From: a virus
Length of the DNA stretch: 64,000 nucleotides
Reading direction: 5' to 3' (one strand)
Virus record (IMG/VR): IMGVR_UViG_3300025872_004375
Location: 1-64,000 of that record
In this document: piece by piece, positions 1 through 64,000 of the stretch
Layout of the letters: the number at the start of each line of letters is the position of its first letter
How positions within the stretch are numbered: position 1 is the first letter of the stretch
The notes under the pieces: model-generated
What the model was told of the DNA's origin: nothing
Database searches by the model: none
The model's input: only the letters and a program-made list of their open reading frames with translations
Program-made: the position numbers and the translations under genes

Positions 1-654
1 GTTGATCTCTCCCTGGTAACCAAGTGACTTGCGAAGAATGTTGTTGAAGTTCTCGACGATTCGAAGAGCAGCTGTCCTTCCGGTCCTGCCTTCATTAAGG
101 GCGCCGAGGGCCCTTCCAAGAAGCTTTAGCTCCATCCTGGCTTCGCGGATGCGATCTGTTAGACCGCCCTTGCCATCGATGATGCCGAGCAAAGTGTTAA
201 TGGATTCGTTGGTGAGCTCGATGCTCTCATTCTGCTTGTCCTTATCTGTAAGGACCTTCTCACCCTCGAACTCAATGTTGATCTTCTTCACACCCTTCAA
301 CGGGAATGAAGCCATGTCGTCAGACGAGGAGAAGGAATCCACGTCGAAGTCATCGTCGTCATCCTCCTCATCGTCATACTCATACTCGCTCTCTTCAGAG
401 TCGAAGTCTTCAGAGTCATCAGTCCCACCCATCTCACCAGCTTCAGGAACTTCATCGGTTTCCTCACTGTCAAGGCTCGCGACAATGTTATCGATATCAT
501 CGTCTTCATCGGTGGAAGCCTCAACTAGCCTCTTCTCGACGATCTTCCTGATCCTCGGAGCAACAGCCTCAATGAGCTTATTGGTGGCGTTCTCTTCCGC
601 CATGCGAACGAGTTCCTTCGCATCTGCAATTGCTTCATCGTATAGTGATGACAT
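1..654 (-). CDS. Acidic prohead core/scaffold-like protein (partial, runs off left edge)
   Basis: Open frame of 218 codons from an ATG at 654, still open at base 1, so the C-terminus is missing. The first 45 residues are helical and charged (MSSLYDEAIADAKELVRMAE). A strongly acidic tract follows around residues 60-110 (runs of Asp/Glu, including YEYDDEEDDDDDF), then a helical region with Lys/Glu heptad-like character. T4 gp22-type scaffolds are acidic, helical and sit between the prohead protease and the major capsid gene. This gene is downstream of the gp21-like protease in the same orientation. The scaffold role is inferred from composition and position, not from a recognised family motif. 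A GGAG ribosome site lies just upstream of the ATG. Confidence 0.6.
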   Translation of the reverse strand, partial: MSSLYDEAIADAKELVRMAEENATNKLIEAVAPRIRKIVEKRLVEASTDEDDDIDNIVASLDSEETDEVPEAGEMGGTDDSEDFDSEESEYEYDDEEDDDDDFDVDSFSSSDDMASFPLKGVKKINIEFEGEKVLTDKDKQNESIELTNESINTLLGIIDGKGGLTDRIREARMELKLLGRALGALNEGRTGRTAALRIVENFNNILRKSLGYQGEIN

Positions 655-671
655 CAGTTTCTCCGTGTCTC

Positions 672-679
672 TATGTATA
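672..679 (-). promoter_or_regulatory. Candidate T4-late-type promoter element TATACATA
   Basis: On the minus strand the 44-nt gap before the acidic scaffold-like gene reads TATACATA. It differs at one base from the T4 late promoter consensus TATAAATA, which is read by gp55. A gp55-like sigma is encoded at 40611-41339. The element ends 17 nt before the ATG, which would leave a very short leader containing the GGAG site. The same octamer occurs before the gene at 60077-62386. Confidence 0.4.
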
Positions 680-698
680 TTCGCTCATGATGAAAAAC

Positions 699-1256
699 TC
701 ATCTTTCTCTCTTGTTCTCATCGGAAATTACTCTGATAAGCTCTCGAACAGCCTGCAGCTCGGGAGCTTCCTCTTGATCTTCGCTGGGTTCGAGAAAAAT
801 GGGGGCAAACTGAGTTCCGTGAGGTGTAGACTTGGTCCTGAGTATGTCTTTCGTGGTCTGCCACTGATTGCTACCAACTAACCCGCTGTCCCTTCCTTTA
901 TAAAGATCGGGCTTCGGAACCATTGAGCCTCTCGTCGTGTTCCTAACTATGGATTCGAACCTCGTCGCAGCTCCAAAGAAGTAGAACGGATCGTTCTTCT
1001 TGGTCGCAAGTCCATCGGACGGCACGTAGGAGGAGAGCTTACGGCTGACTTTGGAGTCGAACTCTTCGTCTCTCTCTTCCTCATCAACCTCAAGCTCTTC
1101 ATCGCTCGGCGGCTCTTTATAGGGATAAGATCCCTGATACTGCCTTTGAGCATGAAACCCGGACTGAGTCCCGTATCCGAGACCCGTCCGGGCATCATAG
1201 TTGGGGAAGTTTGCAGGACCTCCCCCGATAGCTTCCCAGAGACTCTTACGAGGCAT
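699..1256 (-). CDS. Head-region protein of unknown function
   Basis: I do not recognise the family. An in-frame TTG at 1280 exists, but I start at the ATG at 1256 (MPRKSLWEAIGG). This gives 185 aa and an 11-nt overlap with the preceding gene. The N-terminal half is rich in Gly, Tyr, Pro and Gln (residues 10-45), followed by an acidic stretch (EELEVDEEERDEEF). The C-terminal half is a mixed region with FYFFGAATRFESIV. No membrane segment or enzymatic motif is visible. Its place among small genes between the protease and the scaffold-like gene suggests a minor head or core protein. Confidence 0.6.
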   Translation of the reverse strand: MPRKSLWEAIGGGPANFPNYDARTGLGYGTQSGFHAQRQYQGSYPYKEPPSDEELEVDEEERDEEFDSKVSRKLSSYVPSDGLATKKNDPFYFFGAATRFESIVRNTTRGSMVPKPDLYKGRDSGLVGSNQWQTTKDILRTKSTPHGTQFAPIFLEPSEDQEEAPELQAVRELIRVISDENKRER

Positions 1257-1749
1257 TCTGCGTGGCCGGTGACTGGCCAAGCTCTGCTGTCGTAACTCTC
1301 GTTGACATGTTTGCCGACGAGACTGACGGATTTCTTCCTTCTGCTGTGACCGCAGTGGAGTTTCCAGCGTGGGCGCCGTTTGTTGGAGTTGTACCGAAAC
1401 CTGACGGTGGTGCGGCCATGTCCGTGGGATTTGTAGATCCCTCTCCGGGGCTCACAGGATTTGGGACATATGCAGAAGCAGGCAGACCACCAGCTCCAGT
1501 TGCCACGTCAGCGTAGTTTGGTGCACCGTTAGAAGAGTAATCCCTGTTGTAATTCCCAATCTGCTGGTTCTCCACAATCTCACCGTCGAGGAGCAGTGCT
1601 AGAGCGGCTTCCTTGTAGTCTGCAGATGCTAGAGAAAGACCCGGTGTCTGCGGAAACATCGCCTGGATGGTCGCAGAGTCAGAGTCTCCCTTACCGCGCG
1701 TTGTAGTTCCCACAGTCACGATTGTGGGGTATGTGTATGTGCGACTCAT
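1246..1749 (-). CDS. Head-region protein of unknown function, low complexity
   Basis: The protein has 167 aa from the ATG at 1749. A TTG six bases upstream is also in frame, but a near-perfect GGAGGT with 7-nt spacing points to the ATG. The N-terminus (MSRTYTYPTIVTVGTTT) looks beta-prone. The rest is rich in Ala, Gly, Ser, Thr, Pro and Asn and probably largely disordered (for example PASAYVPNPVSPGEGSTNP). No family is recognised. It lies in the run of small genes between the gp21-like protease and the scaffold-like gene, so a minor structural role is the simplest guess. Confidence 0.6.
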   Translation of the reverse strand: MSRTYTYPTIVTVGTTTRGKGDSDSATIQAMFPQTPGLSLASADYKEAALALLLDGEIVENQQIGNYNRDYSSNGAPNYADVATGAGGLPASAYVPNPVSPGEGSTNPTDMAAPPSGFGTTPTNGAHAGNSTAVTAEGRNPSVSSANMSTRVTTAELGQSPATQNAS

Positions 1750-1773
1750 GTTCAAGACCTCCAGTTGGTGAAA

Positions 1774-2073
1774 TTAGCGACGAAGGAGACGGGCGCGGAT
1801 GTTGCGCTTGCTCTCACGAATCTGATGGAGCTTGTTGATGAGCTTCCTCTCAGCGATTGTGAGTGCCTGGTAGCGCCTGCGGGCCTCATTCTTCGGGGTG
1901 TGAACCTCAGGTGCCTCAAGCGTGTCAGCGTACTCGTCAGCACCGACTTCCTCTGCAGTAGCGAGAGGCTCATCGGCCTCATGCTTCATCTTCGCTTCAC
2001 GAACAAGCTTGCGCTTCTCCTCAAGAACGATCCTGCGAAGGAGAGCGGGAGTGAGTGTCATTGTCTTTGCCAT
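1774..2073 (-). CDS. Small charged prohead-core-like protein
   Basis: The protein has 99 aa from the ATG at 2073 with a GGAG site. The sequence is almost entirely charged helix: a basic N-terminus (LLRRIVLEEKRKLVREAKMK), an acidic middle, and a basic C-terminus ending RNIRARLLRR. T4 and relatives encode small charged core proteins (gp67, gp68) near the portal and protease genes. This could be a functional counterpart, but no sequence match can be claimed by eye. Confidence 0.55.
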   Translation of the reverse strand: MAKTMTLTPALLRRIVLEEKRKLVREAKMKHEADEPLATAEEVGADEYADTLEAPEVHTPKNEARRRYQALTIAERKLINKLHQIRESKRNIRARLLRR

Positions 2074-2104
2074 TTGTGAACTCCGGAGCTGTTTTGCTCA
2101 GCTG

Positions 2105-2112
2105 TATGTATT
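2105..2112 (-). promoter_or_regulatory. Candidate late promoter element AATACATA
   Basis: On the minus strand the octamer AATACATA sits 31 nt upstream of the ATG at 2073. It overlaps the last base of the preceding stop codon. It differs at one base from the TATACATA elements at 672-679 and 62416-62423. Spacing leaves room for a start site, leader and GGAG site. It is assigned by similarity to those elements and to the T4 late consensus. Confidence 0.3.
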
Positions 2113-2564
2113 CACCTACGTGAGGTGTTTCTAGATTCTGAGAATGCCATCATTGCCCAGTTCTCAGCCCCCTCGAACAGATTGGGATCGACGCCAGTGT
2201 CCATGAGGGGGTTAGCTTGAGAATTGCTGCCACCGTCGGGGGAGCCGAGCCTTTCAACCAGTCCGCTCGCAGCAGTATCGGCGAAAACTGATGCTAGCAC
2301 ATCATTTCCGCCAACGAGCTCCTTGTAATTAGCAGCGCTTGGTCGTGGTCGATCCGGTTGTCTTTGTGTTGGGACAGGAGAGCTTGCAGGAGCCCTACCC
2401 TTCGGGTGGATGAGGTCGAGAGCAGGACGGGTTGCAACAGGCCTCGTCGACTGCTTGGTAGTGTTCCTTTCCCTCACATTCTCGACAACTCTTTTTGGAG
2501 AGCCCTCAACGATAATCTCGAGCAGGCACTCCTTGACGAGCTCTTTCAAATCATCTCTTGTCAT
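2112..2564 (-). CDS. Prohead-associated protein of unknown function
   Basis: I start at the ATG at 2564 (MTRDDLKELVKECLLEIIVE) because GTGGAG lies 6 nt upstream. A longer frame reaches 2603 but would overlap the protease gene by more than 50 nt. The 150-aa product has a helical N-terminus, a basic Pro/Arg-rich linker (residues 25-75) and a C-terminal segment with an NLFEGAENWAMMAFS motif. It overlaps the end of the gp21-like gene by 14 nt, suggesting coupled translation and a role in head assembly. The family is not recognised. Confidence 0.6.
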   Translation of the reverse strand: MTRDDLKELVKECLLEIIVEGSPKRVVENVRERNTTKQSTRPVATRPALDLIHPKGRAPASSPVPTQRQPDRPRPSAANYKELVGGNDVLASVFADTAASGLVERLGSPDGGSNSQANPLMDTGVDPNLFEGAENWAMMAFSESRNTSRR

Positions 2565-3174
2565 TCTTTCTCCACGACAGGACTTCGTTGAACACTCTAT
2601 CAATTCTGTCGCTTCGAGTGAAGGTCTGCTTTAGATCTCTATCACTTATCTTCTTACCCTCAGCCATCATGAATGCACCTGGAGTCGAGGGCTCTGCAAC
2701 GAAATCCCAGCAGATGAGCTGGAAGTCATCTTGGACGACTTGCGTGTCACCGTCTCTCTTTGTTGAACCAACTCCTCTCGAAGAAATCCCAAGAGTGATG
2801 CCAGACTCCACAAGGCTTTGGAGAATTTTACCGCAGGGTGTGTCGAGGATCTCAACTGTACCGTAGCAGACAGTCCCTTCCATGTAAGCTTCACGGACGA
2901 TGTGGCTCACCTTCTTGAGCTCAACGACGGAAGAGTCTGGGTGATCACACTCACCGAGAGCCCTGTTTTCACGAATGAACTTCTGGTAATTGCGAACCTC
3001 TCTCTCGAGGATAGAGATTGGATACACTCTTCCGTTCTGGTTGAGAGTTTCTGCCTTCTGGAGGATGCCTCTCATGACAATCTTCCCGCCGTTCTTTTCG
3101 CGACTCTCCTTGATCATTTCCGGAGAGTATGAGAAGGCAGTCCACTCTGTGAGGAGTCTTTTATCACTTGACAT
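2551..3174 (-). CDS. 21: Prohead core protease, T4 gp21-like
   Basis: This 207-aa serine protease would process scaffold and capsid proteins inside the prohead. The N-terminal half has the motif family members place before the active site (AETLNQNGRVYP, residues 41-52). Then come a catalytic-His block ALGECDHPDSS (His78) and a catalytic-Ser block GITLGISSRGVGS (Ser131/132), followed by an aspartate-containing strand ICWDFVAEPSTPGAF. Length is close to T4 gp21 (212 aa). The ATG at 3174 has AAGGA upstream, and the start overlaps the preceding gene by 11 nt. Its position after the portal gene matches T4 gene order. Confidence 0.93.
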   Translation of the reverse strand: MSSDKRLLTEWTAFSYSPEMIKESREKNGGKIVMRGILQKAETLNQNGRVYPISILEREVRNYQKFIRENRALGECDHPDSSVVELKKVSHIVREAYMEGTVCYGTVEILDTPCGKILQSLVESGITLGISSRGVGSTKRDGDTQVVQDDFQLICWDFVAEPSTPGAFMMAEGKKISDRDLKQTFTRSDRIDRVFNEVLSWRKNDKR

Positions 3175-4012
3175 TTTCCTTATCCTCCACTTCGCTGACT
3201 AGCTTTATGAGAGTGAGATACTTGGAAAGTTCACTCTCATGAATGTTCTGGTTCGGAAGAGACTCAATCTCCTTCTTCACCGGGTCGAACTTCTCTTGAA
3301 GAATCTTGTCGTTCTTCTCTCCGCGTAGGTGAGTGAGAGATCTTAGCGCCCTTATCTTGATGCTCTCGCATGCTTCCCTTAGAGGCTTAGAGTCTCCACG
3401 AGCGGAAGCCTTGACGTAAAGGTTGATGAGCGAGATCTGCTCAGAATTGAGAGTAGTCGAGTACTTTCTCTCAAGCTTCTCTTGCATGAGCTTCAGAGAA
3501 AGAGAAGTGACCTCGCTCTTCTTTATGAGGGGCGCTGTCTCTTGCTTGTCAGTGAGGTGCTGTACTACCTTTGACTCATACATGGCTCTTTGAGCGCTCA
3601 CAGTTGAATCTTTGCCGCGCCAGTCATTCAAGAGAGTCTGGACAGTTGCAAGCTTTCTGTACTCGGGAATCCTCATGTCAAAGAATCCCGGAAAATCTAG
3701 CTTCTTGTTGATGCTGCGAATCAGGAGACTCTTTTCATTGTCTAGTCTCTTTGGATCGTGCGTCAGAGCGGCGACCTTCGCCTCTTCAAGAACTCTGATC
3801 GCAAGCGAATCGCTTGGGACCCGAGTCTGTACCAGGGCGTTAAAGAGACGAAACTCCTTGTAGAGCTCAGTCCCAGGCTTGAAGTGATCCTTCATGATCT
3901 GCATGGCGATCTCGGCCCTGTCCGTCTTTCCCTCGAGTATGCACTTCGAGGCGTAGCGAATCAACTGCTCGTAGATCAGCCCGACATTGCGCTTTTTGTT
4001 GTGGTTACTCAT
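3164..4012 (-). CDS. Helical protein between portal and prohead protease
   Basis: The protein has 282 aa from the ATG at 4012 (MSNHNKKRNVGLIYEQLIRY). An upstream TTG at 4054 is in frame but would lie well inside the portal gene. The sequence is helix-rich and charged throughout, with no hydrophobic segment and no catalytic motif I recognise. It overlaps the portal gene by 8 nt and the protease gene by 11 nt. T4 places the small core genes 67 and 68 in this interval, but this product is much larger. A role in prohead core or portal assembly is inferred from position only. Confidence 0.65.
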   Translation of the reverse strand: MSNHNKKRNVGLIYEQLIRYASKCILEGKTDRAEIAMQIMKDHFKPGTELYKEFRLFNALVQTRVPSDSLAIRVLEEAKVAALTHDPKRLDNEKSLLIRSINKKLDFPGFFDMRIPEYRKLATVQTLLNDWRGKDSTVSAQRAMYESKVVQHLTDKQETAPLIKKSEVTSLSLKLMQEKLERKYSTTLNSEQISLINLYVKASARGDSKPLREACESIKIRALRSLTHLRGEKNDKILQEKFDPVKKEIESLPNQNIHESELSKYLTLIKLVSEVEDKENVK

Positions 4013-5930
4013 TGTCGTCGGACTCTCCAGTGCTTGAGTTCTCAATTTCCTCACGGAGGACTGTTCGTTCTCCTCTCTTTGTATCTATCTCTCGACCGAG
4101 CAAGCTTAGAAGAGAATTGACTTCTGGAGTCTTTCTCGGTATGGGAGATTCTCCGAACATTGCTTTCGAGAGAGAAAGATCTTCCCAAATGCCCTTTCTC
4201 ATGCTAGAGGGGCCGTATGGCTCATTCATCGTTGACTGTGGACGCTTGTCCATGGTCATTACGAGGAAGTCCGGAACCTCAGCTTTTGCGTTGGAAGACC
4301 TCTGCTTCTTTTTGCGTCTCCTCGAACCAAAGACGTTTTTCGCTTCTGATGAGGGCTTGATCGGAAATTCCTCGACCTCACCGAGAATCGGACCGTCCTT
4401 GTAGTCACCCGAGAACAGATCTTCTGCGCCGCCAGCTTCTTCACCACCTGGTGGGGCGCCGCCAGCCTCTTCACCGCCTGGAGGAGCTCCAGTATCAGCA
4501 GCGCCTGCCTCAGCACCGCCTTCTTCTCCACCCTCTGGCTTCGCAGCTTCAACCTCGGCGTCTTCGATCTTGTCAGCCTTGCGACCCTCCTTGATTTTGA
4601 GGATCTCTTCATCAGTGAGCCCAAGAATGTTCTTGCGAATCCACTGCCTGTCCACTGCTCCTTCAGGCGCGGCACCAGCAATTTCAAACTTCGTCTTGAT
4701 GAGCTCAAGCTTCTGTAGCTGCGCAACCGAAGAAGGGTTGTTGAGGCTCAGGTGGAAATTGAGCAGCTCGTCGTCAGTGAAGCCGTGCGAGTACAGGTGA
4801 ATCATCGCCATCTTGTTAAGCTCAGATATGATGACCTTCTGTATCCTGGCGATGGTCCTCGAGAACCTGATGTCCTCCTGCGCCAGGGTTGCCTTCGCAC
4901 CGATCTCTTCATCGTAGCCGAGGTAAGCCTTCGGAATCTTGAGAGCCGCGAAGAGCTTCTTCTGAATGTATTGGACGTCCTCTACCGCCGCGGCGTTCTG
5001 TCCACCAGCTAGGGTGTCGATCTTCGTGCCAGACTCCCCACCTCTGACCGGAATGAAGTAGTCATCATCAACTGCGAGAGGATTATAGCGGAGATCGAGG
5101 CGTCCCGTTGTCTGGTCTATCGCCTTGTTCCTCTTCAGGCTCGTCTGAGCCTGCTGCATGTAATTCTCAATCTCTTCGGGAGGAACGTTACCGACGTCAA
5201 TGTAGAATATGCGCCTCTCAGGCGCTCTCACGATTCGGTAAACGAGCATTGCGTCCTCGATGAGGATGAGCTGTCTCCAGATTCTTCTTGCAGACTCGAG
5301 GACCGAGGCTCCATAGGGTAGGAAGGCGTCGTTACCAAGCAGCCTGAAGTGGGTCACCTGCCAGTTCTCGAGCGTCTGATTTCCTCTCGTGATCCAGCGA
5401 AACCTGACTGCCATCGGGTCCTGTGGATCGTAACCTTCCTCTCTCTCGATCTCAGCGATGGGAATCGGGTAAGCGTTGAGGACTCCGTACTTGGGGTCGA
5501 CATCGTTGAAGAGGAAGAAGTCTCCGTACTTGCAGAGGTTCCTCACCCACATCGGGAGGTTGAAGTTGACATTAAGAACGTCGTCGAAGAGGTTCGTGAG
5601 AAGCTCTTGGATCGCCCTGTTCTCAGAGTAGACGTGAAGGACCCTGCCGGTGTCATCCTGCGAAGCAGTTTCCTCTGCGTAGATGTCGAGAGCGGAGGCA
5701 ATCTCAGGTGTTGCCTCCATCTCGGAGAAGTCTGAATACCTCGACATTCTGTCGTAGGCACCATACGCTGAAACAGTGCTTGCGTATACATCTGAAACGT
5801 TCCTCCGGAACATCTCGTACGCCGACGAGGCTGTCGGCTCAGTCGCATTCTTGACCTTTCTCCTTACGACTGGCCCACTGCGGAAGAGCTTGGTCAGCCT
5901 CGAGAAAAGATTACCTTGTTGCTTTGCCAC
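4005..5930 (-). CDS. 20: Portal vertex protein, T4 gp20-like
   Basis: This is the dodecameric portal, through which DNA enters the head and to which the neck attaches. I start at the GTG at 5930 (641 aa) because GGAG lies 7 nt upstream. Another GTG two codons earlier sits too close to that site. Typical gp20 segments are present: DVYASTVSAYGAYDRMSRYSD near the N-terminus, ATPEIASALDIYAEE, and in the centre RAPERRIFYIDVGNVPPEEI and LAQEDIRFSRTIARIQ. It is longer than T4 gp20 (524 aa) because of a Gly/Glu/Pro-rich C-terminal insert with near-identical repeats (around 4425-4530). Confidence 0.95.
   Translation of the reverse strand: MAKQQGNLFSRLTKLFRSGPVVRRKVKNATEPTASSAYEMFRRNVSDVYASTVSAYGAYDRMSRYSDFSEMEATPEIASALDIYAEETASQDDTGRVLHVYSENRAIQELLTNLFDDVLNVNFNLPMWVRNLCKYGDFFLFNDVDPKYGVLNAYPIPIAEIEREEGYDPQDPMAVRFRWITRGNQTLENWQVTHFRLLGNDAFLPYGASVLESARRIWRQLILIEDAMLVYRIVRAPERRIFYIDVGNVPPEEIENYMQQAQTSLKRNKAIDQTTGRLDLRYNPLAVDDDYFIPVRGGESGTKIDTLAGGQNAAAVEDVQYIQKKLFAALKIPKAYLGYDEEIGAKATLAQEDIRFSRTIARIQKVIISELNKMAMIHLYSHGFTDDELLNFHLSLNNPSSVAQLQKLELIKTKFEIAGAAPEGAVDRQWIRKNILGLTDEEILKIKEGRKADKIEDAEVEAAKPEGGEEGGAEAGAADTGAPPGGEEAGGAPPGGEEAGGAEDLFSGDYKDGPILGEVEEFPIKPSSEAKNVFGSRRRKKKQRSSNAKAEVPDFLVMTMDKRPQSTMNEPYGPSSMRKGIWEDLSLSKAMFGESPIPRKTPEVNSLLSLLGREIDTKRGERTVLREEIENSSTGESDDNE
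4425..4500 (-). repeat. Short direct repeats in portal C-terminus (GAPPGGEEAG units)
   Basis: Within the portal gene the DNA contains two close tandem copies of a unit of about 33 bp encoding GGAPPGGEEA, with degenerate neighbours on both sides. The encoded segment is Gly/Pro/Glu rich and likely a flexible linker. The flanking portal sequence is ordinary, so the repeat looks like local slippage expansion. Confidence 0.6.
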
Positions 5931-5967
5931 TATCACACTCCGATTTCATAACTATCGGACTCAGAGC

Positions 5968-7554
5968 TCACCTGTAAAGCCAGGCAATGCCGGGAGGAAC
6001 CGGTGCAGAAGGATCACTGCCAGGCTCTTCGTGAAGCTTGGCGTCGTAGGGTCTCGGAGTGAAGGGGTTACCAGTGAACATCGGAGGGGGACGAGCTGCG
6101 GGAGACTTGTTGACTCCGAACGCAGCCAGCATTCCTCTGTATGCGCTTGAATTGACCTTCTTCACCTCTCCGATTGTTGGCTCATAGAGAGTCCCCGCTA
6201 TCGCAAGAGCGAGAACGAGGTCGTCATTGAACCCCTTCTGAGCTCTAGGGCTGTCTCCATACCAAACGAAAGTCCTGAGCTCGTCAAGGAGACGGGAAGA
6301 GTAGACCTTCATTGCTCCCGTTCTCAGATACTCCTCGAGCTTGGTGAGAGCAGCAGCGCGGCTTGGTCCTGATGTCGCAAACCCGAACTTCGCGACAGGT
6401 ATGTCTATCGCATACTGGTAACGCTTGTCGTTGAGGTGGAGGTTCGGATAGCTAATGTCTCTCAACTTTGTTATCGTTGCGAAACCGTAGGTGTTATTCT
6501 CTGGGCAAAGTAGCGCCTTGTTATAGCGTAATCCGACCTCACTCAGCAGAACGCCGAACTGGTCAGGAGGAATCTTACCCTTGAACTCGCAGACCTGCTC
6601 GGACTCATTTGTGTCAATCACATGGAAAGTCGAGTAGTCGTTAGAGTCACCGCGTGCGATGTCTGCTGAGATGACGTACTTGTGGTCAGGTAAAGCATAC
6701 TTCCACACCCACACTCCAGCCTCTGGTCCCCACTTCTCGATCGGGGTCCTCGCATTCATGCGAAGCCTCTCGAGGTCCTCTGCTCCGAGGAAAGTGTCGC
6801 CTGATGAGGCAAAGTCACAGAGGAGCTCCTGGGCTATCTGCTTCCTCGACATCTGGCGAGCCTCTTTCTCGAACCAATTCTGATCGCGCTCTGGGTGGAC
6901 GTCCCACATGAGCTTGATGGGGTTGAAGTCAGAGATCTTGTTCTCGGCATCGATCCAGAGCTTGTGATACTGGTTACCGACACCGTTCGGTGTGCTAAGT
7001 ATTATCGCTCCACCACCCGTCGACAGTGTGGGGTAGAGGCCCTTCCACAGCTCCTCGAAGTTCCTAATGAACGCAGCCTCGTCGATGATGAGCAGCGACA
7101 GGGCTTCTGAACGACCGGCATCCTCTGAGGTGGGAACTGCCTTGATGATTGATCCGTTCGAGAACTCTATGCAAGTCCTCGTCTCGGAAGTGATCGTAGG
7201 AATGAGCAGCCAGGGAGGAAGAGAAGCGAGCATCGTCTTCACCTTCCTCACGAAGTTTGCAGCAGTCGCCATCTTCGTGGCGATGACAAGAATGTTCTTC
7301 TCCTTGTAGAAGATTGCCCTCCACAGCGAGAATGCGGCAGTGACGGTGGAGAGGCCGAGCTGCCTGCTCTTCAACACGATGTTGAAACGGTGCTTCACAA
7401 ACTCATTGACGCACATGTCTTGGAACGGGTATGTCTTGAACCCAATGAGACCCCTCTCAGGGTGGGTAATCTTCGTCCACTTGTTTATGAAGTGAACGGG
7501 ATCCTTCCCACATCTGATGATCTCATCGACCTGTGCGCTCTTGGAGACGGGCAT
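5968..7554 (-). CDS. 17: Large terminase subunit, T4 gp17-like
   Basis: This 528-aa packaging motor would pump DNA into the prohead and cut the concatemer. The N-terminal ATPase has an adenine-binding/Q region (YPFQDMCVNEF), a variant Walker A SRQLGLST (residues 63-70) and a Walker B LLIIDEA (154-160), then a coupling-type motif ILSTPNG. The C-terminal RNase H-fold nuclease has DIARGDSNDYS and ends in GFNDDLVLALAIA, holding catalytic acidic residues. Length is near T4 gp17 (610 aa) with a shorter tail. Its ATG overlaps the upstream stop by one base, and the portal follows after 37 nt. Confidence 0.95.
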   Translation of the reverse strand: MPVSKSAQVDEIIRCGKDPVHFINKWTKITHPERGLIGFKTYPFQDMCVNEFVKHRFNIVLKSRQLGLSTVTAAFSLWRAIFYKEKNILVIATKMATAANFVRKVKTMLASLPPWLLIPTITSETRTCIEFSNGSIIKAVPTSEDAGRSEALSLLIIDEAAFIRNFEELWKGLYPTLSTGGGAIILSTPNGVGNQYHKLWIDAENKISDFNPIKLMWDVHPERDQNWFEKEARQMSRKQIAQELLCDFASSGDTFLGAEDLERLRMNARTPIEKWGPEAGVWVWKYALPDHKYVISADIARGDSNDYSTFHVIDTNESEQVCEFKGKIPPDQFGVLLSEVGLRYNKALLCPENNTYGFATITKLRDISYPNLHLNDKRYQYAIDIPVAKFGFATSGPSRAAALTKLEEYLRTGAMKVYSSRLLDELRTFVWYGDSPRAQKGFNDDLVLALAIAGTLYEPTIGEVKKVNSSAYRGMLAAFGVNKSPAARPPPMFTGNPFTPRPYDAKLHEEPGSDPSAPVPPGIAWLYR

Positions 7555-7913
7555 TACGCCACCGAGATGAGCAGATGGTACCTGTAGTAAGCAACTCGAC
7601 GGGGATTGTGGGCAGTCGCCTGGATGATCTCAATGTCATCTGACTCGTTGATGACCTTTGTCGTGAGGTCCTTCTTTGTGTAGCCCTTGTATTCCTTCGC
7701 GACTGTCTTCACAGCGTCCTTCAGCATTGCCTTCGCCCTATCGGCTTCTCTGGCAGTCTGGGCTCTAAACGATGCCTCACCCGCATAGTGAACGACGCAG
7801 GTGTAGCAGAGGTTGACCCTGTCGGTGCCGAGGATCTTTGATGTGATGGAAGTCGTGCCGTCCTTCGATCCCTTGCATGATTCGAGAGCCTGGCCGAGAG
7901 CATTGTAGTCCAT
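7554..7913 (-). CDS. Unknown protein immediately upstream of the terminase
   Basis: The protein has 119 aa, starting at the ATG at 7913 with CGGAG upstream. It contains a DRVNLCYTCVVHYAGEASF segment, a helical middle, and a C-terminus with IEIIQATAHNPRRVAYYRYH. No family is recognised. In T4 the small terminase gp16 precedes gp17. This position fits, but the protein lacks the obvious coiled-coil core of small terminases, so I do not assign that role. Confidence 0.6.
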   Translation of the reverse strand: MDYNALGQALESCKGSKDGTTSITSKILGTDRVNLCYTCVVHYAGEASFRAQTAREADRAKAMLKDAVKTVAKEYKGYTKKDLTTKVINESDDIEIIQATAHNPRRVAYYRYHLLISVA

Positions 7914-7938
7914 GTGAGTACTCCGTATCGATAACTAT

Positions 7939-8175
7939 CTAGCGAGGAAAGAAGAGTCTCGAATCCCTGACAGAGATCACCGTTTGTTCATCAGGTCTCC
8001 ACCCATCTGCCCACTTCTCCCTGTGCGGCTCGTAAAACTGCTGCTCGCAGCCTCTGCAACACCCTGTCCTCTCCATTGCCTCGATGTCGTACATGTCACC
8101 GAGAGCAGAGTGACAGAGATTGCAGAAGGCTGCGAGCTTTGGCAGCCCAGAGCTAATTGTTCGGTACGGAATCAA
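7939..8175 (-). CDS. Small zinc-ribbon protein
   Basis: This small protein has two cysteine pairs, FCNLC and CCRGC, about 20 residues apart, as expected for a structural zinc ribbon. A charged, Trp/Pro-containing tail follows (PHREKWADGWRPDEQ). The start is uncertain. An ATG at 8235 would overlap the SbcD-SbcC gene by 83 nt, while a TTG at 8175 overlaps by 23 nt and keeps the whole zinc ribbon; I use the TTG. The function is unknown; DNA or protein binding is plausible for a zinc ribbon. Confidence 0.55.
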   Translation of the reverse strand: MIPYRTISSGLPKLAAFCNLCHSALGDMYDIEAMERTGCCRGCEQQFYEPHREKWADGWRPDEQTVISVRDSRLFFPR

Positions 8176-11100
8176 CGGCGCTAACGTGTGCGTCCGCTCC
8201 CCTCGTTGTGACCTCAATGAACCCGTCGACCGCATCCTTCACCGCATCAACGTGAGAGATTACGAGGACAGTCTTGAAGAACCTCTTTAGGGAGTGCAGA
8301 AGCTTGTTGCATGCCTCCACATTCTGTTCGTCAAGGGCCCCGAAACCCTCATCGATGATGAGTATATCAGACTTCGGAAGGCATGAAATGTTAATCAGTG
8401 CGACACGAATGGCGAGCGATGAGAGCATCTTTTCCATGCCTGAGCCGAGCTCAATGGGTCGACGTGAGTCCCCGTAGTCGAGGTAGATGTCGAGGTCAGA
8501 GCCGCTGTCGTCAGTCTCAAGTGTGACGGTGAAACCAGTTACTCCTTGTAGGATCTTCGCGATCTCATCGTTGATGCGCGGAAGCTCATTCTTCACGATC
8601 ACCATCGGGATGCCGTCCTTGCCGTACGCAGCGAGGAGCTTCTCATAGAAGGCCCACTGGGACTTCACTTCAACGAGCCTCTTCTCCTCCTCGTCGAGGG
8701 TCCTCATCTTCTCTTGGGTGACAGCCTTCTTGCTGTTCGACTCAACGATAGAGTCTCTCTCAGTCTTGAGGAGTGACTCAACCTGCGTGAGCCTCCGGCG
8801 GTTGTTTGATGCAAGCTCGACCTCGGGAGAGTCAGTGAGGTGTGCCCTTGCGTGCTCAAGGTTTCCACGAAGCTCGATCACCTGTGCGGTAAACTTCTCA
8901 ATGTTGCTCTTTGAGAGGGCGACCTTCGACTCGAAGTTGGTCTTCTCAGTAAGGAGAATCTTCTCTTTTGTCAGTGCATCGTTGTACTTGCGGACCTTCT
9001 CAGTCGCCTCCTCGATGTTGTTCGACTTCAGCGATCCCGCAATGACCTTCAGAGCCTCCTTGAGCTCGATGATCCTCGCCCTCTGCGACTCGATGAGCTT
9101 CTTGTCCTTGATCGAGTCCTTGATGAACTTGCAAGTGGGAAAGCTCTCACCGCACGGAACTTCGCTGAGCTTTGCCGCTGACTTCTCCTGCGCAGTGAGG
9201 ACGATGTTCTCGCGATCGATGAGGTGACGAGTGTCAACGCTCTTCTTCTCGAGATTCGTGTGCTCGGCAATTCGAGCGTTCATCTCATCGATCGGGAACT
9301 TGAGCTTGATCTGTTCAATCGCAGAGATCTTTCGGACGATCTCTGAGATCCTCTCCTCGCAATCTCTCAGGTTCTCCTTCTCGCTGTCGAGCTTCTCAGA
9401 GGCAGACCTCACCTTCATCTCAAGGTCTGCGATGTCCTTACTGGAGTAGCCCTGCACCGCAGCCACGTTCAGTAGCCTGCGACCGAGGTCCTCCCTCTCC
9501 TTCTCAAGCTCGAGGATCGAATTCTCTGATTCAGTGATCCTCTTGTCGCAGGACTCAACAGCGTTGAGGTACTCAGTCCTGAGAGACCTGAAGTTCCTTT
9601 CGGGCATCGTCTTGAGGACACCCTTCAGAGTCGCAGACTCCTCCTTCACCCTCCAGTGGAGGACATCGAGAACGTGGAGGTCGAGAAACCTCGAGAGGAG
9701 TGCCTTTCTGGACGTCGCCTTCTGGCGGATGAAGTTGTTCATCTCACCCTGTGCCGCGAAAGAGGTGAGAAGGAAGTCGTCGGCAGTTCCCACGAGGCTT
9801 CGGAGGACCTTCTCAGAGTCCTTCCTCTGCTCACCCGAGATGTCAGCAATGGGATCGCCGTTCTCATCGACTCGGAAGAGGTTGAGATGTGTCGCGGCGT
9901 GTACGTGTCCCTTCCTGTTTGTCGACTTCACGGTCTGGCGTTCAGCCCGGTACGGCACTCCGTCAACTCGAAATTCGACCGCAGCAGTGCAGTGTCCCTT
10001 CCTCGTGTTGACGATGTGGATGTTACTCAGGTTCCCTCGATCAGTGTTGTTGAAGAGGGCGTACATCGCAGTGCCAGGTATCGAGGACTTTCCGATCCTG
10101 TTCCTTCCAAAGAGGCCGACGACTCCCGTCAGGGCGTTGAAGTCGATAACGTTGTCCTTTCCGTACGAGAAAGTGTTCTCCCACTCGAGTTTGTCGAGAG
10201 TCCACTTCTGGTTGCGAACGACATCATCCTCTTCCTCGAGCCGACTGAGGTTCTTCTGGATAATCTCAACGTACTTGTCGATGTTCGGATCATCCTTCAT
10301 GACCGAGGCCAGAAGCCCCCTGTGTGTCTCCACATCGCGAAGGCTCTTTCGAGTCGTATCAATGCGCTCATAGGACTTCGAGCGATCGATCTCATTCTCC
10401 CACTTCCAGACAATCTCATGAGCGTTGAGCTCTTCCTTGAGGAACGCCGCGAGCTGCTTGATCTCTTCCTGCAGGAGGGACTCGTTCGAAGAGATGCGGA
10501 AGCGAGTTCCCTTGCGTTGGTCTCTGAGAGAGTCGATGGTCTTCTCTACGTCGCCTTTCCATGAGACAGTGACATACGGGTGGGGAGTCTCAAGGAGCCT
10601 GCGCTCAACGTTGAAGTCATCGGGGCCAGAGATCTGCCAGAGCAGGTAACCCTTGTCCTGTGATTCTCCAAAGTTCTGTTGAATGGTCGAGCCAGGGTAG
10701 GCGAACTTTCCCTCTCGATCGAGGAACTGGTGGCGGTGAATGTCGCCGAACATCCCGTAGTGGCAACCCCTGAACAGGGTGAGATCAACTTCTCCCTCTG
10801 TCGCGTAGTCAGAGTCCGTCAACGCACCCTTCACGACACCGTGGAAGATGGAGATGACAATGTCACCTTCACGACTCACACTCTCCCAGCCGTCCTCGTC
10901 GAAGGGGCAAAAGTTGGCGATCCGCACTCCGTCCATGTGAGTCGGATAGTTCCCAGAGCCCTTCAGGAGCTTCACTCTGTCATTAGAGAGCGCCCTGATG
11001 ATGGGACTGATGGCGTCCTGACGATCCGGGTTGTGGATGAGACCGTCGTGGTTTCCAAGTGTGACATAGGTGGGAGCAATCTCAGAGAAAGAGTTAAACC

Positions 11101-11302
11101 ACCAAGTGAGGTGCTCAATGATCTCAGGAGAGATTCCCTGAGTCTTGGTGTGGACTATGTCTCCCGCAATGACGATGGCATCGACCTTCTCTTTCCTGAG
11201 CTGCCGGAAAGCCTCAGAGAAGACGGTCTTGTACTCTTCATGACGAGAGAGGCCACGCCAGTGTACGTCTGCGAAGTGAGCAATTTTGTAAGTGCGACTC
11301 AA
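8153..11302 (-). CDS. Single-chain SbcD-SbcC (Mre11-Rad50) recombination nuclease fusion
   Basis: T4 makes this complex from two proteins, gp47 and gp46. Here one 1049-aa chain holds both. Residues 1-230 are the Mre11/SbcD phosphoesterase: ADVHW (Asp12, His14), AGDIVH (Asp48), LGNHDG (Asn84-His85), FHG (His154) and GDIHRHQ (187-192). Residues 240-370 correspond to a cap/linker. From about 370 on is Rad50/SbcC: Walker A GRNRIGKSS (399-407), long coiled coils on both sides of a hook with Cys717 and Cys724 (CGESFPTC), a degenerate signature ELGSGMEKMLSSLA (951-964), Walker B LIIDEGF (Asp984-Glu985) and switch His1017. The start is TTG, overlapping the primase stop as TTGA, with AGGA upstream. 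Confidence 0.92.
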   Translation of the reverse strand: MSRTYKIAHFADVHWRGLSRHEEYKTVFSEAFRQLRKEKVDAIVIAGDIVHTKTQGISPEIIEHLTWWFNSFSEIAPTYVTLGNHDGLIHNPDRQDAISPIIRALSNDRVKLLKGSGNYPTHMDGVRIANFCPFDEDGWESVSREGDIVISIFHGVVKGALTDSDYATEGEVDLTLFRGCHYGMFGDIHRHQFLDREGKFAYPGSTIQQNFGESQDKGYLLWQISGPDDFNVERRLLETPHPYVTVSWKGDVEKTIDSLRDQRKGTRFRISSNESLLQEEIKQLAAFLKEELNAHEIVWKWENEIDRSKSYERIDTTRKSLRDVETHRGLLASVMKDDPNIDKYVEIIQKNLSRLEEEDDVVRNQKWTLDKLEWENTFSYGKDNVIDFNALTGVVGLFGRNRIGKSSIPGTAMYALFNNTDRGNLSNIHIVNTRKGHCTAAVEFRVDGVPYRAERQTVKSTNRKGHVHAATHLNLFRVDENGDPIADISGEQRKDSEKVLRSLVGTADDFLLTSFAAQGEMNNFIRQKATSRKALLSRFLDLHVLDVLHWRVKEESATLKGVLKTMPERNFRSLRTEYLNAVESCDKRITESENSILELEKEREDLGRRLLNVAAVQGYSSKDIADLEMKVRSASEKLDSEKENLRDCEERISEIVRKISAIEQIKLKFPIDEMNARIAEHTNLEKKSVDTRHLIDRENIVLTAQEKSAAKLSEVPCGESFPTCKFIKDSIKDKKLIESQRARIIELKEALKVIAGSLKSNNIEEATEKVRKYNDALTKEKILLTEKTNFESKVALSKSNIEKFTAQVIELRGNLEHARAHLTDSPEVELASNNRRRLTQVESLLKTERDSIVESNSKKAVTQEKMRTLDEEEKRLVEVKSQWAFYEKLLAAYGKDGIPMVIVKNELPRINDEIAKILQGVTGFTVTLETDDSGSDLDIYLDYGDSRRPIELGSGMEKMLSSLAIRVALINISCLPKSDILIIDEGFGALDEQNVEACNKLLHSLKRFFKTVLVISHVDAVKDAVDGFIEVTTRGADAHVSAVDSVPNN

Positions 11303-12249
11303 AGTATCGATCCTGAGCTGATGTTTCTGATGAGATGAAATAGGCGATCATTCGGATTCCACAGCGTGGCTTCCTGCTTTGCCCTCTCTAGCTCTTCACT
11401 TGGCATTTCTCCAACATCTTTGTAGCCTCCAGTCTCTAGAAATCTAACACCAACTCCATGAGAGAACAAGAGCTTTGCGATGTCGTGAGCTTTCTTTCTC
11501 ACGTCCTTATCCAGTGCGAGTATGACTGGTGTCTGATTGCCAACAATTCTCTGAAAGAGAGCGTGTGAGGTTGAGAGGCTCGAACCCAGCAGACACGTTG
11601 TGTTGCCACCGACGGATATGAGGTCGAATGGCCCCTCTACAATAGTTAGCTCTTTCGACCAGTCGATGTCAATCTCATTGAAGATTACGTCCCTCCTCTC
11701 AACTCTCGGGTTGACGTACCTCACCGAGGCGTCATCGATTGCCCTGCCGGTCCAGTAATTGAGCTTTCCCTCGCAGTCGTAGGAAGTGATGACTGCACGG
11801 CGGCGGCACTTGCCCTTCAAGGCAGTACCGATCCTGTAGCGCCAGATCTCTCTCTCACCGATACCTCGATGATCGAGGTATCGAAGGACGGCATTGTAGT
11901 CTGGGTCGAGTCGTTGGGTGACGAGCGGGACGAAGCCATCGGGAAGGTCGAGGACCTCTTCAGGCTCCGGCTCATCGATGTACTTCTTCTGCTCAGCGCT
12001 GCCGAACTTCTGCAGCCAGCCCGATCGAGACTCCTTCGCGTACTTGCCAAGAAGCGAAGCGATAGACCTGCCTTTTGTCCCGCAGACCCAACAGTGCCAC
12101 CTCTCATCATCTAGCTTGACGACGAGTTTGTACTTGTCCTTGTGCTGGCACTTGGGACACTTGAAGCTCGCATTCACACCGTCTTTCGAGAGGTATCCCG
12201 TACCGATTGCGGAGGAAAGGTACCGTAGCCTTTCAACAGCGTCTATCAT
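11299..12249 (-). CDS. DNA primase, DnaG/T4 gp61-like
   Basis: The 316-aa protein would make RNA primers for lagging-strand synthesis. An N-terminal zinc ribbon has CPKC (31-34) and CWVC (53-56). A central RNA-polymerase-like region follows, with YNAVLRYLDHRGI and the basic GKCRRRAVITSY. The TOPRIM fold shows IVEGPFDL (Glu205) and LALDKDV (Asp247, Asp249), with KDVGEM later. Length is close to T4 gp61 (342 aa). The start is the ATG at 12249. The stop overlaps the TTG start of the SbcD-SbcC gene by 4 nt, so the two are probably translated together. No replicative helicase is present in the window. Confidence 0.9.
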   Translation of the reverse strand: MIDAVERLRYLSSAIGTGYLSKDGVNASFKCPKCQHKDKYKLVVKLDDERWHCWVCGTKGRSIASLLGKYAKESRSGWLQKFGSAEQKKYIDEPEPEEVLDLPDGFVPLVTQRLDPDYNAVLRYLDHRGIGEREIWRYRIGTALKGKCRRRAVITSYDCEGKLNYWTGRAIDDASVRYVNPRVERRDVIFNEIDIDWSKELTIVEGPFDLISVGGNTTCLLGSSLSTSHALFQRIVGNQTPVILALDKDVRKKAHDIAKLLFSHGVGVRFLETGGYKDVGEMPSEELERAKQEATLWNPNDRLFHLIRNISSGSIL

Positions 12250-12265
12250 GTTCTATCGTAGATCT

Positions 12266-12823
12266 TTATTCCCGTATTTTCAAGCCGGCATTTGCGAGGA
12301 GGAACGCGTCGGCAGCATCCACGCATCCATCGACGAGGACGGTCTCTCCCTTCCTCTTTCCCGCCTTCATCACTCTCGTCGGCCACACGGACTCATTGGT
12401 TCTATCCATCGCCCACTTGACCACATGCAGCTTCACGTTCTCACCCTTTGGGACCTTCAGACCGACCACGCTACGGGCTCTAGTGGAGGTGATTGACATG
12501 GGAGCAATGCCCCAGATCTTCCAGCAGAGGTGTGAGACTATCGCGTTGAACTTCGCGAGTGTGACGATCGTGTGGGCTGTGGAGCCACCCGCTCTGAAAC
12601 CGAGGACGTTCTCCTCTACGAAGATCCCGGCGGGTCTCGGTAACGATCGAAGGCCCTTCTCCACGAGGTCCGCCTTGTCATGGTAGGTGGGCAGCCCAGC
12701 GATCTCAAACCAGCCGAGGCGGAAGAGTGAGCCGTCAGGGTTTACCAGTGACCACCCAGTGCAGGACGTCGAGATGTCGAGACCGAGGTAGACCTCAGAA
12801 ATCGAACTTGACTTTGATGACAA
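12266..12823 (-). CDS. RuvC-like Holliday junction resolvase
   Basis: This RNase H-fold nuclease is expected to resolve branched DNA before packaging. Acidic active-site positions are visible: YLGLDISTSCTGWSL near the N-terminus, FVEENVLGF after the second strand, and VDGCVDAADAFLLA near the C-terminus. The AxAHTIV-like helix and basic KVPKGENVKLHVVKWA suit DNA binding. The start is not settled. A TTG at 12823 overlaps the preceding virion gene by 29 nt, and an ATG at 12895 overlaps it by about 100 nt and has no ribosome site; the catalytic core is intact either way. T4 uses an unrelated resolvase (gp49). Confidence 0.8.
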   Translation of the reverse strand: MSSKSSSISEVYLGLDISTSCTGWSLVNPDGSLFRLGWFEIAGLPTYHDKADLVEKGLRSLPRPAGIFVEENVLGFRAGGSTAHTIVTLAKFNAIVSHLCWKIWGIAPMSITSTRARSVVGLKVPKGENVKLHVVKWAMDRTNESVWPTRVMKAGKRKGETVLVDGCVDAADAFLLANAGLKIRE

Positions 12824-15047
12824 ACTTATCTGAGAGCCGCTTTGCGATTGGTTGTGCAAGCTCGGCTCTTCCGACAATGTTGAGGTTCTCGTCATGGAAA
12901 TTAACTCTTGAGATGTAGACTATCGGATCACCCGCTTCGTTAGCGTAGTCCGAAGCCGTCAAAGGAAGGTAAGACGGCATTGAGCTCGAGTTAATCTGGT
13001 ACGCAGGAACCGTGACGTTCGTCGTGAGCAGGGGGACAGAGTGCTCACCCTTGAATGAAACTTCAAAAGAGTCCTTGCCAAAAAGCTCGCCGAAATAAGG
13101 TGAAGTAAGGACTGCGAGCCCCTCCTCATACAACAGAGTTCCAACACTGTTCCACTTTGCGTGAGTGGTGCTAGCATTCGCTCTATAGAGACCACCCATC
13201 CCGTTGTCTTTCACTTTGAAGGAGAGAAGACCTTGACTGCCAGTGAAAGAGGGGTCAGTGAGCTCATAGGAGCCCGGATGTATCTTGCTTCCATAGAAGA
13301 GGTTAGAAGCGTCGAAGATCGTGATGAGATTTGAGGATTGATCTTTTGTTCTTTGGAAGATTGTAAGAGATGAGCCGACAGGGTTGCTCATCGAGGTGGG
13401 AGTCGCTCCACCAACTTCATCTGCCATTCCTTCATTCTCAAACCCAAGATCGAGAGGGTCGCCAAGCATCTCACTAAGATCTACGTTACCAGGTGTGTTC
13501 CTGTAGAACGGTGATGAGGCTGATGTCAGAAGAGAGAAGTTGGGGAAGAACTTTCCATTATCGCAAGGAAGAATGAGAAGGTTCTTTCTGACAGCAGACG
13601 CTGTCGCAAAGAGATACTGGTTGGCTTCAAGACTCGACAGGTTCTGCTGTGTTATGATTGAAGCCGTCATGTTTAGCAGTCTAGGGAAGTATCCTGACGC
13701 GTACTCTCTGAGATGATTCTCGGCATTGATGAGGTGTCCACCGACTCCGAATGAGAGATCAGTTGCGAACGGTGCGTTCGTTGAAGTCGTCACAGATTGA
13801 AAAGGAGTGTACATTACCTCTCTAGTGAGAGATTCGTGACCGAAGAAAGGACCGAGGTAGAATTTCAGCGTGCTATCAACTGATTCGACTCCGTTTTTTG
13901 CTCCCGACCTGATGAGTTCAAGATTTCTGTAGTCCTGCCAGATGCGAATTTCATGAAGCTCACCGCCGAACTGATGGGACATTTCATACGTGGGAAATGC
14001 TGGCGCGGTTCCAAACGGATTTGTGAAACCCTCTTCAACTGCAGTGTCTTCATCGAAGAAGCCGTGGGTCCCGTTAACTCCATCGTAATAGTTTCCGATG
14101 AAAAGAGCTCTAGAATGCTCTACGTAATCAGTTCTCGTCACAGACTCAGAAGGAATGTAGAAGTCACCAGATCTTACTCCGTCGATGAAGAAAGAACCAG
14201 AGCCAAAGTCCGAGTTCAGTCCGCCCCATCTCACAGCAACGTGATGCCATCCATTGAATGTGATTGAGTCATCACTCAAAAATACGAGATCACTTGGATA
14301 CGGTCTAGCATTATTGGCTATGCTGAGGTCGACTGAAGATGGTGGGATATCTGCACTTTGTGATAGCTGGACCATCACGCGAAAAGAATCGGGATTTCCG
14401 AAAGCGTCAATGCTGCTGCCGCTCACAAGCGAGATCGCGAATGACGAGGAAACGTGAAGTATCGTTCCTGCGCGATGAGTACCAGAGACTCTCATCGTTG
14501 GCTTGACGTAGAACTCAAACGTGAAAGCGCCGCTGGGTGTCAGTTTCGGTTGCGATCCGACTGTCGGGTTCGCGTAGACTAGAGCAGAGCCGCTCGCGAA
14601 ACCGGAACCCGACATGAAGTTGAGAGAGAGGTAGTTCGTGTATCCCCAGTAACTTGAGGGATACGCAGTTGCGTAGTAAGGATATAGGATTGATCTGACT
14701 ACGCCTTTCCTCTGAGTGTCACTCGTGAAACGGAATGATGGCTCAAACCTCAACACCTCAACCTGTTTTGATCTTCTTGGAGAAGTTGAAGCGCTGTTCA
14801 CAAGATCCATGTACTTCGAGATCGCGCGACTCACATCGCTGCCAGAAGTTGCAGTCTCCAAAGTTGACTCGAGGCTCTCGTCATCGAACGTATCTGAGAA
14901 CGCTACGTACTTCTCAGAGGGGCTCGATTGCGGGAAAACTCTTACAGCTCCTGTCACACCAGACGAGGAAGAAGAGAAAGTCCTCGACGGGCGTGCGATG
15001 AATGTGTAATTCTCGAAGAGTCCCGCCGATGTCTTGATGAGGGACAT
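12795..15047 (-). CDS. Large virion protein with LamG-like lectin domain
   Basis: The 750-aa structural protein starts at an ATG at 15047 behind GGAGGGATC. The middle (about residues 140-400) is a concanavalin A/LamG jelly roll. Signs are FTFEFYVKPTMR, the hallmark FNGWHHVAVRWGG, FFIDGV and ELHEIRIWQDYRN. The C-terminal 40 residues (ISRVNFHDENLNIVGRAELA and the end KVKFDF) resemble the end of the next gene product (TVRVRLDF), so the two share a short terminal module. It probably belongs to the baseplate or tail exterior and may bind host glycans. There is no enzymatic motif. Confidence 0.8.
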   Translation of the reverse strand: MSLIKTSAGLFENYTFIARPSRTFSSSSSGVTGAVRVFPQSSPSEKYVAFSDTFDDESLESTLETATSGSDVSRAISKYMDLVNSASTSPRRSKQVEVLRFEPSFRFTSDTQRKGVVRSILYPYYATAYPSSYWGYTNYLSLNFMSGSGFASGSALVYANPTVGSQPKLTPSGAFTFEFYVKPTMRVSGTHRAGTILHVSSSFAISLVSGSSIDAFGNPDSFRVMVQLSQSADIPPSSVDLSIANNARPYPSDLVFLSDDSITFNGWHHVAVRWGGLNSDFGSGSFFIDGVRSGDFYIPSESVTRTDYVEHSRALFIGNYYDGVNGTHGFFDEDTAVEEGFTNPFGTAPAFPTYEMSHQFGGELHEIRIWQDYRNLELIRSGAKNGVESVDSTLKFYLGPFFGHESLTREVMYTPFQSVTTSTNAPFATDLSFGVGGHLINAENHLREYASGYFPRLLNMTASIITQQNLSSLEANQYLFATASAVRKNLLILPCDNGKFFPNFSLLTSASSPFYRNTPGNVDLSEMLGDPLDLGFENEGMADEVGGATPTSMSNPVGSSLTIFQRTKDQSSNLITIFDASNLFYGSKIHPGSYELTDPSFTGSQGLLSFKVKDNGMGGLYRANASTTHAKWNSVGTLLYEEGLAVLTSPYFGELFGKDSFEVSFKGEHSVPLLTTNVTVPAYQINSSSMPSYLPLTASDYANEAGDPIVYISRVNFHDENLNIVGRAELAQPIAKRLSDKFVIKVKFDF

Positions 15048-15057
15048 TGATCCCTCC

Positions 15058-16335
15058 TTAGAAGTCCAGTCTCACTCTAACTGTCAAATCCTTCTCATCG
15101 TTCTTCTCGATGGGTCTTGAGAACTTAGCAACTGCAAGGAGCCTATTCTGCTCATCGTAGAGTCCCACTGTTGTCGGATACGTGAAAGGTCTCGCGTCAT
15201 TGATTCCGAGTGACTCCTGCGCCTGCATCACAACTAGATTTCCAGAATCGTCAAAGTATGTTGGATTGTTGGAGTAGTTGAACTCATCAGCGCCAGCTCT
15301 GCAGAAGAACAGAGTTGAGTTCACGCTCGTCAGATTCTGGAATGTGATTCCAGTAAGAGACCCAGACGACATTCTAGTGGTTGTGAAGTACGTGACAAGG
15401 TCATCCATGGACGCAGAAACCATGAGATCGGGTATTAGCGTAGCGCTGGGGTTTGAAGATGGGAATGAGCTCGAACCAACGATAGTCTGGTTAGAGAGCG
15501 CGGGAGATACCGCTCCGGTTACTGCGCTAATAACACCTGACACGTGCTGGTTCGCATAGCAGATCTTCTTCAGGTCAAACACTGCGATGCCCGCATCGTA
15601 CCACAAGAGACCTACTGTCTTTGAAGTGTCTGCAGAGTCTATGATAGATCCGACCCTACCGCCGAACAGATTGGCAAGATTTGACGCTTGAGTGGAGTCA
15701 GTGAAGATTGCACTGCCCGAAGGAGATGTAATGTTTACGTTACTGCCAGTGTATCCGTTCGCAATATCAGTGTGAAAACCAGTGGCTCCATCATACACTC
15801 CCGTCGTATAGAATCGCATCGCGAAAGTGTTTCTCTTGATCGCATCACGTGCAAACAGTCTCTTGAAGGAAATAAACAGAGCCTCGTCTATTCTATCAGT
15901 CGTTGTTGTAGAAGTTGTAGGAGCGAAGAAAGAAGTCTCAGAATCTCCAAGAAGCTTCCCAGCAAAGAGCTTGTACATCTCTACTTTCTCTCTCATCATG
16001 AGAGAAGAGGTGGCGTACAGGTTCTTACCACGAGAATCGACAGCCTGAACTGCGTCGAGTGCAGTTGAACCGCTCCAGTACAACCCCACGGTTGTGTCAA
16101 ACATCGCGTTAGAGACTTGGAGAGTGTAGTCTTGATCGTAGACTGTCTGGAACAGCGACGAGGTCACTGCGTAGTTTGTGACGCCATCAGACGACGCAGT
16201 AACAAAGATAGCGTACTGCTTTCTCGTAAACGATCCAGAGATATCCTGCTGTACGATGTCAACGAGCTGCGAGAGCTGTGTCTTCACAGACTTAATGTCG
16301 CTGCTAACGTCGAGATCCTTGAATGTAGTTGCCAT
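15058..16335 (-). CDS. Virion protein sharing a C-terminal module with its neighbour
   Basis: The protein has 425 aa from the ATG at 16335 (MATTFKDLDVSSDIKSVKTQ) with GGAG upstream. The N-terminal 35 residues are helical; the remainder is Ser/Thr/Gly-rich and beta-prone. The last about 60 residues (TVGLYDEQNRLLAVAKFSRP, ending TVRVRLDF) parallel the C-terminus of the LamG protein encoded next. A similar end-module in consecutive genes suggests both dock onto the same partner in the tail or baseplate. No named family is recognised. Confidence 0.7.
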   Translation of the reverse strand: MATTFKDLDVSSDIKSVKTQLSQLVDIVQQDISGSFTRKQYAIFVTASSDGVTNYAVTSSLFQTVYDQDYTLQVSNAMFDTTVGLYWSGSTALDAVQAVDSRGKNLYATSSLMMREKVEMYKLFAGKLLGDSETSFFAPTTSTTTTDRIDEALFISFKRLFARDAIKRNTFAMRFYTTGVYDGATGFHTDIANGYTGSNVNITSPSGSAIFTDSTQASNLANLFGGRVGSIIDSADTSKTVGLLWYDAGIAVFDLKKICYANQHVSGVISAVTGAVSPALSNQTIVGSSSFPSSNPSATLIPDLMVSASMDDLVTYFTTTRMSSGSLTGITFQNLTSVNSTLFFCRAGADEFNYSNNPTYFDDSGNLVVMQAQESLGINDARPFTYPTTVGLYDEQNRLLAVAKFSRPIEKNDEKDLTVRVRLDF

Positions 16336-16349
16336 CTGTCTGGGCTCCG

Positions 16350-17051
16350 TTATGTCTTTGTGATACTGACGGTGAGATCAGTTGTGATGCCCGATCTTGC
16401 TCCAATGATTCTCACAGGCGTGGTGATAGTAGATCCGTCGCCGTAAGTCGTGAAGTCCGAACTCGTATTCGTGAGAATGGTCCGCAGATTGAATGTCGCG
16501 GTAGGAGAAGCTCCAAGAGCAGATATGATTTCGTAAACGTCCACGCCGTTCGGTTGAGAAACTTCGACAGGAGCGCTGATGGCGAGAAACCGGCGATTCA
16601 GCTTCACGAAGAACAGATCTTCAGCAAGCTCTGCGTTCACGGTAGACTCTCCAGATGGTGGAGATTGTGTAATGAGAACCTGCGTGAACCCGCTGGAGGT
16701 GCTTGACGCTACAAGATTCACCGCTCTAGAACTGATCGATGCTCCGCCCGTTGAAGCAAGCGTTAGGCTCGGGTAAGCCGTAAGAGCCACTGCGCTAATA
16801 CTGACACAGTTGTACTTCAGCGCAAGATCGGTGTTGGTCTGCGCTTCAAAGACTGGAGTGTTCTTCTCAATCTTCTCTTTACCGACTGTAAGGCCGAATC
16901 TTGTGATGATGCCGTAATCGACCTCATCATCAGCAAAAGAGAATCTTCTGATTGAGAAGCTGTTATCGTTGGCTGCTAAAAGCTGCCTACCGAGGTCCGT
17001 GAGGACTGCGTCAACGACTATGTTGGCGTTTGAATTGTCGAGGAAACCCAT
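16350..17051 (-). CDS. Virion protein, MGFLDN-type N-terminal domain
   Basis: The protein has 233 aa from the ATG at 17051 with AGGAG upstream. The N-terminus (MGFLDNSNANIVVDAVLTDL, then GRQLLAANDNSFSIRRFSFADDEVDY) shares a pattern with the protein at 25003-25893: M-x-x-LD, DA-x-LT-x-x-GR, then an aromatic FS/FSD motif. This indicates paralogous N-terminal domains. The rest is beta-prone and Ser/Thr rich. A tail or baseplate component is likely from the context. Confidence 0.7.
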   Translation of the reverse strand: MGFLDNSNANIVVDAVLTDLGRQLLAANDNSFSIRRFSFADDEVDYGIITRFGLTVGKEKIEKNTPVFEAQTNTDLALKYNCVSISAVALTAYPSLTLASTGGASISSRAVNLVASSTSSGFTQVLITQSPPSGESTVNAELAEDLFFVKLNRRFLAISAPVEVSQPNGVDVYEIISALGASPTATFNLRTILTNTSSDFTTYGDGSTITTPVRIIGARSGITTDLTVSITKT

Positions 17052-17080
17052 GGTGCTCCTGATGTCTTACTCTTTTACAC

Positions 17081-18793
17081 TCACGTAGAACGTAAATCGT
17101 TGATGGTGATCGGAACAGCGACCTGTTCCGCCCTTGTTGTATCTATCACATTCATGTAGTACTTCGCACCGGAAGAACCATACTTTATGAGCTCTAGATC
17201 GTTGCCCTTTCTGTCGGTCACTTGCAGGTATTCTGGATCAAACACTATGCTAACGGAAGAGACTCCACTCCTCGTGATAGTGTCTAGAGTTAGAGTACCC
17301 GAGACGTCAACATAGAGATTTGGGTAAGGTCTTGGAGCGTTTGCGGGAGACACGCACTTGACAACGATGTTGTTCAGTCTTCGGTTGAAACTCACTTTGT
17401 ACTGCGACGAATAATTCGAGACGTAACCATGAGCATCTACGCAGCAAATAGCGTAGATGTACTCTGAGCTCCTTCCGAAGTCGTGATCAATTGCTCTCCT
17501 CACAGGAAACTTAGTTCTCACAACGTTGACAGGAAGCGGTCTTTCGATCCTCCTGAAGTTCACGACACTCTGGTCAAAGTCAAATTCTTTCAACAGCGTA
17601 AAGGGCTCTGTGAGGCTCTTCCTCCTGAAGAGCTGGAACCTTGTTACGTCTCTTGACCTGTTTACAGGGAACTCCCATCGAATAGCGAGTTCGCTTCTTT
17701 GGTGATCAAAATTGAACCTGACATCTGATGGAGGGGGCGGCGGGACATATTCTTCAGTGGTCACTGAAGAGACGTTAGAGGGAGCAGAAGAGATAAGAAC
17801 TTTGCTCGTTACGCTGTCACCTCGACGCAAGAGAATCTCTGGGACTTGGATCGAGTAAACCGCCCTAACGATGTACGAATACCTCGTACCGTATCTTACG
17901 TTATAGTCAATGAAGCTGTTAGTTTTTGGATCAACTGCACCGACTAAAGTTTTCTCGCGGCGTCCACTTGAGAACTCTTCGACTCTCTCTATCATGAAAC
18001 CAACTAGCTTGAGCTTTTTGCTAACTTGGACGTCGGCTCCCTTGACCCTTCTCTCGAAGAATGTGACGGGTGAAAGAATGGAAGTGAAATCTTTGTCAGA
18101 TATAGTGGGAGGCTTTCTTCTCTCTGAGTCTTGTCTTTCAGTGAGATATTTTGACATCAGTCCAGCAGCGACTGGTGAGCGACTTGGAGAATCAGTTTCC
18201 GCTGAGGCGACTACGTCTGCAACTACTTTATCATACACCAGCATCGTTACTGGAAGACCTGATGCGAGCTGGAACTTTTCTGCTGGGATTTCTTCACCGT
18301 TAGTGAAGAAACTCATGTTATTGGCAGAATAGTTCACTGCAAGTGACTGCAAAGTATCTGAGTCTACAGAACCTGATATTGCGAGAGAGAGCGACATTGC
18401 CTTGTCAGTAGGGTTGCCCGTGATACCGCGAATGCGACACGATCTCTCGATAGAATCATACGCTCTCTCCAACAGACCCGTGTCTTGCAAAGTTAGATAG
18501 GTGTTTGACATGTTCGGCACGTCTTCAATGCTATGAACTCTGTCAATGTCGCTAACAAACATCGCGTAATCTACGTTGTCCCCCACCTCTTCGTTTGCTG
18601 ATAACTTTGGAGCCTTAAAGCTAAGAGTTACTTCTCTTGGAGACCCTTCTCTCGAAGACCTGTATTGAGTAGTGTCATCAGTCGCAGATTCTTCGGGAAC
18701 GTAGTACCTGTAAGTGAACTTGGTCACGAGACTAGTCGGTTGTGAAAGACCGACAGTGGCGAGAACGTTCGAGTAAAGTGTCTTTTTTGTCAT
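17081..18793 (-). CDS. Virion protein with fibronectin-III-like module
   Basis: I start at the ATG at 18793 (MTKKTLYSNVLATVG), one base after the previous stop; an upstream TTG is in frame but lies in the preceding gene. The 570-aa product has an unclassified N-terminal half. A Pro-rich linker (PPPPPSDVRF) then leads into a fibronectin-III-like stretch with LAIRWEFPVNRSRDVTRFQL and FRRKSLTEPFTLL. A YIYAICCVDAHGYVSNYS strand pair is typical of the end of such domains. It likely projects from the baseplate or tail. Confidence 0.75.
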   Translation of the reverse strand: MTKKTLYSNVLATVGLSQPTSLVTKFTYRYYVPEESATDDTTQYRSSREGSPREVTLSFKAPKLSANEEVGDNVDYAMFVSDIDRVHSIEDVPNMSNTYLTLQDTGLLERAYDSIERSCRIRGITGNPTDKAMSLSLAISGSVDSDTLQSLAVNYSANNMSFFTNGEEIPAEKFQLASGLPVTMLVYDKVVADVVASAETDSPSRSPVAAGLMSKYLTERQDSERRKPPTISDKDFTSILSPVTFFERRVKGADVQVSKKLKLVGFMIERVEEFSSGRREKTLVGAVDPKTNSFIDYNVRYGTRYSYIVRAVYSIQVPEILLRRGDSVTSKVLISSAPSNVSSVTTEEYVPPPPPSDVRFNFDHQRSELAIRWEFPVNRSRDVTRFQLFRRKSLTEPFTLLKEFDFDQSVVNFRRIERPLPVNVVRTKFPVRRAIDHDFGRSSEYIYAICCVDAHGYVSNYSSQYKVSFNRRLNNIVVKCVSPANAPRPYPNLYVDVSGTLTLDTITRSGVSSVSIVFDPEYLQVTDRKGNDLELIKYGSSGAKYYMNVIDTTRAEQVAVPITINDLRST

Positions 18794-18794
18794 G

Positions 18795-21700
18795 TCACTC
18801 AGCCTCAACTTTTATCGAGCACAAAGAAATTTCTCTAGCAGCAGTGTCCCTAAGCTGCTGCCCATCCTGTTGAACAATCAAGTCATTCGGATCGTAGACA
18901 AAGCAATACACTCTTTCGAAAGGGTCTGGTGTCAAGACTCGATTCGCAGAAGTACCTGCCGTGAAGATTCCCGAATCTAGCAGTTTTAGCAGCAAACTGT
19001 GGTCAGAAGGAGTCGTAAGATCAGGTGATTTGCCACTAAGACTTGAGTACGGTATCACAGCGTAGTTGCCGTCGACAGTCTGCTCGAGGAAATCAGACGC
19101 AGTGAGAGAACCTCGAGGTATTAGCCCTTCTCTAGCTGTACCAAGCAAAGTCAAAAGCTGACCTGCTGCAGTGGCAGAAATTGATCGTTTTGAAGAGCAC
19201 ACTGAGTACGCGCTGAAGTCTATCCCGCTGACAACTCTTACTGTCGCTTTCAATATCGCATCAACAACGTGAAACCTGATCGCGTCATCGACGATTGACC
19301 TGGATATGTTGGGTAGACTCTGATCGTCTCCCGCAGAACTAAAGTTTCCGCCGCTTCCTATGAACGATCGACACTCTTCATAAGAGCAGCTTACCCAAGT
19401 GCTAGTTCCCCTGTCGTAACACTCAAAAGAAACTGCGCCAGATGAAGCAACTCCAAGAGGAGTTAGATTCTCGTCTATTTCGTCTGTGATGTAGCAATTG
19501 ACGAGCGGATGAAACCTTCCAATAGTCAACGGAGTAACAGATGCGTAAGGGTTCTGTATCGACCGCGCAGCCAACGTCAATGAGTACTTTGAAAGATTCT
19601 TATTCATTGACAACTGTCCTGAAGCGACTTTGTCATCTTTGACTTCTATCTCTGATCTGCTTAGCATCGAACAAAGACCCGCTGGGATCCCCATAACAAG
19701 GCACGTCTTATCAGATGACAAGTCATTTTTGTAGTAGCTGTAAAACCACCTAGCAGCGCTAACATCGTAGATGCTAAGAGACTCTTCGAAAGACTCACTT
19801 ACTCCTCGGTACATCTTCTCCTTAAGAGAGAGCGAAGAAGCCACTTCACTGCTGAAGTTTGCAACAACATCATTTCTTACGCGAGTTGAAACACTCGCAG
19901 TTTTTTCTGCAACTGACGTGATAGCGTTTGAAAAATTTTCACAAGAAGTGTTGATGATATCAGCAATCGCAGCCAGTGATGCCACAGCTATTTTTGTGCT
20001 CTTTTGTCTCTTGACCAGATCATTCAGCACTGACGCAAGACTGTTATACATCACAGTGCTTGTAGTCGCTGAGAGACCTGAACTCGTGTGAGCACTGGAC
20101 AGGTATGTCGTTACGTCTCCGCTTAACTGAGAAGCAGATTCACAGAAACTAAGAATCTCGTAGAAATTACTGTTGACGCTAAGATACCATACAGTCGATT
20201 GCTGGGTGTAAGAGACAGTCTCTGTGCCTCCTCCAGTCGTGCTCTTCGTGTAAGTGATTTGTTCATCTTCCAGGACACCAACGTAACCCGGTCCCAAGAA
20301 ATAGTTGACCAGGTTGCCCATGCACTCGAAGATCACATCGATGATTCCCCTCTTAGTGCAGGTACCGTTCCCAGTAATGAACAGACCATCGGGAGCTACG
20401 TCGTCTAATGTCTTCCCATATAGCTCTTCATAGAGAGCGACAAGCTCATCGTAGAACTCGAGTATCGAGTTTGCGATAGTTTTCCCATTCTCACTCCTCG
20501 AAAAATTCTTGAAGCCATCGTAGACTTCTGTGAAGAGCACATTACCCGTTGAAGGATACCCACCCCTTCCTGATATGAGAGAATCTTTCACGCTAGTCAA
20601 TACACTGCTGGCTCGTGGAGCATTGTAGTTCCACCCTTCGATGCTGTAGTCATTAGCGTACTCCGAGCTTCCTCCTGGTGTAAAGCTGGGTGACAACCAG
20701 ATCGAATTCCCCCAGCTGTTCCTCGCCGCGCTCGTTGTTGTCGAGTCGAGTTGCAGCAACTTACCCTTCGTGAAGTGCAGGCTATCAGAAGGAAAGTTCT
20801 TGATCCTTTCTGGTTCGTTGAAAATTGAGTCTACGTTAGGAGTCGGAGCAGCTTCTAGAGTCTTAGTCTTGAGCTTTCTGCTACCGACTTTTGCTCCTAC
20901 AGTGCGCGGGCTGGTACCAGAAGTATCCCCACTATCTTCTATCTCTGACTTAGATTCATTCACCTCATCATATTCTTCTGACGTTCCCGCATCGAAAGCA
21001 TACTCTTCATCAAGAAGAAGCGTAAGTAGCACGCCTCTCATGAAACCATTGAACTTGGTTGAGCTCGTAGAAGTCTTCATTGCGAACGCCATCATCAAGG
21101 CGTCAGTGATCTCAGCGTTGTTGGTAAAAGTTGAAGTCTCTTTACCGGAATGGAGAGTCTCAAACGAATCCTTAAGCTTCCCGAGAAGACGAAGATAAAT
21201 GTCGATAGGAGTGCCAGCTTCATTTGCTGAAGCTATTCCTGTCTTAGTCTTGGCTGCCTCGTAAGAATTAGAAAAGCTTGTCGAAACTTTGCTGGTGAAG
21301 TTGCTTATTCCGCTAGTTGAAAGTTTCTTGACTGCTGGGTTGATGATGCCTTCGTAGTGAGAAGGGGTGATTTTATTGTCAGTCTTCAAACCTTGAGACT
21401 CAAAGACGTTGCTGCCTGAGTACATGGTGGGTGTACTTATCACTGCACTGCTGGTCACACCAGTAAAAGTGTCTGTGAATACTCTAGACAGAAACTCCGC
21501 GCACGATGAGACTTTTGACAGTCTCGAAAGACTTGAGTAGTTTGTTATTTTGCCATCGTCAAAAAGACGATCTTTTGAAGTGACCTTTGCGTCAACAGAA
21601 AAGTACCCCTTTGATAATCCCACTAAGAGAGTTCCTTGGGTAGTAGAGGTCGTGCTTTCTGCTGACGCTGCTGCTGCAACTTTGCTAATGGTTTTGACTA

Positions 21701-22403
21701 TCCCAGTGCTGGTGTCTTTCTTCGGATCAAGCCCGAACGAAGACAGGCTGGTGTCAATGACTGTTGACCCATACTTTTGGGGCAGTTTGGAGTAATACTC
21801 TGCGATCTTTTCTTCTACGTTTGCCCAAGAAAGTCTCAAATCTAGATTCTTAGAGAGCTCATCTGCTGTGTTCGACAGGCTCAAGAAAGAATTAACAGCT
21901 TCTGTGGTCTTTTGAAGATCAGAGGTTGCCTGCTCCTCAAGAGATTGCATAGTTGCAGCAGTCGACTCTTCATTCTTCAGAGTTTCGTAGATGTAATCGT
22001 AGTCAGACTTCATCAGACTCGACTCGAAATCTGCTATTGCAAGTGATTGTTCTATGGAGGCAGCCGTCTTCTTGGCGTCTGATGCAGGAGTGTTAAAAAT
22101 GTCCACCGAAGCTAGCAGCACTGGCCGCTCCATGCTTAGTGACAATTTTCTGCCTTGAGTCGTCGTAAGCTGCTCGAGCTGCGTCGAATTGTCTGGTAGG
22201 ACAGGGAAATCCATTCTTGAGTCAAACTTCGCTGTTCCGATCGAATCTCTCGAAAAGAAAGAATCTCCTTGTTGCACAGTGTCGGGAACTGCGGGTCTTC
22301 TAACTTTTTTCCCCGGAAGAGAACCCGGACCTGTTGCAGCAGGCTTGGGAGCGAGAGGTTGCACAGTGAGCTTTGAAGCTCTAGTAGACCTTTTGATGGG
22401 CAT
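18795..22403 (-). CDS. Very large virion protein of unknown family
   Basis: The protein has 1202 aa from the ATG at 22403, which overlaps the previous stop as TAATG. The first 45 residues are basic and Pro-rich. Residues about 105-200 look helical, possibly coiled coil (SLAIADFESSLMKSDYDYIY). The rest is Ser/Thr rich with many helices in between, including one around FYDELVALYEELYGKTLDDV. It has no hydrophobic segment long enough for a membrane helix and no catalytic motif. Its place within the block of tail/baseplate genes supports a structural role. Confidence 0.7.
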   Translation of the reverse strand: MPIKRSTRASKLTVQPLAPKPAATGPGSLPGKKVRRPAVPDTVQQGDSFFSRDSIGTAKFDSRMDFPVLPDNSTQLEQLTTTQGRKLSLSMERPVLLASVDIFNTPASDAKKTAASIEQSLAIADFESSLMKSDYDYIYETLKNEESTAATMQSLEEQATSDLQKTTEAVNSFLSLSNTADELSKNLDLRLSWANVEEKIAEYYSKLPQKYGSTVIDTSLSSFGLDPKKDTSTGIVKTISKVAAAASAESTTSTTQGTLLVGLSKGYFSVDAKVTSKDRLFDDGKITNYSSLSRLSKVSSCAEFLSRVFTDTFTGVTSSAVISTPTMYSGSNVFESQGLKTDNKITPSHYEGIINPAVKKLSTSGISNFTSKVSTSFSNSYEAAKTKTGIASANEAGTPIDIYLRLLGKLKDSFETLHSGKETSTFTNNAEITDALMMAFAMKTSTSSTKFNGFMRGVLLTLLLDEEYAFDAGTSEEYDEVNESKSEIEDSGDTSGTSPRTVGAKVGSRKLKTKTLEAAPTPNVDSIFNEPERIKNFPSDSLHFTKGKLLQLDSTTTSAARNSWGNSIWLSPSFTPGGSSEYANDYSIEGWNYNAPRASSVLTSVKDSLISGRGGYPSTGNVLFTEVYDGFKNFSRSENGKTIANSILEFYDELVALYEELYGKTLDDVAPDGLFITGNGTCTKRGIIDVIFECMGNLVNYFLGPGYVGVLEDEQITYTKSTTGGGTETVSYTQQSTVWYLSVNSNFYEILSFCESASQLSGDVTTYLSSAHTSSGLSATTSTVMYNSLASVLNDLVKRQKSTKIAVASLAAIADIINTSCENFSNAITSVAEKTASVSTRVRNDVVANFSSEVASSLSLKEKMYRGVSESFEESLSIYDVSAARWFYSYYKNDLSSDKTCLVMGIPAGLCSMLSRSEIEVKDDKVASGQLSMNKNLSKYSLTLAARSIQNPYASVTPLTIGRFHPLVNCYITDEIDENLTPLGVASSGAVSFECYDRGTSTWVSCSYEECRSFIGSGGNFSSAGDDQSLPNISRSIVDDAIRFHVVDAILKATVRVVSGIDFSAYSVCSSKRSISATAAGQLLTLLGTAREGLIPRGSLTASDFLEQTVDGNYAVIPYSSLSGKSPDLTTPSDHSLLLKLLDSGIFTAGTSANRVLTPDPFERVYCFVYDPNDLIVQQDGQQLRDTAAREISLCSIKVEAE

Positions 22404-25006
22404 TATCTCAGTACTCTATGGTAAGATGTGGGTTGTGCATCAATCGTCTGTGAGCTTAACTGCAGAGACGCCTGCTCAGTAAGCGCCTGGGTGCTCGTGG
22501 TTTGATTTCCGACTATTTGAGCTTCAGCTATGGTGGCTGCTGTGAAGGGGGTCACTGGCCTTATGATTATCGAAGACTCTGGCATCGGAGCAGGATTGAA
22601 TGCTTCGATGGGCGGAGATCGCGGAACCACGACTATTGAAGACAGACCGCTGCTGGTTTCTAGCTTCTTCTTCTTGCTCTCTCGTGGTGAAGACTCTTTC
22701 CTCTCAATATCAACTCGATAGTAGTCTTCATAAGCTGAGTCTGCAGATTCAGCAGTGTCAACGACCACTTGCGAGTTAACAGCAACTACCGGGTCTCTCC
22801 AGGCTTGCCCATTGACAAAATTAACTTCGAGAATTGAAGGTAAAGTTTTCGGACGATAAGTTGAGATCTCGAATGAGTCTCCAGGAGTAAGGTCAAGGTA
22901 AACTGGACGAACTCTGTATTTCACGACTCCGACCCTTTCATAGAGCTCCCTGTCTTCGAACGCAGTAACTCTAAACGAGCAACCCAGTAGACACTCAACC
23001 CCATCAGCTGATCCGAACACTTGAAAATGATCGACTTCAGTTAGGTCACCGTCATACAACCATTCTATTAGATTAGAGTCTCTCATAGTCTTCGTAAGAA
23101 AGATTTGTGAGACTGAGCCCCTGAGACGTGTGGTGGGAACTTCAATCACCCTCTTTATTCCGCTATCAATGATTGAGAAATCAGCTCCAGATTTGGAGTC
23201 TCTTGTAAGAGCGGCGTCTGATGGCAATGACTGTAGATACCTACCGCCAAAAGTCCCAAACTTGTACAGGGGCTGTGATGGGATCAAAGACGAAGGTGAT
23301 TTAATGCCCAGGGAGAAAACGTAGACAGCTCCTGCAGAACTCGAAACCTTGTCGATGAAATCGAAGCCAGTGCTGCCTATCGAGATCTCTTTAGTGTAAG
23401 ATTGCTCACCAGTCTCTAGATCTATTCTCTCTATCTTGCAAGAGAATACTTCTGAGTAGAGATTCGGATCAGAAACATAGCCATCTGCAGAGAGAATAGT
23501 TGGCGAAACGCCGCTTGCGTTGATCGAGTTTATGAGATTCGTGAGGTCCTGTCTACCAGAGTCAGTAAAATCAGCAGTAATCTTGAACTTCACTTTTTGA
23601 TCGCCGATGAGCGCTGGTGGAGAAACACGCAGTGAAGCATTGCTGTATTGCGTCCTATTCTCATAAACAACGACATTACAACTTTCTTTCTTCCTTTGCT
23701 TACGATCGTATGAGATGATCTTCGTTTCGTATGTGCAATCCGTCTCAGGGAAAGTGATAGGAACTCTTACGTTGTTTTCATTGGCTATCCGAGTCCGCGC
23801 TAGCTCAACAAAAGTTCTCTCTCCCTTAGTCATGTTTCTAACCATAACAGCGACTGATATGCTACCGGGTGGCAGTTTCTTGATGATCACTACAGAGTTT
23901 ATAGCATCATTTGTCACGTAGAATGGAACTATTGAGGGCTTTGAAGAGTTTGATTGGCCCGAAACTTTGCTTCTCTTTGACGGCAGTCCATAAACTTCGC
24001 TCTTGAACGGAATAGAAAGTCTTCCGAGTCCCTCAGAAAAGTAGTGAGTTCTCTTAATCTTCGGCTTCTTTGAGCGAGACTGATTGTCTTCTCCCGTGAA
24101 CTCTGTTGAAGTCAAAGAGCCCACAGAAATGATGTCTCTCACGAAAGAAACATCACTCACAATTGAAGAATTGAACACGTTATTGTCAGTGATTTTCCCA
24201 CTCGGATCACTAAGCGCCAGTTTTTCCATTTCGCTGATGATCAGAGACGGTCTCACATTCACTTCAACATATTCTATCGGGGTCCCAGTACGATCTAGAT
24301 AGCTAAACTCGTAGACGCTAGAGCTTAAGAACTCTCTGAGAGTCATTTCAACTTCTTGCTCGAAGATCTGGTATGCTGAGTAGATCTTCATGCGACGATA
24401 GTCGCTTTGAGAAGCGACCGGCCTTGTGTAGTACGAAGGAAGCAGCTTCGACATTGCGTTAGAAGAGCTCTTCGCGGGATCAAGAACAGGAAACGGTTCT
24501 CTTAGAGTCGCAGGATCTATTCCAGCCTGAAGTTTACTGAGCAGATAATCTCTATCTGACTGCGGTTTAGCTGGAGCTGAAGCTATCTCTTGAGTAGCAG
24601 GTACCGACTGCAAGTAGTTATACTGTATGGGATAACCTGACTTCAGCGATGGAATAGCGGAGTCAGGGAGTGATCTCATGACATCGAAGTTGTGGATTGC
24701 AACAGTGACGCTCTTGACATTCTTGTCATGTTGCAATTCAATAGAAGAAATGCTGCTGAAGCTCGGGTCAGAGCTCACGCCTGATTGCGTTGAAGCAGTT
24801 GCAATCTGTGGGTTGACAGATGTCTTGAGCTCAAGACGCACTGTTCTCCCGCCGTCTGCGACGACTCTAATAGAGTTAAAGGCGAACCTGATCGTGACAT
24901 AAACTAGCGGTTCATTCCGGTTTGGAGATCTAAACAATCTCACTCTAGATATCGGAGGGCTCTCAACTCTCAGGACGCCCGAGGTAAATTTTGCCAGCGC
25001 TCTCAT
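22403..25006 (-). CDS. Large virion protein with fibronectin-III-like repeats
   Basis: The protein has 867 aa from the ATG at 25006, overlapping the preceding stop as ATGA. Several beta-sandwich-like segments are seen: one near YETKIISYDRKQRKKESCNV, and a fibronectin-III-like stretch around NLIEWLYDGDLTEVDHFQVF, with VKYRVRPVYLDLTPGD following. An N-terminal region (MRALAKFTSGVLRVESPP) and a Ser/Pro/Thr-rich C-terminal tail flank these. It is related in architecture to the product of 17081-18793. Probably an exposed tail or baseplate protein. Confidence 0.72.
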   Translation of the reverse strand: MRALAKFTSGVLRVESPPISRVRLFRSPNRNEPLVYVTIRFAFNSIRVVADGGRTVRLELKTSVNPQIATASTQSGVSSDPSFSSISSIELQHDKNVKSVTVAIHNFDVMRSLPDSAIPSLKSGYPIQYNYLQSVPATQEIASAPAKPQSDRDYLLSKLQAGIDPATLREPFPVLDPAKSSSNAMSKLLPSYYTRPVASQSDYRRMKIYSAYQIFEQEVEMTLREFLSSSVYEFSYLDRTGTPIEYVEVNVRPSLIISEMEKLALSDPSGKITDNNVFNSSIVSDVSFVRDIISVGSLTSTEFTGEDNQSRSKKPKIKRTHYFSEGLGRLSIPFKSEVYGLPSKRSKVSGQSNSSKPSIVPFYVTNDAINSVVIIKKLPPGSISVAVMVRNMTKGERTFVELARTRIANENNVRVPITFPETDCTYETKIISYDRKQRKKESCNVVVYENRTQYSNASLRVSPPALIGDQKVKFKITADFTDSGRQDLTNLINSINASGVSPTILSADGYVSDPNLYSEVFSCKIERIDLETGEQSYTKEISIGSTGFDFIDKVSSSAGAVYVFSLGIKSPSSLIPSQPLYKFGTFGGRYLQSLPSDAALTRDSKSGADFSIIDSGIKRVIEVPTTRLRGSVSQIFLTKTMRDSNLIEWLYDGDLTEVDHFQVFGSADGVECLLGCSFRVTAFEDRELYERVGVVKYRVRPVYLDLTPGDSFEISTYRPKTLPSILEVNFVNGQAWRDPVVAVNSQVVVDTAESADSAYEDYYRVDIERKESSPRESKKKKLETSSGLSSIVVVPRSPPIEAFNPAPMPESSIIIRPVTPFTAATIAEAQIVGNQTTSTQALTEQASLQLSSQTIDAQPTSYHRVLR

Positions 25007-25893
25007 TCGACTACCAGATCAAATAGGTTGACAAAAGTGGGATTGCCATATCCGTCTTCAAAAACTTTCCCAACGAAGTAAATCGTTCTTTGCCTTCCAC
25101 TTTCTCCGCGAGAAGCAATCTCACCATAACGTATGATGTCAAGCTTCACCAATCCGCTTGAAGAGCTTTCGAATAATTGCATGCTCACTTCATTTCTGTC
25201 AGTGTACTTAGACAGACTGATTCTTTGAGAATCAAGAGACGCAATCTCCGCCAGAAGCTTGTTCTCAGTTATCGGATCTTCTTTAACATCAGCATACTCT
25301 CCCAACGAAATTTCGTTGCCGACAGTGCTAATAGTTCTTTGCACTGGCGGAAGGTAGAGAAAGTTAACAAGCTTACCCAGTCTCTTATCTGCAAAAAGAC
25401 TTTCGACATCATCGATCGAAGAAGTTGAGGGCTCTCCTCTGAATGGTCTCTCATTGCTGACTGAGAAGCTGACTGATTCTGGCCTGACTGATAGACCCGG
25501 GTCTTCGAGTATAACGTCTTTAGTGGAGATCAGTCTCTGGTTGTCAAAAGCCTCTAGAGAGCCAGAAAAGATTAGATTTTCTACGGCGTCGGTTGATTGG
25601 TAGGGATTCGCTTTCCCGCTTCTAGTGACCATGTAACCGTCACCACTGAAGCTGTTCAAGTCACCGTAATCATCAGAAGTGACTGTTATCTCATCGTTTG
25701 GCGTGCTGAACGCTTCAAAACCGACTTGTAGCGGATTTACTGCAACTCCGCTTCCGTCGTCTTCATAAGTTGCTCCAAGATCAGAGAAAGATACGTACTT
25801 TACTGTGATCCCACCGTCAATCAGTGAGGTTCTTCCTCTTGACGTGAGACGTGCGTCTATCACACGAGTTTTACTGTCTAGTAGTCCAGCCAT
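25003..25893 (-). CDS. Virion protein, paralogous N-terminal domain to 16350-17051
   Basis: The protein has 296 aa from the ATG at 25893. The N-terminus (MAGLLDSKTRVIDARLTSRG, then ITVKYVSFSDLGATYED) follows the same pattern as the protein at 16350-17051. The middle contains NLIFSGSLEAFDNQRLISTK, and the C-terminus IYFVGKVFEDGYGNPTFVNL. No enzymatic motif is seen. I do not see a clear ribosome site before the ATG. A structural tail or baseplate role is inferred from the neighbours. Confidence 0.7.
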   Translation of the reverse strand: MAGLLDSKTRVIDARLTSRGRTSLIDGGITVKYVSFSDLGATYEDDGSGVAVNPLQVGFEAFSTPNDEITVTSDDYGDLNSFSGDGYMVTRSGKANPYQSTDAVENLIFSGSLEAFDNQRLISTKDVILEDPGLSVRPESVSFSVSNERPFRGEPSTSSIDDVESLFADKRLGKLVNFLYLPPVQRTISTVGNEISLGEYADVKEDPITENKLLAEIASLDSQRISLSKYTDRNEVSMQLFESSSSGLVKLDIIRYGEIASRGESGRQRTIYFVGKVFEDGYGNPTFVNLFDLVVE

Positions 25894-25951
25894 GTGTATA
25901 TGTAGGTGCTGCTTAAGCTAATAGGCACATACTCACATGTGAAGGAACCAC

Positions 25952-26803
25952 TCAGGAAAGTTCAGTGTAAGTAGTTGTGACAGTCTCAGTAACCTCTGAC
26001 TCGTCCTTGTCGAGGTAGCTTCCAAATATCCTGCAGTATGTATCTTGGTTCGTGCTCAATCTGTAGCTCGAACTAGCCAACGGAGTGTAAATCGGAGGTG
26101 TAGTCTTCTGCGTTGTTGACCAGTAGAACTTCTCTACTGGTCCTGATAGCACGTCAAAGAATTGACCGTGGCGAAGCGGCGAGAGAACATATGAGTCATT
26201 GACAACTGTTCCGACTATTGATGTAGTCCCTGTCGTTGGCAGCCAAGTCTCAGAATAATCTAGCTGCCCTTCTCCTCCTGTGAAGCCTCTAGTTCTTATG
26301 GTGCCTAAATCTGGAAATGGGCTTGTAGGAAAACCACCAGAAACTATCGTGGTATTTCCTCTTTCACCTCTTGAAACCTGTCTCAATTTCACAATAGCAT
26401 TTGCTCCTACTATCTCAGCGCTTGCTGAGATTTTCGGACCGATACCCACAGACAGACTATTGAATGCTTCAATGAACAATTCCATGAGATCAGAGCCAGC
26501 GATTCCATTGCTTGAGTACGCCACGTAAGCAACATCGCCTGAAACATCTACGAAATTCGCCTGACTTCCTGGGTAGTTGTTGCTTGACATGATCAATCGA
26601 CCTTTCTTGCCAAGAGTGTCAGAATAAGAGAACGAAACGCTATCATACGAACCAAGAGAACCGTAGATGAAACTTTTCTTAAAAAGAATGGTTCCTGTCG
26701 CTGCTGTGCTGGAGTTTGGATAATTGCTCCCATAAACGTAGTCATCGTAAGCTATCTTGGGAGAAGTAGCTTTGAAGAAGTAGTTGTTGAAGTTTGAAGC
26801 CAT
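25952..26803 (-). CDS. Virion protein of unknown family
   Basis: The protein has 283 aa, and its ATG at 26803 overlaps the preceding stop as TAATG. It is beta-prone: YGSNYPNSSTAATGTILFKK near the start, then a helical LMELFIEAFNSLSVGIG, and an RQVSRGERGNTTIVSGGFP stretch. The C-terminus is Thr-rich (TEVTETVTTTYTELS-like). A helix-plus-strand pattern with an RG-rich turn is common in tail-associated beta domains, but I cannot name the family. It is translationally coupled to the large LamG protein upstream. Confidence 0.65.
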   Translation of the reverse strand: MASNFNNYFFKATSPKIAYDDYVYGSNYPNSSTAATGTILFKKSFIYGSLGSYDSVSFSYSDTLGKKGRLIMSSNNYPGSQANFVDVSGDVAYVAYSSNGIAGSDLMELFIEAFNSLSVGIGPKISASAEIVGANAIVKLRQVSRGERGNTTIVSGGFPTSPFPDLGTIRTRGFTGGEGQLDYSETWLPTTGTTSIVGTVVNDSYVLSPLRHGQFFDVLSGPVEKFYWSTTQKTTPPIYTPLASSSYRLSTNQDTYCRIFGSYLDKDESEVTETVTTTYTELS

Positions 26804-29800
26804 TAGATTCTCCTCGCTCCCGCATCCAGATAGAATCTTCTAGCTGCAGCTGGGTCGGTGTTTCCGTCTATCAGACCTTTCGGACCCTCCGAGCCAGTGT
26901 AAATTCTTGTGTACATTGAGCCGCTCAATAACTCCCCGTTGAAAAGGAATGACCTGTCAGAGATGATTTCTTCACCGTAATATGAAGAAATCGCTCCTTG
27001 CTGTGGACTCGATCTCTTTGGCAAGTTGATCTTCTCGCTAGAGACAAAGTCTCCGATGAGGACGATCTCAGCCTCTCCCGTGCCTATTCTCAGTCTTGAA
27101 TCAGGCAGAATCTGATTGTAGTCTTCTTTCAAGTGTGTGTTCTTGAAAACTCTATTTGAGCCATTGTACTGTAGACCACCTCCCCGATTCTCCCCACTAG
27201 TTGGGCCGTCGAGAAGACCATCACCGGGCAAATCATCTGTATCGACGTCGGGTGGTCCGAAAGTACCAGCGTCAAGACCCAATATCAACTCGTCTTCAGG
27301 TTCAAGAACTATAGGGTTATAAATTTGCCTTTCGCTATTTGTTCCGACTTGAAACGCTGATATGAACCTCCATCCGTAGTATCCCATGTAGAGGTTACCG
27401 TGGGCGACGCTCCACTCGTCTGCAGCACTCACAGACGTATACCTTCCGAACCATCGAACGGCACTAGTATCGCCCACAGGGATGCCAGCGTTTATTGATT
27501 GCGGATCTGAGATGCTCTCGTGTAGAAATGAACCCTTGTTGATCTGCTCTACACCAGTTTTTGCAGAATAGAAATCATGCGGAAAGAAAGAAAGACCAAA
27601 CTGTTGGACAGTTCCTCTTTGCGCTGACCACGTCATGTCGGAGAGAGTTCCCTCAGACGGCTTAGATGGGCCCGCGAGGTTGACCAGGGCACGACAATAA
27701 GAGGGAACCATAGAGAGTTGAGCATCAACGCTGCCTGTAGGAAATCCCGGATCGATCCACCCAGGAGTTGGTCCTGTGAGAGTCGTGAAATTGTCGGGTT
27801 GTATCGAAGAATATGGGTTCTTCAGTGAAGTTACGGCCATCAACGGGGGTCGTGTCCCACCGAGCCATCTATTGCACAAGAGAGTTACACCGGGGGCGAC
27901 AGCAGTTGTGGCAGCAGTCGGTTGTGAATGATTGCCGAGAGAAACGTAGCTGTAAAGACGTATCGGCGGCGTCGAAAAGTCACCCTCTCTGTAAGCAAAA
28001 TCTCTCTTCGAGCTCGCAGTTATCGGAATCAAACTTGGAGCGACTTGACACTCTGGCACCATGCTTGGCAGCATGGTAAGATTCAGAAATCTTGAATCCG
28101 TATAGATTTGCGAGTCGGCGGCAGATGGAGCAGCTGGGTTCAAGAACCTTGTGACGCCCCAGTTCTTCGAATACTGTGGTGTGTGAAGAATCGCATTATC
28201 AGTAGAGATTCTGGTGAGAGACTGGCTGAAAAAGTCTATCGATGAATCTGGTTGTGTGAGGCCTGTGTATAGCCCACCCGAATTGTAAGGAGAGACACTC
28301 GGTAGCAATTGCCACTTTGAAGTAGCATCAGTGAAAAATCCATCGGTCCAGGCGCCTCCGAAGGAAGCAGAGTTATAGTAGCAAATAGAAGCGCTAGCTA
28401 TCAGGTATCTTTTTGAAGTGCTCCAGTCAGCAGCAGTGTCCCTCTCTCTTGATACCCTTCTCTGTCGATACACAAAGAAGACATAATTGTCGAGATCCTT
28501 CTTGTTGGTGATTTGCCGATTCCAAACACTCACTGAGGCGGGCTCGATACCGGGATTCAGCCCAAAGCGTCTTTCAGCGGTGACTGGTATTCTAAGCTCT
28601 ATTCTCTTCAGAATGAAGGGCCTATCAATGAAGTTCTTGAGCTTTATCGTTTCGTGATCGAAACCGTGGTACCGAGGAGCATTGGGGGCTCCAAACATGC
28701 TGGTTGGCCACCCTATTCTCTCATAGCCTGCCTGCCTTAAATGCTCGACATGATTCACAAAGTAGCCAAACTGCGGAGACCAAGCAAATTGCGCCATTAT
28801 CTTATTAGACGACTGTTCTATGTCACCGTCTTGAAACAATCCACCTGTGTAGCCGTTACCTTCTAATCGTATGAAATTTGAAGCAGAAGCGCTGATTTTC
28901 GTGTAGTTGTTGTCGGAGGTCAGTGATGTCTCTGCAGCGTATCTCTTCTCTATCCACTTTTTCAGCACTGGACTGTAATACAAGAAACCAGTGCCGATGA
29001 AGTCAGAAGAACCATCGAGTAAGAGAACTGTTGACAATTCCGGTGCTCCGAGGGACCATCCGGAGTAGTCAAACCTCGCGGCAATCGTATTCGTGTCCTC
29101 GTTCGGAAGCGGCACTCTTATCAATGCACTGCCTGATGCGATAACATACTCATCGTCGATCACGGGACTTGTCAAGTCTGCTGCATCGCTGAATGCTGGT
29201 GTTCGCTCATGATCAACGAGAAGGTTTCCATCAGAGAAACCCACGTTCACTTCTGGAGCCAAGAAATTTTCCTGGTACACTTCAGATGTTGAAATCGTAG
29301 AAGAATCAACGAAAGCTGCAAGCTTTGAAACTGGGCTCGAGTCGTAAAAGCCAGAGTTTGCAGCATTTTTTGATTTTTTTCTATCAACAAGTCCAAGAAG
29401 CCTCTTGGGAGCAGAAGTGTAAGACGTTCTTCTCTCTGTATAGACTCCGTCAATCACACCTTTGTATATTGCCTTGATCTCAGGACCGCTTAGGACTCTA
29501 TTCCACACAGCTAATTGAGCTATTGCGTCGCCGTTACTTAGACTTCCACTGAAGAACGTATTCACTATTGGTTGTCTAAGAGTCTTGTTCAACAACTCAG
29601 TCGTTGGGTACCTGGGAGTGTTGTCTCCCTGGAGACCCAACAATCCGTCCTCGTAGAAGAAGGGAGAATGTCCAGCAGGAAAAGGTCCCCACGCCGGTGT
29701 CGTATAGACCAGCTCACCGTCTAGCCACATCTCACAAAGGCCCTCCTGTCCAGTCTCAGAAGTGTTGAAAAGAGGAGAGACCTCTGCTCCTAGTACACTG

Positions 29801-30501
29801 CTCATGTTCACTTTGCGTGGTCGTTCAGCAGCTCTCTGAACATACACAATGTGGTGCCACCCTGAAAGACTGGCGGGATAGTACACTTGAGAACCAGTGG
29901 GAGGTTGTCCCACTGGGAAATACCTACCTCGATAGGATAGTTGAGCGCCAGATCCACTGATGACTGCGCCAGAAAGGCCTGCTGTTTTAGTCGTTGATGC
30001 GATGACAAAAACTTGCCCTGGTAGGGCAGACCCGGTCATTGTGTCAAGAATAAAAGTAGCCTTCGAAGGTCCCGCATCCCACCTTGCTAAATTAAACTGC
30101 AGACCAGCAGACCCAGAAGTCTGGATCACGTATGAAGAGCTTGTCGATGATATCGATGGTGAGACTGTGCTACCACTGACCCAAACTGAAAATGTGAGCT
30201 CTTTTGTCGTGAAACTAAGATAGTCTGAGACTACTGGTATTACTTGCTTCACATTTGAGCTAGAACCTGCAGCAAGACATCTTGTCGTTGATGCAAACTT
30301 GCCCGTAAACGGAGAAGTTAAATTTACCGCTCCCGCGATTGGAAGCGGAAAGTTTAGACCAGTGACAGTTTCAGCTGGATCTTTGATAGACTGTTGGAAG
30401 GCAAGGCTAGAGCTCAAATCATAGATTCTGCCGCCCTCAGTCAGGGAGAAGAGCACTCTAAAGTCTTCGAGGGGACCAATGTTTCCGCCGAGTTTTGCCA
30501 T
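26803..30501 (-). CDS. Giant virion protein with LamG-like domain
   Basis: The 1232-aa protein is the longest in the window; the ATG at 30501 has AGGA 7 nt upstream. A LamG jelly roll occupies about residues 70-350: LTFSVWVSGSTV, LSGWHHIVYVQRA, CEMWLDGELVYTTP and AIAQLAVWNRVLSGPEIKAI. A long region rich in aromatics and Pro follows, with YSGWSLGAPELSTVLLLDG. A second half has no recognised fold, ending NTDPAAARRFYLDAGARRI. It is one of three LamG-bearing proteins in this block. It is likely an outer baseplate or fibre-associated adhesin. Confidence 0.8.
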   Translation of the reverse strand: MAKLGGNIGPLEDFRVLFSLTEGGRIYDLSSSLAFQQSIKDPAETVTGLNFPLPIAGAVNLTSPFTGKFASTTRCLAAGSSSNVKQVIPVVSDYLSFTTKELTFSVWVSGSTVSPSISSTSSSYVIQTSGSAGLQFNLARWDAGPSKATFILDTMTGSALPGQVFVIASTTKTAGLSGAVISGSGAQLSYRGRYFPVGQPPTGSQVYYPASLSGWHHIVYVQRAAERPRKVNMSSVLGAEVSPLFNTSETGQEGLCEMWLDGELVYTTPAWGPFPAGHSPFFYEDGLLGLQGDNTPRYPTTELLNKTLRQPIVNTFFSGSLSNGDAIAQLAVWNRVLSGPEIKAIYKGVIDGVYTERRTSYTSAPKRLLGLVDRKKSKNAANSGFYDSSPVSKLAAFVDSSTISTSEVYQENFLAPEVNVGFSDGNLLVDHERTPAFSDAADLTSPVIDDEYVIASGSALIRVPLPNEDTNTIAARFDYSGWSLGAPELSTVLLLDGSSDFIGTGFLYYSPVLKKWIEKRYAAETSLTSDNNYTKISASASNFIRLEGNGYTGGLFQDGDIEQSSNKIMAQFAWSPQFGYFVNHVEHLRQAGYERIGWPTSMFGAPNAPRYHGFDHETIKLKNFIDRPFILKRIELRIPVTAERRFGLNPGIEPASVSVWNRQITNKKDLDNYVFFVYRQRRVSRERDTAADWSTSKRYLIASASICYYNSASFGGAWTDGFFTDATSKWQLLPSVSPYNSGGLYTGLTQPDSSIDFFSQSLTRISTDNAILHTPQYSKNWGVTRFLNPAAPSAADSQIYTDSRFLNLTMLPSMVPECQVAPSLIPITASSKRDFAYREGDFSTPPIRLYSYVSLGNHSQPTAATTAVAPGVTLLCNRWLGGTRPPLMAVTSLKNPYSSIQPDNFTTLTGPTPGWIDPGFPTGSVDAQLSMVPSYCRALVNLAGPSKPSEGTLSDMTWSAQRGTVQQFGLSFFPHDFYSAKTGVEQINKGSFLHESISDPQSINAGIPVGDTSAVRWFGRYTSVSAADEWSVAHGNLYMGYYGWRFISAFQVGTNSERQIYNPIVLEPEDELILGLDAGTFGPPDVDTDDLPGDGLLDGPTSGENRGGGLQYNGSNRVFKNTHLKEDYNQILPDSRLRIGTGEAEIVLIGDFVSSEKINLPKRSSPQQGAISSYYGEEIISDRSFLFNGELLSGSMYTRIYTGSEGPKGLIDGNTDPAAARRFYLDAGARRI

Positions 30502-30502
30502 C

Positions 30503-31369
30503 TCACATCCTGTCGCTATACACTATTGAATCGGTTCCGTTCAAAACGTTAAGAAACGTCCACCCTGCAGAAGCAGATTTCTTGTCTCTTTTCTTGTAGT
30601 ACGATCCCGCTAGCCCTGAGGCTATCACTCTACTCATCTCTGGGTCCTCGGTTATTGAGCTCATGTTCATCGTTGCAATAGCGCTCAGCTCTGATGCATC
30701 TCCCGTATCGTAGCTGTCGATAAATGGGAAAATTGCTGTGCTTTCTTGATCCTGGTATGTAGTGAACTCATTGATGTGGTCTTCGCTTCCAATCTCAAAA
30801 TACTTCGGTGACATGGACAAGGTTGAGGAGTAGTCTCTGTCAATTTCTTGGGTGATAGAGTAGAATTTTCTATCAACGCCCTCAGAAGTATCTCCAAGCG
30901 AAGCTTTCATTCCACGCTTCGCGTATTGTGGGAGGAAGCGAAATCCTACGAGCTCTGCTCTAGTCTCAAAGACTCCCACTGTTCCATCTTCTACTGCAGG
31001 ATCAGCATACCCAAGCGCTGTCAATATTGTGGGATATAAAGCCAGTCCCTCATCTGTTATGTACGTGACTGGATCGAAGTCACCGATATCAGTGAAGACG
31101 ATCTCACTCGGCAGCCCTTGCCCAAGAGTTCTCCTCTCTGCGAAGCTGCTTGGAGCAGAAGTGATGGAGCCAGCAACGTCCATGTCAATGAGGTTCTCAT
31201 CAAAGAAGTTGTCATCAACAACTCTGCCCAAGTAGACCATCAGATCGCTAGAATTTGGTCGAATCCTGAGAATCGAAGTGTTAAACTGCTGCTCTTTTGT
31301 GAGAACGTTTACACCTTCTCTTCTTTGCTCGAGGCTTCCGCTTTGTTGGTCAGTAATCGTTGACGCCAT
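30503..31369 (-). CDS. Virion protein of unknown family
   Basis: The protein has 288 aa from the ATG at 31369, overlapping the previous stop as TGATG. It is acidic, with YLGRVVDDNFFDENLIDMDV early, a GFRFLPQYAKRGMKASLGD segment in the middle, and a C-terminus with MSRVIASGLAGSYYKKRDKK. No domain is recognised. It sits between two LamG-bearing giants and may link them in the baseplate. Confidence 0.65.
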   Translation of the reverse strand: MASTITDQQSGSLEQRREGVNVLTKEQQFNTSILRIRPNSSDLMVYLGRVVDDNFFDENLIDMDVAGSITSAPSSFAERRTLGQGLPSEIVFTDIGDFDPVTYITDEGLALYPTILTALGYADPAVEDGTVGVFETRAELVGFRFLPQYAKRGMKASLGDTSEGVDRKFYSITQEIDRDYSSTLSMSPKYFEIGSEDHINEFTTYQDQESTAIFPFIDSYDTGDASELSAIATMNMSSITEDPEMSRVIASGLAGSYYKKRDKKSASAGWTFLNVLNGTDSIVYSDRM

Positions 31370-34300
31370 CAGATTTTCTTAAGCTCCGCAGTGATGAGTG
31401 AAAGTCCAATCGTACCTCTAAGATTTCTGCGATCATTTTCACCGAGATAGATGTCTGCCCAGTTGTATCGTATCTTGTTCCTCTCAAGCATGTGGCTCTC
31501 AACTACGAGGTTCACGCCTCTGAAGTCAGTGTTGAACGGAAGAAGCTGCTCTACCAATCTTTCGATGTTAGATTCAAACCACTTAGCGAACAGAAACACG
31601 TTCTTGAAAGCGACAGGGTCTGTGAGACGATTGAAGTACACTTCCCTTAAGTGTCTCTCACCTGTATACTCAACAGAAAACATGTCGGCGGGATTACCGT
31701 AAAGATTGTCTAGAACTTCATGACCGCCAAACATGAGTGCCATGTCTTCATTAAGAGCTCTGACGGTGCTGATCTCGATTCCGAAACGATTGTCGTCAAT
31801 CGGGACTTCTGCGGGATCGACCCTGTACACAGGCAGATAAGACCCACCATACTTCTCAGAATTTTCTTCCAGCTCCCATGACCTGACTCTCACCTTCATA
31901 TCAGATGATGACTCGTCAAAATACGTGTCTATTGCGTTGTAGATCATCTCGTAAGGAAAGAAGATCTGCGAACTGGCAGGGAATCCAGAACCTGACAGGC
32001 TCAATCCGTTCTGCGTGAAATCTGTTATCACAATATTGCCTGACCCATTAGACGCCGTCAGGACCTGACTCAGACTCGCATCTATCCTGAGCCTTTCGAA
32101 AGAACCGCTTTCGCTGGTTACAAAGTTGAAGTTCAAGGAGGGATCGACTACTCCGACGTTTTGTGGGTTTCTTACGTGCTCCTGCCACTCGCTTCCGCTC
32201 AAGTGCTTGGACCAGAATCTTATCTGTGATGTTCCACCATTGAAACTAGAGAGCTTAGACTTAGAAGACAAAGACGAATCATTCAGAAAGATTGAAGAAG
32301 CGCCGTCAGTAACTGTTGATGTTCCAATCTCAAAGTATGAGCCGCTTGAATTGTATACTGCACCAACGTTTGAGAACGCATCGTTGGTGTCTGGTATCAC
32401 CACGTTTGCATAGCTCTCAGAAAGAACAAGACTCTCTCCAATGCTCTTTCCGAATCTTAGAAACCACTTGCTGGTTGTTGAAGACTCTCTCTTTCTTGAA
32501 AAGGAAACATAGAAAGGATACCCATCGTACACTGGGAGGTTGTTCATCGAGATTGAGAAACGCTCTGGGTCGGTCGTGTCTGTAGAGTACGCTCCGCTTA
32601 GTGTGAGATTGCCTCCGAGACCGCCAATTGTCCCAGACCTCTCAAGAATGAGATTAAGAAGAAGAGACTCTCCATACGAGCCAGTGTTGAAGAATCTCAC
32701 GAGAGAAGTGTCTCTTGTTTCAAAGTCTGAGGTACCGAACTTAAAGTGACTCTCAAAAGAAAAACTTCCAGAAGTCATCAGTCCGTCTGATGGTCCGCCA
32801 GCGATGAACGGCTCTCCTGGTTCTACTCTGCTGGCGCTCAGATAAGGTGATGTAAGAAGATAAGACCCAGTCTGAGTGAACATTATCGATTTTTTCGTTG
32901 ACTTTCTGCCAGTGATGTAGCCAGATCTGGCTCCGCCGTATTCTTTGAATCTCAGCGTTACGTCTGGATCGATTCCCATTGACCGTATGATGCTCTTTAC
33001 TGAGTTGACGGTGCCCTTGCTCTTGATCAAATTGGGCATGTTTGTGAGTATTCTACGCCAGATAGTAGACTCGAGCTGATACAGAGCATTGGTTCCTATG
33101 CTGGCATCCTGTGTAAGATTATCACCGTGAAAGTACTGCAGGTATGTCGGTGAGCTAAACAACCTCGGAAGCTCTATCCCGTACTCTTTCGCCAAGAACG
33201 GAAGAAAAGTATCTGCTATCCCTCCCTGCTCATCATAATCGACTTTGTCGAGCTTCGACATCTGGTCAAGGTACATCTTGAGTTCATCGAACTGCTTCGC
33301 CCAAACGAGAAGGAGCATCGTAATCATCTGTACTGAACCGAGCTGTGTCGCCCTTGGAAGACTTCCACCATCAGAGAAGTCTCTGCCGATCTCACCGTCA
33401 ACTGATTGCAGACCAAGTTCTGTCTGCTCTTCTTCAAGATAGTGCGAGGGTATGAGCTTGAGAATATAATTCGGGTTGTTACCGTCGTAGATCGTGGCTT
33501 CAGCAAGGAGAGATTGGTTGAACGTTATTAGTGAAGTGTAGTCAGGGAACAAAACAGGATTGTAAATCTCTCTCTCAGAAAAACTTGCTGGTCCACCGGT
33601 GTCAGTATTTGAGTCTCTTAACGAAAGGTCGAAGTTTGTGATTGTCGAGTGTAGCCCGTTCCCAGACGAGTCTACGACGAAAGAATTTCTCGTGTATGAT
33701 CCTGATGGCTCATTGAACTTAAAGTAGAGTTTCAGATCAGATCTAATCTCAGTCGGATTCTTTGAAACGAAATCTATGTCTTGAGAAGTTCTGTTTCCTA
33801 CGAACACTTTAAAATCGTCAAGTGAGGCGCTAAGAGTGTTTTTTGGCAGAAAGCTAAAACCGCTTGTCTGGTGAAGACTTCCAGTTCCTATGTAGAGCGG
33901 AGAGCTATTGCTCGTAGACACTTCAACTTCGCTGATCGAATTTGAAGAGCTTGCAAGCGTGCCAGTCAAATACACTTGTAGCTTGTTAATCCCTGGTCTT
34001 CTGTTGAAGATTGCTGCTACGTCGATCCAAGAACCCTTATTGACTGGAGTGCTAACTGATAGAGAAGTTGAGCCTGACGTATAGGCAAAGAGAATATCTG
34101 CTTGTTGTGGACTCACTGAATGAGAAATAGCCAGCGTGTATCCTGACCCAGCATTTATTCTCTGAGCTATTATTTGATTGTCATTTTGTTCGGGTGGAAC
34201 GAAAAGCTTGAACTGGAAAGATATGCTCGACCCGGCAGGATCGAGCACAGACGCACCTGACTTATTTTTTGAGAGTTCTGGGAACTTGGATCCCGCAGAA

Positions 34301-34710
34301 TCAATTACTTCTATGTAGGAGTCATCCCTAAACGACAGACTATTAAGAGATCTTGGAAAGTTGTTGTAAATGTAAGACTCGAACCCGCTCAAGCCATCGA
34401 AGAAGTCTTCGATCTCTCTGAACGTCCCATCAAATGGGAAATTATTGATGATAGTATCAAAAGCAACGTTTACATTCGCAACCGCAGAACCAAAGAAAGT
34501 GTGCTTTGAAAAGTCTGACCAGTCAATTGGTAACTGCTGAGTTGACTCTAGCGGACTTCCTTGAGCAGAATATCTGAATGAGTCTTGTGAGGGAGACTGC
34601 GTAGACTCTTGGTTCTTTAGAGAAGTCTCGCCTGCGCTAAAACTACCGCGTTGTAAGGCTAGAAGAGTCTCAGTTCGCGTGTAATCTGTCACTCTCGAGT
34701 TTCTTGCCAT
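31369..34710 (-). CDS. Giant virion protein with two LamG-like domains
   Basis: The 1113-aa protein starts at an ATG at 34710 overlapping the previous stop as TAATG. The first LamG-like domain covers about residues 150-330 (ISFQFKLFVPPEQNDNQII, SWIDVAAIFNRRPGINKLQV, LDDFKVFVGNRTSQDI). The second covers about 640-870 (SFSFESHFKFGTSDFE, SQIRFWSKHLSGSEW). Between them is a helical stretch (LLLVWAKQFDELKMYLDQMS) and the conserved-looking MPNLIKSKGTVNSVKSIIRS. The C-terminal region, with FLFAKWFESNIERLVEQLLP, probably anchors it to the tail. An exposed baseplate or receptor-contacting role is likely. Confidence 0.8.
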   Translation of the reverse strand: MARNSRVTDYTRTETLLALQRGSFSAGETSLKNQESTQSPSQDSFRYSAQGSPLESTQQLPIDWSDFSKHTFFGSAVANVNVAFDTIINNFPFDGTFREIEDFFDGLSGFESYIYNNFPRSLNSLSFRDDSYIEVIDSAGSKFPELSKNKSGASVLDPAGSSISFQFKLFVPPEQNDNQIIAQRINAGSGYTLAISHSVSPQQADILFAYTSGSTSLSVSTPVNKGSWIDVAAIFNRRPGINKLQVYLTGTLASSSNSISEVEVSTSNSSPLYIGTGSLHQTSGFSFLPKNTLSASLDDFKVFVGNRTSQDIDFVSKNPTEIRSDLKLYFKFNEPSGSYTRNSFVVDSSGNGLHSTITNFDLSLRDSNTDTGGPASFSEREIYNPVLFPDYTSLITFNQSLLAEATIYDGNNPNYILKLIPSHYLEEEQTELGLQSVDGEIGRDFSDGGSLPRATQLGSVQMITMLLLVWAKQFDELKMYLDQMSKLDKVDYDEQGGIADTFLPFLAKEYGIELPRLFSSPTYLQYFHGDNLTQDASIGTNALYQLESTIWRRILTNMPNLIKSKGTVNSVKSIIRSMGIDPDVTLRFKEYGGARSGYITGRKSTKKSIMFTQTGSYLLTSPYLSASRVEPGEPFIAGGPSDGLMTSGSFSFESHFKFGTSDFETRDTSLVRFFNTGSYGESLLLNLILERSGTIGGLGGNLTLSGAYSTDTTDPERFSISMNNLPVYDGYPFYVSFSRKRESSTTSKWFLRFGKSIGESLVLSESYANVVIPDTNDAFSNVGAVYNSSGSYFEIGTSTVTDGASSIFLNDSSLSSKSKLSSFNGGTSQIRFWSKHLSGSEWQEHVRNPQNVGVVDPSLNFNFVTSESGSFERLRIDASLSQVLTASNGSGNIVITDFTQNGLSLSGSGFPASSQIFFPYEMIYNAIDTYFDESSSDMKVRVRSWELEENSEKYGGSYLPVYRVDPAEVPIDDNRFGIEISTVRALNEDMALMFGGHEVLDNLYGNPADMFSVEYTGERHLREVYFNRLTDPVAFKNVFLFAKWFESNIERLVEQLLPFNTDFRGVNLVVESHMLERNKIRYNWADIYLGENDRRNLRGTIGLSLITAELKKI

Positions 34711-36218
34711 TACTCACTCACTACCAGTCTGAAACTGTTGCTTGACACTTCTAAGACTTCCCCAGCAGCAGTAATCTTGAACTCAAAGGACAACGGCACT
34801 CCAGTCGGAAGAGAGTCAGTTTGAAGTGTAGCGTATGGGGAAAGAGAATCAATTGACATTTTAGAACCAGAATCGTCAAAATCAAACAAGAGTCTACCCG
34901 TCCCAACGTCTCTCAATCGATATCTGCACTCTGCAAGACTGAGAGGCTCCGGCTCAAAGGCAAACTTCGAAGACCTGTTTTGCTCGTAGTCGTCGTAGAA
35001 AGAAACTCTAATCTTCAGCGGTGTTCCCTTGTTGATCGTGGGCTGAGTTGACAGCATCGAGTATCGAAGCTTTCTGTAACCCCCAGACTTTGTTGATGCA
35101 AGCTGATTATAGAAAGTTACGCTCCCAGAGTAATACGACACTGTCTCATCTAGAGAAGTCCAGTTTTCGTTGAATGTTATGGAACCGCTGACTCGCAGTG
35201 CTTCGCTTAGAGTCACGCTACCGCTTATCGTTGATGGGTCGCTTGAGTAGAAAGCAACAGATGCAGAGTAGATTCCAGTGAGCGCTCCACCCTGAGTGAC
35301 TTGTGAACCTGTTGCATACTTGACAAACGACCCAGTAGAAAGCTTTACTAGCAAGCAATTGCTGCCGACGACCCCAGTCAAGGAGGAGCCAGAGACTATG
35401 TTGGCGTACTGTCCCCTGACTATGTTATGCAGACAAAGAGAGCTCGTAAGATTGAAGAAAGACGAGCTGTGATTATCAATGATGCTGTCATCATACGATA
35501 GAGTAAGAGACGGTCTAAGAAGCTGATCTCTCACGTGTCTTGAAGCGAACCTTTTCACGAATCTAGTTGTTGTGTCCTGCTCTTGTGAGTCAATGAATGA
35601 CACTCTGAAACCGTAGTCTGGTACGATGCCTGCGATTGTAGCTGACACCACGCGTGTAACATCTACCAGCAGATCTTCAGTGCCAGCTTCGAACAACTGG
35701 GTCGAGCCGAGGTTGACCACGCCGTTACCGTCCAGAAGATTTCCACTCGCGTAGTAGTCAACTCCAGAATCTCCGAGAGTTCCAGACTTGAACGCACCAG
35801 AAAGGTTCCAAAGTGAATCAGCAGAACTGCTTAGAAAGTTGCATGAATCAACATCTGCAAAAGAGATTACGTCTCTTCCAAATCCTTCGGTGAAGGATTT
35901 TGCAAGCGGGAAGACTTGCACCCTGAAATCGTGCGGGACTGGTTGTCCCGCAGAAATGCTCTTCAGAGAAAGAGAGGCCTTGAAAGTAGAGTCCGATATT
36001 TTGAGAGAAGATGATGATAACTCTTTTGCCCTAGAAAGATCAAATTTCACTAAGATCCTCGAGAGCTCTATTGCACCTGTGACGTAAGTCGACTCATCAT
36101 ACAGCTTGAACAAGTCCAGTGTACCAGCTCGACCCACATTACCGGACACTGCTCTCGTCGAATCGACAATCTTGTCAGTAACGTAGGTATCAGCAGATGA
36201 GCTTGCAATTAGAATCAT
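34710..36218 (-). CDS. Virion protein with DNRLRE-like carbohydrate-binding N-terminus
   Basis: The protein has 502 aa from the ATG at 36218. The N-terminal about 240 residues follow the pattern of DNRLRE/disaggregatase-type modules: ASSSADTYVTDKIVDSTRAV at the start, IELSRILVKFDLS, a middle DLLVDVTRVVSATIAG and RPSLTLSYDD at the end. These modules occur in secreted carbohydrate-binding proteins. Ser-rich beta segments and a C-terminal immunoglobulin-like stretch follow (VPLSFEFKITAAGEVLEVSS). It lies directly downstream of gp6, so it probably decorates the baseplate. The domain call is by eye and moderately sure. Confidence 0.65.
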   Translation of the reverse strand: MILIASSSADTYVTDKIVDSTRAVSGNVGRAGTLDLFKLYDESTYVTGAIELSRILVKFDLSRAKELSSSSLKISDSTFKASLSLKSISAGQPVPHDFRVQVFPLAKSFTEGFGRDVISFADVDSCNFLSSSADSLWNLSGAFKSGTLGDSGVDYYASGNLLDGNGVVNLGSTQLFEAGTEDLLVDVTRVVSATIAGIVPDYGFRVSFIDSQEQDTTTRFVKRFASRHVRDQLLRPSLTLSYDDSIIDNHSSSFFNLTSSLCLHNIVRGQYANIVSGSSLTGVVGSNCLLVKLSTGSFVKYATGSQVTQGGALTGIYSASVAFYSSDPSTISGSVTLSEALRVSGSITFNENWTSLDETVSYYSGSVTFYNQLASTKSGGYRKLRYSMLSTQPTINKGTPLKIRVSFYDDYEQNRSSKFAFEPEPLSLAECRYRLRDVGTGRLLFDFDDSGSKMSIDSLSPYATLQTDSLPTGVPLSFEFKITAAGEVLEVSSNSFRLVVSE

Positions 36219-36227
36219 TTCACACTC

Positions 36228-38060
36228 TCACGCAGAAGTAACGACGACGTCATTCGCCGGGTATCTAATCTCAAAGATCCCACCTTGGGGTGGGAGTATT
36301 ATCCCGCGAGAAGTCGCGTTTTCCATGTCGTAAGTATAGTTCGAGTACACAGAGTCATCTATTGTGCCAGATTTGTTAGTGAACTCTAGCGAGACAAGAG
36401 AAAGAACTCCCGGCGTGTTTATGATCGCGCTAGTTACGTCAGCGATGATAATCGGTTGATCGACTTGGAACAATCCAATGTTCAGCTGATTTCTAATCGC
36501 TTGACTAACAGATTGCAGGACTTCAAGAGAAATGTAGCTCGGAGCAATAATCACTGATGCCTTGACAGTGTAATTGACGATTGGTGAGTCAACGATGTCA
36601 ACAGCATCAGAGATTAGACGAAGTTCATTCAGATAATTTCTCAAGTTGAGCTTTAGAGAGTCAGACGCTCTTGAAAGTCTGCCAGCTGTATCGTATCCAA
36701 GAACGTAAAGCTGCTTTGACAAAGGGTTGGCGGGATTGCTCCTGCATCCTGCTTTTGAAACTTTTCCGAATCTACTTGGAAGAGAGTAGACTCTTGCGAT
36801 TAGATCTTCTTTTGTCACTACTCTCAATTGCGAATTTTTTGCAGCTGGTATTTGCATTCTAAGGTCTTCGATGCTCGGTTGACCAGCTCCGCCACTTGCA
36901 GCCTCACTGTTGATAACATCGATTGACGCTCTAACAGCTGATGCAATTGCGTTTGACGGAAGTCCAGGAAAAGCCATCGAAAGAGAAGAGATGCTTCTTA
37001 TTGAGTTAGCAGAAACGTTGTGCAAAAGGCCGCCGCCATACTCGTAGACAATCGTTAGAGTAGTGTTAGAGGGAGCAACTCCAAGAGATTTAGAGCGCAG
37101 CAGGCTGTTCGGGTCTAAAGAGTACCTCGGGACTGAGCTTTTTCCGTACAGAGGTAACGCTAAGCTGGAAGGGTCAAGAACAGTTTTCTCGTCCAGCGAG
37201 TTATCTCCTCCTCCAAATGTCAGCGTTGTTTCACGTGTAGTGATATTTGTCGAGACCGTGAAGCGTCTTGGAGCAGGTATAACTTCAAGACTGTCACTCA
37301 CAATGTTGTTGTCATACGAGTTGTTAGTGACTGAAGCGTACACAGTGTCCTGTGTTAAAGACTCTACTTCATAGTAGGAATTTCCCTCAGTGTCGATTAC
37401 GCTGATTATCCTGGACACAGAAGGGTTAGGCAACGTCACAGCATAGAACGGGTTGTATCCTGAGGGTGTGCTAAAGGTAGCGGATGCTCTAGTTGATGAT
37501 GTAGCAATGACCTGCCTTGACAAGACGTAAGTCAGAGGGTTGCCGCTGTCGTCCGTCTCTCCTACTATCACTGTAGCCTTGAGAAATCCGTCCCTGTCTC
37601 TTTCGTTGAAGTTGAGATCATCGACAGTCGTGAAGGTTACTTGAGCAGAAGAAACTGCAACCGTTCCAGCCAAGACTATTGGTAGAGCATCGCTTTGGGG
37701 AACGTATCCATTGACAGTTGATACTGCTGGAACTTCGATCAAAAGAGTAAGCGTCACAGTCGCAGGGCTCGAACCCGTAATTTTGACGCCTGCATTTCGA
37801 AGATGTCTCTGTATATTCACGAGCTCTACAGAATCTGACCACGATAGTTCCGTGAACTGATGGTCAAGATAGTAGCTCATCGTATCACCGACAGAAGCGG
37901 CCAGATCTATGAACATTCCACCAAGACCGGCTTCACTGAAATCCTTGATCTTGTCAGGGAAGAAAGTCTGAGCGTATCTGATGAGATCAGACCGCAAATC
38001 CTGAAAATCTTTCGATAGATAGCTTCTTTGCGGCTGATTAGTGTTGTTGCTTCCTGCCAT
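36228..38060 (-). CDS. 6: Baseplate wedge protein, T4 gp6-like
   Basis: The 610-aa protein forms the baseplate wedge ring in T4-like tails. The N-terminus (QRSYLSKDFQDLRSDLIRYA, then AGLGGMFIDLAASVGDTMSY) is typical of gp6, which positions helices near the baseplate core. The C-terminal half carries the gpJ-like fold: VVTKEDLIARVYSLPSRFGK, LRNYLNELRLISDAVDIVDS and a final VTSAIINTPGVLSLVSLEF. Its length is close to T4 gp6 (660 aa). It overlaps gp25 by one base (TAATG), an order seen in other T4-like phages. Confidence 0.9.
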   Translation of the reverse strand: MAGSNNTNQPQRSYLSKDFQDLRSDLIRYAQTFFPDKIKDFSEAGLGGMFIDLAASVGDTMSYYLDHQFTELSWSDSVELVNIQRHLRNAGVKITGSSPATVTLTLLIEVPAVSTVNGYVPQSDALPIVLAGTVAVSSAQVTFTTVDDLNFNERDRDGFLKATVIVGETDDSGNPLTYVLSRQVIATSSTRASATFSTPSGYNPFYAVTLPNPSVSRIISVIDTEGNSYYEVESLTQDTVYASVTNNSYDNNIVSDSLEVIPAPRRFTVSTNITTRETTLTFGGGDNSLDEKTVLDPSSLALPLYGKSSVPRYSLDPNSLLRSKSLGVAPSNTTLTIVYEYGGGLLHNVSANSIRSISSLSMAFPGLPSNAIASAVRASIDVINSEAASGGAGQPSIEDLRMQIPAAKNSQLRVVTKEDLIARVYSLPSRFGKVSKAGCRSNPANPLSKQLYVLGYDTAGRLSRASDSLKLNLRNYLNELRLISDAVDIVDSPIVNYTVKASVIIAPSYISLEVLQSVSQAIRNQLNIGLFQVDQPIIIADVTSAIINTPGVLSLVSLEFTNKSGTIDDSVYSNYTYDMENATSRGIILPPQGGIFEIRYPANDVVVTSA

Positions 38061-38542
38061 TAGCTCACCGTTGCGATTATAACTTCTATGAGTCTCTGCT
38101 TGCTGTTCAGCCCAGGAACGCTGTAAGTGACTCTAACTGCCACTTTTCCCGGTGTTGTGTACGTTTGTGGGATCTGCACGGTCTCAAACGTTTGTAGATT
38201 GACGAATGGCAAATACTTTCTTGCAGCAGTCCTTATGCGATTAATCGCCTCGAAGTCACCCTCTTCAGTCCCAAGCTCAAAAGCGATTTCTCTCAAATTT
38301 GCCCCGTAATCATGACGGAAGATCCTTTCACCGTGATTTGTCAGAATCAAATTGCGCAGATTGTCGCTAACCGTGTCTTCAAGACTGTAGTGCATCTTAA
38401 AGAGACCGTCTTTCTCAAGACCAGACTCAAGAGGAGTTTTTATTCCTATCGGTGTACTCTCTACACCGGCTACAGAACGAGACTTGTATTCGACGTCGGT
38501 CTCTCCAACAGAGCTGAAATCGTATTTTTTCGCGTCTGCCAT
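38060..38542 (-). CDS. 25: Baseplate wedge protein, T4 gp25-like
   Basis: The 160-aa protein belongs to the gp25/lysozyme-like-fold wedge family that primes sheath assembly. Diagnostic segments are SVSDNLRNLILTNHGERIF-like (residues about 58-75), RHDYGANLREIAFELG and INRIRTAARKYLPFVNLQTF. The C-terminal strand pair (KVAVRVTYSVPGLNSKQRL) follows. It has a N-terminal extension of about 40 residues relative to T4 gp25 (132 aa). The ATG at 38542 is preceded by GGAGGT, a strong ribosome site. It is coupled to gp6. Confidence 0.92.
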   Translation of the reverse strand: MADAKKYDFSSVGETDVEYKSRSVAGVESTPIGIKTPLESGLEKDGLFKMHYSLEDTVSDNLRNLILTNHGERIFRHDYGANLREIAFELGTEEGDFEAINRIRTAARKYLPFVNLQTFETVQIPQTYTTPGKVAVRVTYSVPGLNSKQRLIEVIIATVS

Positions 38543-38577
38543 TCGACCTCCAAGATTAGGTATGCGTAATCACGAGT

Positions 38578-38832
38578 TCATGATGAGCCTGGAGCAACTG
38601 TTGACGCAACTACCGGGTAAGTAGTTGCTGTTCCTACCACAGGGATGCCAGGATTGATAGTTACTGTGATGCTAGTGACATACGCGTCTACTGCGCTGGC
38701 GATGTCTGCAGACAGTTGATTGATAATCGCTTCAGGGTCAGCTCCATCCTTCGAGCCGTTGTCCTTGGCATCGATGAAAGCTTGCTTGATCGTCTGCTGC
38801 ATAGTAGCTTTTCCAGTTGCAATGATGGGCAT
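38578..38832 (-). CDS. Small baseplate-region protein
   Basis: The protein has 84 aa, and its ATG immediately follows the stop of the gp5-like gene (TAAATG). The N-terminal half is helical (ATMQQTIKQAFIDAKDNGSK, then a further amphipathic helix to DAYVTS). The C-terminal half is beta-prone with ITVTINPGIPVVGTATTYPV. The family is not recognised. Its place between gp5-like and gp25 suggests a small baseplate or spike-associated part. Confidence 0.65.
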   Translation of the reverse strand: MPIIATGKATMQQTIKQAFIDAKDNGSKDGADPEAIINQLSADIASAVDAYVTSITVTINPGIPVVGTATTYPVVASTVAPGSS

Positions 38833-40254
38833 TTACTCTCCAAAGATTCTCTTTGACTTGAGGTTCGGTATCTCACCCTCTCTAGACTCCATAGCGCTCT
38901 TCAAAGTCGATGCTGCTTGGTTCAGTTGCACTGACGGAGCTCCGTAGCCAGGTGTAGTGTGTGTACTGACAGTGTCGCAAAATGACTTCACGTCTGCTAT
39001 GATAGCCTTTAGCAGATCTTCAAGTTGCTTGTACCTGACGTAGGGTTGGGAAGTTCCTGGTGCGTCAGAGTCTCCTTCCTCAAGACCACCATCTGCAGAG
39101 GACCTTCCGAGATGAATCTCCTTTGCAGAAATCTGCAGGATCCCGTCGGGGCTCATCACTATTGCAGAGAGATCGTCATCTTTTGCGCCTTCTTTGATGA
39201 TTCTAATCGAACCATTTACGCTTCTGTCAACGTCAGATCTCGCAATGAAGCGAAGATGATCTGCCTTCACAGCGACTGATGCTCCTGAGTAATCTATCGG
39301 AGGCTCTGCAGTTTCAAACGTCGACGGAGTAGAATTGAGAGTGTTGAAATTGTAATCGACGTCAGTTTGCTGCGACACATAAACTCTAGCAGCGTCATCA
39401 AGAAAGTCTGGGTCTCCCTCTGTGGGAGAAATGCTCTCAAAGTCCGCAATCCTCTTAGAGACTTCAGTGAAATTTCTTCTATTCAATCTTACCGGAGGAA
39501 GAGTCCTACCTTCAACCTCTCCTGTCGAGAGCCACCTCGACCTACCAGCGACAATATCAATCGTTCCAGAAAAACTTGCGGGTGACTCAGCTGAAGCTGG
39601 AGTCGGACTCTCTCCCGGGTCCTGCTCTACTGCCCAACCGTGATCAGTTGTTAGTGCGATCGTGGCGTTATTCGAACCTTGCATGACCAGATCACCAGGG
39701 CGCTTTATGTACCTCGGAACGGGTTCAAAGACAGTCTGAGACAAAGACTGACTTGTACCAGAGAGTATGAGATCGTAGCTGTTCCCTTCTGGGGTCTTGG
39801 CTAGAGAGATGTTTGGAAAATCATCGACAGCCGGCGGCGAGGGCACTAATCCCACTTTTGTTGCAGTCGTAGACTCTTGCTTTGAGTCAGAATTGTTTCT
39901 GTCAAAGTGTGAGAAATTGACGTCCTCAGATGTCTCATCACCGTGGACCCTTGAAATCCAGTACCCTATGCTGGTACCGTCTCTGTCAAAGATGACCCAG
40001 ACCATCTCAGACGGCTTCACGGGCATTGATATGTGAGATGAGAAAAATGGATAACAAAGAGTATACGAGCTGCCTGCCTGGTCAGCGCCACGTGTAACTC
40101 TTCTAACTACAACGCTTCCCCTGGGTATTCTTTCGAGAGGAACAGATATCTTTGCGGCGGTGAGCTGAGTCGCAATTTCTGACAGACTGTCTGGACCCGT
40201 ATGGATCGCCGTTACGACTCCCTTCTCAAAAGTGACTTTGGAGAACTCTGACAT
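38833..40254 (-). CDS. 5: Baseplate spike/hub protein, gp5-like
   Basis: The protein has 473 aa from the ATG at 40254, directly abutting the preceding stop. The N-terminal about 110 residues look like the gp5/VgrG OB fold: a pair of strands SVVVRRVTRG, then the loop YPFFSSHISMPVKPSEMVWV. IFDRDGTSIGYWISRVHGDE completes this region. No lysozyme domain (as in T4 gp5) is visible. The C-terminal portion has SIRIIKEG and ISAKEIHLGRS repeats typical of spike beta-helix stems, and a final helical segment. It is expected to be the central piercing spike or its hub. Confidence 0.78.
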   Translation of the reverse strand: MSEFSKVTFEKGVVTAIHTGPDSLSEIATQLTAAKISVPLERIPRGSVVVRRVTRGADQAGSSYTLCYPFFSSHISMPVKPSEMVWVIFDRDGTSIGYWISRVHGDETSEDVNFSHFDRNNSDSKQESTTATKVGLVPSPPAVDDFPNISLAKTPEGNSYDLILSGTSQSLSQTVFEPVPRYIKRPGDLVMQGSNNATIALTTDHGWAVEQDPGESPTPASAESPASFSGTIDIVAGRSRWLSTGEVEGRTLPPVRLNRRNFTEVSKRIADFESISPTEGDPDFLDDAARVYVSQQTDVDYNFNTLNSTPSTFETAEPPIDYSGASVAVKADHLRFIARSDVDRSVNGSIRIIKEGAKDDDLSAIVMSPDGILQISAKEIHLGRSSADGGLEEGDSDAPGTSQPYVRYKQLEDLLKAIIADVKSFCDTVSTHTTPGYGAPSVQLNQAASTLKSAMESREGEIPNLKSKRIFGE

Positions 40255-40614
40255 TCAACCCCCGATTGCGTCAAACATCTCATCGGGAGTCATCTTCTCT
40301 CCCTTCTCCGCCGCAGAGATCATGTCAGCGAGCTTGATGAGCTGCTCATTGCACTTGCCCATCCTCTCAAGATACCTAACCAGCATAGGGCCCATTGCGA
40401 CGTGTTCTTGAGCGCTTCCCGCCATTGACATGTAGAGCTGTACGTAAAGAGCATGAGCTGACTCTCTGTCAGTGACGGCATTCTGATAGATCTCCTTCCA
40501 GAGCATCTTCTTCTTGTCATCAGTAGTTGCAAGAGAGTCAAGAAGATCGCCAAACTCTTTGATTTTCTTGTTGCTACCCTCGATCTTCTTCAGAAGTTCA
40601 TCTGCTGAGCTCAC
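40255..40614 (-). CDS. Small helical protein next to the sigma factor gene
   Basis: The protein has 119 aa and starts with GTG at 40614 (GTGA overlap with the sigma gene stop), behind GGAGGAA. It is almost wholly helical and charged: MSSADELLKKIEGSNKKIKE, then KMLWKEIYQNAVTDRESAHA, with LVRYLERMGKCNEQLIKLAD near the C-terminus. No family is recognised. Translational coupling to the gp55-like sigma and adjacency to gp5 leave two options: a sigma partner or a small tail assembly factor. The sequence does not decide. Confidence 0.6.
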   Translation of the reverse strand: MSSADELLKKIEGSNKKIKEFGDLLDSLATTDDKKKMLWKEIYQNAVTDRESAHALYVQLYMSMAGSAQEHVAMGPMLVRYLERMGKCNEQLIKLADMISAAEKGEKMTPDEMFDAIGG

Positions 40615-41339
40615 AGGATTCCTCCCTCATCGCTAACGATGTCCTTATAGTGTCTGCGAATCACCGCCATCGCTAAAGAAAGCTGCTTTTGATTTACACT
40701 CGCTATTTCCCTGACGTAGAGAAAGACTGCTCTCTTGCTGAGCAGGTCGATCTCATCAGCGTTCTGGAAGACCATCCTCAGCGCAGTCATGGTTGACTTT
40801 TCGTGCTCCTCTGTCAGTCTCTTCTCGATCTTATCAAGAACTTTCAAGATCAAGTCCTTTCGACCAGCGTCGATTAGAATGTCATCAGGAGACTGTATAA
40901 TGCTGTGGTTCGATATGGTTCGCCTGTCGGCTTGAGAGAGCCTCGTTACGTCCTCGATCGAAACGCTTCTGATTCCGTCCTTCGTCCTCTTCTTTGAGTG
41001 TATGATCAGCCAGTTCCTGGCGACAACGTTGAAGTAAGAGAAAGCTTTCGTGCCTCGACTGGGGTCGAACTTGTGCATGTTCTCATACAGAAAGCAGACG
41101 CAGTCAGACTTGACTTCGTGAACGCTGTCTGCTCCCTTTGCAAAACCGTAAATGTATATGAGATTCTCAACGAGCTTGTTGAAAGCCGGCATAATCTCGT
41201 CAACGTAGATCTTCTCTTTCGTCTTGGAGTCTTCCTCAGAACGGTACTTGACCATCGAGTCTTGCACTTCAGGTCCAAAATAAAGCTGCTTTGGCTCAGC
41301 CTGCTTGGATGAAGAGACTGTTCTCTTTCTACCCCTCAT
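40611..41339 (-). CDS. 55: Late sigma factor, T4 gp55-like
   Basis: The 242-aa protein would direct host RNA polymerase to late promoters. I start at the ATG at 41339 because AGGAGGAG is 4 nt upstream; a TTG further upstream is in frame but overlaps the neighbour more. Sigma region 2 is visible: KSDCVCFLYENMHKFDPSRG, then TKAFSYFNVVARNWLI, the signature of core binding and -10 recognition. A basic N-terminal tail (MRGRKRTVSSSKQAEPKQ) precedes it. T4 gp55 is 185 aa, so this one is longer. It overlaps the next gene by 4 nt. Confidence 0.85.
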   Translation of the reverse strand: MRGRKRTVSSSKQAEPKQLYFGPEVQDSMVKYRSEEDSKTKEKIYVDEIMPAFNKLVENLIYIYGFAKGADSVHEVKSDCVCFLYENMHKFDPSRGTKAFSYFNVVARNWLIIHSKKRTKDGIRSVSIEDVTRLSQADRRTISNHSIIQSPDDILIDAGRKDLILKVLDKIEKRLTEEHEKSTMTALRMVFQNADEIDLLSKRAVFLYVREIASVNQKQLSLAMAVIRRHYKDIVSDEGGIL

Positions 41340-41619
41340 CAGTCTCCTCCTCAATGTTAGCTATACTTCCCGCGACGCGCAGGATGGCTTCTCTGCAACC
41401 TTTCACGTCATCAACGACTCTCTTGATCTCTGGTGAATCAAAGAAGATCGGGATCTCAAGGACTTTTGAGATAGAGCGATACCGCTCATCGAGTATCTCG
41501 AGAGCGGCCTCAATCTCATCTTCAACTTTCAAGATGATCTTCGAGAACTTCCAGAGGTAGTAAGTAGCAAAACCAAGAGCAGCCGTCTCAACGATTAGGA
41601 GCGCAGAAAGGAAGTACAT
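41329..41619 (-). CDS. Small single-span membrane protein
   Basis: The protein has 96 aa from the ATG at 41619 (TGATG overlap with the previous stop); a GTG one codon earlier is an alternative. A hydrophobic N-terminus (MYFLSALLIVETAALGFATY) predicts one membrane segment, with a cytoplasmic helical domain after it. The rest contains AALEILDERYRSISKVLEIP and FFDSPEIKRVVDDVKGCREA. Function unknown. It overlaps the sigma gene by 11 nt and likely belongs to the same translation unit. Confidence 0.65.
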   Translation of the reverse strand: MYFLSALLIVETAALGFATYYLWKFSKIILKVEDEIEAALEILDERYRSISKVLEIPIFFDSPEIKRVVDDVKGCREAILRVAGSIANIEEETDEG

Positions 41620-42776
41620 CACAGCAAGTCTCCAAGCTCTTTATCATATCGAGCTGAGACTGCTTCGAATGAATACTCATCCCTAATCCGCTTACCAAGC
41701 TCAGTCGCCCACTGTTTCGGAACGACCCGGGATTCAACGAACTTCTTGGCCCTCTTCTTGAAATCTTCCTCCTTCGGCTGCGCCCACCTCGCTCCCTTGA
41801 CAAAGATTTCGTTGTCGACCCTGCTCTCAGGAATCTCAGAGAGCGTGTAATCGACTCCAATGTGCTTGCCGAGCCTCATGAAGTCCATGTGACCCGACCA
41901 ATCAGTGCAAATGATAGGGAGATCACACGCAGCAGCCTCAAGAATCGGAAGCCCATAACCCTCTCCCTTTGTCAATGTAAGAAGAGCGTTGATCTTCTTT
42001 GACTTGTAGAGAGAGATGATCTCTTTCGTTGTCATTTCTCCGTTGAGTAAGTGGACTCTTGGGAAGAGACCTTTTCTCACTTCACTCACCAGCGTCTTGA
42101 AGATGTTGGTGAGTTGAGCTCTGTGAATCGAACAGTTAGTTCCCAAGTTAGACTTGATCACAAGAGAGACGTCCTTCCTGTCCTTGAACTCCTCGCAGAA
42201 CCACTTCACGGCGTAAAAGATGTTCTTCCTATCAATCTCGGGTCTCATGCCAGTGAGCTGCCCGACCATCAAGAAGTTGGTCATTGTCTCAATTTCTGGT
42301 AGTTCCAACCCATCATTCACAGTGAAGACCTCGTCTGGAAAAGACTCAGGAACGACTCTTGTATCAACACTAAGATTGCCACTCTTCTGAAGAACTTCCT
42401 TGCAGAAAGAAGATGGGACTACGACTCTCTCCATCCTATTGCACGCTTCTACCCACGCTGGATTGCACTTGTCTGTTTCAACGATCGCAGACATTCCTAC
42501 GTTAATGGCGCCCTCAACCCTTTGCCACTCATTCGGAAGTTGCAAGGAGATGATAACATCTGGCTGTCTCTGCGGAGACCCCGTCTTTTTCATGATCTCA
42601 CTAATCAGTCCATCCTCCGCTTCTGGATTCACATGCCAGCTTGTAATACCCCAGGGCAGAAGATCAACAGTGAGATCAACGTTCTTCGAGTTTAGCCAGC
42701 GAAAGATCTGTCTTGCATGCGTTCCGTAACCAGAAATTGAGAGAGCAGGAGCTCTCAACACGACGCTCTTTCTCAT
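41619..42776 (-). CDS. Glycosyltransferase, GT4-like (GT-B fold)
   Basis: The protein has 385 aa from the ATG at 42776 (ATGA overlap); a longer frame exists upstream but falls inside the previous gene. The N-terminal Rossmann domain has LRAPALSISGYGTHARQIFR, a sugar-acceptor-type loop. The C-terminal domain has the nucleotide-sugar motif LLTLTKGEGYGLPILEAAAC, followed by DLPIICTDWSGHMDFM. This is the usual GT4/GT1 architecture without membrane segments. The donor and acceptor are unknown. It is the last sugar gene in transcription order, just before the sigma block. Confidence 0.82.
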   Translation of the reverse strand: MRKSVVLRAPALSISGYGTHARQIFRWLNSKNVDLTVDLLPWGITSWHVNPEAEDGLISEIMKKTGSPQRQPDVIISLQLPNEWQRVEGAINVGMSAIVETDKCNPAWVEACNRMERVVVPSSFCKEVLQKSGNLSVDTRVVPESFPDEVFTVNDGLELPEIETMTNFLMVGQLTGMRPEIDRKNIFYAVKWFCEEFKDRKDVSLVIKSNLGTNCSIHRAQLTNIFKTLVSEVRKGLFPRVHLLNGEMTTKEIISLYKSKKINALLTLTKGEGYGLPILEAAACDLPIICTDWSGHMDFMRLGKHIGVDYTLSEIPESRVDNEIFVKGARWAQPKEEDFKKRAKKFVESRVVPKQWATELGKRIRDEYSFEAVSARYDKELGDLL

Positions 42777-44047
42777 ATCGACACCACCTTCCAGTTCCTG
42801 GACTTTTTCTTCTTCCACTCATCAATCAAGTTGCCAAGAGTTTCGTGCCACATGTCGATGGTATTTTGAAGGGAGAACTCGCTCTCTACGTAACTCTTCG
42901 CCTTCTCTCCAAGATTCTTTCTCCCCTCTGACCCCATCTCATAGAGCTTCAAGATTCCCTCTGCTACAGTTTCATTGGTAACGTAGTCTTCGTAGATGTA
43001 CGGGACCTGCTGGCTCCCTACGAGAGTTTTCATTTCAACGGGCAATGCGACCCCATTCTCAGTCCCATCCCTATGATCAACGACTTGACGAGTCAAACCG
43101 CCTGTCTTGAGAGCAACGATTGGCTTACCCACACTCATTGCCTCGAGTGTAGAAAGTCCGAAACCCTCTGCAAAAGAAATGTTTAGAGTAAAATCTGAGA
43201 TATTGTAGAGAACATTCATCTTCTGGAACTCTATTCTCTCAGCAGAAAATGTAACGTTGTTCTCTACGCCGAGCATCTTTGAAACTTCGATAAGATTCGG
43301 TCCTTCCTGATCAAGAGGATCAGTGTGCATAAGAAGAGTGGCGTTCTTATGACCGTGTTTGGATTGCAGCTTATCGAGGAACAGTTTCCATGATTCAATG
43401 ACGTCTGCAGGCCTCTTTCTCCTCGCATTGCGATTATTCCAGAAGCCTACAAAATGATCAGCTCTTCCCGGGCCGAGGAGCTGAGTCTTCCAGTTCTTGA
43501 CATCTGCTTCTGGCAGAATGTGGAATATCTCAGTGGGGACTGCGTGGGGAATGAAGTTCGTCTTTTCGGGGAACATTGACTTACAGATCTCATATGTCAG
43601 ATGTGAGTGGCAGTTGATGAGATCAGTTGCCTCGTACATGTAACGATTGAACTCAGGTGCAGGGTGATTATCCCACACATGCCACCAAGCGATGGGACAA
43701 ACCTGGTGGATCTCGTCCTCCATCTCAAATAACCAAGTGAAGAATCGAGGGTCAGTGAAGATGAGAATTGCGTCTGGTTTCTCAGTCGCTAGAGTTACTC
43801 GCAGTAGGTTGCGATCTCCGAAGCCATCGATGGGCTTTATGATGAGATCTTCATTCACTGCGATAGTTTCGTAATTTGCGTGCTTTAGTGCAGCGCCAAA
43901 CTGGCGGAAGGACCATCCGCCTTTCTGTATGAGACCCGTCAAGAGGTGTCTCGTTTGTGTACCAACTCCGCTCGTTGAGAGAGCGTGGTCAGACAGAACT
44001 AGTACTTTCTTCTTTTGCAAGTTTGCCTCACGTATGATATCATCCAC
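42773..44047 (-). CDS. Glycosyltransferase, GT4-like (GT-B fold)
   Basis: The protein has 424 aa starting at a GTG at 44047; a TTG ten codons later also has a GAGG site, so the start is uncertain. The N-terminal domain has VLVLSDHALSTSGVGTQTRH. The C-terminal donor domain has LNISFAEGFGLSTLEAMSVG and KPIVALKTGGLTRQVVDH, the E-x7-E type motif of GT4 enzymes. A WHVWDNHPAPEF segment sits in the acceptor half. No membrane segment is seen. It overlaps the next glycosyltransferase by 4 nt. Specificity unknown. Confidence 0.82.
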   Translation of the reverse strand: MDDIIREANLQKKKVLVLSDHALSTSGVGTQTRHLLTGLIQKGGWSFRQFGAALKHANYETIAVNEDLIIKPIDGFGDRNLLRVTLATEKPDAILIFTDPRFFTWLFEMEDEIHQVCPIAWWHVWDNHPAPEFNRYMYEATDLINCHSHLTYEICKSMFPEKTNFIPHAVPTEIFHILPEADVKNWKTQLLGPGRADHFVGFWNNRNARRKRPADVIESWKLFLDKLQSKHGHKNATLLMHTDPLDQEGPNLIEVSKMLGVENNVTFSAERIEFQKMNVLYNISDFTLNISFAEGFGLSTLEAMSVGKPIVALKTGGLTRQVVDHRDGTENGVALPVEMKTLVGSQQVPYIYEDYVTNETVAEGILKLYEMGSEGRKNLGEKAKSYVESEFSLQNTIDMWHETLGNLIDEWKKKKSRNWKVVSI

Positions 44048-44075
44048 ACGTGAGGCCAGCAGTTAAGGATAAGTA

Positions 44076-44873
44076 TTACGGTAGACAGATTCCAGCCTTG
44101 CGATAGTCGCATAAATCGCAGGCGTACTTGTTCTTCATGAACTTGCCACGGCGGACGCCGCTCACCATGTTCTTGACGAGCTTCTCACCCCTCTCCATGG
44201 GCTTTGGACCGACTGAGATATCATATCGAGCAATCGTAGAACCGGCCTTTGCACCCTTCTTCAACACTACGAATGCGCAGCCAACGTCTCGGCTCTGTAG
44301 ATCCAGCTTACGAAGAAGGTAAGACTTGTAGAGCCACAGCTGTGCGAGGACGAGCTCATCTTCCAGCTTCTCCCGACGCCATCCATACGCTGGGCCTGTC
44401 TTCCAGTCGAGAATCCAGATCTTCCACTTGGTCTTCTCCTCGTTGAGAGGAGCCCTGATGACAGAGTCCACAAATCCCTTGAACTTTATGGTCTCTTCCT
44501 CAGGAATGTCCTCATAAAGAGGGAGCTCTGCACCGAGGAGCTCCCAACCAGGATGTTCGTTCTCCAACCAATCTGGGAAATCCGTGAGGATGTTGAGCGC
44601 CCACGTCTTCCACTTCTCGACATCAGGACGATTCTTCGCAGACCAGTCGTCCTCGATGAGTTTCAGGACTGCGGGAATGTCCATTGCCCGAGTCTTCAGG
44701 TAGTTCTCCACTCCGGAGTGCACATGCTTGCCGAAGTCAGCGTGGATCCAATCCTGGTCAGGAAGCTGAACCTTGTCTACATAGGAGAGCTTGTGCTTCC
44801 ATCCACAGGAAGTCCAGCAAGCGACTTCAGAGTAAGAGACGTGCGGCTTGCCAGTGGGAAACTCAGAGCTCAT
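44076..44873 (-). CDS. PD-(D/E)XK nuclease, Cas4/RecB-like with Fe-S cysteines
   Basis: The 265-aa protein starts at the ATG at 44873, overlapping the Glf gene by 11 nt. The nuclease core has an aspartate in IKFKGFVDSVIRAP and the DWKTG block (IWILDWKTGPAYGW), the PD-(D/E)XK signature. Four cysteines could hold an Fe-S cluster: one in CWTSCGWKHKLSY near the N-terminus and three at the C-terminus, YACDLCDYRKAGICLP. Phage relatives act as 5'-3' exonucleases in recombination. There is no cas1 or cas2, so CRISPR adaptation is not implied. Its position inside a sugar cassette is unexpected. Confidence 0.85.
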   Translation of the reverse strand: MSSEFPTGKPHVSYSEVACWTSCGWKHKLSYVDKVQLPDQDWIHADFGKHVHSGVENYLKTRAMDIPAVLKLIEDDWSAKNRPDVEKWKTWALNILTDFPDWLENEHPGWELLGAELPLYEDIPEEETIKFKGFVDSVIRAPLNEEKTKWKIWILDWKTGPAYGWRREKLEDELVLAQLWLYKSYLLRKLDLQSRDVGCAFVVLKKGAKAGSTIARYDISVGPKPMERGEKLVKNMVSGVRRGKFMKNKYACDLCDYRKAGICLP

Positions 44874-45963
44874 TTTCCTTCCTTGACTTTTGGAGTGCTG
44901 ATCCGATCACTTGATGCATGTCGTAATACTTGTACTCAGAGAGGCGACCGCCAAAGAGAACGTTTGGAGTATTCTCAGCGATGTCTCGATACTTTCGATA
45001 GATCTCATTATTCTTTTCGTCGCCGATGGGGTAGTATGGGACCGCGTCCCTGTGCCACTCAGCCGGAAACTCCTTTGTCCAGATCGTTCGCGGAGTCTTC
45101 TCGAGGTCCTGCGGTTGGAAGTACTTGTGTTCAGTGATTCGAGTGTAGGGAACTGCTGCGTCAGTGTAGTTCACTACTGCATTGCCTTGATAATCACCGT
45201 CCTGTGAGGTGTGCTCGAACTGGAGCGTTCGATAGTCAAGCTCACCGTGAACGTAGTCAAAGTACTCATCGATCTTCCCAGTGAACACGACCTTCTTGGC
45301 CATCCCTTCCCACTTCGTCCGATCCTTGAAGAAGTCCTCTCCAAGAGCGAGGTCACATCCCTGGAGGAGACCCTTGAAGATCTCTGTGTAGCCACCTATC
45401 GGAATGCCCTGGTATCGGTCATTGAAGTAGTTATCGTCAAAGTTCAAGCGGATCGGAAGACGCTTGATGATGGAGGCTGGGAGATCCTTCGGTTCACGCA
45501 TCCATTGCTTTGTCGTGTAACCGTGAATGAACGTCTCGTAGACTTCACGACCTACCTGTGAGAGGATCCACTCTTCAAGATTGCGGGGATTCTCACATGG
45601 GACTCGGACTTCTTCAAGCTTCTGTCTGGCTTCTTCGGGCGTTGTCACACCCCAGAGCTGGTGAAGAGTCATCAGGTTGATCGGGAACGAGAAGATCCTT
45701 CCTTTGTAGTTCACCTTTGGGCGATTCACATAATCGTTGAAAGCCGTGAACTGATTCACGAACTTCCAAATCTTCTCATCAGATGTGTGGAAGATGTGTG
45801 GTCCATAGACGTGGACATCAACTCCTTCTCTCTTCTCTGTGTAGCAGTTTCCGCCAATGTGCGGACGCTTGTCAATCACGAGGACAGACTTCGCCTTGCG
45901 TCGAGCCTCATGAGCGAAGACAGAACCGAACAGCCCGGAACCAACAATGATGTAGTCGTACAT
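44863..45963 (-). CDS. glf: UDP-galactopyranose mutase
   Basis: The 366-aa flavoenzyme converts UDP-galactopyranose to UDP-galactofuranose. The FAD-binding N-terminus is DYIIVGSGLFGSVFA with IDKRPHIGGNCYTE next. YGPHIFHTSDEKIWKFVNQF follows, matching the Glf active-site region. Other typical segments are FIHGYTTKQWMREP and RITEHKYF. The final VLFGGRLSEYKYYDMHQVIG carries the FAD-binding Arg and end motif. Length is standard for Glf. UDP-Galf would feed one of the glycosyltransferases in the cassette, though none can be assigned to it. Confidence 0.95.
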   Translation of the reverse strand: MYDYIIVGSGLFGSVFAHEARRKAKSVLVIDKRPHIGGNCYTEKREGVDVHVYGPHIFHTSDEKIWKFVNQFTAFNDYVNRPKVNYKGRIFSFPINLMTLHQLWGVTTPEEARQKLEEVRVPCENPRNLEEWILSQVGREVYETFIHGYTTKQWMREPKDLPASIIKRLPIRLNFDDNYFNDRYQGIPIGGYTEIFKGLLQGCDLALGEDFFKDRTKWEGMAKKVVFTGKIDEYFDYVHGELDYRTLQFEHTSQDGDYQGNAVVNYTDAAVPYTRITEHKYFQPQDLEKTPRTIWTKEFPAEWHRDAVPYYPIGDEKNNEIYRKYRDIAENTPNVLFGGRLSEYKYYDMHQVIGSALQKSRKENEL

Positions 45964-45993
45964 AAGACATTGTTGACAATTAGCGCAGATTGT

Positions 45994-46422
45994 TCAAGGT
46001 TCTTGTCTGTCAGCCATCGATCTGTAGATTTTCCTCTTCAAGCCAGTAAGAGAGTACTCATGATCTCGAGAACAGTAGAAGACAGGAATCCCAAGATCAT
46101 CGCCCGTGTACTTCTTCCCGATGTAGTCTGACCCGAGTATCCTAACATCAATGTGATCGGCCCACTGTCTCAGAAGCTCATAGAGTTCCGCTTCAGTACA
46201 GTATCGCCACACCTCGTCGACGTCTCTCAGTGAAAGCAGAATCTCGGACCTCTCCTCCCATGTCTGGACTGGCTTACACTTATCAGGACGATCCACGGTC
46301 GGGTCGTCCTGCAGTAGAACAATCAACTGATCGCATGCTGTTTCTTTTGACTCTTTGAACATTCGAACATAGCCCGGGTGGATCAAGTCAAAAGACCCTG
46401 CTATCACTCCTCTTCTACTCAT
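45994..46422 (-). CDS. Cytidylyltransferase-like nucleotidyltransferase
   Basis: The 142-aa protein is a HxGH-type nucleotidyltransferase of the TagD/GCT or HldE-C kind. The N-terminus GVIAGSFDLIHPGYVRMF aligns with the active-site GTFD-x-x-H-x-GH loop, but the second His is Tyr (HPGY). Also visible are VDRPDKCKPVQTWEERSEIL, which places the nucleotide-contacting loop, and ILGSDYIGKKYTGDD. Given its length it makes a CDP- or ADP-activated small sugar or polyol, but the substrate is unknown. The Tyr in the HxGH motif is worth testing. Confidence 0.8.
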   Translation of the reverse strand: MSRRGVIAGSFDLIHPGYVRMFKESKETACDQLIVLLQDDPTVDRPDKCKPVQTWEERSEILLSLRDVDEVWRYCTEAELYELLRQWADHIDVRILGSDYIGKKYTGDDLGIPVFYCSRDHEYSLTGLKRKIYRSMADRQEP

Positions 46423-47386
46423 TTCTTTTGCTCACTGCTCTACCGACCTGCTTCTCCCAGTCCCTGTCTTCTGGGGGACGGACCTCGAGATTCTTGTCCC
46501 AAGCAGCTTGCATGACAGTGGGCCTCACTCCGCAACCTCTTGCGATGCTTATGAGAGCGTTGATATCCTTCGGAAAACAGTGTCCTCCGAAACCTCTCAC
46601 ATATCTTCCATCATGCGTAGGTACTGGACCTGGTACGGACCAATGGGTCTCTCCAAGTCTTTGATCGAATTTAGCGTATTCGACGACCTTATCATAGTCT
46701 ACGTTGAGACCGTCCTTGTCAAGCTCTTCGCATATTTGAGAAACTTCATTCGCGAACGCGACCTTCACTGCAAGAAGGCAGTTGGTCGTGTACTTCACCA
46801 TCTCTGCTGTGGTAGAGCTCGTCTTGATGATTGGGACTCTTGGGAAAGCTCGCATGAAGATGTTTCTGACAGTGTTGATATACGGTCGCGGCCCTCCGAG
46901 GACTATCCTTCCCTGAGTGCGCATATCATCGAGCGCATTCGCTTCAGTGAGAAACTCCGGATTGAAGACAACGTGAAGATCTAGATCGCTAAATCTCTTG
47001 TTCCACTTCTCAGTTGATCCTGGTGGTACGGTTGACTTTATCACGGCGATTCTTTGTGGGCTGTCAGCCCCGTAGGGAGCTGACGCTATGAGTTCAAGGA
47101 CATCTTCGACTATTCTTGTGTCAGGTGATCCGTCCTCATACATGGGAGTAGGAACACAAACAAAGTAAACTCCAGAAAACCCTGAGGTCCCTTCACACTC
47201 CCTGACAAACTCAGTGATTGAGCTGGGGTACACGACGTCTCTCGTAATTTGTCTTGTAAAACCTGATATGCCTCCGCGAGCAGATTTGCCAATCTTGTCG
47301 TAGACGTAAACTGTTTCGCCCCTTTCTGAGAACACAGTGGTAAGACTACCGCCGACGAATCCCTGTCCGATGACTGCTATACTCAT
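46415..47386 (-). CDS. UDP-glucose/GDP-mannose 6-dehydrogenase-like protein, short
   Basis: The 323-aa protein has the NAD-binding start [18 protein letters not shown], the signature [16 protein letters not shown], a helix block ([20 protein letters not shown]) and the catalytic cysteine loop [13 protein letters not shown]. It ends about 50 residues later, so the C-terminal UDP-binding domain of normal enzymes (about 430 aa in total) is missing. The ATG at 47386 overlaps the Gmd stop by 4 nt. Oxidation of a UDP- or GDP-sugar to its uronic acid is the inferred role; whether the short form is active is open. Confidence 0.85.
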
Positions 47387-48357
47387 TTGATCCTCTCTAC
47401 CTCGTTGTTGAAATCAGACTCAAACATGAGTCTAGCAAGTTCTGTGAATGTCGTCTTGGGAGACCAGCCAAGGCTCTTTCTTGCTTTCGAGCAGTCTCCC
47501 TCCAACCAAGGGACCTCGTGAGGACGTTTGAGCCTGTCATCGATGACAAGGTGCTTGTCAACATTGAGACCTGCAATGTCGAATACCTCATGCAAAAACT
47601 CACGCACAGTGTGAGTCTCACCGGTGGCGATCACGTAATCATCAGGCTTGTCCTGCTGGAGCATCATCCACATTGCCTCGACATAGTCCTTGGCGTATCC
47701 CCAGTCGCGGAGAGCATCGAGATTGCCAAGAGCGATCTTGTCCTGTAGACCGAGCTTGATTCGTGCTGCGGCGAGGGTGATCTTCCTGGTGACGAATGTC
47801 TCACCTCGACGTGGACTCTCATGGTTGAAGAGAATACCGGAGGAGGCGTGGATGCCGTATCCCTCGCGATAGTTCCTCGTGAGACCGTGAGCAAAGACCT
47901 TGGCACAGGCGTATGGGGACGCTGGCATGAGACGGGTGGTCTCACTCTGCGGATGCTCTGGATTGTCGCCGTACATCTCAGAGGAGGATGCCTGATAGAA
48001 TCGACAACCAGGTTGCATCGTACGGATACACTCAAGAAGACGAAGAGGGCCCATTGCAACTGTGTCTACCGTTTCCTCTGGAACCTCAAAAGACACTCGA
48101 ACGTGTGATTGTGCTGCAAGATTGTAGACTTCATCAAACTTCTGGTTTGCGAACAAACGATAGAACGCACCAGAATCGTTCATGGAACCGTAGATTAGTT
48201 GAAAATTTGGGTGAGAGAGAAGATGATCGATTCTGTCAGTTGCAAGGAGTGATGTTCTTCGTTTCACTCCAACGACTCGATAACCTTTCTCGATGAGAAG
48301 CTCGGCAAGGTAGCTTCCATCCTGGCCGGTCACGCCTGTTATGAGAGCAGTCTTCAT
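47383..48357 (-). CDS. gmd: GDP-mannose 4,6-dehydratase
   Basis: The 324-aa NAD(P)-dependent enzyme makes GDP-4-keto-6-deoxymannose, first step to GDP-L-fucose. Visible are [20 protein letters not shown] (cofactor loop), [31 protein letters not shown] (catalytic Ser/Glu), the YACAK active-site Tyr/Lys ([10 protein letters not shown]), and the substrate loop [17 protein letters not shown] with [19 protein letters not shown]. These are classic Gmd sequences. I start at the ATG at 48357; a TTG at 48363 has better spacing from a GAGGTG site and is possible. The gene follows the fucose synthase gene, whose product uses the next intermediate. Confidence 0.95.
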
Positions 48358-48359
48358 GC

Positions 48360-49286
48360 TCAAATGGTAACACCTCGAACACGAGGGTATCTTTCTGTGA
48401 ACGCTTTTATTGTCTCTCGAAGTCCATCACGAAGCGGTGTGTACTCACCCTTCCATCCAAGAGAAAGAAGTTTCTCGTTTGATGACGGCTTCTGGTACTG
48501 GCCATCAGGCTTGCTCTTGTCGAAATTTCCTCCGCCCTCGTAACCGATCTCTTCAGCGATCATATTAGCGAGTGCCATGATAGAGACCTGCTCAGGATTC
48601 CCGATGTTGATAGGTTCTTCTCCGTCATAGTTCTCGGCTAACCACAGGATGATCTTTGCGGCATCACGAGCAAACGTGAACTCTCTCAGGGGCTTGCCGC
48701 TCCCCCAGATATCGACATGATCGTAACCGTAGATCTTGGCCTCATGAAACTTCCTGATGAGAGCAGGTATCACGTGTCCGCTGTTGAGGTCGTAGTTGTC
48801 ATTAGGACCGTAGAGATTATTCGGAATGACAGAGATGAAGTTGCAACCGTGTTGCTGGCGGTAGGCTCGAGTCTGTACTTCCAGCATTCTCTTTGCGTAG
48901 GCGTATCCGAAGTTTGATGGGTGCGGAGGACCCAAGTGAAGCTGGTCCTCCGTCAGAGGATACTTCACGTAGGGAGCGTCTGGGTAGATGCAGGTTGAGA
49001 GGACAGAAACAAGCTTGAGACCAGATTCCTTGCAGGCTCTCATGACATTCATATTCATCTTCATGTTGTCATCAAAGAAGTCTGCTACAAAATCTGTGTT
49101 GGCCTTGACACCGCCAACACGAGCCGCGCAGTGAATGACGGTAGCAGCGTGACCCGGGTCTAGAGATGTGATTACCGAAGCAGACTCTGTGAGATCGCAA
49201 TCTTTCGAAGAGATCCCTGTTGAAGAATTGTGAAGGGCAACAATCTCGCTTCCAAGAAGTCCAGTCGAGCCAGTTATCAGATGCAC
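48360..49286 (-). CDS. fcl: GDP-L-fucose synthase
   Basis: The enzyme epimerises and reduces GDP-4-keto-6-deoxymannose to GDP-L-fucose. Sequence marks are the cofactor loop [27 protein letters not shown], the catalytic STCIYP serine block, and [11 protein letters not shown] (Tyr-x3-Lys). [20 protein letters not shown] and [16 protein letters not shown] follow, both typical of Fcl. I start at the GTG at 49286 (308 aa) because GGGAG lies 6 nt upstream; an ATG at 49301 lacks a ribosome site. It acts with Gmd downstream to supply fucose to the fucosyltransferase at 56597-57358. Confidence 0.95.
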
Positions 49287-49326
49287 GGTGATCTCCCACA
49301 TTTCGCAAGATACAGAAGTTCAACTC

Positions 49327-50082
49327 TCAGGTATCAACAATCTCTTCGCTATGGAAGAGAAGATCCCAGAAATATTCAAACATCCAGCCGAAACCCTCAC
49401 CGTTTGGCATTCCGCCGTACTGCTCCATGACTTTCTCGCTTACCATTGCAGCAGGGTTGTATCCGTGGTTTCCAACGCAGAAGCCTGTGAAGTATTTGCT
49501 GTTGTCAAACTTGTCGAGACATTTGAGATACACGCTTTTCTCATTCTGGAGTATGAGATGCTTTGGCACAGCAAAAAGACCATGTATCCCGACTTTGTAT
49601 TTCTTCGGTAAGTCTTTGTCAAAAAGCTCTCTGTAGAGAGAAAGATGGTTACCGTAGAAGAAGTTTACTCTTCGAAAGTTCTCATCGTCAAGCTGCTCTT
49701 GAAAGAACTTGTTCTGCTGTTCTACTTTGTAAGAGAAATTGTGATAATCTCTCTCACCAAGATTCTTGAGCATGCTCAAGAGAGCAGGTTGATGGTCGAA
49801 CGGATTCCCTTGAATAAAAGCAGTTGTTTCTGCTAAATTTTCATAATTCTTCACTATGTGATAGAGATACGTGTGAGATTCTCTTCCAACGTTTGGAAGA
49901 TCACAGTGCAAGATGCTTCCTTCGCGCCTATAGACTGGTACGCGGTCAAACTCTCTTGCACTCAGTGAATTGTCTTTGTGATACACGAAGACGTTGTACT
50001 CACTCTCGAGCTCGTGTATCCACCTTGTGTCCTCTCTATAGTGAGCCACTACCAAGTCTTTCTTTTTCAAATTAGCTCTCAC
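49327..50082 (-). CDS. DUF3431-type putative glycosyltransferase
   Basis: The protein has 251 aa starting with GTG at 50082 (GTGA overlap). DUF3431 traits are visible: LVVAHYREDTRWIHELES at the N-terminus, NVFVYHKDNS, and the block LPNVGRESHTYLYHIVKNYE with a FIQGNPFDH motif. Family members look like GT-A glycosyltransferases in surface-sugar loci, but chemistry is not established. Here it sits between the fucose genes and the carbamoyltransferase gene. No membrane segment is seen. Confidence 0.72.
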   Translation of the reverse strand: MRANLKKKDLVVAHYREDTRWIHELESEYNVFVYHKDNSLSAREFDRVPVYRREGSILHCDLPNVGRESHTYLYHIVKNYENLAETTAFIQGNPFDHQPALLSMLKNLGERDYHNFSYKVEQQNKFFQEQLDDENFRRVNFFYGNHLSLYRELFDKDLPKKYKVGIHGLFAVPKHLILQNEKSVYLKCLDKFDNSKYFTGFCVGNHGYNPAAMVSEKVMEQYGGMPNGEGFGWMFEYFWDLLFHSEEIVDT

Positions 50083-51653
50083 TTTTTTGCGAAGATGTAA
50101 TCTTCAACGACAACATAATCGAGCTCTGTGTTGTCAAGAACGTACAGAGCATCTTCTATTGTAGTGAGGATCGGCAATCCGCGAATGTTGAATGACGTGT
50201 TCAAAAGAACCCCATGTCTCGAAATTTTCGAGAACTCTGTAAGAAGTTCATAGAACTTCTTGTGTGAATCGCTAGTGACAGTTTGCAATCTTGAAGTCCC
50301 ATCGGCATGAGTGATCGAAGGCAGCAGATTCTTATACTCGTCTTTCACTCTCGGAGCAAAACCCATGTATTCTAGATTGCTGTAGTCTCGAGTCTCAAAG
50401 TATCGTGGAGCATCTTCTAGTTTGCAAAAGGGAGCAAAGGGTCTATACCACTCCCTAAACTTGACCTTTGAGTTCAAGATGTCTTTCATCTCGAGAATGC
50501 TTGGGTCGCAGACTATACTTCTGTTACCAAGAGCACGAGGTCCAACTTCCGAGTCTCCATACACGAAGCCGATGATCTTACCTTCCTTGAGCAACCTGGC
50601 TGTCTCTGCGGCAGTAGTCTTTCTAGCGCCTCTCCTTTCAACAATTTCACCGAGACTTCCTTTGTCTAGCAAGGGAATACCATTGTAAGTTACGTTAACT
50701 CTTTCTTGGGGTCTCGTCATCGAGAATAAAGCTCCCAGCGAAAGACCGCAATCATTCGGATTGGGAGGAACAAAAACTTTCACACCAAATTCGTTCCTGA
50801 TTCTCTCATTCAAGAGAACATTCAACCCACCACCGCCCGTGATTATGACTGGGTAGTTCGGAAACTTTTTGACAATTTCCGTGAACACGCTGATGAACGC
50901 TTCTTCAAATGCTTTTTGAGCAGTAGCAGCCAGATCGTAAGCTTCCTGCTTATCAAACTTTGCATTTGCCATGGGGTTCTTCCATGGATCCTCAGAGTTT
51001 AGAAGACTAAGGCCGGTCAACTTTGACAGCTTTTGATAGTCTCTATCAAAGAAGAAGTCTCTGAAGTGTGGGAGAAGACTCTCTCGAGGGGAACCATAAG
51101 CGCATAGACCCATCATCTTTCCAGCTAAAGAAAGCTGGTGTCTACTCTTTTCGCTTATCTCCTTGAGTATCGATGCGCAAAGAAGGTAACCTCCGCCAAA
51201 ATCTGATTTTACGTTCTCTATGAGCTGGACGTTGCTTCTGCTACCATAGTAAATGTTGAAGAATCCGTCACTGCCACCACCATCAAATGAGAAGATAATC
51301 GATTCATAGAAGGGAGACTGGTAGAAAGCGCTGGTAGCATGACACTCGTGATGCTTTCCAACCATGTAGATATTTTGAGTCTCAAAAACTCTTGAAAGAA
51401 TGCTGACATCGTTAATCCCGCCATCAGCTGCAATGGCAACTGCGTCAAACCCGTCAAACTGCCAGTTGTTTATAGCGATGTCCTTACACTGACGTAAAAG
51501 AGACTCAATCTGTTCACCAGAATTGTCGACGTGAAGTCTAAAATAGCGCTTCTTCACCAAGCGCTCAAGTTCAATTACATGATATCTCTGGGTCTTGGAG
51601 TTGTAGAACGAAACGTTCGCGTCGTGACCAGCATAGATGCTTACGATTCTCAT
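50079..51653 (-). CDS. Carbamoyltransferase, NodU/TobZ/CmcH family
   Basis: The 524-aa enzyme transfers a carbamoyl group to a sugar or other hydroxyl using carbamoyl phosphate and ATP. The N-terminal Kae1-like domain has metal-binding KHHECHATSAF (His residues), FSFDGGGSDGFF and IITGGGGLNVLLNERIR. The C-terminal YrdC-like part shows EVGPRALGNRSIVCDP, KFREWYRPFAPF, HADGTSRLQTV and NTSFNIRGLPI, all family signatures. The ATG at 51653 overlaps the methyltransferase stop as ATGA. It most likely decorates a glycan made by this cassette; the acceptor is unknown. Confidence 0.92.
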   Translation of the reverse strand: MRIVSIYAGHDANVSFYNSKTQRYHVIELERLVKKRYFRLHVDNSGEQIESLLRQCKDIAINNWQFDGFDAVAIAADGGINDVSILSRVFETQNIYMVGKHHECHATSAFYQSPFYESIIFSFDGGGSDGFFNIYYGSRSNVQLIENVKSDFGGGYLLCASILKEISEKSRHQLSLAGKMMGLCAYGSPRESLLPHFRDFFFDRDYQKLSKLTGLSLLNSEDPWKNPMANAKFDKQEAYDLAATAQKAFEEAFISVFTEIVKKFPNYPVIITGGGGLNVLLNERIRNEFGVKVFVPPNPNDCGLSLGALFSMTRPQERVNVTYNGIPLLDKGSLGEIVERRGARKTTAAETARLLKEGKIIGFVYGDSEVGPRALGNRSIVCDPSILEMKDILNSKVKFREWYRPFAPFCKLEDAPRYFETRDYSNLEYMGFAPRVKDEYKNLLPSITHADGTSRLQTVTSDSHKKFYELLTEFSKISRHGVLLNTSFNIRGLPILTTIEDALYVLDNTELDYVVVEDYIFAKK

Positions 51654-52327
51654 ACACGCGCCTCCTTCTCGTTGTTTGCAGCTCTAAGAACAAAAACATG
51701 GTTCCCCACGCCTCCAGCGTGAGTTTTCCAATTCTCCTTTAGACCGCTTAGGTGTGGAGTTGACTTTTCTACTCTCCAGCCGTTCGACTCAAAGCTGCGC
51801 TTCCACCACGTCTCATCCTCAGCTATCAAATGAGAAACTTCAGTGTGATACTCTGGGATCCTATACGTACCGTTGTCTCCCATAGGGATAACGCACAGTA
51901 AAGAGGGGGCTACTTTAGCAAGCGTCTTGAGCATGTCACTCAGCTGATCTTCTGTTAAGTGCTCGAGCATGTCCTTCACTACAACGTGAGTGTAATCTCG
52001 AGAAGGTCTCTTCTCCCAGTCTTGGCAATTCCAACAACCATCAGGGGCATAAGCGAGTGCATACTCGCTTATGTCACATCCATCAGCCTTGATCTCTAGT
52101 ATTCTGAGAGCTTTGACCAGAAACCCCTTCGCGCAACCAACATCAAGAACGTAACTTTTCTCATCGAGCTCTAGATAGTCAGCTATTGCGATTGCTTCCC
52201 TAAGAGTTCGGCGTGGCATCCACCGATAATTCTCTAGCCATCCCTTGCCGGACTCTTTGCCTCTTTCAAAGTAGTCCTCATCATAAAAGTCACCAGTGAA
52301 AGGAGACCTCGAACTTTCATTACTCAT
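51650..52327 (-). CDS. SAM-dependent methyltransferase, class I
   Basis: The 225-aa protein has motif I KSYVLDVGCAKGFLVKALR, an acidic end of strand 2 (DGCDISEYALAYAP), and VVVKDMLEHLTEDQLSDML corresponding to motif IV. The WWKRSFESNGWRVEK strand pair closes the Rossmann fold. This looks like a small-molecule or sugar methyltransferase, not a DNA methylase, since no target-recognition domain is present. Its ATG overlaps the radical SAM stop as TAATG and its own stop overlaps the carbamoyltransferase start. Confidence 0.88.
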   Translation of the reverse strand: MSNESSRSPFTGDFYDEDYFERGKESGKGWLENYRWMPRRTLREAIAIADYLELDEKSYVLDVGCAKGFLVKALRILEIKADGCDISEYALAYAPDGCWNCQDWEKRPSRDYTHVVVKDMLEHLTEDQLSDMLKTLAKVAPSLLCVIPMGDNGTYRIPEYHTEVSHLIAEDETWWKRSFESNGWRVEKSTPHLSGLKENWKTHAGGVGNHVFVLRAANNEKEARV

Positions 52328-53376
52328 TATGCGAACTCGTTGTGGCTGGTAGGAGTAAGAGCGTCATCTATCAACTCATTTTGAGCGGCGTACTTGCAGT
52401 ATGAGCAAGCATGATATCTTCTGACTCCGTTAGAATCTTGAACTCCATTATAGAAGTCAATGATTCCGTTTATATCACAAATTTTGAACTCTGGGTTCAC
52501 TTTGTAGGAGTTTTCTACTGCCATCTCTGCGCAGGGACAAACGTAAACATTCCCATCAGTGAAGACAAACGGCTTGAAATTGTGCATGTAGCAGTGATTG
52601 TTTCTTCTCTCCCCCTTCCAGTTGAAGTCTGACAGGAACGCGTACTTAAGGTTTCTTCCTTCGATGTCAACTCTTATCCTTTCGAGATCCTTTCTGATCG
52701 TGTCAGCGTCTTTGATAGAGTTGAAAGCTATTCTAGTAGGAATCTTTTCCCTTTCCACAAATTCGAGCATTCTCTCAAAATGCTCAGGCGTTTGCTTGTT
52801 CTTTGACAGCTTCTTACCCTTCGTCTCAGACCAGTTTCCATGGATGTTCGGATTTTGTGAAGTCTCATGAGCTAGATCCCAAATGTAAGCAGCGCCAATT
52901 TCAAGATTGGGATACTCTCTCAGAGACGCGATATCATATTCGTAGCCCTCTGTGAAACCGTACATCCCTAGTCTTATCCAAGTGAGCTTGTCCCAAACTC
53001 CTCCGACCTTGTGCCACTTGTTGATCATCGTTCCGTTGGTTACGACACCAACTTTTAGACCCTTTTCATAAGCATAGTTTACTACTCTGCCAAAATCTGG
53101 GTGGAGAGTGGGCTCTCCACCACCGGTCAACTCCATCCCTGTTGCTCCAAGCTCAACGAAGGAGTCGATTGCCTTCTTCATTTGATCAAGTGTGAGCATT
53201 TCCTTAAGAGCTCGATTCGCAAAGCAACAAAAGCTGCACGTCAGATTGCAAGGATTGCAAGGAGACATGTGAAACATGACTGGAGAGGGTCTCTTGCCGT
53301 CCTGCAAGAGTTGTATCTTTGGTAGATGCTTCAGTAGCTTCGAAACGTTAGAAGTGTATGTCTTTCCCTCAACCAT
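52327..53376 (-). CDS. Radical SAM enzyme with SPASM-like C-terminus
   Basis: The protein has 349 aa from the ATG at 53376, with AAGGAG 8 nt upstream. The radical SAM cluster motif is CNLTCSFC (Cys43, Cys47, Cys50), then ELTGGGEPTLHPDF (the GGE motif) and GVVTNGT. The C-terminal part has clustered cysteines, YVCPCAEM and YHACSYCKYA, as in SPASM or twitch auxiliary Fe-S domains. Substrate unknown. It sits in a tight unit with the methyltransferase and carbamoyltransferase and likely modifies the same product. Confidence 0.88.
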   Translation of the reverse strand: MVEGKTYTSNVSKLLKHLPKIQLLQDGKRPSPVMFHMSPCNPCNLTCSFCCFANRALKEMLTLDQMKKAIDSFVELGATGMELTGGGEPTLHPDFGRVVNYAYEKGLKVGVVTNGTMINKWHKVGGVWDKLTWIRLGMYGFTEGYEYDIASLREYPNLEIGAAYIWDLAHETSQNPNIHGNWSETKGKKLSKNKQTPEHFERMLEFVEREKIPTRIAFNSIKDADTIRKDLERIRVDIEGRNLKYAFLSDFNWKGERRNNHCYMHNFKPFVFTDGNVYVCPCAEMAVENSYKVNPEFKICDINGIIDFYNGVQDSNGVRRYHACSYCKYAAQNELIDDALTPTSHNEFA

Positions 53377-54074
53377 CAATAGTTCTCCTTATAGCCGTGA
53401 ACGATGGGGTAATTTCGCCAATCAGGCTGTCTATGAACCTCAGCCAGCCACTCGGCAGCCTCATACTCAAACCCGCATCTGCTGAAGTGAAATGTCATGT
53501 TACAGTCAAAAGCGCAAATGCTTCTGTCGCTAATCTCACTCGAGATTGGAGGATTATAGAACGTCGTGTCATGCTCTTCAAGAGAATAGTTCACTGCACT
53601 TTCATAGACCTGCATGAAAGAACTTGACTTATAGACACTACCACCGCAGGCTCCAAACCTGCCTGATCCTACACAGCCGCGATTTCTGAGTATCTCGCTG
53701 ATTCCTTTCGGAGGCATTTGGTTGGCAGTCGGACCCTTTATATCGAATCCATCAAAATCAACTCTTTTCTGCACTAGAACATCATCCTCAAGAATGATGA
53801 TGTAATCTGTCTGAGCATGCTCGACAGCCATCTTGTGGCGATTCCAGGCTTCGATTGTTCTTTCAGAGTTGTAGAAACCTCTGTCAACACCCAAAATGTT
53901 GTGACGCATGATAAATTTCGCGTCATAGACTTCAGCAATGTCTGTGAAGTCGCTGCCGCCGTCAGAGATCAATAGCACCGGACTGTCCGGATAACAGGCA
54001 CGAAAACTCTTCATGGCCGCTTCGGTAGCTTTCTTGTTCTTGTAAACTTGGAAGAAAGCGCCCAATGTCTTCAT
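53376..54074 (-). CDS. GT-A fold glycosyltransferase
   Basis: The protein has 232 aa from the ATG at 54074 (MKTLGAFFQVYKNKKATEAA), with GGAG 6 nt upstream. The GT-A fold is supported by the early SPVLLISDGGSDFTDIAEVY, the DxD-type IIILEDDVLVQKR and a GACGGSVYKSSSFM loop. A C-terminal aromatic/His stretch (FHFSRCGFEYEAAEWLAEVH) may hold acceptor sites. Family not named. A longer frame to 54140 would overlap the preceding gene and lacks a ribosome site. Confidence 0.75.
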   Translation of the reverse strand: MKTLGAFFQVYKNKKATEAAMKSFRACYPDSPVLLISDGGSDFTDIAEVYDAKFIMRHNILGVDRGFYNSERTIEAWNRHKMAVEHAQTDYIIILEDDVLVQKRVDFDGFDIKGPTANQMPPKGISEILRNRGCVGSGRFGACGGSVYKSSSFMQVYESAVNYSLEEHDTTFYNPPISSEISDRSICAFDCNMTFHFSRCGFEYEAAEWLAEVHRQPDWRNYPIVHGYKENY

Positions 54075-54111
54075 GACGATCTCCGTGTGGCTTTTCAATT
54101 CAAAAATAGAG

Positions 54112-54927
54112 CTATTGGGCCATCTGGTAAAATAACTCAAAGTTTCTGTGAACAGTGTTGACGTTGACTAAAACGAGAAAATCACTTACTCTTTCCTTGA
54201 GCAGATATCCGAGAGCTATCTGGTCGTTCCCAAGAAGATCATTCGGTAGCATTTTGCACGTTAGCACTTCATCAATCATCTTATGAAGTTTCTTTGCTCC
54301 ATCACGATCGGTACCGAACAAGCCTCCCATAACATAAGAACGATTGTCGTTGAAGTATTCGGTTGGAAGTCTTTCTGCAGAGAACAGATCAGAGTATGGG
54401 TAGACATAGGCTTGAATCAAAGACTTTCCCGGATGTTTGCTGATCTCATTCATGAACTGATTGCCTGGGAAATCTTTGCTGGAGCCAAAGTCAAAGTCTC
54501 CAACCAACCGAGAGAAGCCTGCGTCCATCCACACAAAGTAATCAGTGTCAAAATAGTTTTGCTCTGCAGCGTTGTTCAACCACGGGAACTTTGAAAACTG
54601 GATTATCGAATAGAGGCTGGTCTTGCACTCGATTCGATGTGGATCCTTAACTTTAGCTTGATACTCAGCTTTGTTAAGAAGCTCATCCATCTTTGGCTTG
54701 AGATGAAAGTATGGAACTTCATCGAGTCTTTGGTTGATGATTTTAGTTTCTCTGCCTTCTGGTCTGTTCTCGAGTATGAAAGAGTTTAGCGACTCCTCAC
54801 AATAAATGACCATGGAACAACTGAGCTTGAGAGTCTTGGAGAACCACTCGTAGTACTCTTCCATCCCTCTACCGTCGAACTCCTTACGACCGATGTCGAA
54901 GAGAGCAGTCACAACTGTCGCTTTCAT
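54112..54927 (-). CDS. HtrL/YibB-type glycosyltransferase
   Basis: The protein has 271 aa from the ATG at 54927, which directly follows the stop of the gene upstream. The N-terminus MKATVVTALFDIGRKEFDGR fits the HtrL/YibB (WlaTC-like) family. Other family-like parts are VWMDAGFSRL (DxG-type acidic patch), SYVMGGLFGTDR and LGNDQIALGYLLKE. These enzymes occur in lipopolysaccharide and capsule clusters, mostly uncharacterised. No membrane segment is seen, so it should be cytoplasmic. Confidence 0.78.
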   Translation of the reverse strand: MKATVVTALFDIGRKEFDGRGMEEYYEWFSKTLKLSCSMVIYCEESLNSFILENRPEGRETKIINQRLDEVPYFHLKPKMDELLNKAEYQAKVKDPHRIECKTSLYSIIQFSKFPWLNNAAEQNYFDTDYFVWMDAGFSRLVGDFDFGSSKDFPGNQFMNEISKHPGKSLIQAYVYPYSDLFSAERLPTEYFNDNRSYVMGGLFGTDRDGAKKLHKMIDEVLTCKMLPNDLLGNDQIALGYLLKERVSDFLVLVNVNTVHRNFELFYQMAQ

Positions 54928-55887
54928 TTACTCTCCATGTCTGCTCATTATCTGTAGCACTTTTGGCACGTACACATCAGAAACTATGTGAGACCAGTCG
55001 AAGTTCTTTGCGTAATCTCTTATCTGCTCTCTCATCTTCACAGATGCGTTTCTATTTTCTATAATCGCGCTCTCTACGAGACGTTTGTCGTCGATGTCTT
55101 TTTCTGGTATTACGCTGATAAAAGGCAGACTAGTGTCAAGATTTGCAGATGCGTATTCGGATATCACGATCCCAAGACCCGCTGATAACGCCTCTAGACA
55201 AACGAGAGGGTGAGCTTCTCCGTCGCTCAACAGGACCAGGTTCGCAAAATCTGTAAGACCTTCATAGATTTGAGACTTCTTCCACTCCCCAAGATAGTCG
55301 GGAGAAGAAACATCGAATTTTGGGTCTACGCAATTTCCAACGAACTTTAGACCAGAGACTCCTTGAAATTGTGACTGCCTCTTCCTCGGGTCTATCTTCG
55401 CAAGATAGACAGATTCATTGGGTTTGTTGCACTTCTCTGTGAAGTGAAATAGATCAGTCCTGACTCCGTTAGGTATCACATGTAGCTTCTCTTGTGGAAT
55501 GTTCGCCTTCTTGTAAACTTCTGCGATTCCTGAGCTGAGACAGAACACGTCAATGTTCGCATTGACAAAGCCCCAAAAGATGTTTCTATAGCTTGGGTCC
55601 CACCTGTTTGGTTGTTCTAGATAGCCATAGTGGCTTGTGACCGCTACTTTCTTACAATGAAAGTACTGAGACAGAAACACGAACTCATCATATTGAATGT
55701 GTACGAAGTCAGGTTGCAGACTGTTCACTATGCCTACGATTAGATTCGGGTCTCTTGTGTTGACTATCTCTACACGATGACCAAGACTTTCTAGCGTTTT
55801 TCGATAGTCCTCGATGAGAATCTCAACAGCTCCCCAGCCTTGAGGGGGTATTGACATTGCTCCAGGACCGACTATGCAAATCTTCAT
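54928..55887 (-). CDS. GT4-like glycosyltransferase
   Basis: The 319-aa protein has the GT4 start MKICIVGPGAMSIPPQGWGA followed by VEILIEDYRKTLESLGHRVE. The inter-domain LHVIPNGVRTDLFHF motif and the donor block VLLSDGEAHPLVCLEALSAG follow. It is rather short for GT4 (usually 350-400 aa), so the C-terminal domain may be trimmed. Its ATG at 55887 overlaps the GT6 gene stop as ATGA. Specificity unknown. Confidence 0.85.
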   Translation of the reverse strand: MKICIVGPGAMSIPPQGWGAVEILIEDYRKTLESLGHRVEIVNTRDPNLIVGIVNSLQPDFVHIQYDEFVFLSQYFHCKKVAVTSHYGYLEQPNRWDPSYRNIFWGFVNANIDVFCLSSGIAEVYKKANIPQEKLHVIPNGVRTDLFHFTEKCNKPNESVYLAKIDPRKRQSQFQGVSGLKFVGNCVDPKFDVSSPDYLGEWKKSQIYEGLTDFANLVLLSDGEAHPLVCLEALSAGLGIVISEYASANLDTSLPFISVIPEKDIDDKRLVESAIIENRNASVKMREQIRDYAKNFDWSHIVSDVYVPKVLQIMSRHGE

Positions 55888-56600
55888 CTAACACCTGCGA
55901 ATCTTGGAAACTCTTTCATATCTTTGTCAAGGTGAACGAACTTCGTCGGAAAGTTGTTCCTTACGTGTTCATATCCGTGTTGTGGTTGCGCAAACCCAGG
56001 GTGTAAGGTCTTTACAGAACTCTTTCTTTGTAAGAAGTATTTGTTCATGTGAGACTCATCGTGCCAAACAGCTACGATACCTTTCTCATAGTCTTCATCA
56101 ACTTTTGCCTCGAGCTCCTCTACCATCTTCACAAATTCAGTAGACTTACCGCCCCAAAGACAGCCTTGCCAGTAGTTGCTAAGATCGTAGTATCCGTCGA
56201 AGATGTTTGCTAGAGATCTGGTGTCAGTTTCGAATGTCCCGATCTTACCAATGAACCCTGGGTGTTGCACTCCGACGAGCTCATCAAGAACTTCTTCTCC
56301 AACTTCGTCGATACACCATAAGTCTGCGTCGACGAAAAAGACGTAATCGAAATCAAGCAATCTATCTCTTGCTTGATTAATGAACTTGAAGCGATGTAGA
56401 GTGATGAAGGGCCATTTTGCGTGTTCAATTTGATGAAGAGAGACTCTTTCTCTCTTGAATGTCGAATCAGAAACATCATCAGTGAACACAACATAGTTCT
56501 TCTCGAACTTTCGCAAGAAGTTCTTCTCTATTCCTTCGTAGAAGCCATCGAAGAACTTTCGATATCCTGCTGTGCCGATGAAAATTATGCCAACGTTCAC
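55884..56600 (-). CDS. GT6 glycosyltransferase (ABO/alpha-1,3-galactosyltransferase family)
   Basis: The 238-aa retaining GT-A enzyme resembles vertebrate ABO transferases and bacterial relatives that put Gal or GalNAc alpha-1,3 on galactose. A metal-binding DxD is present in FFVDADLWCIDEVGEE. DELVGVQHPGFIGKIG and the donor loop YWQGCLWGG follow. The catalytic stretch IVAVWHDESHMNKYF carries the conserved Glu and is nearly identical to ABO enzymes. FVHLDKDMKEFPRFAG is close to the end. Many bacterial GT6 have NxN instead of DxD; this one keeps DxD. The GTG at 56600 gives a 4-nt GTGA overlap with the GT11 gene; a GTG four codons earlier (56612) is an alternative start. Confidence 0.9.
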   Translation of the reverse strand: MNVGIIFIGTAGYRKFFDGFYEGIEKNFLRKFEKNYVVFTDDVSDSTFKRERVSLHQIEHAKWPFITLHRFKFINQARDRLLDFDYVFFVDADLWCIDEVGEEVLDELVGVQHPGFIGKIGTFETDTRSLANIFDGYYDLSNYWQGCLWGGKSTEFVKMVEELEAKVDEDYEKGIVAVWHDESHMNKYFLQRKSSVKTLHPGFAQPQHGYEHVRNNFPTKFVHLDKDMKEFPRFAGVR

Positions 56601-57358
56601 AATCTCACCCACCCAGGCTCATAAATAGTCTCCCAGGTCTTGGGACCTTTCTCCCCAAACCATTGATTCGGAGAGATTACGGCTTTGCTTCCCGAGAGCC
56701 AAGCTCCCCACCAGCTGAATGATGAGTTTGCGATCACGTGGATCGGACACATTGACATCATGCAAAGCGAAACTTCTTGTGAAGAGTCATCGACAGCAAT
56801 TTGTTCTGGCAGATTCTCTTTGCACCACTTCGGATCATCGCTAAAAGCCAGAATTCTTGCGTTTGGTATGTTCTGAAGAACGACACTAATCGCGCTATTA
56901 TAGTAGTCTGAGTTGAGATTCTTATGATAACTCGAAAGGCTAAGATAGTCTCCCCTGCGTATGTGTAGGCTGCAGATTGGGCTTCCGTCCATGGATGAAA
57001 GCCTTTCTCTTGCAACTTCAACGGTTTCTTTCTTGAAGGAGAAAATCTTTCTCAAATGGTCTTGTACGTGATTGAAGTATCTCCCAGACTGGAAGTAACC
57101 ATAGAGATCAGTCTCATCTGGTACGAGAAACACGCTAGGGTCAAACTCAAAAACTCTCTCTTGATATTGGGTGAGATTTTGAGTTGTGTCTCTGTCAGAG
57201 ACCTGTACTCCTTCCATCTCAAAAACTTTAGTGAGATCTTGTTCAGTTGGCAAGCAAACCTTGTAGCCTCTGGCGAAACCAACAGAGTAGAGAGTGGCAA
57301 ATTGGAACATCTGGTTCCCAAGTCGCCCATTCTTACCGATACTTTGCGAAGTCAGCAT
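56597..57358 (-). CDS. Alpha-1,2-fucosyltransferase, GT11
   Basis: The 253-aa inverting enzyme transfers fucose from GDP-fucose to the 2-OH of galactose. The GT11 motifs are clear: GRLGNQMFQFATLYSVG at the N-terminus, the donor motif SLHIRRGDYLSLSSYH, and the third motif ANSSFSWWGAWLSGS. Size and layout are typical of bacterial GT11. The donor would come from Gmd and Fcl in this same cassette. The next enzyme, GT6, uses a Fuc-alpha-1,2-Gal acceptor in the best-known examples, and the two genes overlap as GTGA. Confidence 0.93.
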   Translation of the reverse strand: MLTSQSIGKNGRLGNQMFQFATLYSVGFARGYKVCLPTEQDLTKVFEMEGVQVSDRDTTQNLTQYQERVFEFDPSVFLVPDETDLYGYFQSGRYFNHVQDHLRKIFSFKKETVEVARERLSSMDGSPICSLHIRRGDYLSLSSYHKNLNSDYYNSAISVVLQNIPNARILAFSDDPKWCKENLPEQIAVDDSSQEVSLCMMSMCPIHVIANSSFSWWGAWLSGSKAVISPNQWFGEKGPKTWETIYEPGWVRL

Positions 57359-58029
57359 GTAATACCATACACTCTAGCGTAGTGATGTGCAACAGCTCTT
57401 GGAACTCTTGAGTCATACTTCGGATTGTGAACGTGATGGTAGGTGATCAAGCTCTCTTGTAGATTGCCGAGTCTAGCGTGGGGTAACATTCTCATCCACA
57501 GATCCATGTCCTCGGCGAAAGGATAGAACTCCCAGTAAGAGCCTGATTTCTCGATCAAGGAACTTCTAAAAACGACAGACGGATGCCCAATAGGGTTTCG
57601 ACTGTTGAAGAGCCAAGAACAGCACTCTTCATGAGTTAGCGGGTAAGAAGTGGATGAAGTCCCACTAGACTCTGAGACTATCATTTGTGTACCGAGAACG
57701 TCAACTTCTCCTGTTTCTAAGACTTCTATCTGCTTTTTGAGTTTGTGTGGTAACCACTCATCGTCAGCATCTTGCCTCGCGATGTATTTGCCTTGTGAAA
57801 TTTTGATTCCTACGTTTAATGCAGGGACTATTCCTGGCTGAGATTCAACAACTTTCACTCTAGAGTCTTTGATAGACTTTGCAATTTCGAGAGTTGAATC
57901 TACGCTACCGTTTACGATGATGATGACTTCAATCTCTCGATAATCCTGCTTCACTACGCTGTCAACTGATCTCACAAGAGTCTCTGCAGAGTTTCTAGCA
58001 GGAATGATGACCGAGACGAGTGGATTCAT
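57352..58029 (-). CDS. GT2 glycosyltransferase
   Basis: The 225-aa GT-A enzyme begins NPLVSVIIPARNSAETLVRS (GT2 opening) and has VIIIVNGSVDSTLEIAKS, GKYIARQDADDEWLP with the DxD (here DADD), and the acceptor loop FAEDMDLWMRM with an ED motif. It lacks membrane helices, unlike processive GT2 enzymes. The start ATG at 58029 overlaps the previous stop as ATGA, and its end overlaps GT11 by 7 nt. It may add the sugar that GT11 then modifies. Confidence 0.9.
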   Translation of the reverse strand: MNPLVSVIIPARNSAETLVRSVDSVVKQDYREIEVIIIVNGSVDSTLEIAKSIKDSRVKVVESQPGIVPALNVGIKISQGKYIARQDADDEWLPHKLKKQIEVLETGEVDVLGTQMIVSESSGTSSTSYPLTHEECCSWLFNSRNPIGHPSVVFRSSLIEKSGSYWEFYPFAEDMDLWMRMLPHARLGNLQESLITYHHVHNPKYDSRVPRAVAHHYARVYGITC

Positions 58030-59948
58030 CTAGATCTCTCTCTCCAACCGACCATTGAAGCCGGCTGTTCTCTTCTAATCTTCACGCTGGGAGTGGGATT
58101 GTTGAAGTCAAGTCTCTTGTGGAAAATCCATCCTCCCATTTCACTTTCCATCTTCGCTGCAAGACTTCTGATTTCTTCTTCAGTAACTTCCGACCATGAC
58201 TTTTCGAAGAACATGTTATTCTCAGGAACGTCTTCTTGAGTTCTATTGTAGAGACTCATCCAGTGCTTTGACCAGTAATTTTTGTAAGTGTAGATCTTTC
58301 TCTCTATGTCATACCACGAGTAGTGATAAACTCCTGGCAGCTGCTCAGTGACAGCGTTAATCCACGATTCGTAATAAGCTAAAGCTTCTTCATTGCGCAA
58401 AAGCGCATGTTGTCTAGAGATCTCTCCTTCTCGAGACATAAAGGTCGCAAAGGGAACACTTTCTCCAGTGTCGCTGTAAATGTAATCGCAGCCATCAGAG
58501 CCAGAAGAATACATTGAGCCGTCAGCATCATAAGCTCTTTGGTCTAGTGGGACGCCATGAGTGATTCTTGGATTGTTGCGACTAAGCCTCCATTTCCATG
58601 GGTTGACGTCAACTCTTACTTTCCCTTCTCGACCCCAAAATTCGACAAGTGGTAATGCGATAATGTCAACTTCTCTTGGGAAGCTCTTAACAAGATTTCT
58701 AATCTTCGAGTAATCTTCTTCATGAACTACCTCGTCGATATCAACTTGCCAGCAGAAGTCACCCGTGCAACGCTCTCGAGCAATCGCTTTCTGCTGTCCG
58801 TCATAAAGAGCGAATCTCTTGTCGTCCCAGTCTCTCGCGTGTTGAAACGGCTTCAGACGAGGCTCAGACTCAGCGAGCTCCTGCAGCTTCTCCCAGGTTC
58901 CGTCCGTTGACCCACCGTCAACGACGATGACTTCATCACAGAACCCGAGAAGAGAGTTGATGCTCTCAATCCAGGGATACCTCTGCTCAATGCAGTTCCT
59001 CGTCTGCGTGTAACCGCTAATCTTCGGTTCCCACTCCATTGCGCTCCTGATGCCGTTCCAGAATGTTTCCCTGGCGGCGTAAAGGTAGGATTCAGTGTCG
59101 AGTGGATCGCTGGACGTGAACCACTCCTCATTTGCATGCTCGACGTTGTCATTGGTGTGAAGCTTGCAACCGAGCAGCTTAGCCTCGATGACCATTCGAG
59201 GGCAAGTGTCGCCGCCCTTTGGGAGGTAGACGAGACCCTCAGCAGTCGAAAGCTTCGTGAGGAAGTCTCCAGGAGAGACTCCGTGGACTATCTCGTAGTC
59301 ATGCCCCTGTGACTTGCACCACTCTACTGCGTCATCGACTCCCTTGATCCAGGACGTTGAGCCCAATACAATCCAGCCCTTTCTCTCAGCATTTGAGTTC
59401 TTCTCCCTGAGCTGCTTGAGAAGAACCCAGAAGTCCTCTTCGAAGACTGAGGACAGGACACTCTGTGGCACGTTCTCGAGAAATGGGAAGAGCTTCCAGT
59501 ATCTCTTCTGCTGTCTCTCAGACATCCACCAGAGAGACTTTGCTCCAAGGTAGAAAGTCGAGGCGAGCTTGCCCGCACTGTCGTTCTGACAGTCACAGGG
59601 CTTCTTCTCTGCTACCTCGTGCTTCTCAGGAGAACGGTACTTGCAGAACTTGTAGTCGTACTCGAGCACTGAGTACTTCATGTTAGCAACTATTGTTGGG
59701 ATGAGGTCTCTGTTCAACCCCGCCCAGTTCCCAAAGATCCAGAACTTGCTGTGACCCTCCTCAAGGTTCTGAAGAGAGACGTCCTTCGTGTGGAGTTTGA
59801 ATACCCTGAATGGTGATGACTTTATGAGAGCCTCAGTTGTGAGCTCCGCGCCACCCACCAGGTCCTCAGCAAAGAAGTCTGCGACGAACACAACATCGCA
59901 GACGCTCGGAACGTGCTTGTTTTGAATTTGAAATTGGCTACTGAACAT
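58026..59948 (-). CDS. Two-domain glycosyltransferase (GT4-like plus GT2)
   Basis: The protein has 640 aa from the ATG at 59948 (MFSSQFQIQNKHVPSVCDVV); a GTG at 59975 is an alternative, with no clear ribosome site for either. Residues about 20-320 resemble a GT-B enzyme (VFVADFFAEDLVGGAELTTE, GWIVLGSTSWIKGVDDAVEW and LVYLPKGGDTCPRMVIEAKL). From about 330 a GT2 domain of the WaaE type begins: SLLGFCDEVIVVDGGSTDGT, then CWQVDIDEVVHEEDY with the DxD. It is the first gene of the sugar cassette in transcription order, just after the double hairpin. Confidence 0.85.
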   Translation of the reverse strand: MFSSQFQIQNKHVPSVCDVVFVADFFAEDLVGGAELTTEALIKSSPFRVFKLHTKDVSLQNLEEGHSKFWIFGNWAGLNRDLIPTIVANMKYSVLEYDYKFCKYRSPEKHEVAEKKPCDCQNDSAGKLASTFYLGAKSLWWMSERQQKRYWKLFPFLENVPQSVLSSVFEEDFWVLLKQLREKNSNAERKGWIVLGSTSWIKGVDDAVEWCKSQGHDYEIVHGVSPGDFLTKLSTAEGLVYLPKGGDTCPRMVIEAKLLGCKLHTNDNVEHANEEWFTSSDPLDTESYLYAARETFWNGIRSAMEWEPKISGYTQTRNCIEQRYPWIESINSLLGFCDEVIVVDGGSTDGTWEKLQELAESEPRLKPFQHARDWDDKRFALYDGQQKAIARERCTGDFCWQVDIDEVVHEEDYSKIRNLVKSFPREVDIIALPLVEFWGREGKVRVDVNPWKWRLSRNNPRITHGVPLDQRAYDADGSMYSSGSDGCDYIYSDTGESVPFATFMSREGEISRQHALLRNEEALAYYESWINAVTEQLPGVYHYSWYDIERKIYTYKNYWSKHWMSLYNRTQEDVPENNMFFEKSWSEVTEEEIRSLAAKMESEMGGWIFHKRLDFNNPTPSVKIRREQPASMVGWRERSR

Positions 59949-59988
59949 GCAGAATAGTTGTCTTCTGCGCGTCACCAGTAAACAGAAG

Positions 59989-60031
59989 AAGACTCCACCT
60001 CAGGGCTTGAACAACCGAAAGGCGGAGTCTT
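59989..60031 (-). terminator. Stem-loop between the fibre genes and the sugar cassette (putative terminator)
   Basis: On the minus strand a 12-bp stem AAGACTCCGCCT / AGGTGGAGTCTT (one G-U pair) encloses a 19-nt loop, followed by CTTCTGTTTAC. The tail is only moderately U-rich, so it may be a weak or factor-independent terminator or an RNA-processing site. It lies in the 128-nt gap between the fibre genes and the first sugar gene. Confidence 0.5.
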
Positions 60032-60040
60032 AATAATTGT

Positions 60041-60066
60041 TCAGTTCTTCTTCAGTAGAGAACTGA
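60041..60066 (-). terminator. Second stem-loop just after the fibre gene stop
   Basis: On the minus strand TCAGTTCT / AGAACTGA (8 bp) with a 10-nt loop is followed by ACAATTATT. It starts 11 nt after the stop of the fibre-like gene and precedes the larger stem-loop. Two hairpins in series in the widest gap of the window suggest a transcript 3' end or processing region. Confidence 0.4.
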
Positions 60067-60076
60067 TACTCAATCT

Positions 60077-62386
60077 CTAAGACTGCTCATCCAGCTCAGG
60101 GACTCTCTCAAGGAGGAACTTATACCGCTTCCCAGTCTTGTTGAACCTGATCGAGAGGAAGTCTGGCTCTTCTATCAGAGTGTAGTCTCCCCTCTCATTT
60201 CTGAGATGAAGATCGCCGGTGTAGATGTTAGCCCAGCGAGCAGTTGAGCTTCCAAGGTCCAGCGTTCTGTCACCGCTCGGTAGTATCGTTGTGCTCACCT
60301 TCGCATTTGCGAACGATACTTGATCAGTGTTGATGTCATTTCCGAATGTGGTGTTTCCATTGACGACGAGACTGCTGTTGACAGTGGTGGTTCCAGACGC
60401 GTTTCCAATTGTCAGAGTTGTTGCAGCTCCAGCAAAGTTCACAGTCGTAGCGACAGTATTGAAGACGCTCTGCGTTGTCTGGTTACCGACTAATGTCCCA
60501 CCCTGAATCGTTGTTGTTCCGCCATTTGCTCCGATTATGACTGATGAACCGCTCAGCGTGAGTTCCTGTGCAACCGATGTGTCTCCTGCTGCGATCCTGA
60601 GTCCAGCACCTGCGCCAATTGTACCGCTTACTACACCGATGGGCACACCATGTCTCTCGAGCTGGAAACCATTGTTTCCAGCATTCAACCGTATGAGCGC
60701 ACCGCTGATGACCAGGTTCTTGTTGCTAACAGCGCCGAACACCGCTGGGTTGCCAGCTCCGCCATCTTTGAAGTTGATGTACGAGAAGCCGTTGACTTGG
60801 AAGTCAACAATACCTCCGGTATTGGGGTTGAGCTCGATTGTGCTGCCCTTGGACGTGAGCTTTGATCCATCCGAAGAAGTTACGAAAGCTGTCGGTCCAC
60901 CAAGCTCAAGCTTACCAGCCCTAAACGCCTGATAATCAACAACATTTATCGCGGCACCCACAGCGGCCGCTGTGGGTGTTGTATCAGTTCTCGCAACCGT
61001 GAAGCCATCCGCGCTCTCATCCCAGAACATTGCAACGCTGTTCTCTCCGACGAGACCTCCTATGAAACCTCTATCGCTCAACGAGCCTGCAACCGAACCA
61101 GAAGCAAAGCCCAGGCCTATCACTGGGTCCTGGATCTCCATCACTGTGGAGTCGATCGTTGTCGTTGTTCCGCTGATGTAGAGGTCACCCTTGACAATCA
61201 GATTCTTGTTGACAGTCAGGTCATTGTTGACAGTTGTAGTTCCTGTGGCTGCACCGATATTGACAGTTGTTGCGGCACCTGCAACGCTGAGAGTCGTGAC
61301 AGTCGTATTGAGAAGGTCAAAAGACGTTTGAGTGGAGGTGATCTTGTTTGTACCAGCGCCCGACGTGCCATTGACTGCGAGGCTTCCTGCCACCGTTGTC
61401 GTGTCAGAAACAGCATTTCCAAGTGTGGTGTTACCGTCAACTGTAAGATCATTGTTGATCGACGTTGTACCGGTGGCAGCTCCAATCTCAAGCGTAGTTG
61501 CAGCACCGGCAAAATTGACCGTGGTTGCAGACGTATTGACGAGATTGAAAGTGGTAGATGTCGTTGTTAGATCGCCGCCGTTGACTGCAAGATCATTCGA
61601 AGCTGAAACCACACCGACGAGAGTTGAAGTCCCACCCACAGTGAGGTTCGCACCGGCCTGCAGGTCACTGGAACCACTGATCACTCCGCCGTTGCTAATA
61701 GAAGCGATAACCCCCGATGCAGTCTTGATGCTGAAGGACCCAGAGGTTATTACATTGCCACCGAATAAGGTGGCATTTGACCCAGCAGTGCCGACACCTG
61801 CATTTGAACCAGAGAAGTAGAAGACGACGTCCGTGCCCTTGTCACTCGCAGCAGTGATGGTCTCGCCAGTCCTTGCGCCCGTGAATGCAACAGTTCCTGA
61901 GTTGTAGATGACTCCCGCTGCCGTCTCAGTGAAGAAGTTCGAGCCACCACCACCACCAGTCGAAGCAATCGTAACTGCACCGTTAGAGCCCGTTGTGATC
62001 GTAACGTTGGTACCTGCAATGAGGTAGCTTGTTCCGTCTGCGAGCTTCGTGAGCGAACCGGTGAGACCAGCTGTCGTCGTCATTGCGCCGGATACGACGA
62101 GTCCGTTCCTTGCAATGACTTGATCACCAATGTAGAGCGGTGATCCACCGAACAGTGTGCCGCTGATTACGACGTCACCGCCGAACACCGTTGTTCCTCT
62201 AACTGTGTAATCAGGGCTTGCAGCCGGAGAACCCGGAGAACGAGCCGCTATGTTACCTGAGACAAAGAATACTGCGTCTACGCCAGGCAGCGAAGGATAA
62301 GTGGCATTGGGCCTGTTGGCAACAATGACCGATCCTGTGATTGCAACTATCGAGTTTGACCCCGATACGCTTCCAACTAACGCCAT
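60077..62386 (-). CDS. Fibre-like virion protein with internal repeats
   Basis: The 769-aa protein starts at the ATG at 62386 behind AAGGAG. The N-terminal 200 residues have repeats of an FFVSGN...TVFGGDVVISGTLFGG type. Three repeats of a 40-residue unit follow, with cores VNFAGAATTLEIGAATGTTS, SVAGAATTVNIGAATGTTT and VNFAGAATTLTIGNASGTTT. The C-terminal 60 residues (RWANIYTGDLHLRNERGDY, ending GKRYKFLLERV) are a domain shared with the next gene product. The beta-helix-like repeats suggest a trimeric tail fibre or spike. No enzymatic motif is seen. Confidence 0.8.
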   Translation of the reverse strand: MALVGSVSGSNSIVAITGSVIVANRPNATYPSLPGVDAVFFVSGNIAARSPGSPAASPDYTVRGTTVFGGDVVISGTLFGGSPLYIGDQVIARNGLVVSGAMTTTAGLTGSLTKLADGTSYLIAGTNVTITTGSNGAVTIASTGGGGGSNFFTETAAGVIYNSGTVAFTGARTGETITAASDKGTDVVFYFSGSNAGVGTAGSNATLFGGNVITSGSFSIKTASGVIASISNGGVISGSSDLQAGANLTVGGTSTLVGVVSASNDLAVNGGDLTTTSTTFNLVNTSATTVNFAGAATTLEIGAATGTTSINNDLTVDGNTTLGNAVSDTTTVAGSLAVNGTSGAGTNKITSTQTSFDLLNTTVTTLSVAGAATTVNIGAATGTTTVNNDLTVNKNLIVKGDLYISGTTTTIDSTVMEIQDPVIGLGFASGSVAGSLSDRGFIGGLVGENSVAMFWDESADGFTVARTDTTPTAAAVGAAINVVDYQAFRAGKLELGGPTAFVTSSDGSKLTSKGSTIELNPNTGGIVDFQVNGFSYINFKDGGAGNPAVFGAVSNKNLVISGALIRLNAGNNGFQLERHGVPIGVVSGTIGAGAGLRIAAGDTSVAQELTLSGSSVIIGANGGTTTIQGGTLVGNQTTQSVFNTVATTVNFAGAATTLTIGNASGTTTVNSSLVVNGNTTFGNDINTDQVSFANAKVSTTILPSGDRTLDLGSSTARWANIYTGDLHLRNERGDYTLIEEPDFLSIRFNKTGKRYKFLLERVPELDEQS

Positions 62387-62415
62387 GTGATCTCTCCTTT
62401 ACGAGTTTCAATGAT

Positions 62416-62423
62416 TATGTATA
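62416..62423 (-). promoter_or_regulatory. Candidate T4-late-type promoter element TATACATA
   Basis: On the minus strand the 47-nt gap before the fibre-like gene contains GTATACATAATC. The octamer TATACATA is one base from the T4 late consensus TATAAATA. Its end is 29 nt from the ATG at 62386, leaving a leader of about 20 nt that contains AAGGAG. The spacing is what a late promoter would need. An identical octamer lies before the scaffold-like gene. Confidence 0.45.
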
Positions 62424-62433
62424 CGACTGCGAT

Positions 62434-63516
62434 CTAATCAAGAGGTTGAAGCATCATCTTGTAGCGCTTTCCTGTCTTGTTGTTGATGACGCAGAGAAAC
62501 TCTTCTTCCTCAAGGATTGTCCAGTCTCCACGATCGTTCCGCAGGTGTAGGTCGCCCGTGTACACGTTCTGCCAGCGGAGTGCAGGAGTTCCAAGATTGT
62601 AGGTGAAGTCGGAGTTGGGAGTGATTGAACCCTTCAAGCCAATCGATCCCGTGATCTGCATTGAGCCCGACATGAAGATGTTTGTTATGCCACCGGTATC
62701 AGTCGTTCCAATCCTGATATTCGTTGTAACACCCGGGTCTGCCCCAAGACCGAAGTTCAAGTTCTTTGTGCTACCAACCGCGGTGGCACCACACGCGAGG
62801 TTCAAAGTAACGTTGCCAGTCCTCGCAGAAGCGACGGTGAACGTGTGTGAAGTGCTGCCCGCAGAGTTTCCTATTGAGATGCTAGAAGCTGCACTGCCCA
62901 GAGAAATTGTCGATGCATTAGTGGGAAAAACGGTGACTGTGCTAGCGTTAGTTAGGAAGTCACCGCCATTTACTGTGAGGTCACCTTCAATTGCGAGATT
63001 ACCATTTGACTGCGTGGCAGTGATAGTTGCGTTACCGCCTGAGTCCTTTAGAGTGATGCTACCTGAGTAGACGGTATTTCCGCCGAAGAGAGTAGACTTG
63101 GTGCCGTCTCTTGAACCAGACACATAGAAGAAGACGTCCGCTCCCTTGTCACTTGGAGAGTCAACAGAGCTTTCACCACCTCGGAATGCTGCAGATCCAG
63201 TGGTGAAAATTGATCCGTTTGTCGTTGAATCGAAGAATTCGTCGACTGTTAGAGTGACACCGGTCAGAGTGCCCGAGATGTGAACGTCGCCACCAAATGT
63301 AACCCTGTCACTGCCGCCAGTAGAGCCAGAGATGAAAAGCCACGTGTCTGAACCTGTACCCGCAAGTATGAGGTTGCCAGTGTCGACGGTGACCCCATCG
63401 TTCCCAGCAGCCCCTGATCCGATGAGCAGAAGTCTCGGGTTTGTTGAGCTCCCCGATGCGATAAGCCTCTCTGCACGTATGCCAGAAGACTTGAAATCTG
63501 GTGGTCTTGTAGCCAT
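62434..63516 (-). CDS. Fibre-like virion protein, paralog of the 60077-62386 product
   Basis: The protein has 360 aa from the ATG at 63516 (MATRPPDFKSSGIRAERLIA), whose start overlaps the previous stop. It has repeats of the same type as its neighbour (WLFISGSTGGSDRVTFGGDV, FFYVSGSRDGTKSTLFGGNT). The C-terminal 60 residues (RWQNVYTGDLHLRNDRGDW, ending GKRYKMMLQPLD) match the neighbour's end domain. The middle lacks the three 40-residue repeats. The shared end domain likely acts as a chaperone-like tip or virion anchor. Confidence 0.8.
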   Translation of the reverse strand: MATRPPDFKSSGIRAERLIASGSSTNPRLLLIGSGAAGNDGVTVDTGNLILAGTGSDTWLFISGSTGGSDRVTFGGDVHISGTLTGVTLTVDEFFDSTTNGSIFTTGSAAFRGGESSVDSPSDKGADVFFYVSGSRDGTKSTLFGGNTVYSGSITLKDSGGNATITATQSNGNLAIEGDLTVNGGDFLTNASTVTVFPTNASTISLGSAASSISIGNSAGSTSHTFTVASARTGNVTLNLACGATAVGSTKNLNFGLGADPGVTTNIRIGTTDTGGITNIFMSGSMQITGSIGLKGSITPNSDFTYNLGTPALRWQNVYTGDLHLRNDRGDWTILEEEEFLCVINNKTGKRYKMMLQPLD

Positions 63517-63761
63517 TAGCTTGTACTCGCAATGAGATATTCTGCAGTGCCGCCAGACGTATCAGACGTGATGACTAGAAAGATGTCATTTGTCTGCTTG
63601 TGAGGTGTGATAGACACGTTTGTGTGGGGAGTCATGACCACTCCGACGTTAATAGTAGAGTCTATTGCTGGATCTGTGGCAATCACTGATGACTGATCCG
63701 CAGCCACTGACATGCTACCAAACTGTAGCACCACTTTGTTGGCTCCCAATTTCGCTCTCAT
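63516..63761 (-). CDS. Small beta-rich virion protein
   Basis: The protein has 81 aa from the ATG at 63761 (overlap with the previous stop as ATGA). It is beta-prone and ends in DIFLVITSDTSGGTAEYLIA. The middle reads ATDPAIDSTINVGVVMTPHT. No family is recognised. Coupled to the fibre genes, it may be a small tip or connector subunit. Confidence 0.6.
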   Translation of the reverse strand: MRAKLGANKVVLQFGSMSVAADQSSVIATDPAIDSTINVGVVMTPHTNVSITPHKQTNDIFLVITSDTSGGTAEYLIASTS

Positions 63762-64000
63762 TCTGACACCACAATGATGGAAACTGACTCAGAAGTGGCA
63801 AAGCTCGCACCGACGGTGACTGTATCAGTCGTGATTGCCTTGATGAACACATTGAAGCTGTCATTTTGAGCTGTTGCAACGACGACGGGAACGCTGGAGT
63901 ACGTGTGCTTGAAGTTATAGACAACCTCGTTGCTGCCTCCGAAATCTACCACGGCGCTTTCAAGGACGACAGCATCATCCGACTGGTAGGTGTACTTCGG
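63758..64000 (-). CDS. H-type-lectin-like virion protein (partial, runs off right edge)
   Basis: The frame is open at base 64000, so the start is outside. The visible 80 residues include VDFGGSNEVVYNFKHTYSSV, PVVVATAQNDSFNVFIKAIT and TVGASFATSESVSIIVVSE. An aromatic, then PVVV, then FNVFIKAITTDTVTVGASF resembles the strand order of H-type lectin or tail-fibre beta domains. It may bind sugars at the tail tip. The call rests on one motif and partial sequence. Confidence 0.55.
   Translation of the reverse strand, partial: PKYTYQSDDAVVLESAVVDFGGSNEVVYNFKHTYSSVPVVVATAQNDSFNVFIKAITTDTVTVGASFATSESVSIIVVSE

Follow-up and report, generated by a model that had tools for sequence, protein, structure and literature searches.

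The window analyzed here, a stretch of 64,000 nucleotides, comprises bases 1–64000 of an 81,484-base IMG/VR virus record. Its minus strand carries a tightly packed run of genes from about 41.6 to 60.0 kb. On the upstream side of this run, at 60077–63516 and beside the glycan genes, lie tail-fibre-like and structural genes encoding long repeat-rich proteins with a common C-terminal end (GDLHLRN.RGD...EE..F......KTGKRYK). The genes relevant to this work were the following:

44863–45963, minus strand: UDP-galactopyranose mutase (GLF), above the cut-off of TIGR00031, in the same cassette.
47383–48363, minus strand: GDP-mannose 4,6-dehydratase (Gmd), with 438 bits against TIGR01472 (cut-off 415).
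48360–49301, minus strand: probable GDP-L-fucose synthase (Fcl/WcaG), with NF047922 as the best NCBIfam model (5e-75) and a match to PF01370.
54112–54927, minus strand: HtrL/YibB-family protein, a recurring cassette member.
54928–55887, minus strand: GT4-like glycosyltransferase, directly downstream of the GT6 gene and overlapping it by 4 nt.
55884–56600, minus strand: GT6 retaining glycosyltransferase of 238 aa, with DxD, YWQGCLWGG and WHDESHMN.
56597–57358, minus strand: GT11 fucosyltransferase-family protein of 253 aa, with HIRRGDY, FSDD and NSSFSWWGAWL.
57352–58029, minus strand: GT2 glycosyltransferase, directly upstream of the GT11 gene.
58026–59975, minus strand: two-part glycosyltransferase with a GT2 domain in its C-terminal half, marking the upstream boundary of the variable glycan segment.
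60077–62386, minus strand: tail-fibre/virion-structural-like repeat protein with partial matches to PHROG_6002 and PHROG_4527.

Both reading frames of the GT11-GT6 pair were intact, and the coordinates and motifs that an earlier note on this DNA had assigned to them agreed with the reading frames and profiles. The 4-nt overlap described there is real when the GT6 start is placed at the GTG at 56600: it spans 56597–56600 (GTGA), and on the minus strand GT11 ends in AGA TTG TGA and GT6 begins with GTG AAC GTT. The upstream GTG at 56612, chosen by a mechanical ORF caller, would give a protein of 242 aa and an overlap of 16 nt. The overlap was exactly 4 nt in most of the cultured-phage relatives of the pair. 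An ORF artefact or a chance resemblance was considered as an explanation of the pair and rejected.

The two family assignments proposed earlier were recovered by profile searches. The GT6 protein matched PF03414 (E=1.5e-26, 93 bits, cut-off 25) and PHROG_3317 (1e-63), and the GT11 protein matched PF01531 (9.1e-28) and PHROG_2644 (4e-71); on these profiles, both identifications are firm. Structure prediction, which the earlier note had proposed as a check, pointed the same way. The AlphaFold2 model of GT6 (pLDDT 93.2) had BoGT6a as its top PDB match (4ayj; TM 0.86/0.89, 30% identity), followed by the human ABO transferases, and the best 50 PDB fold matches were all GT6 enzymes with a TM of about 0.81–0.88. 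The profile, the modelled fold, the catalytic Glu, the WHDES motif and the DxD together place the predicted protein in CAZy family GT6, the ABO-type family of retaining alpha-1,3 enzymes with a GT-A fold.

The residues of the GT6 protein were compared in an alignment of 117 viral and 79 bacterial rows, in which DxD and NxN were scored by alignment columns. The DxD corresponds to D91/D93 (numbering from the start at 56600). It was found in 117/117 viral rows, and NxN in 54/79 bacterial rows. The observation that the gene keeps a DxD which many bacterial GT6 lack was thus correct, but this is a general trait of phage GT6 and nothing special to the gene in the window. The catalytic Glu is E182, equivalent to Glu303 and located inside W179-H180-D181-E182-S183. 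In BoGT6a, the residues H122, T134, W189, H190, D191 and E192 take part in acceptor-galactose contact or catalysis, and this enzyme was shown to act on 2'-fucosyllactose (PMC3961637, 2014). The alignment placed them at H113, T122, W179, H180, D181 and E182 of the window protein, respectively. Hence, the galactose contacts of the acceptor site are kept; the C-terminal part is too divergent for the fucose contacts to be placed.

BoGT6a, an A-antigen synthase, resembles the window GT6 in fold, in its length without a membrane anchor, in the catalytic Glu and in the acceptor-galactose residues. It differs in being a metal-independent NxN enzyme with Ala/Gly at positions 266/268, where the window protein has DxD and Gln/Cys. 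The human ABO transferases GTA and GTB share with the window GT6 the DxD, the WHDESH motif and the equivalents of His233, Thr245 and Glu303; at about 30% identity to them, the window protein has no membrane anchor and other donor-selecting residues. The reading of ABO positions 266/268 as Gln/Cys was upheld by the alignment, and these residues match neither ABO nor BoGT6a; the statement that the sugar is not predictable was also right. Almost all viral GT6 fell into two types, Q-G-C (54 of the 117 rows) and A-G-G (58 rows), the latter being the BoGT6a type. The Q-G-C motif is clade-wide, and we know of no characterized member.

The GT11 protein was also consistent with its family. A sequence search against the PDB returned nothing, and a fold search with the model (pLDDT 91.6) was used in its place. 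The matches were the fucosyltransferases NodZ, FUT8, POFUT1 and plant FUT1, but they were distant (TM 0.50–0.60 and E of about 1e-6 for NodZ, FUT8 and POFUT1), with no solved GT11 structure among the matches listed. H132, R134 and D137 of the HxRRxD motif were invariant in 34 viral GT11 sequences. By its profile, motif and predicted fucosyltransferase fold, the protein belongs to CAZy family GT11, the alpha-1,2-fucosyltransferase family with a GT-B fold. No enzyme with a measured activity was found in the literature for the viral clade to which the window proteins belong.

The Gmd, Fcl, GT11 and GT6 genes all lie on one strand in an operon-like run at 47.4–57.4 kb. The claim that GDP-fucose synthesis is encoded in the same cassette was sustained: Gmd scored above its cut-off, and Fcl had as its best match the GDP-L-fucose synthase model, whose equivalog cut-off of 500 bits it missed with a score of 253. 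Further cassette genes encode the HtrL protein, several GT2 and GT4 enzymes and a nucleotide-sugar dehydrogenase. Overlapping frames at 50079–53379 within the cassette encode a NodU-like carbamoyltransferase, a methyltransferase and a radical-SAM protein, of which the last two recur in another locus (L212). A PD-(D/E)XK exonuclease is encoded at 44076–44873, inside the sugar cassette, and its place is kept in relatives (order Gmd, exonuclease, GT4, GT4).

To measure the linkage of the two transferase genes, 80 viral contigs were retrieved with the window GT6, GT11 was sought with a profile and duplicates were removed, leaving 76 loci. The intended control queries, GT2 (57352–58029) and HtrL (54112–54927), retrieved 1 and 0 viral relatives, respectively, too few to be usable, and Gmd and GLF took their place. 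A GT11 gene lay within 8 kb of GT6 in 68/76 viral loci, compared with 22/75 Gmd-seeded and 14/74 GLF-seeded control loci, for which larger flanks of 10 kb were used. These values correspond to odds ratios of about 20- to 36-fold, with Fisher p values of about 1e-14 (Gmd) and 3e-19 (GLF) that are optimistic because related loci are not fully independent. Inside the controls, GT6 occurred in 9/36 loci with GT11 and in 2/113 without it (p 5e-5). Four of the eight viral GT6 exceptions start less than 0.5 kb from a contig end.

In the Q-G-C type, to which the window GT6 itself belongs, GT11 was immediately adjacent, upstream and on the same strand in 47/54 cases and lay no more than 3 kb away in the remaining seven. 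The distances among GT6 sequences correlated with those among GT11 sequences at r=0.95, and with those of the neighboring GT4 at 0.81–0.82, so GT11 and GT6 are tied more closely to each other in inheritance than to the next gene. The GT4-like gene itself was found again beside GT11-GT6 in many relatives. A nearby GT11, often adjacent, was also present in 49/80 bacterial GT6 loci; the unlinked ones include most of those from Dependentiae and Chlamydiae. As no GT11 was found near the GT6 of some viral loci either (L172/L186 and L188), GT6 does not always depend on GT11. Judged from these gene neighborhoods, the GT11-GT6 pairing is not due to chance, and the pair is functionally coupled and inherited together. 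The coupling suggested earlier was therefore corroborated, at a rate far above that of the controls and with a recurrence in bacteria.

The comparison of related phages revealed that the pair sits in an exchanged part of the cassette. The order Fcl-Gmd-exonuclease-GT4-GT4 was conserved, with Gmd mostly 85–91% identical, and the region that separates the GT2 genes from Fcl was exchanged. In two relatives (L190 and L191), this stretch contains a GT11-GT6 pair merely 35–42% identical to that of the window, and in other related phages it contains neither gene. Since this stretch is swapped while the rest of the cassette is conserved, GT11-GT6 behaves as an exchangeable end-module. L186 (4083–4778) and L188 (6672–7403) carry an A-G-G GT6 without GT11, together with a Gmd 88% identical to that of the window; the gene before GT6 in both is an unidentified ORF of about 266–269 aa.

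The phage GT11-GT6 pair is not new in kind: it is widespread in aquatic phages and has been deposited in public cyanophage genomes, so the rarity attributed to it at first was overstated. Among GenBank phage records, 71 contained a GT6 match and 102 a GT11 match; of the 71, 64 bear the name of a Synechococcus or Prochlorococcus phage. Adjacent pairs were present in the cultured Synechococcus phages S-PRM1, S-CAM9, B23, Bellamy, S-8S56, DSL-LC02/03 and SynMITS9220M01. These pairs share with the window the adjacency, the order, mostly the 4-nt overlap, the DxD and the Q-G-C motif; they differ in sequence (GT6 about 40–44% and GT11 about 36–40% identical to the window) and in the phage backbone. 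A standard Kyanoviridae cyanophage backbone was ruled out for the window by its TerL and portal proteins, whose nearest relatives were those of Microcystis phage Mel-JY01 and Flavobacterium phage immuto (39–43% identity). An epimerase encoded upstream of the pair in the Synechococcus phages was considered as GalE/Gne and rejected; GDP-fucose synthase was a slightly better match, all matches being far below cut-off, and the gene therefore gives no hint of the donor.

Two cyanophages with GT6 had already been counted in 2014 (PMC3961637). Gmd, Fcl and an alpha-1,2-fucosyltransferase were annotated in cyanophage S-SCSM1, which thus resembles the window in having a fucose gene set in a phage; the parts of that article available to us report no GT6 or A/B-type unit (PMC9602691). 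No paper that identifies this pair in phages as a pathway of the A/B type, and no report of a near-obligate, exchangeable GT11-GT6 module, was found in the open-access literature, subscription papers not being searchable. The mobile, near-obligate module is the most notable aspect of the pair.

The addition of fucose and then of a galactose-type sugar is the same two-step route that builds the human A and B blood groups. Since the pairing goes beyond chance and the genes are co-inherited, a sequential reaction of GT11 and then GT6, giving an A/B-type terminal unit, is our best reading of the locus (probability of about 0.68). In this pathway, Gmd and Fcl of the cassette would convert GDP-mannose to GDP-fucose in the cytoplasm of the infected cell. 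GT11 would then transfer L-fucose onto a terminal galactose, and the linkage formed would most likely be alpha-1,2. GT6, with its DxD holding a divalent metal for a UDP donor, would add Gal, GalNAc or another closely related galactose-type sugar in alpha-1,3 linkage to the same fucosylated galactose. The predicted product is a branched terminal trisaccharide of the type of the A/B antigens, and the pair may serve as an exchangeable end-module for a longer glycan that the neighboring GT2 and GT4 enzymes assemble. A comparable arrangement is known from E. coli O86, where GT11 and the GT6 enzyme WbnI contribute to the B antigen in one pathway giving Gal-alpha-1,3-[Fuc-alpha-1,2]Gal (PMC4202792); this is a bacterial O-antigen locus and not a phage, and it is likened here by description, not by sequence. 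The A/B-like pathway put forward in the earlier note is partly supported, through its families, overlap, fucose supply and coupling. Counted against it were the Fcl score below the equivalog cut-off, the alpha-1,3 activity of at least one GT11 enzyme (HhFT2), the Gln/Cys motif and the GT6 loci without GT11.

As for the carrier of the glycan, a virion protein, for example a tail fibre, is a proposal to which we give even odds, and the repeat protein at 60077–62386, which adjoins the cassette, is by its position a candidate acceptor. A host surface structure (LPS, capsule or exopolysaccharide), modified for instance to exclude other phages, would be compatible with the same two-step pathway and is somewhat unlikely; in the cyanophage literature, genes of this kind are interpreted as modifying the cell wall or LPS of the host (PMC9602691). 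No convincing transmembrane segment was detected in the checked cassette ORFs at 38.8–63.5 kb, where hydropathy over 19 residues peaked at 1.57, and this region accordingly gives no sign of a flippase, polymerase, ligase or GtrA/GtrC-like protein. This would favor, short of proof, an acceptor located in the cytoplasm, for example a virion protein, as would the tail-fibre-like genes next to the cassette, although host machinery could serve in place of the phage proteins.

The two enzymes could also act in sequence and yet produce a unit other than A/B, with GT11 forming another fucose linkage or using another GDP-sugar, with GT6 using another donor, or both. The main doubt on the predicted alpha-1,2 linkage comes from within the GT11 family, as the characterized HhFT2 is an alpha-1,3-fucosyltransferase (PMC4202792). 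That on the predicted GT6 role comes from the unstudied Gln/Cys motif, which is unlike that of the A and B enzymes. An Fcl-like epimerase of uncertain substrate beside the pair in some phage relatives, and the NCBIfam name "glucosyltransferase" for its GT6 subfamily, whose cut-off the window protein does not reach, would fit a different sugar as well. Nevertheless, Gmd and Fcl in the window favor GDP-fucose and the acceptor-galactose contacts are kept, and a non-A/B unit appears quite improbable. An equally low probability is given to GT11 and GT6 being simply two glycosyltransferases that are common in the large glycan cassettes of phages and act at unrelated positions of the glycan: the many glycosyltransferases of the cassette and the high variability of the GT2-to-Fcl segment among related phages would suit it, but the linkage over controls, the fixed adjacency and order in the Q-G-C type, the inheritance tighter than with the next gene and the repeated linkage in bacteria speak against it.

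If the sequential A/B-type pathway is true, A/B-type epitopes would be made widely by environmental phages, beyond animals and some bacteria, and by GT6 enzymes that always carry DxD. It would also bear on the movement of GT6 genes between vertebrates, bacteria and viruses and on why phages put fucosylated glycans on their products, and it would provide new enzymes for the synthesis of blood-group-type oligosaccharides. A more ambitious and unlikely version would see in the pair a near-obligate end-cap, swapped between cassettes that are otherwise conserved, with an A/B-type terminus and a third donor specificity (Gln-Gly-Cys, neither A nor B), serving aquatic phages as a system of antigenic or receptor variation of the virion.

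An earlier paper states that archaea have no GT6 (PMC3961637). Two contigs assigned to Pacearchaeota and Omnitrophota MAGs (L336 and L333) carried a DxD GT6 that grouped with the phage Q-G-C clade, and they are perhaps mis-binned viral contigs. Additionally, two viral contigs (L034 and L038) each encoded two GT6 proteins, one Q-G-C (or Q-G-S) and one A-G-G, in the same cassette as GT11, Gmd and Fcl, and two different terminal sugars may possibly be made by one phage in these cases.
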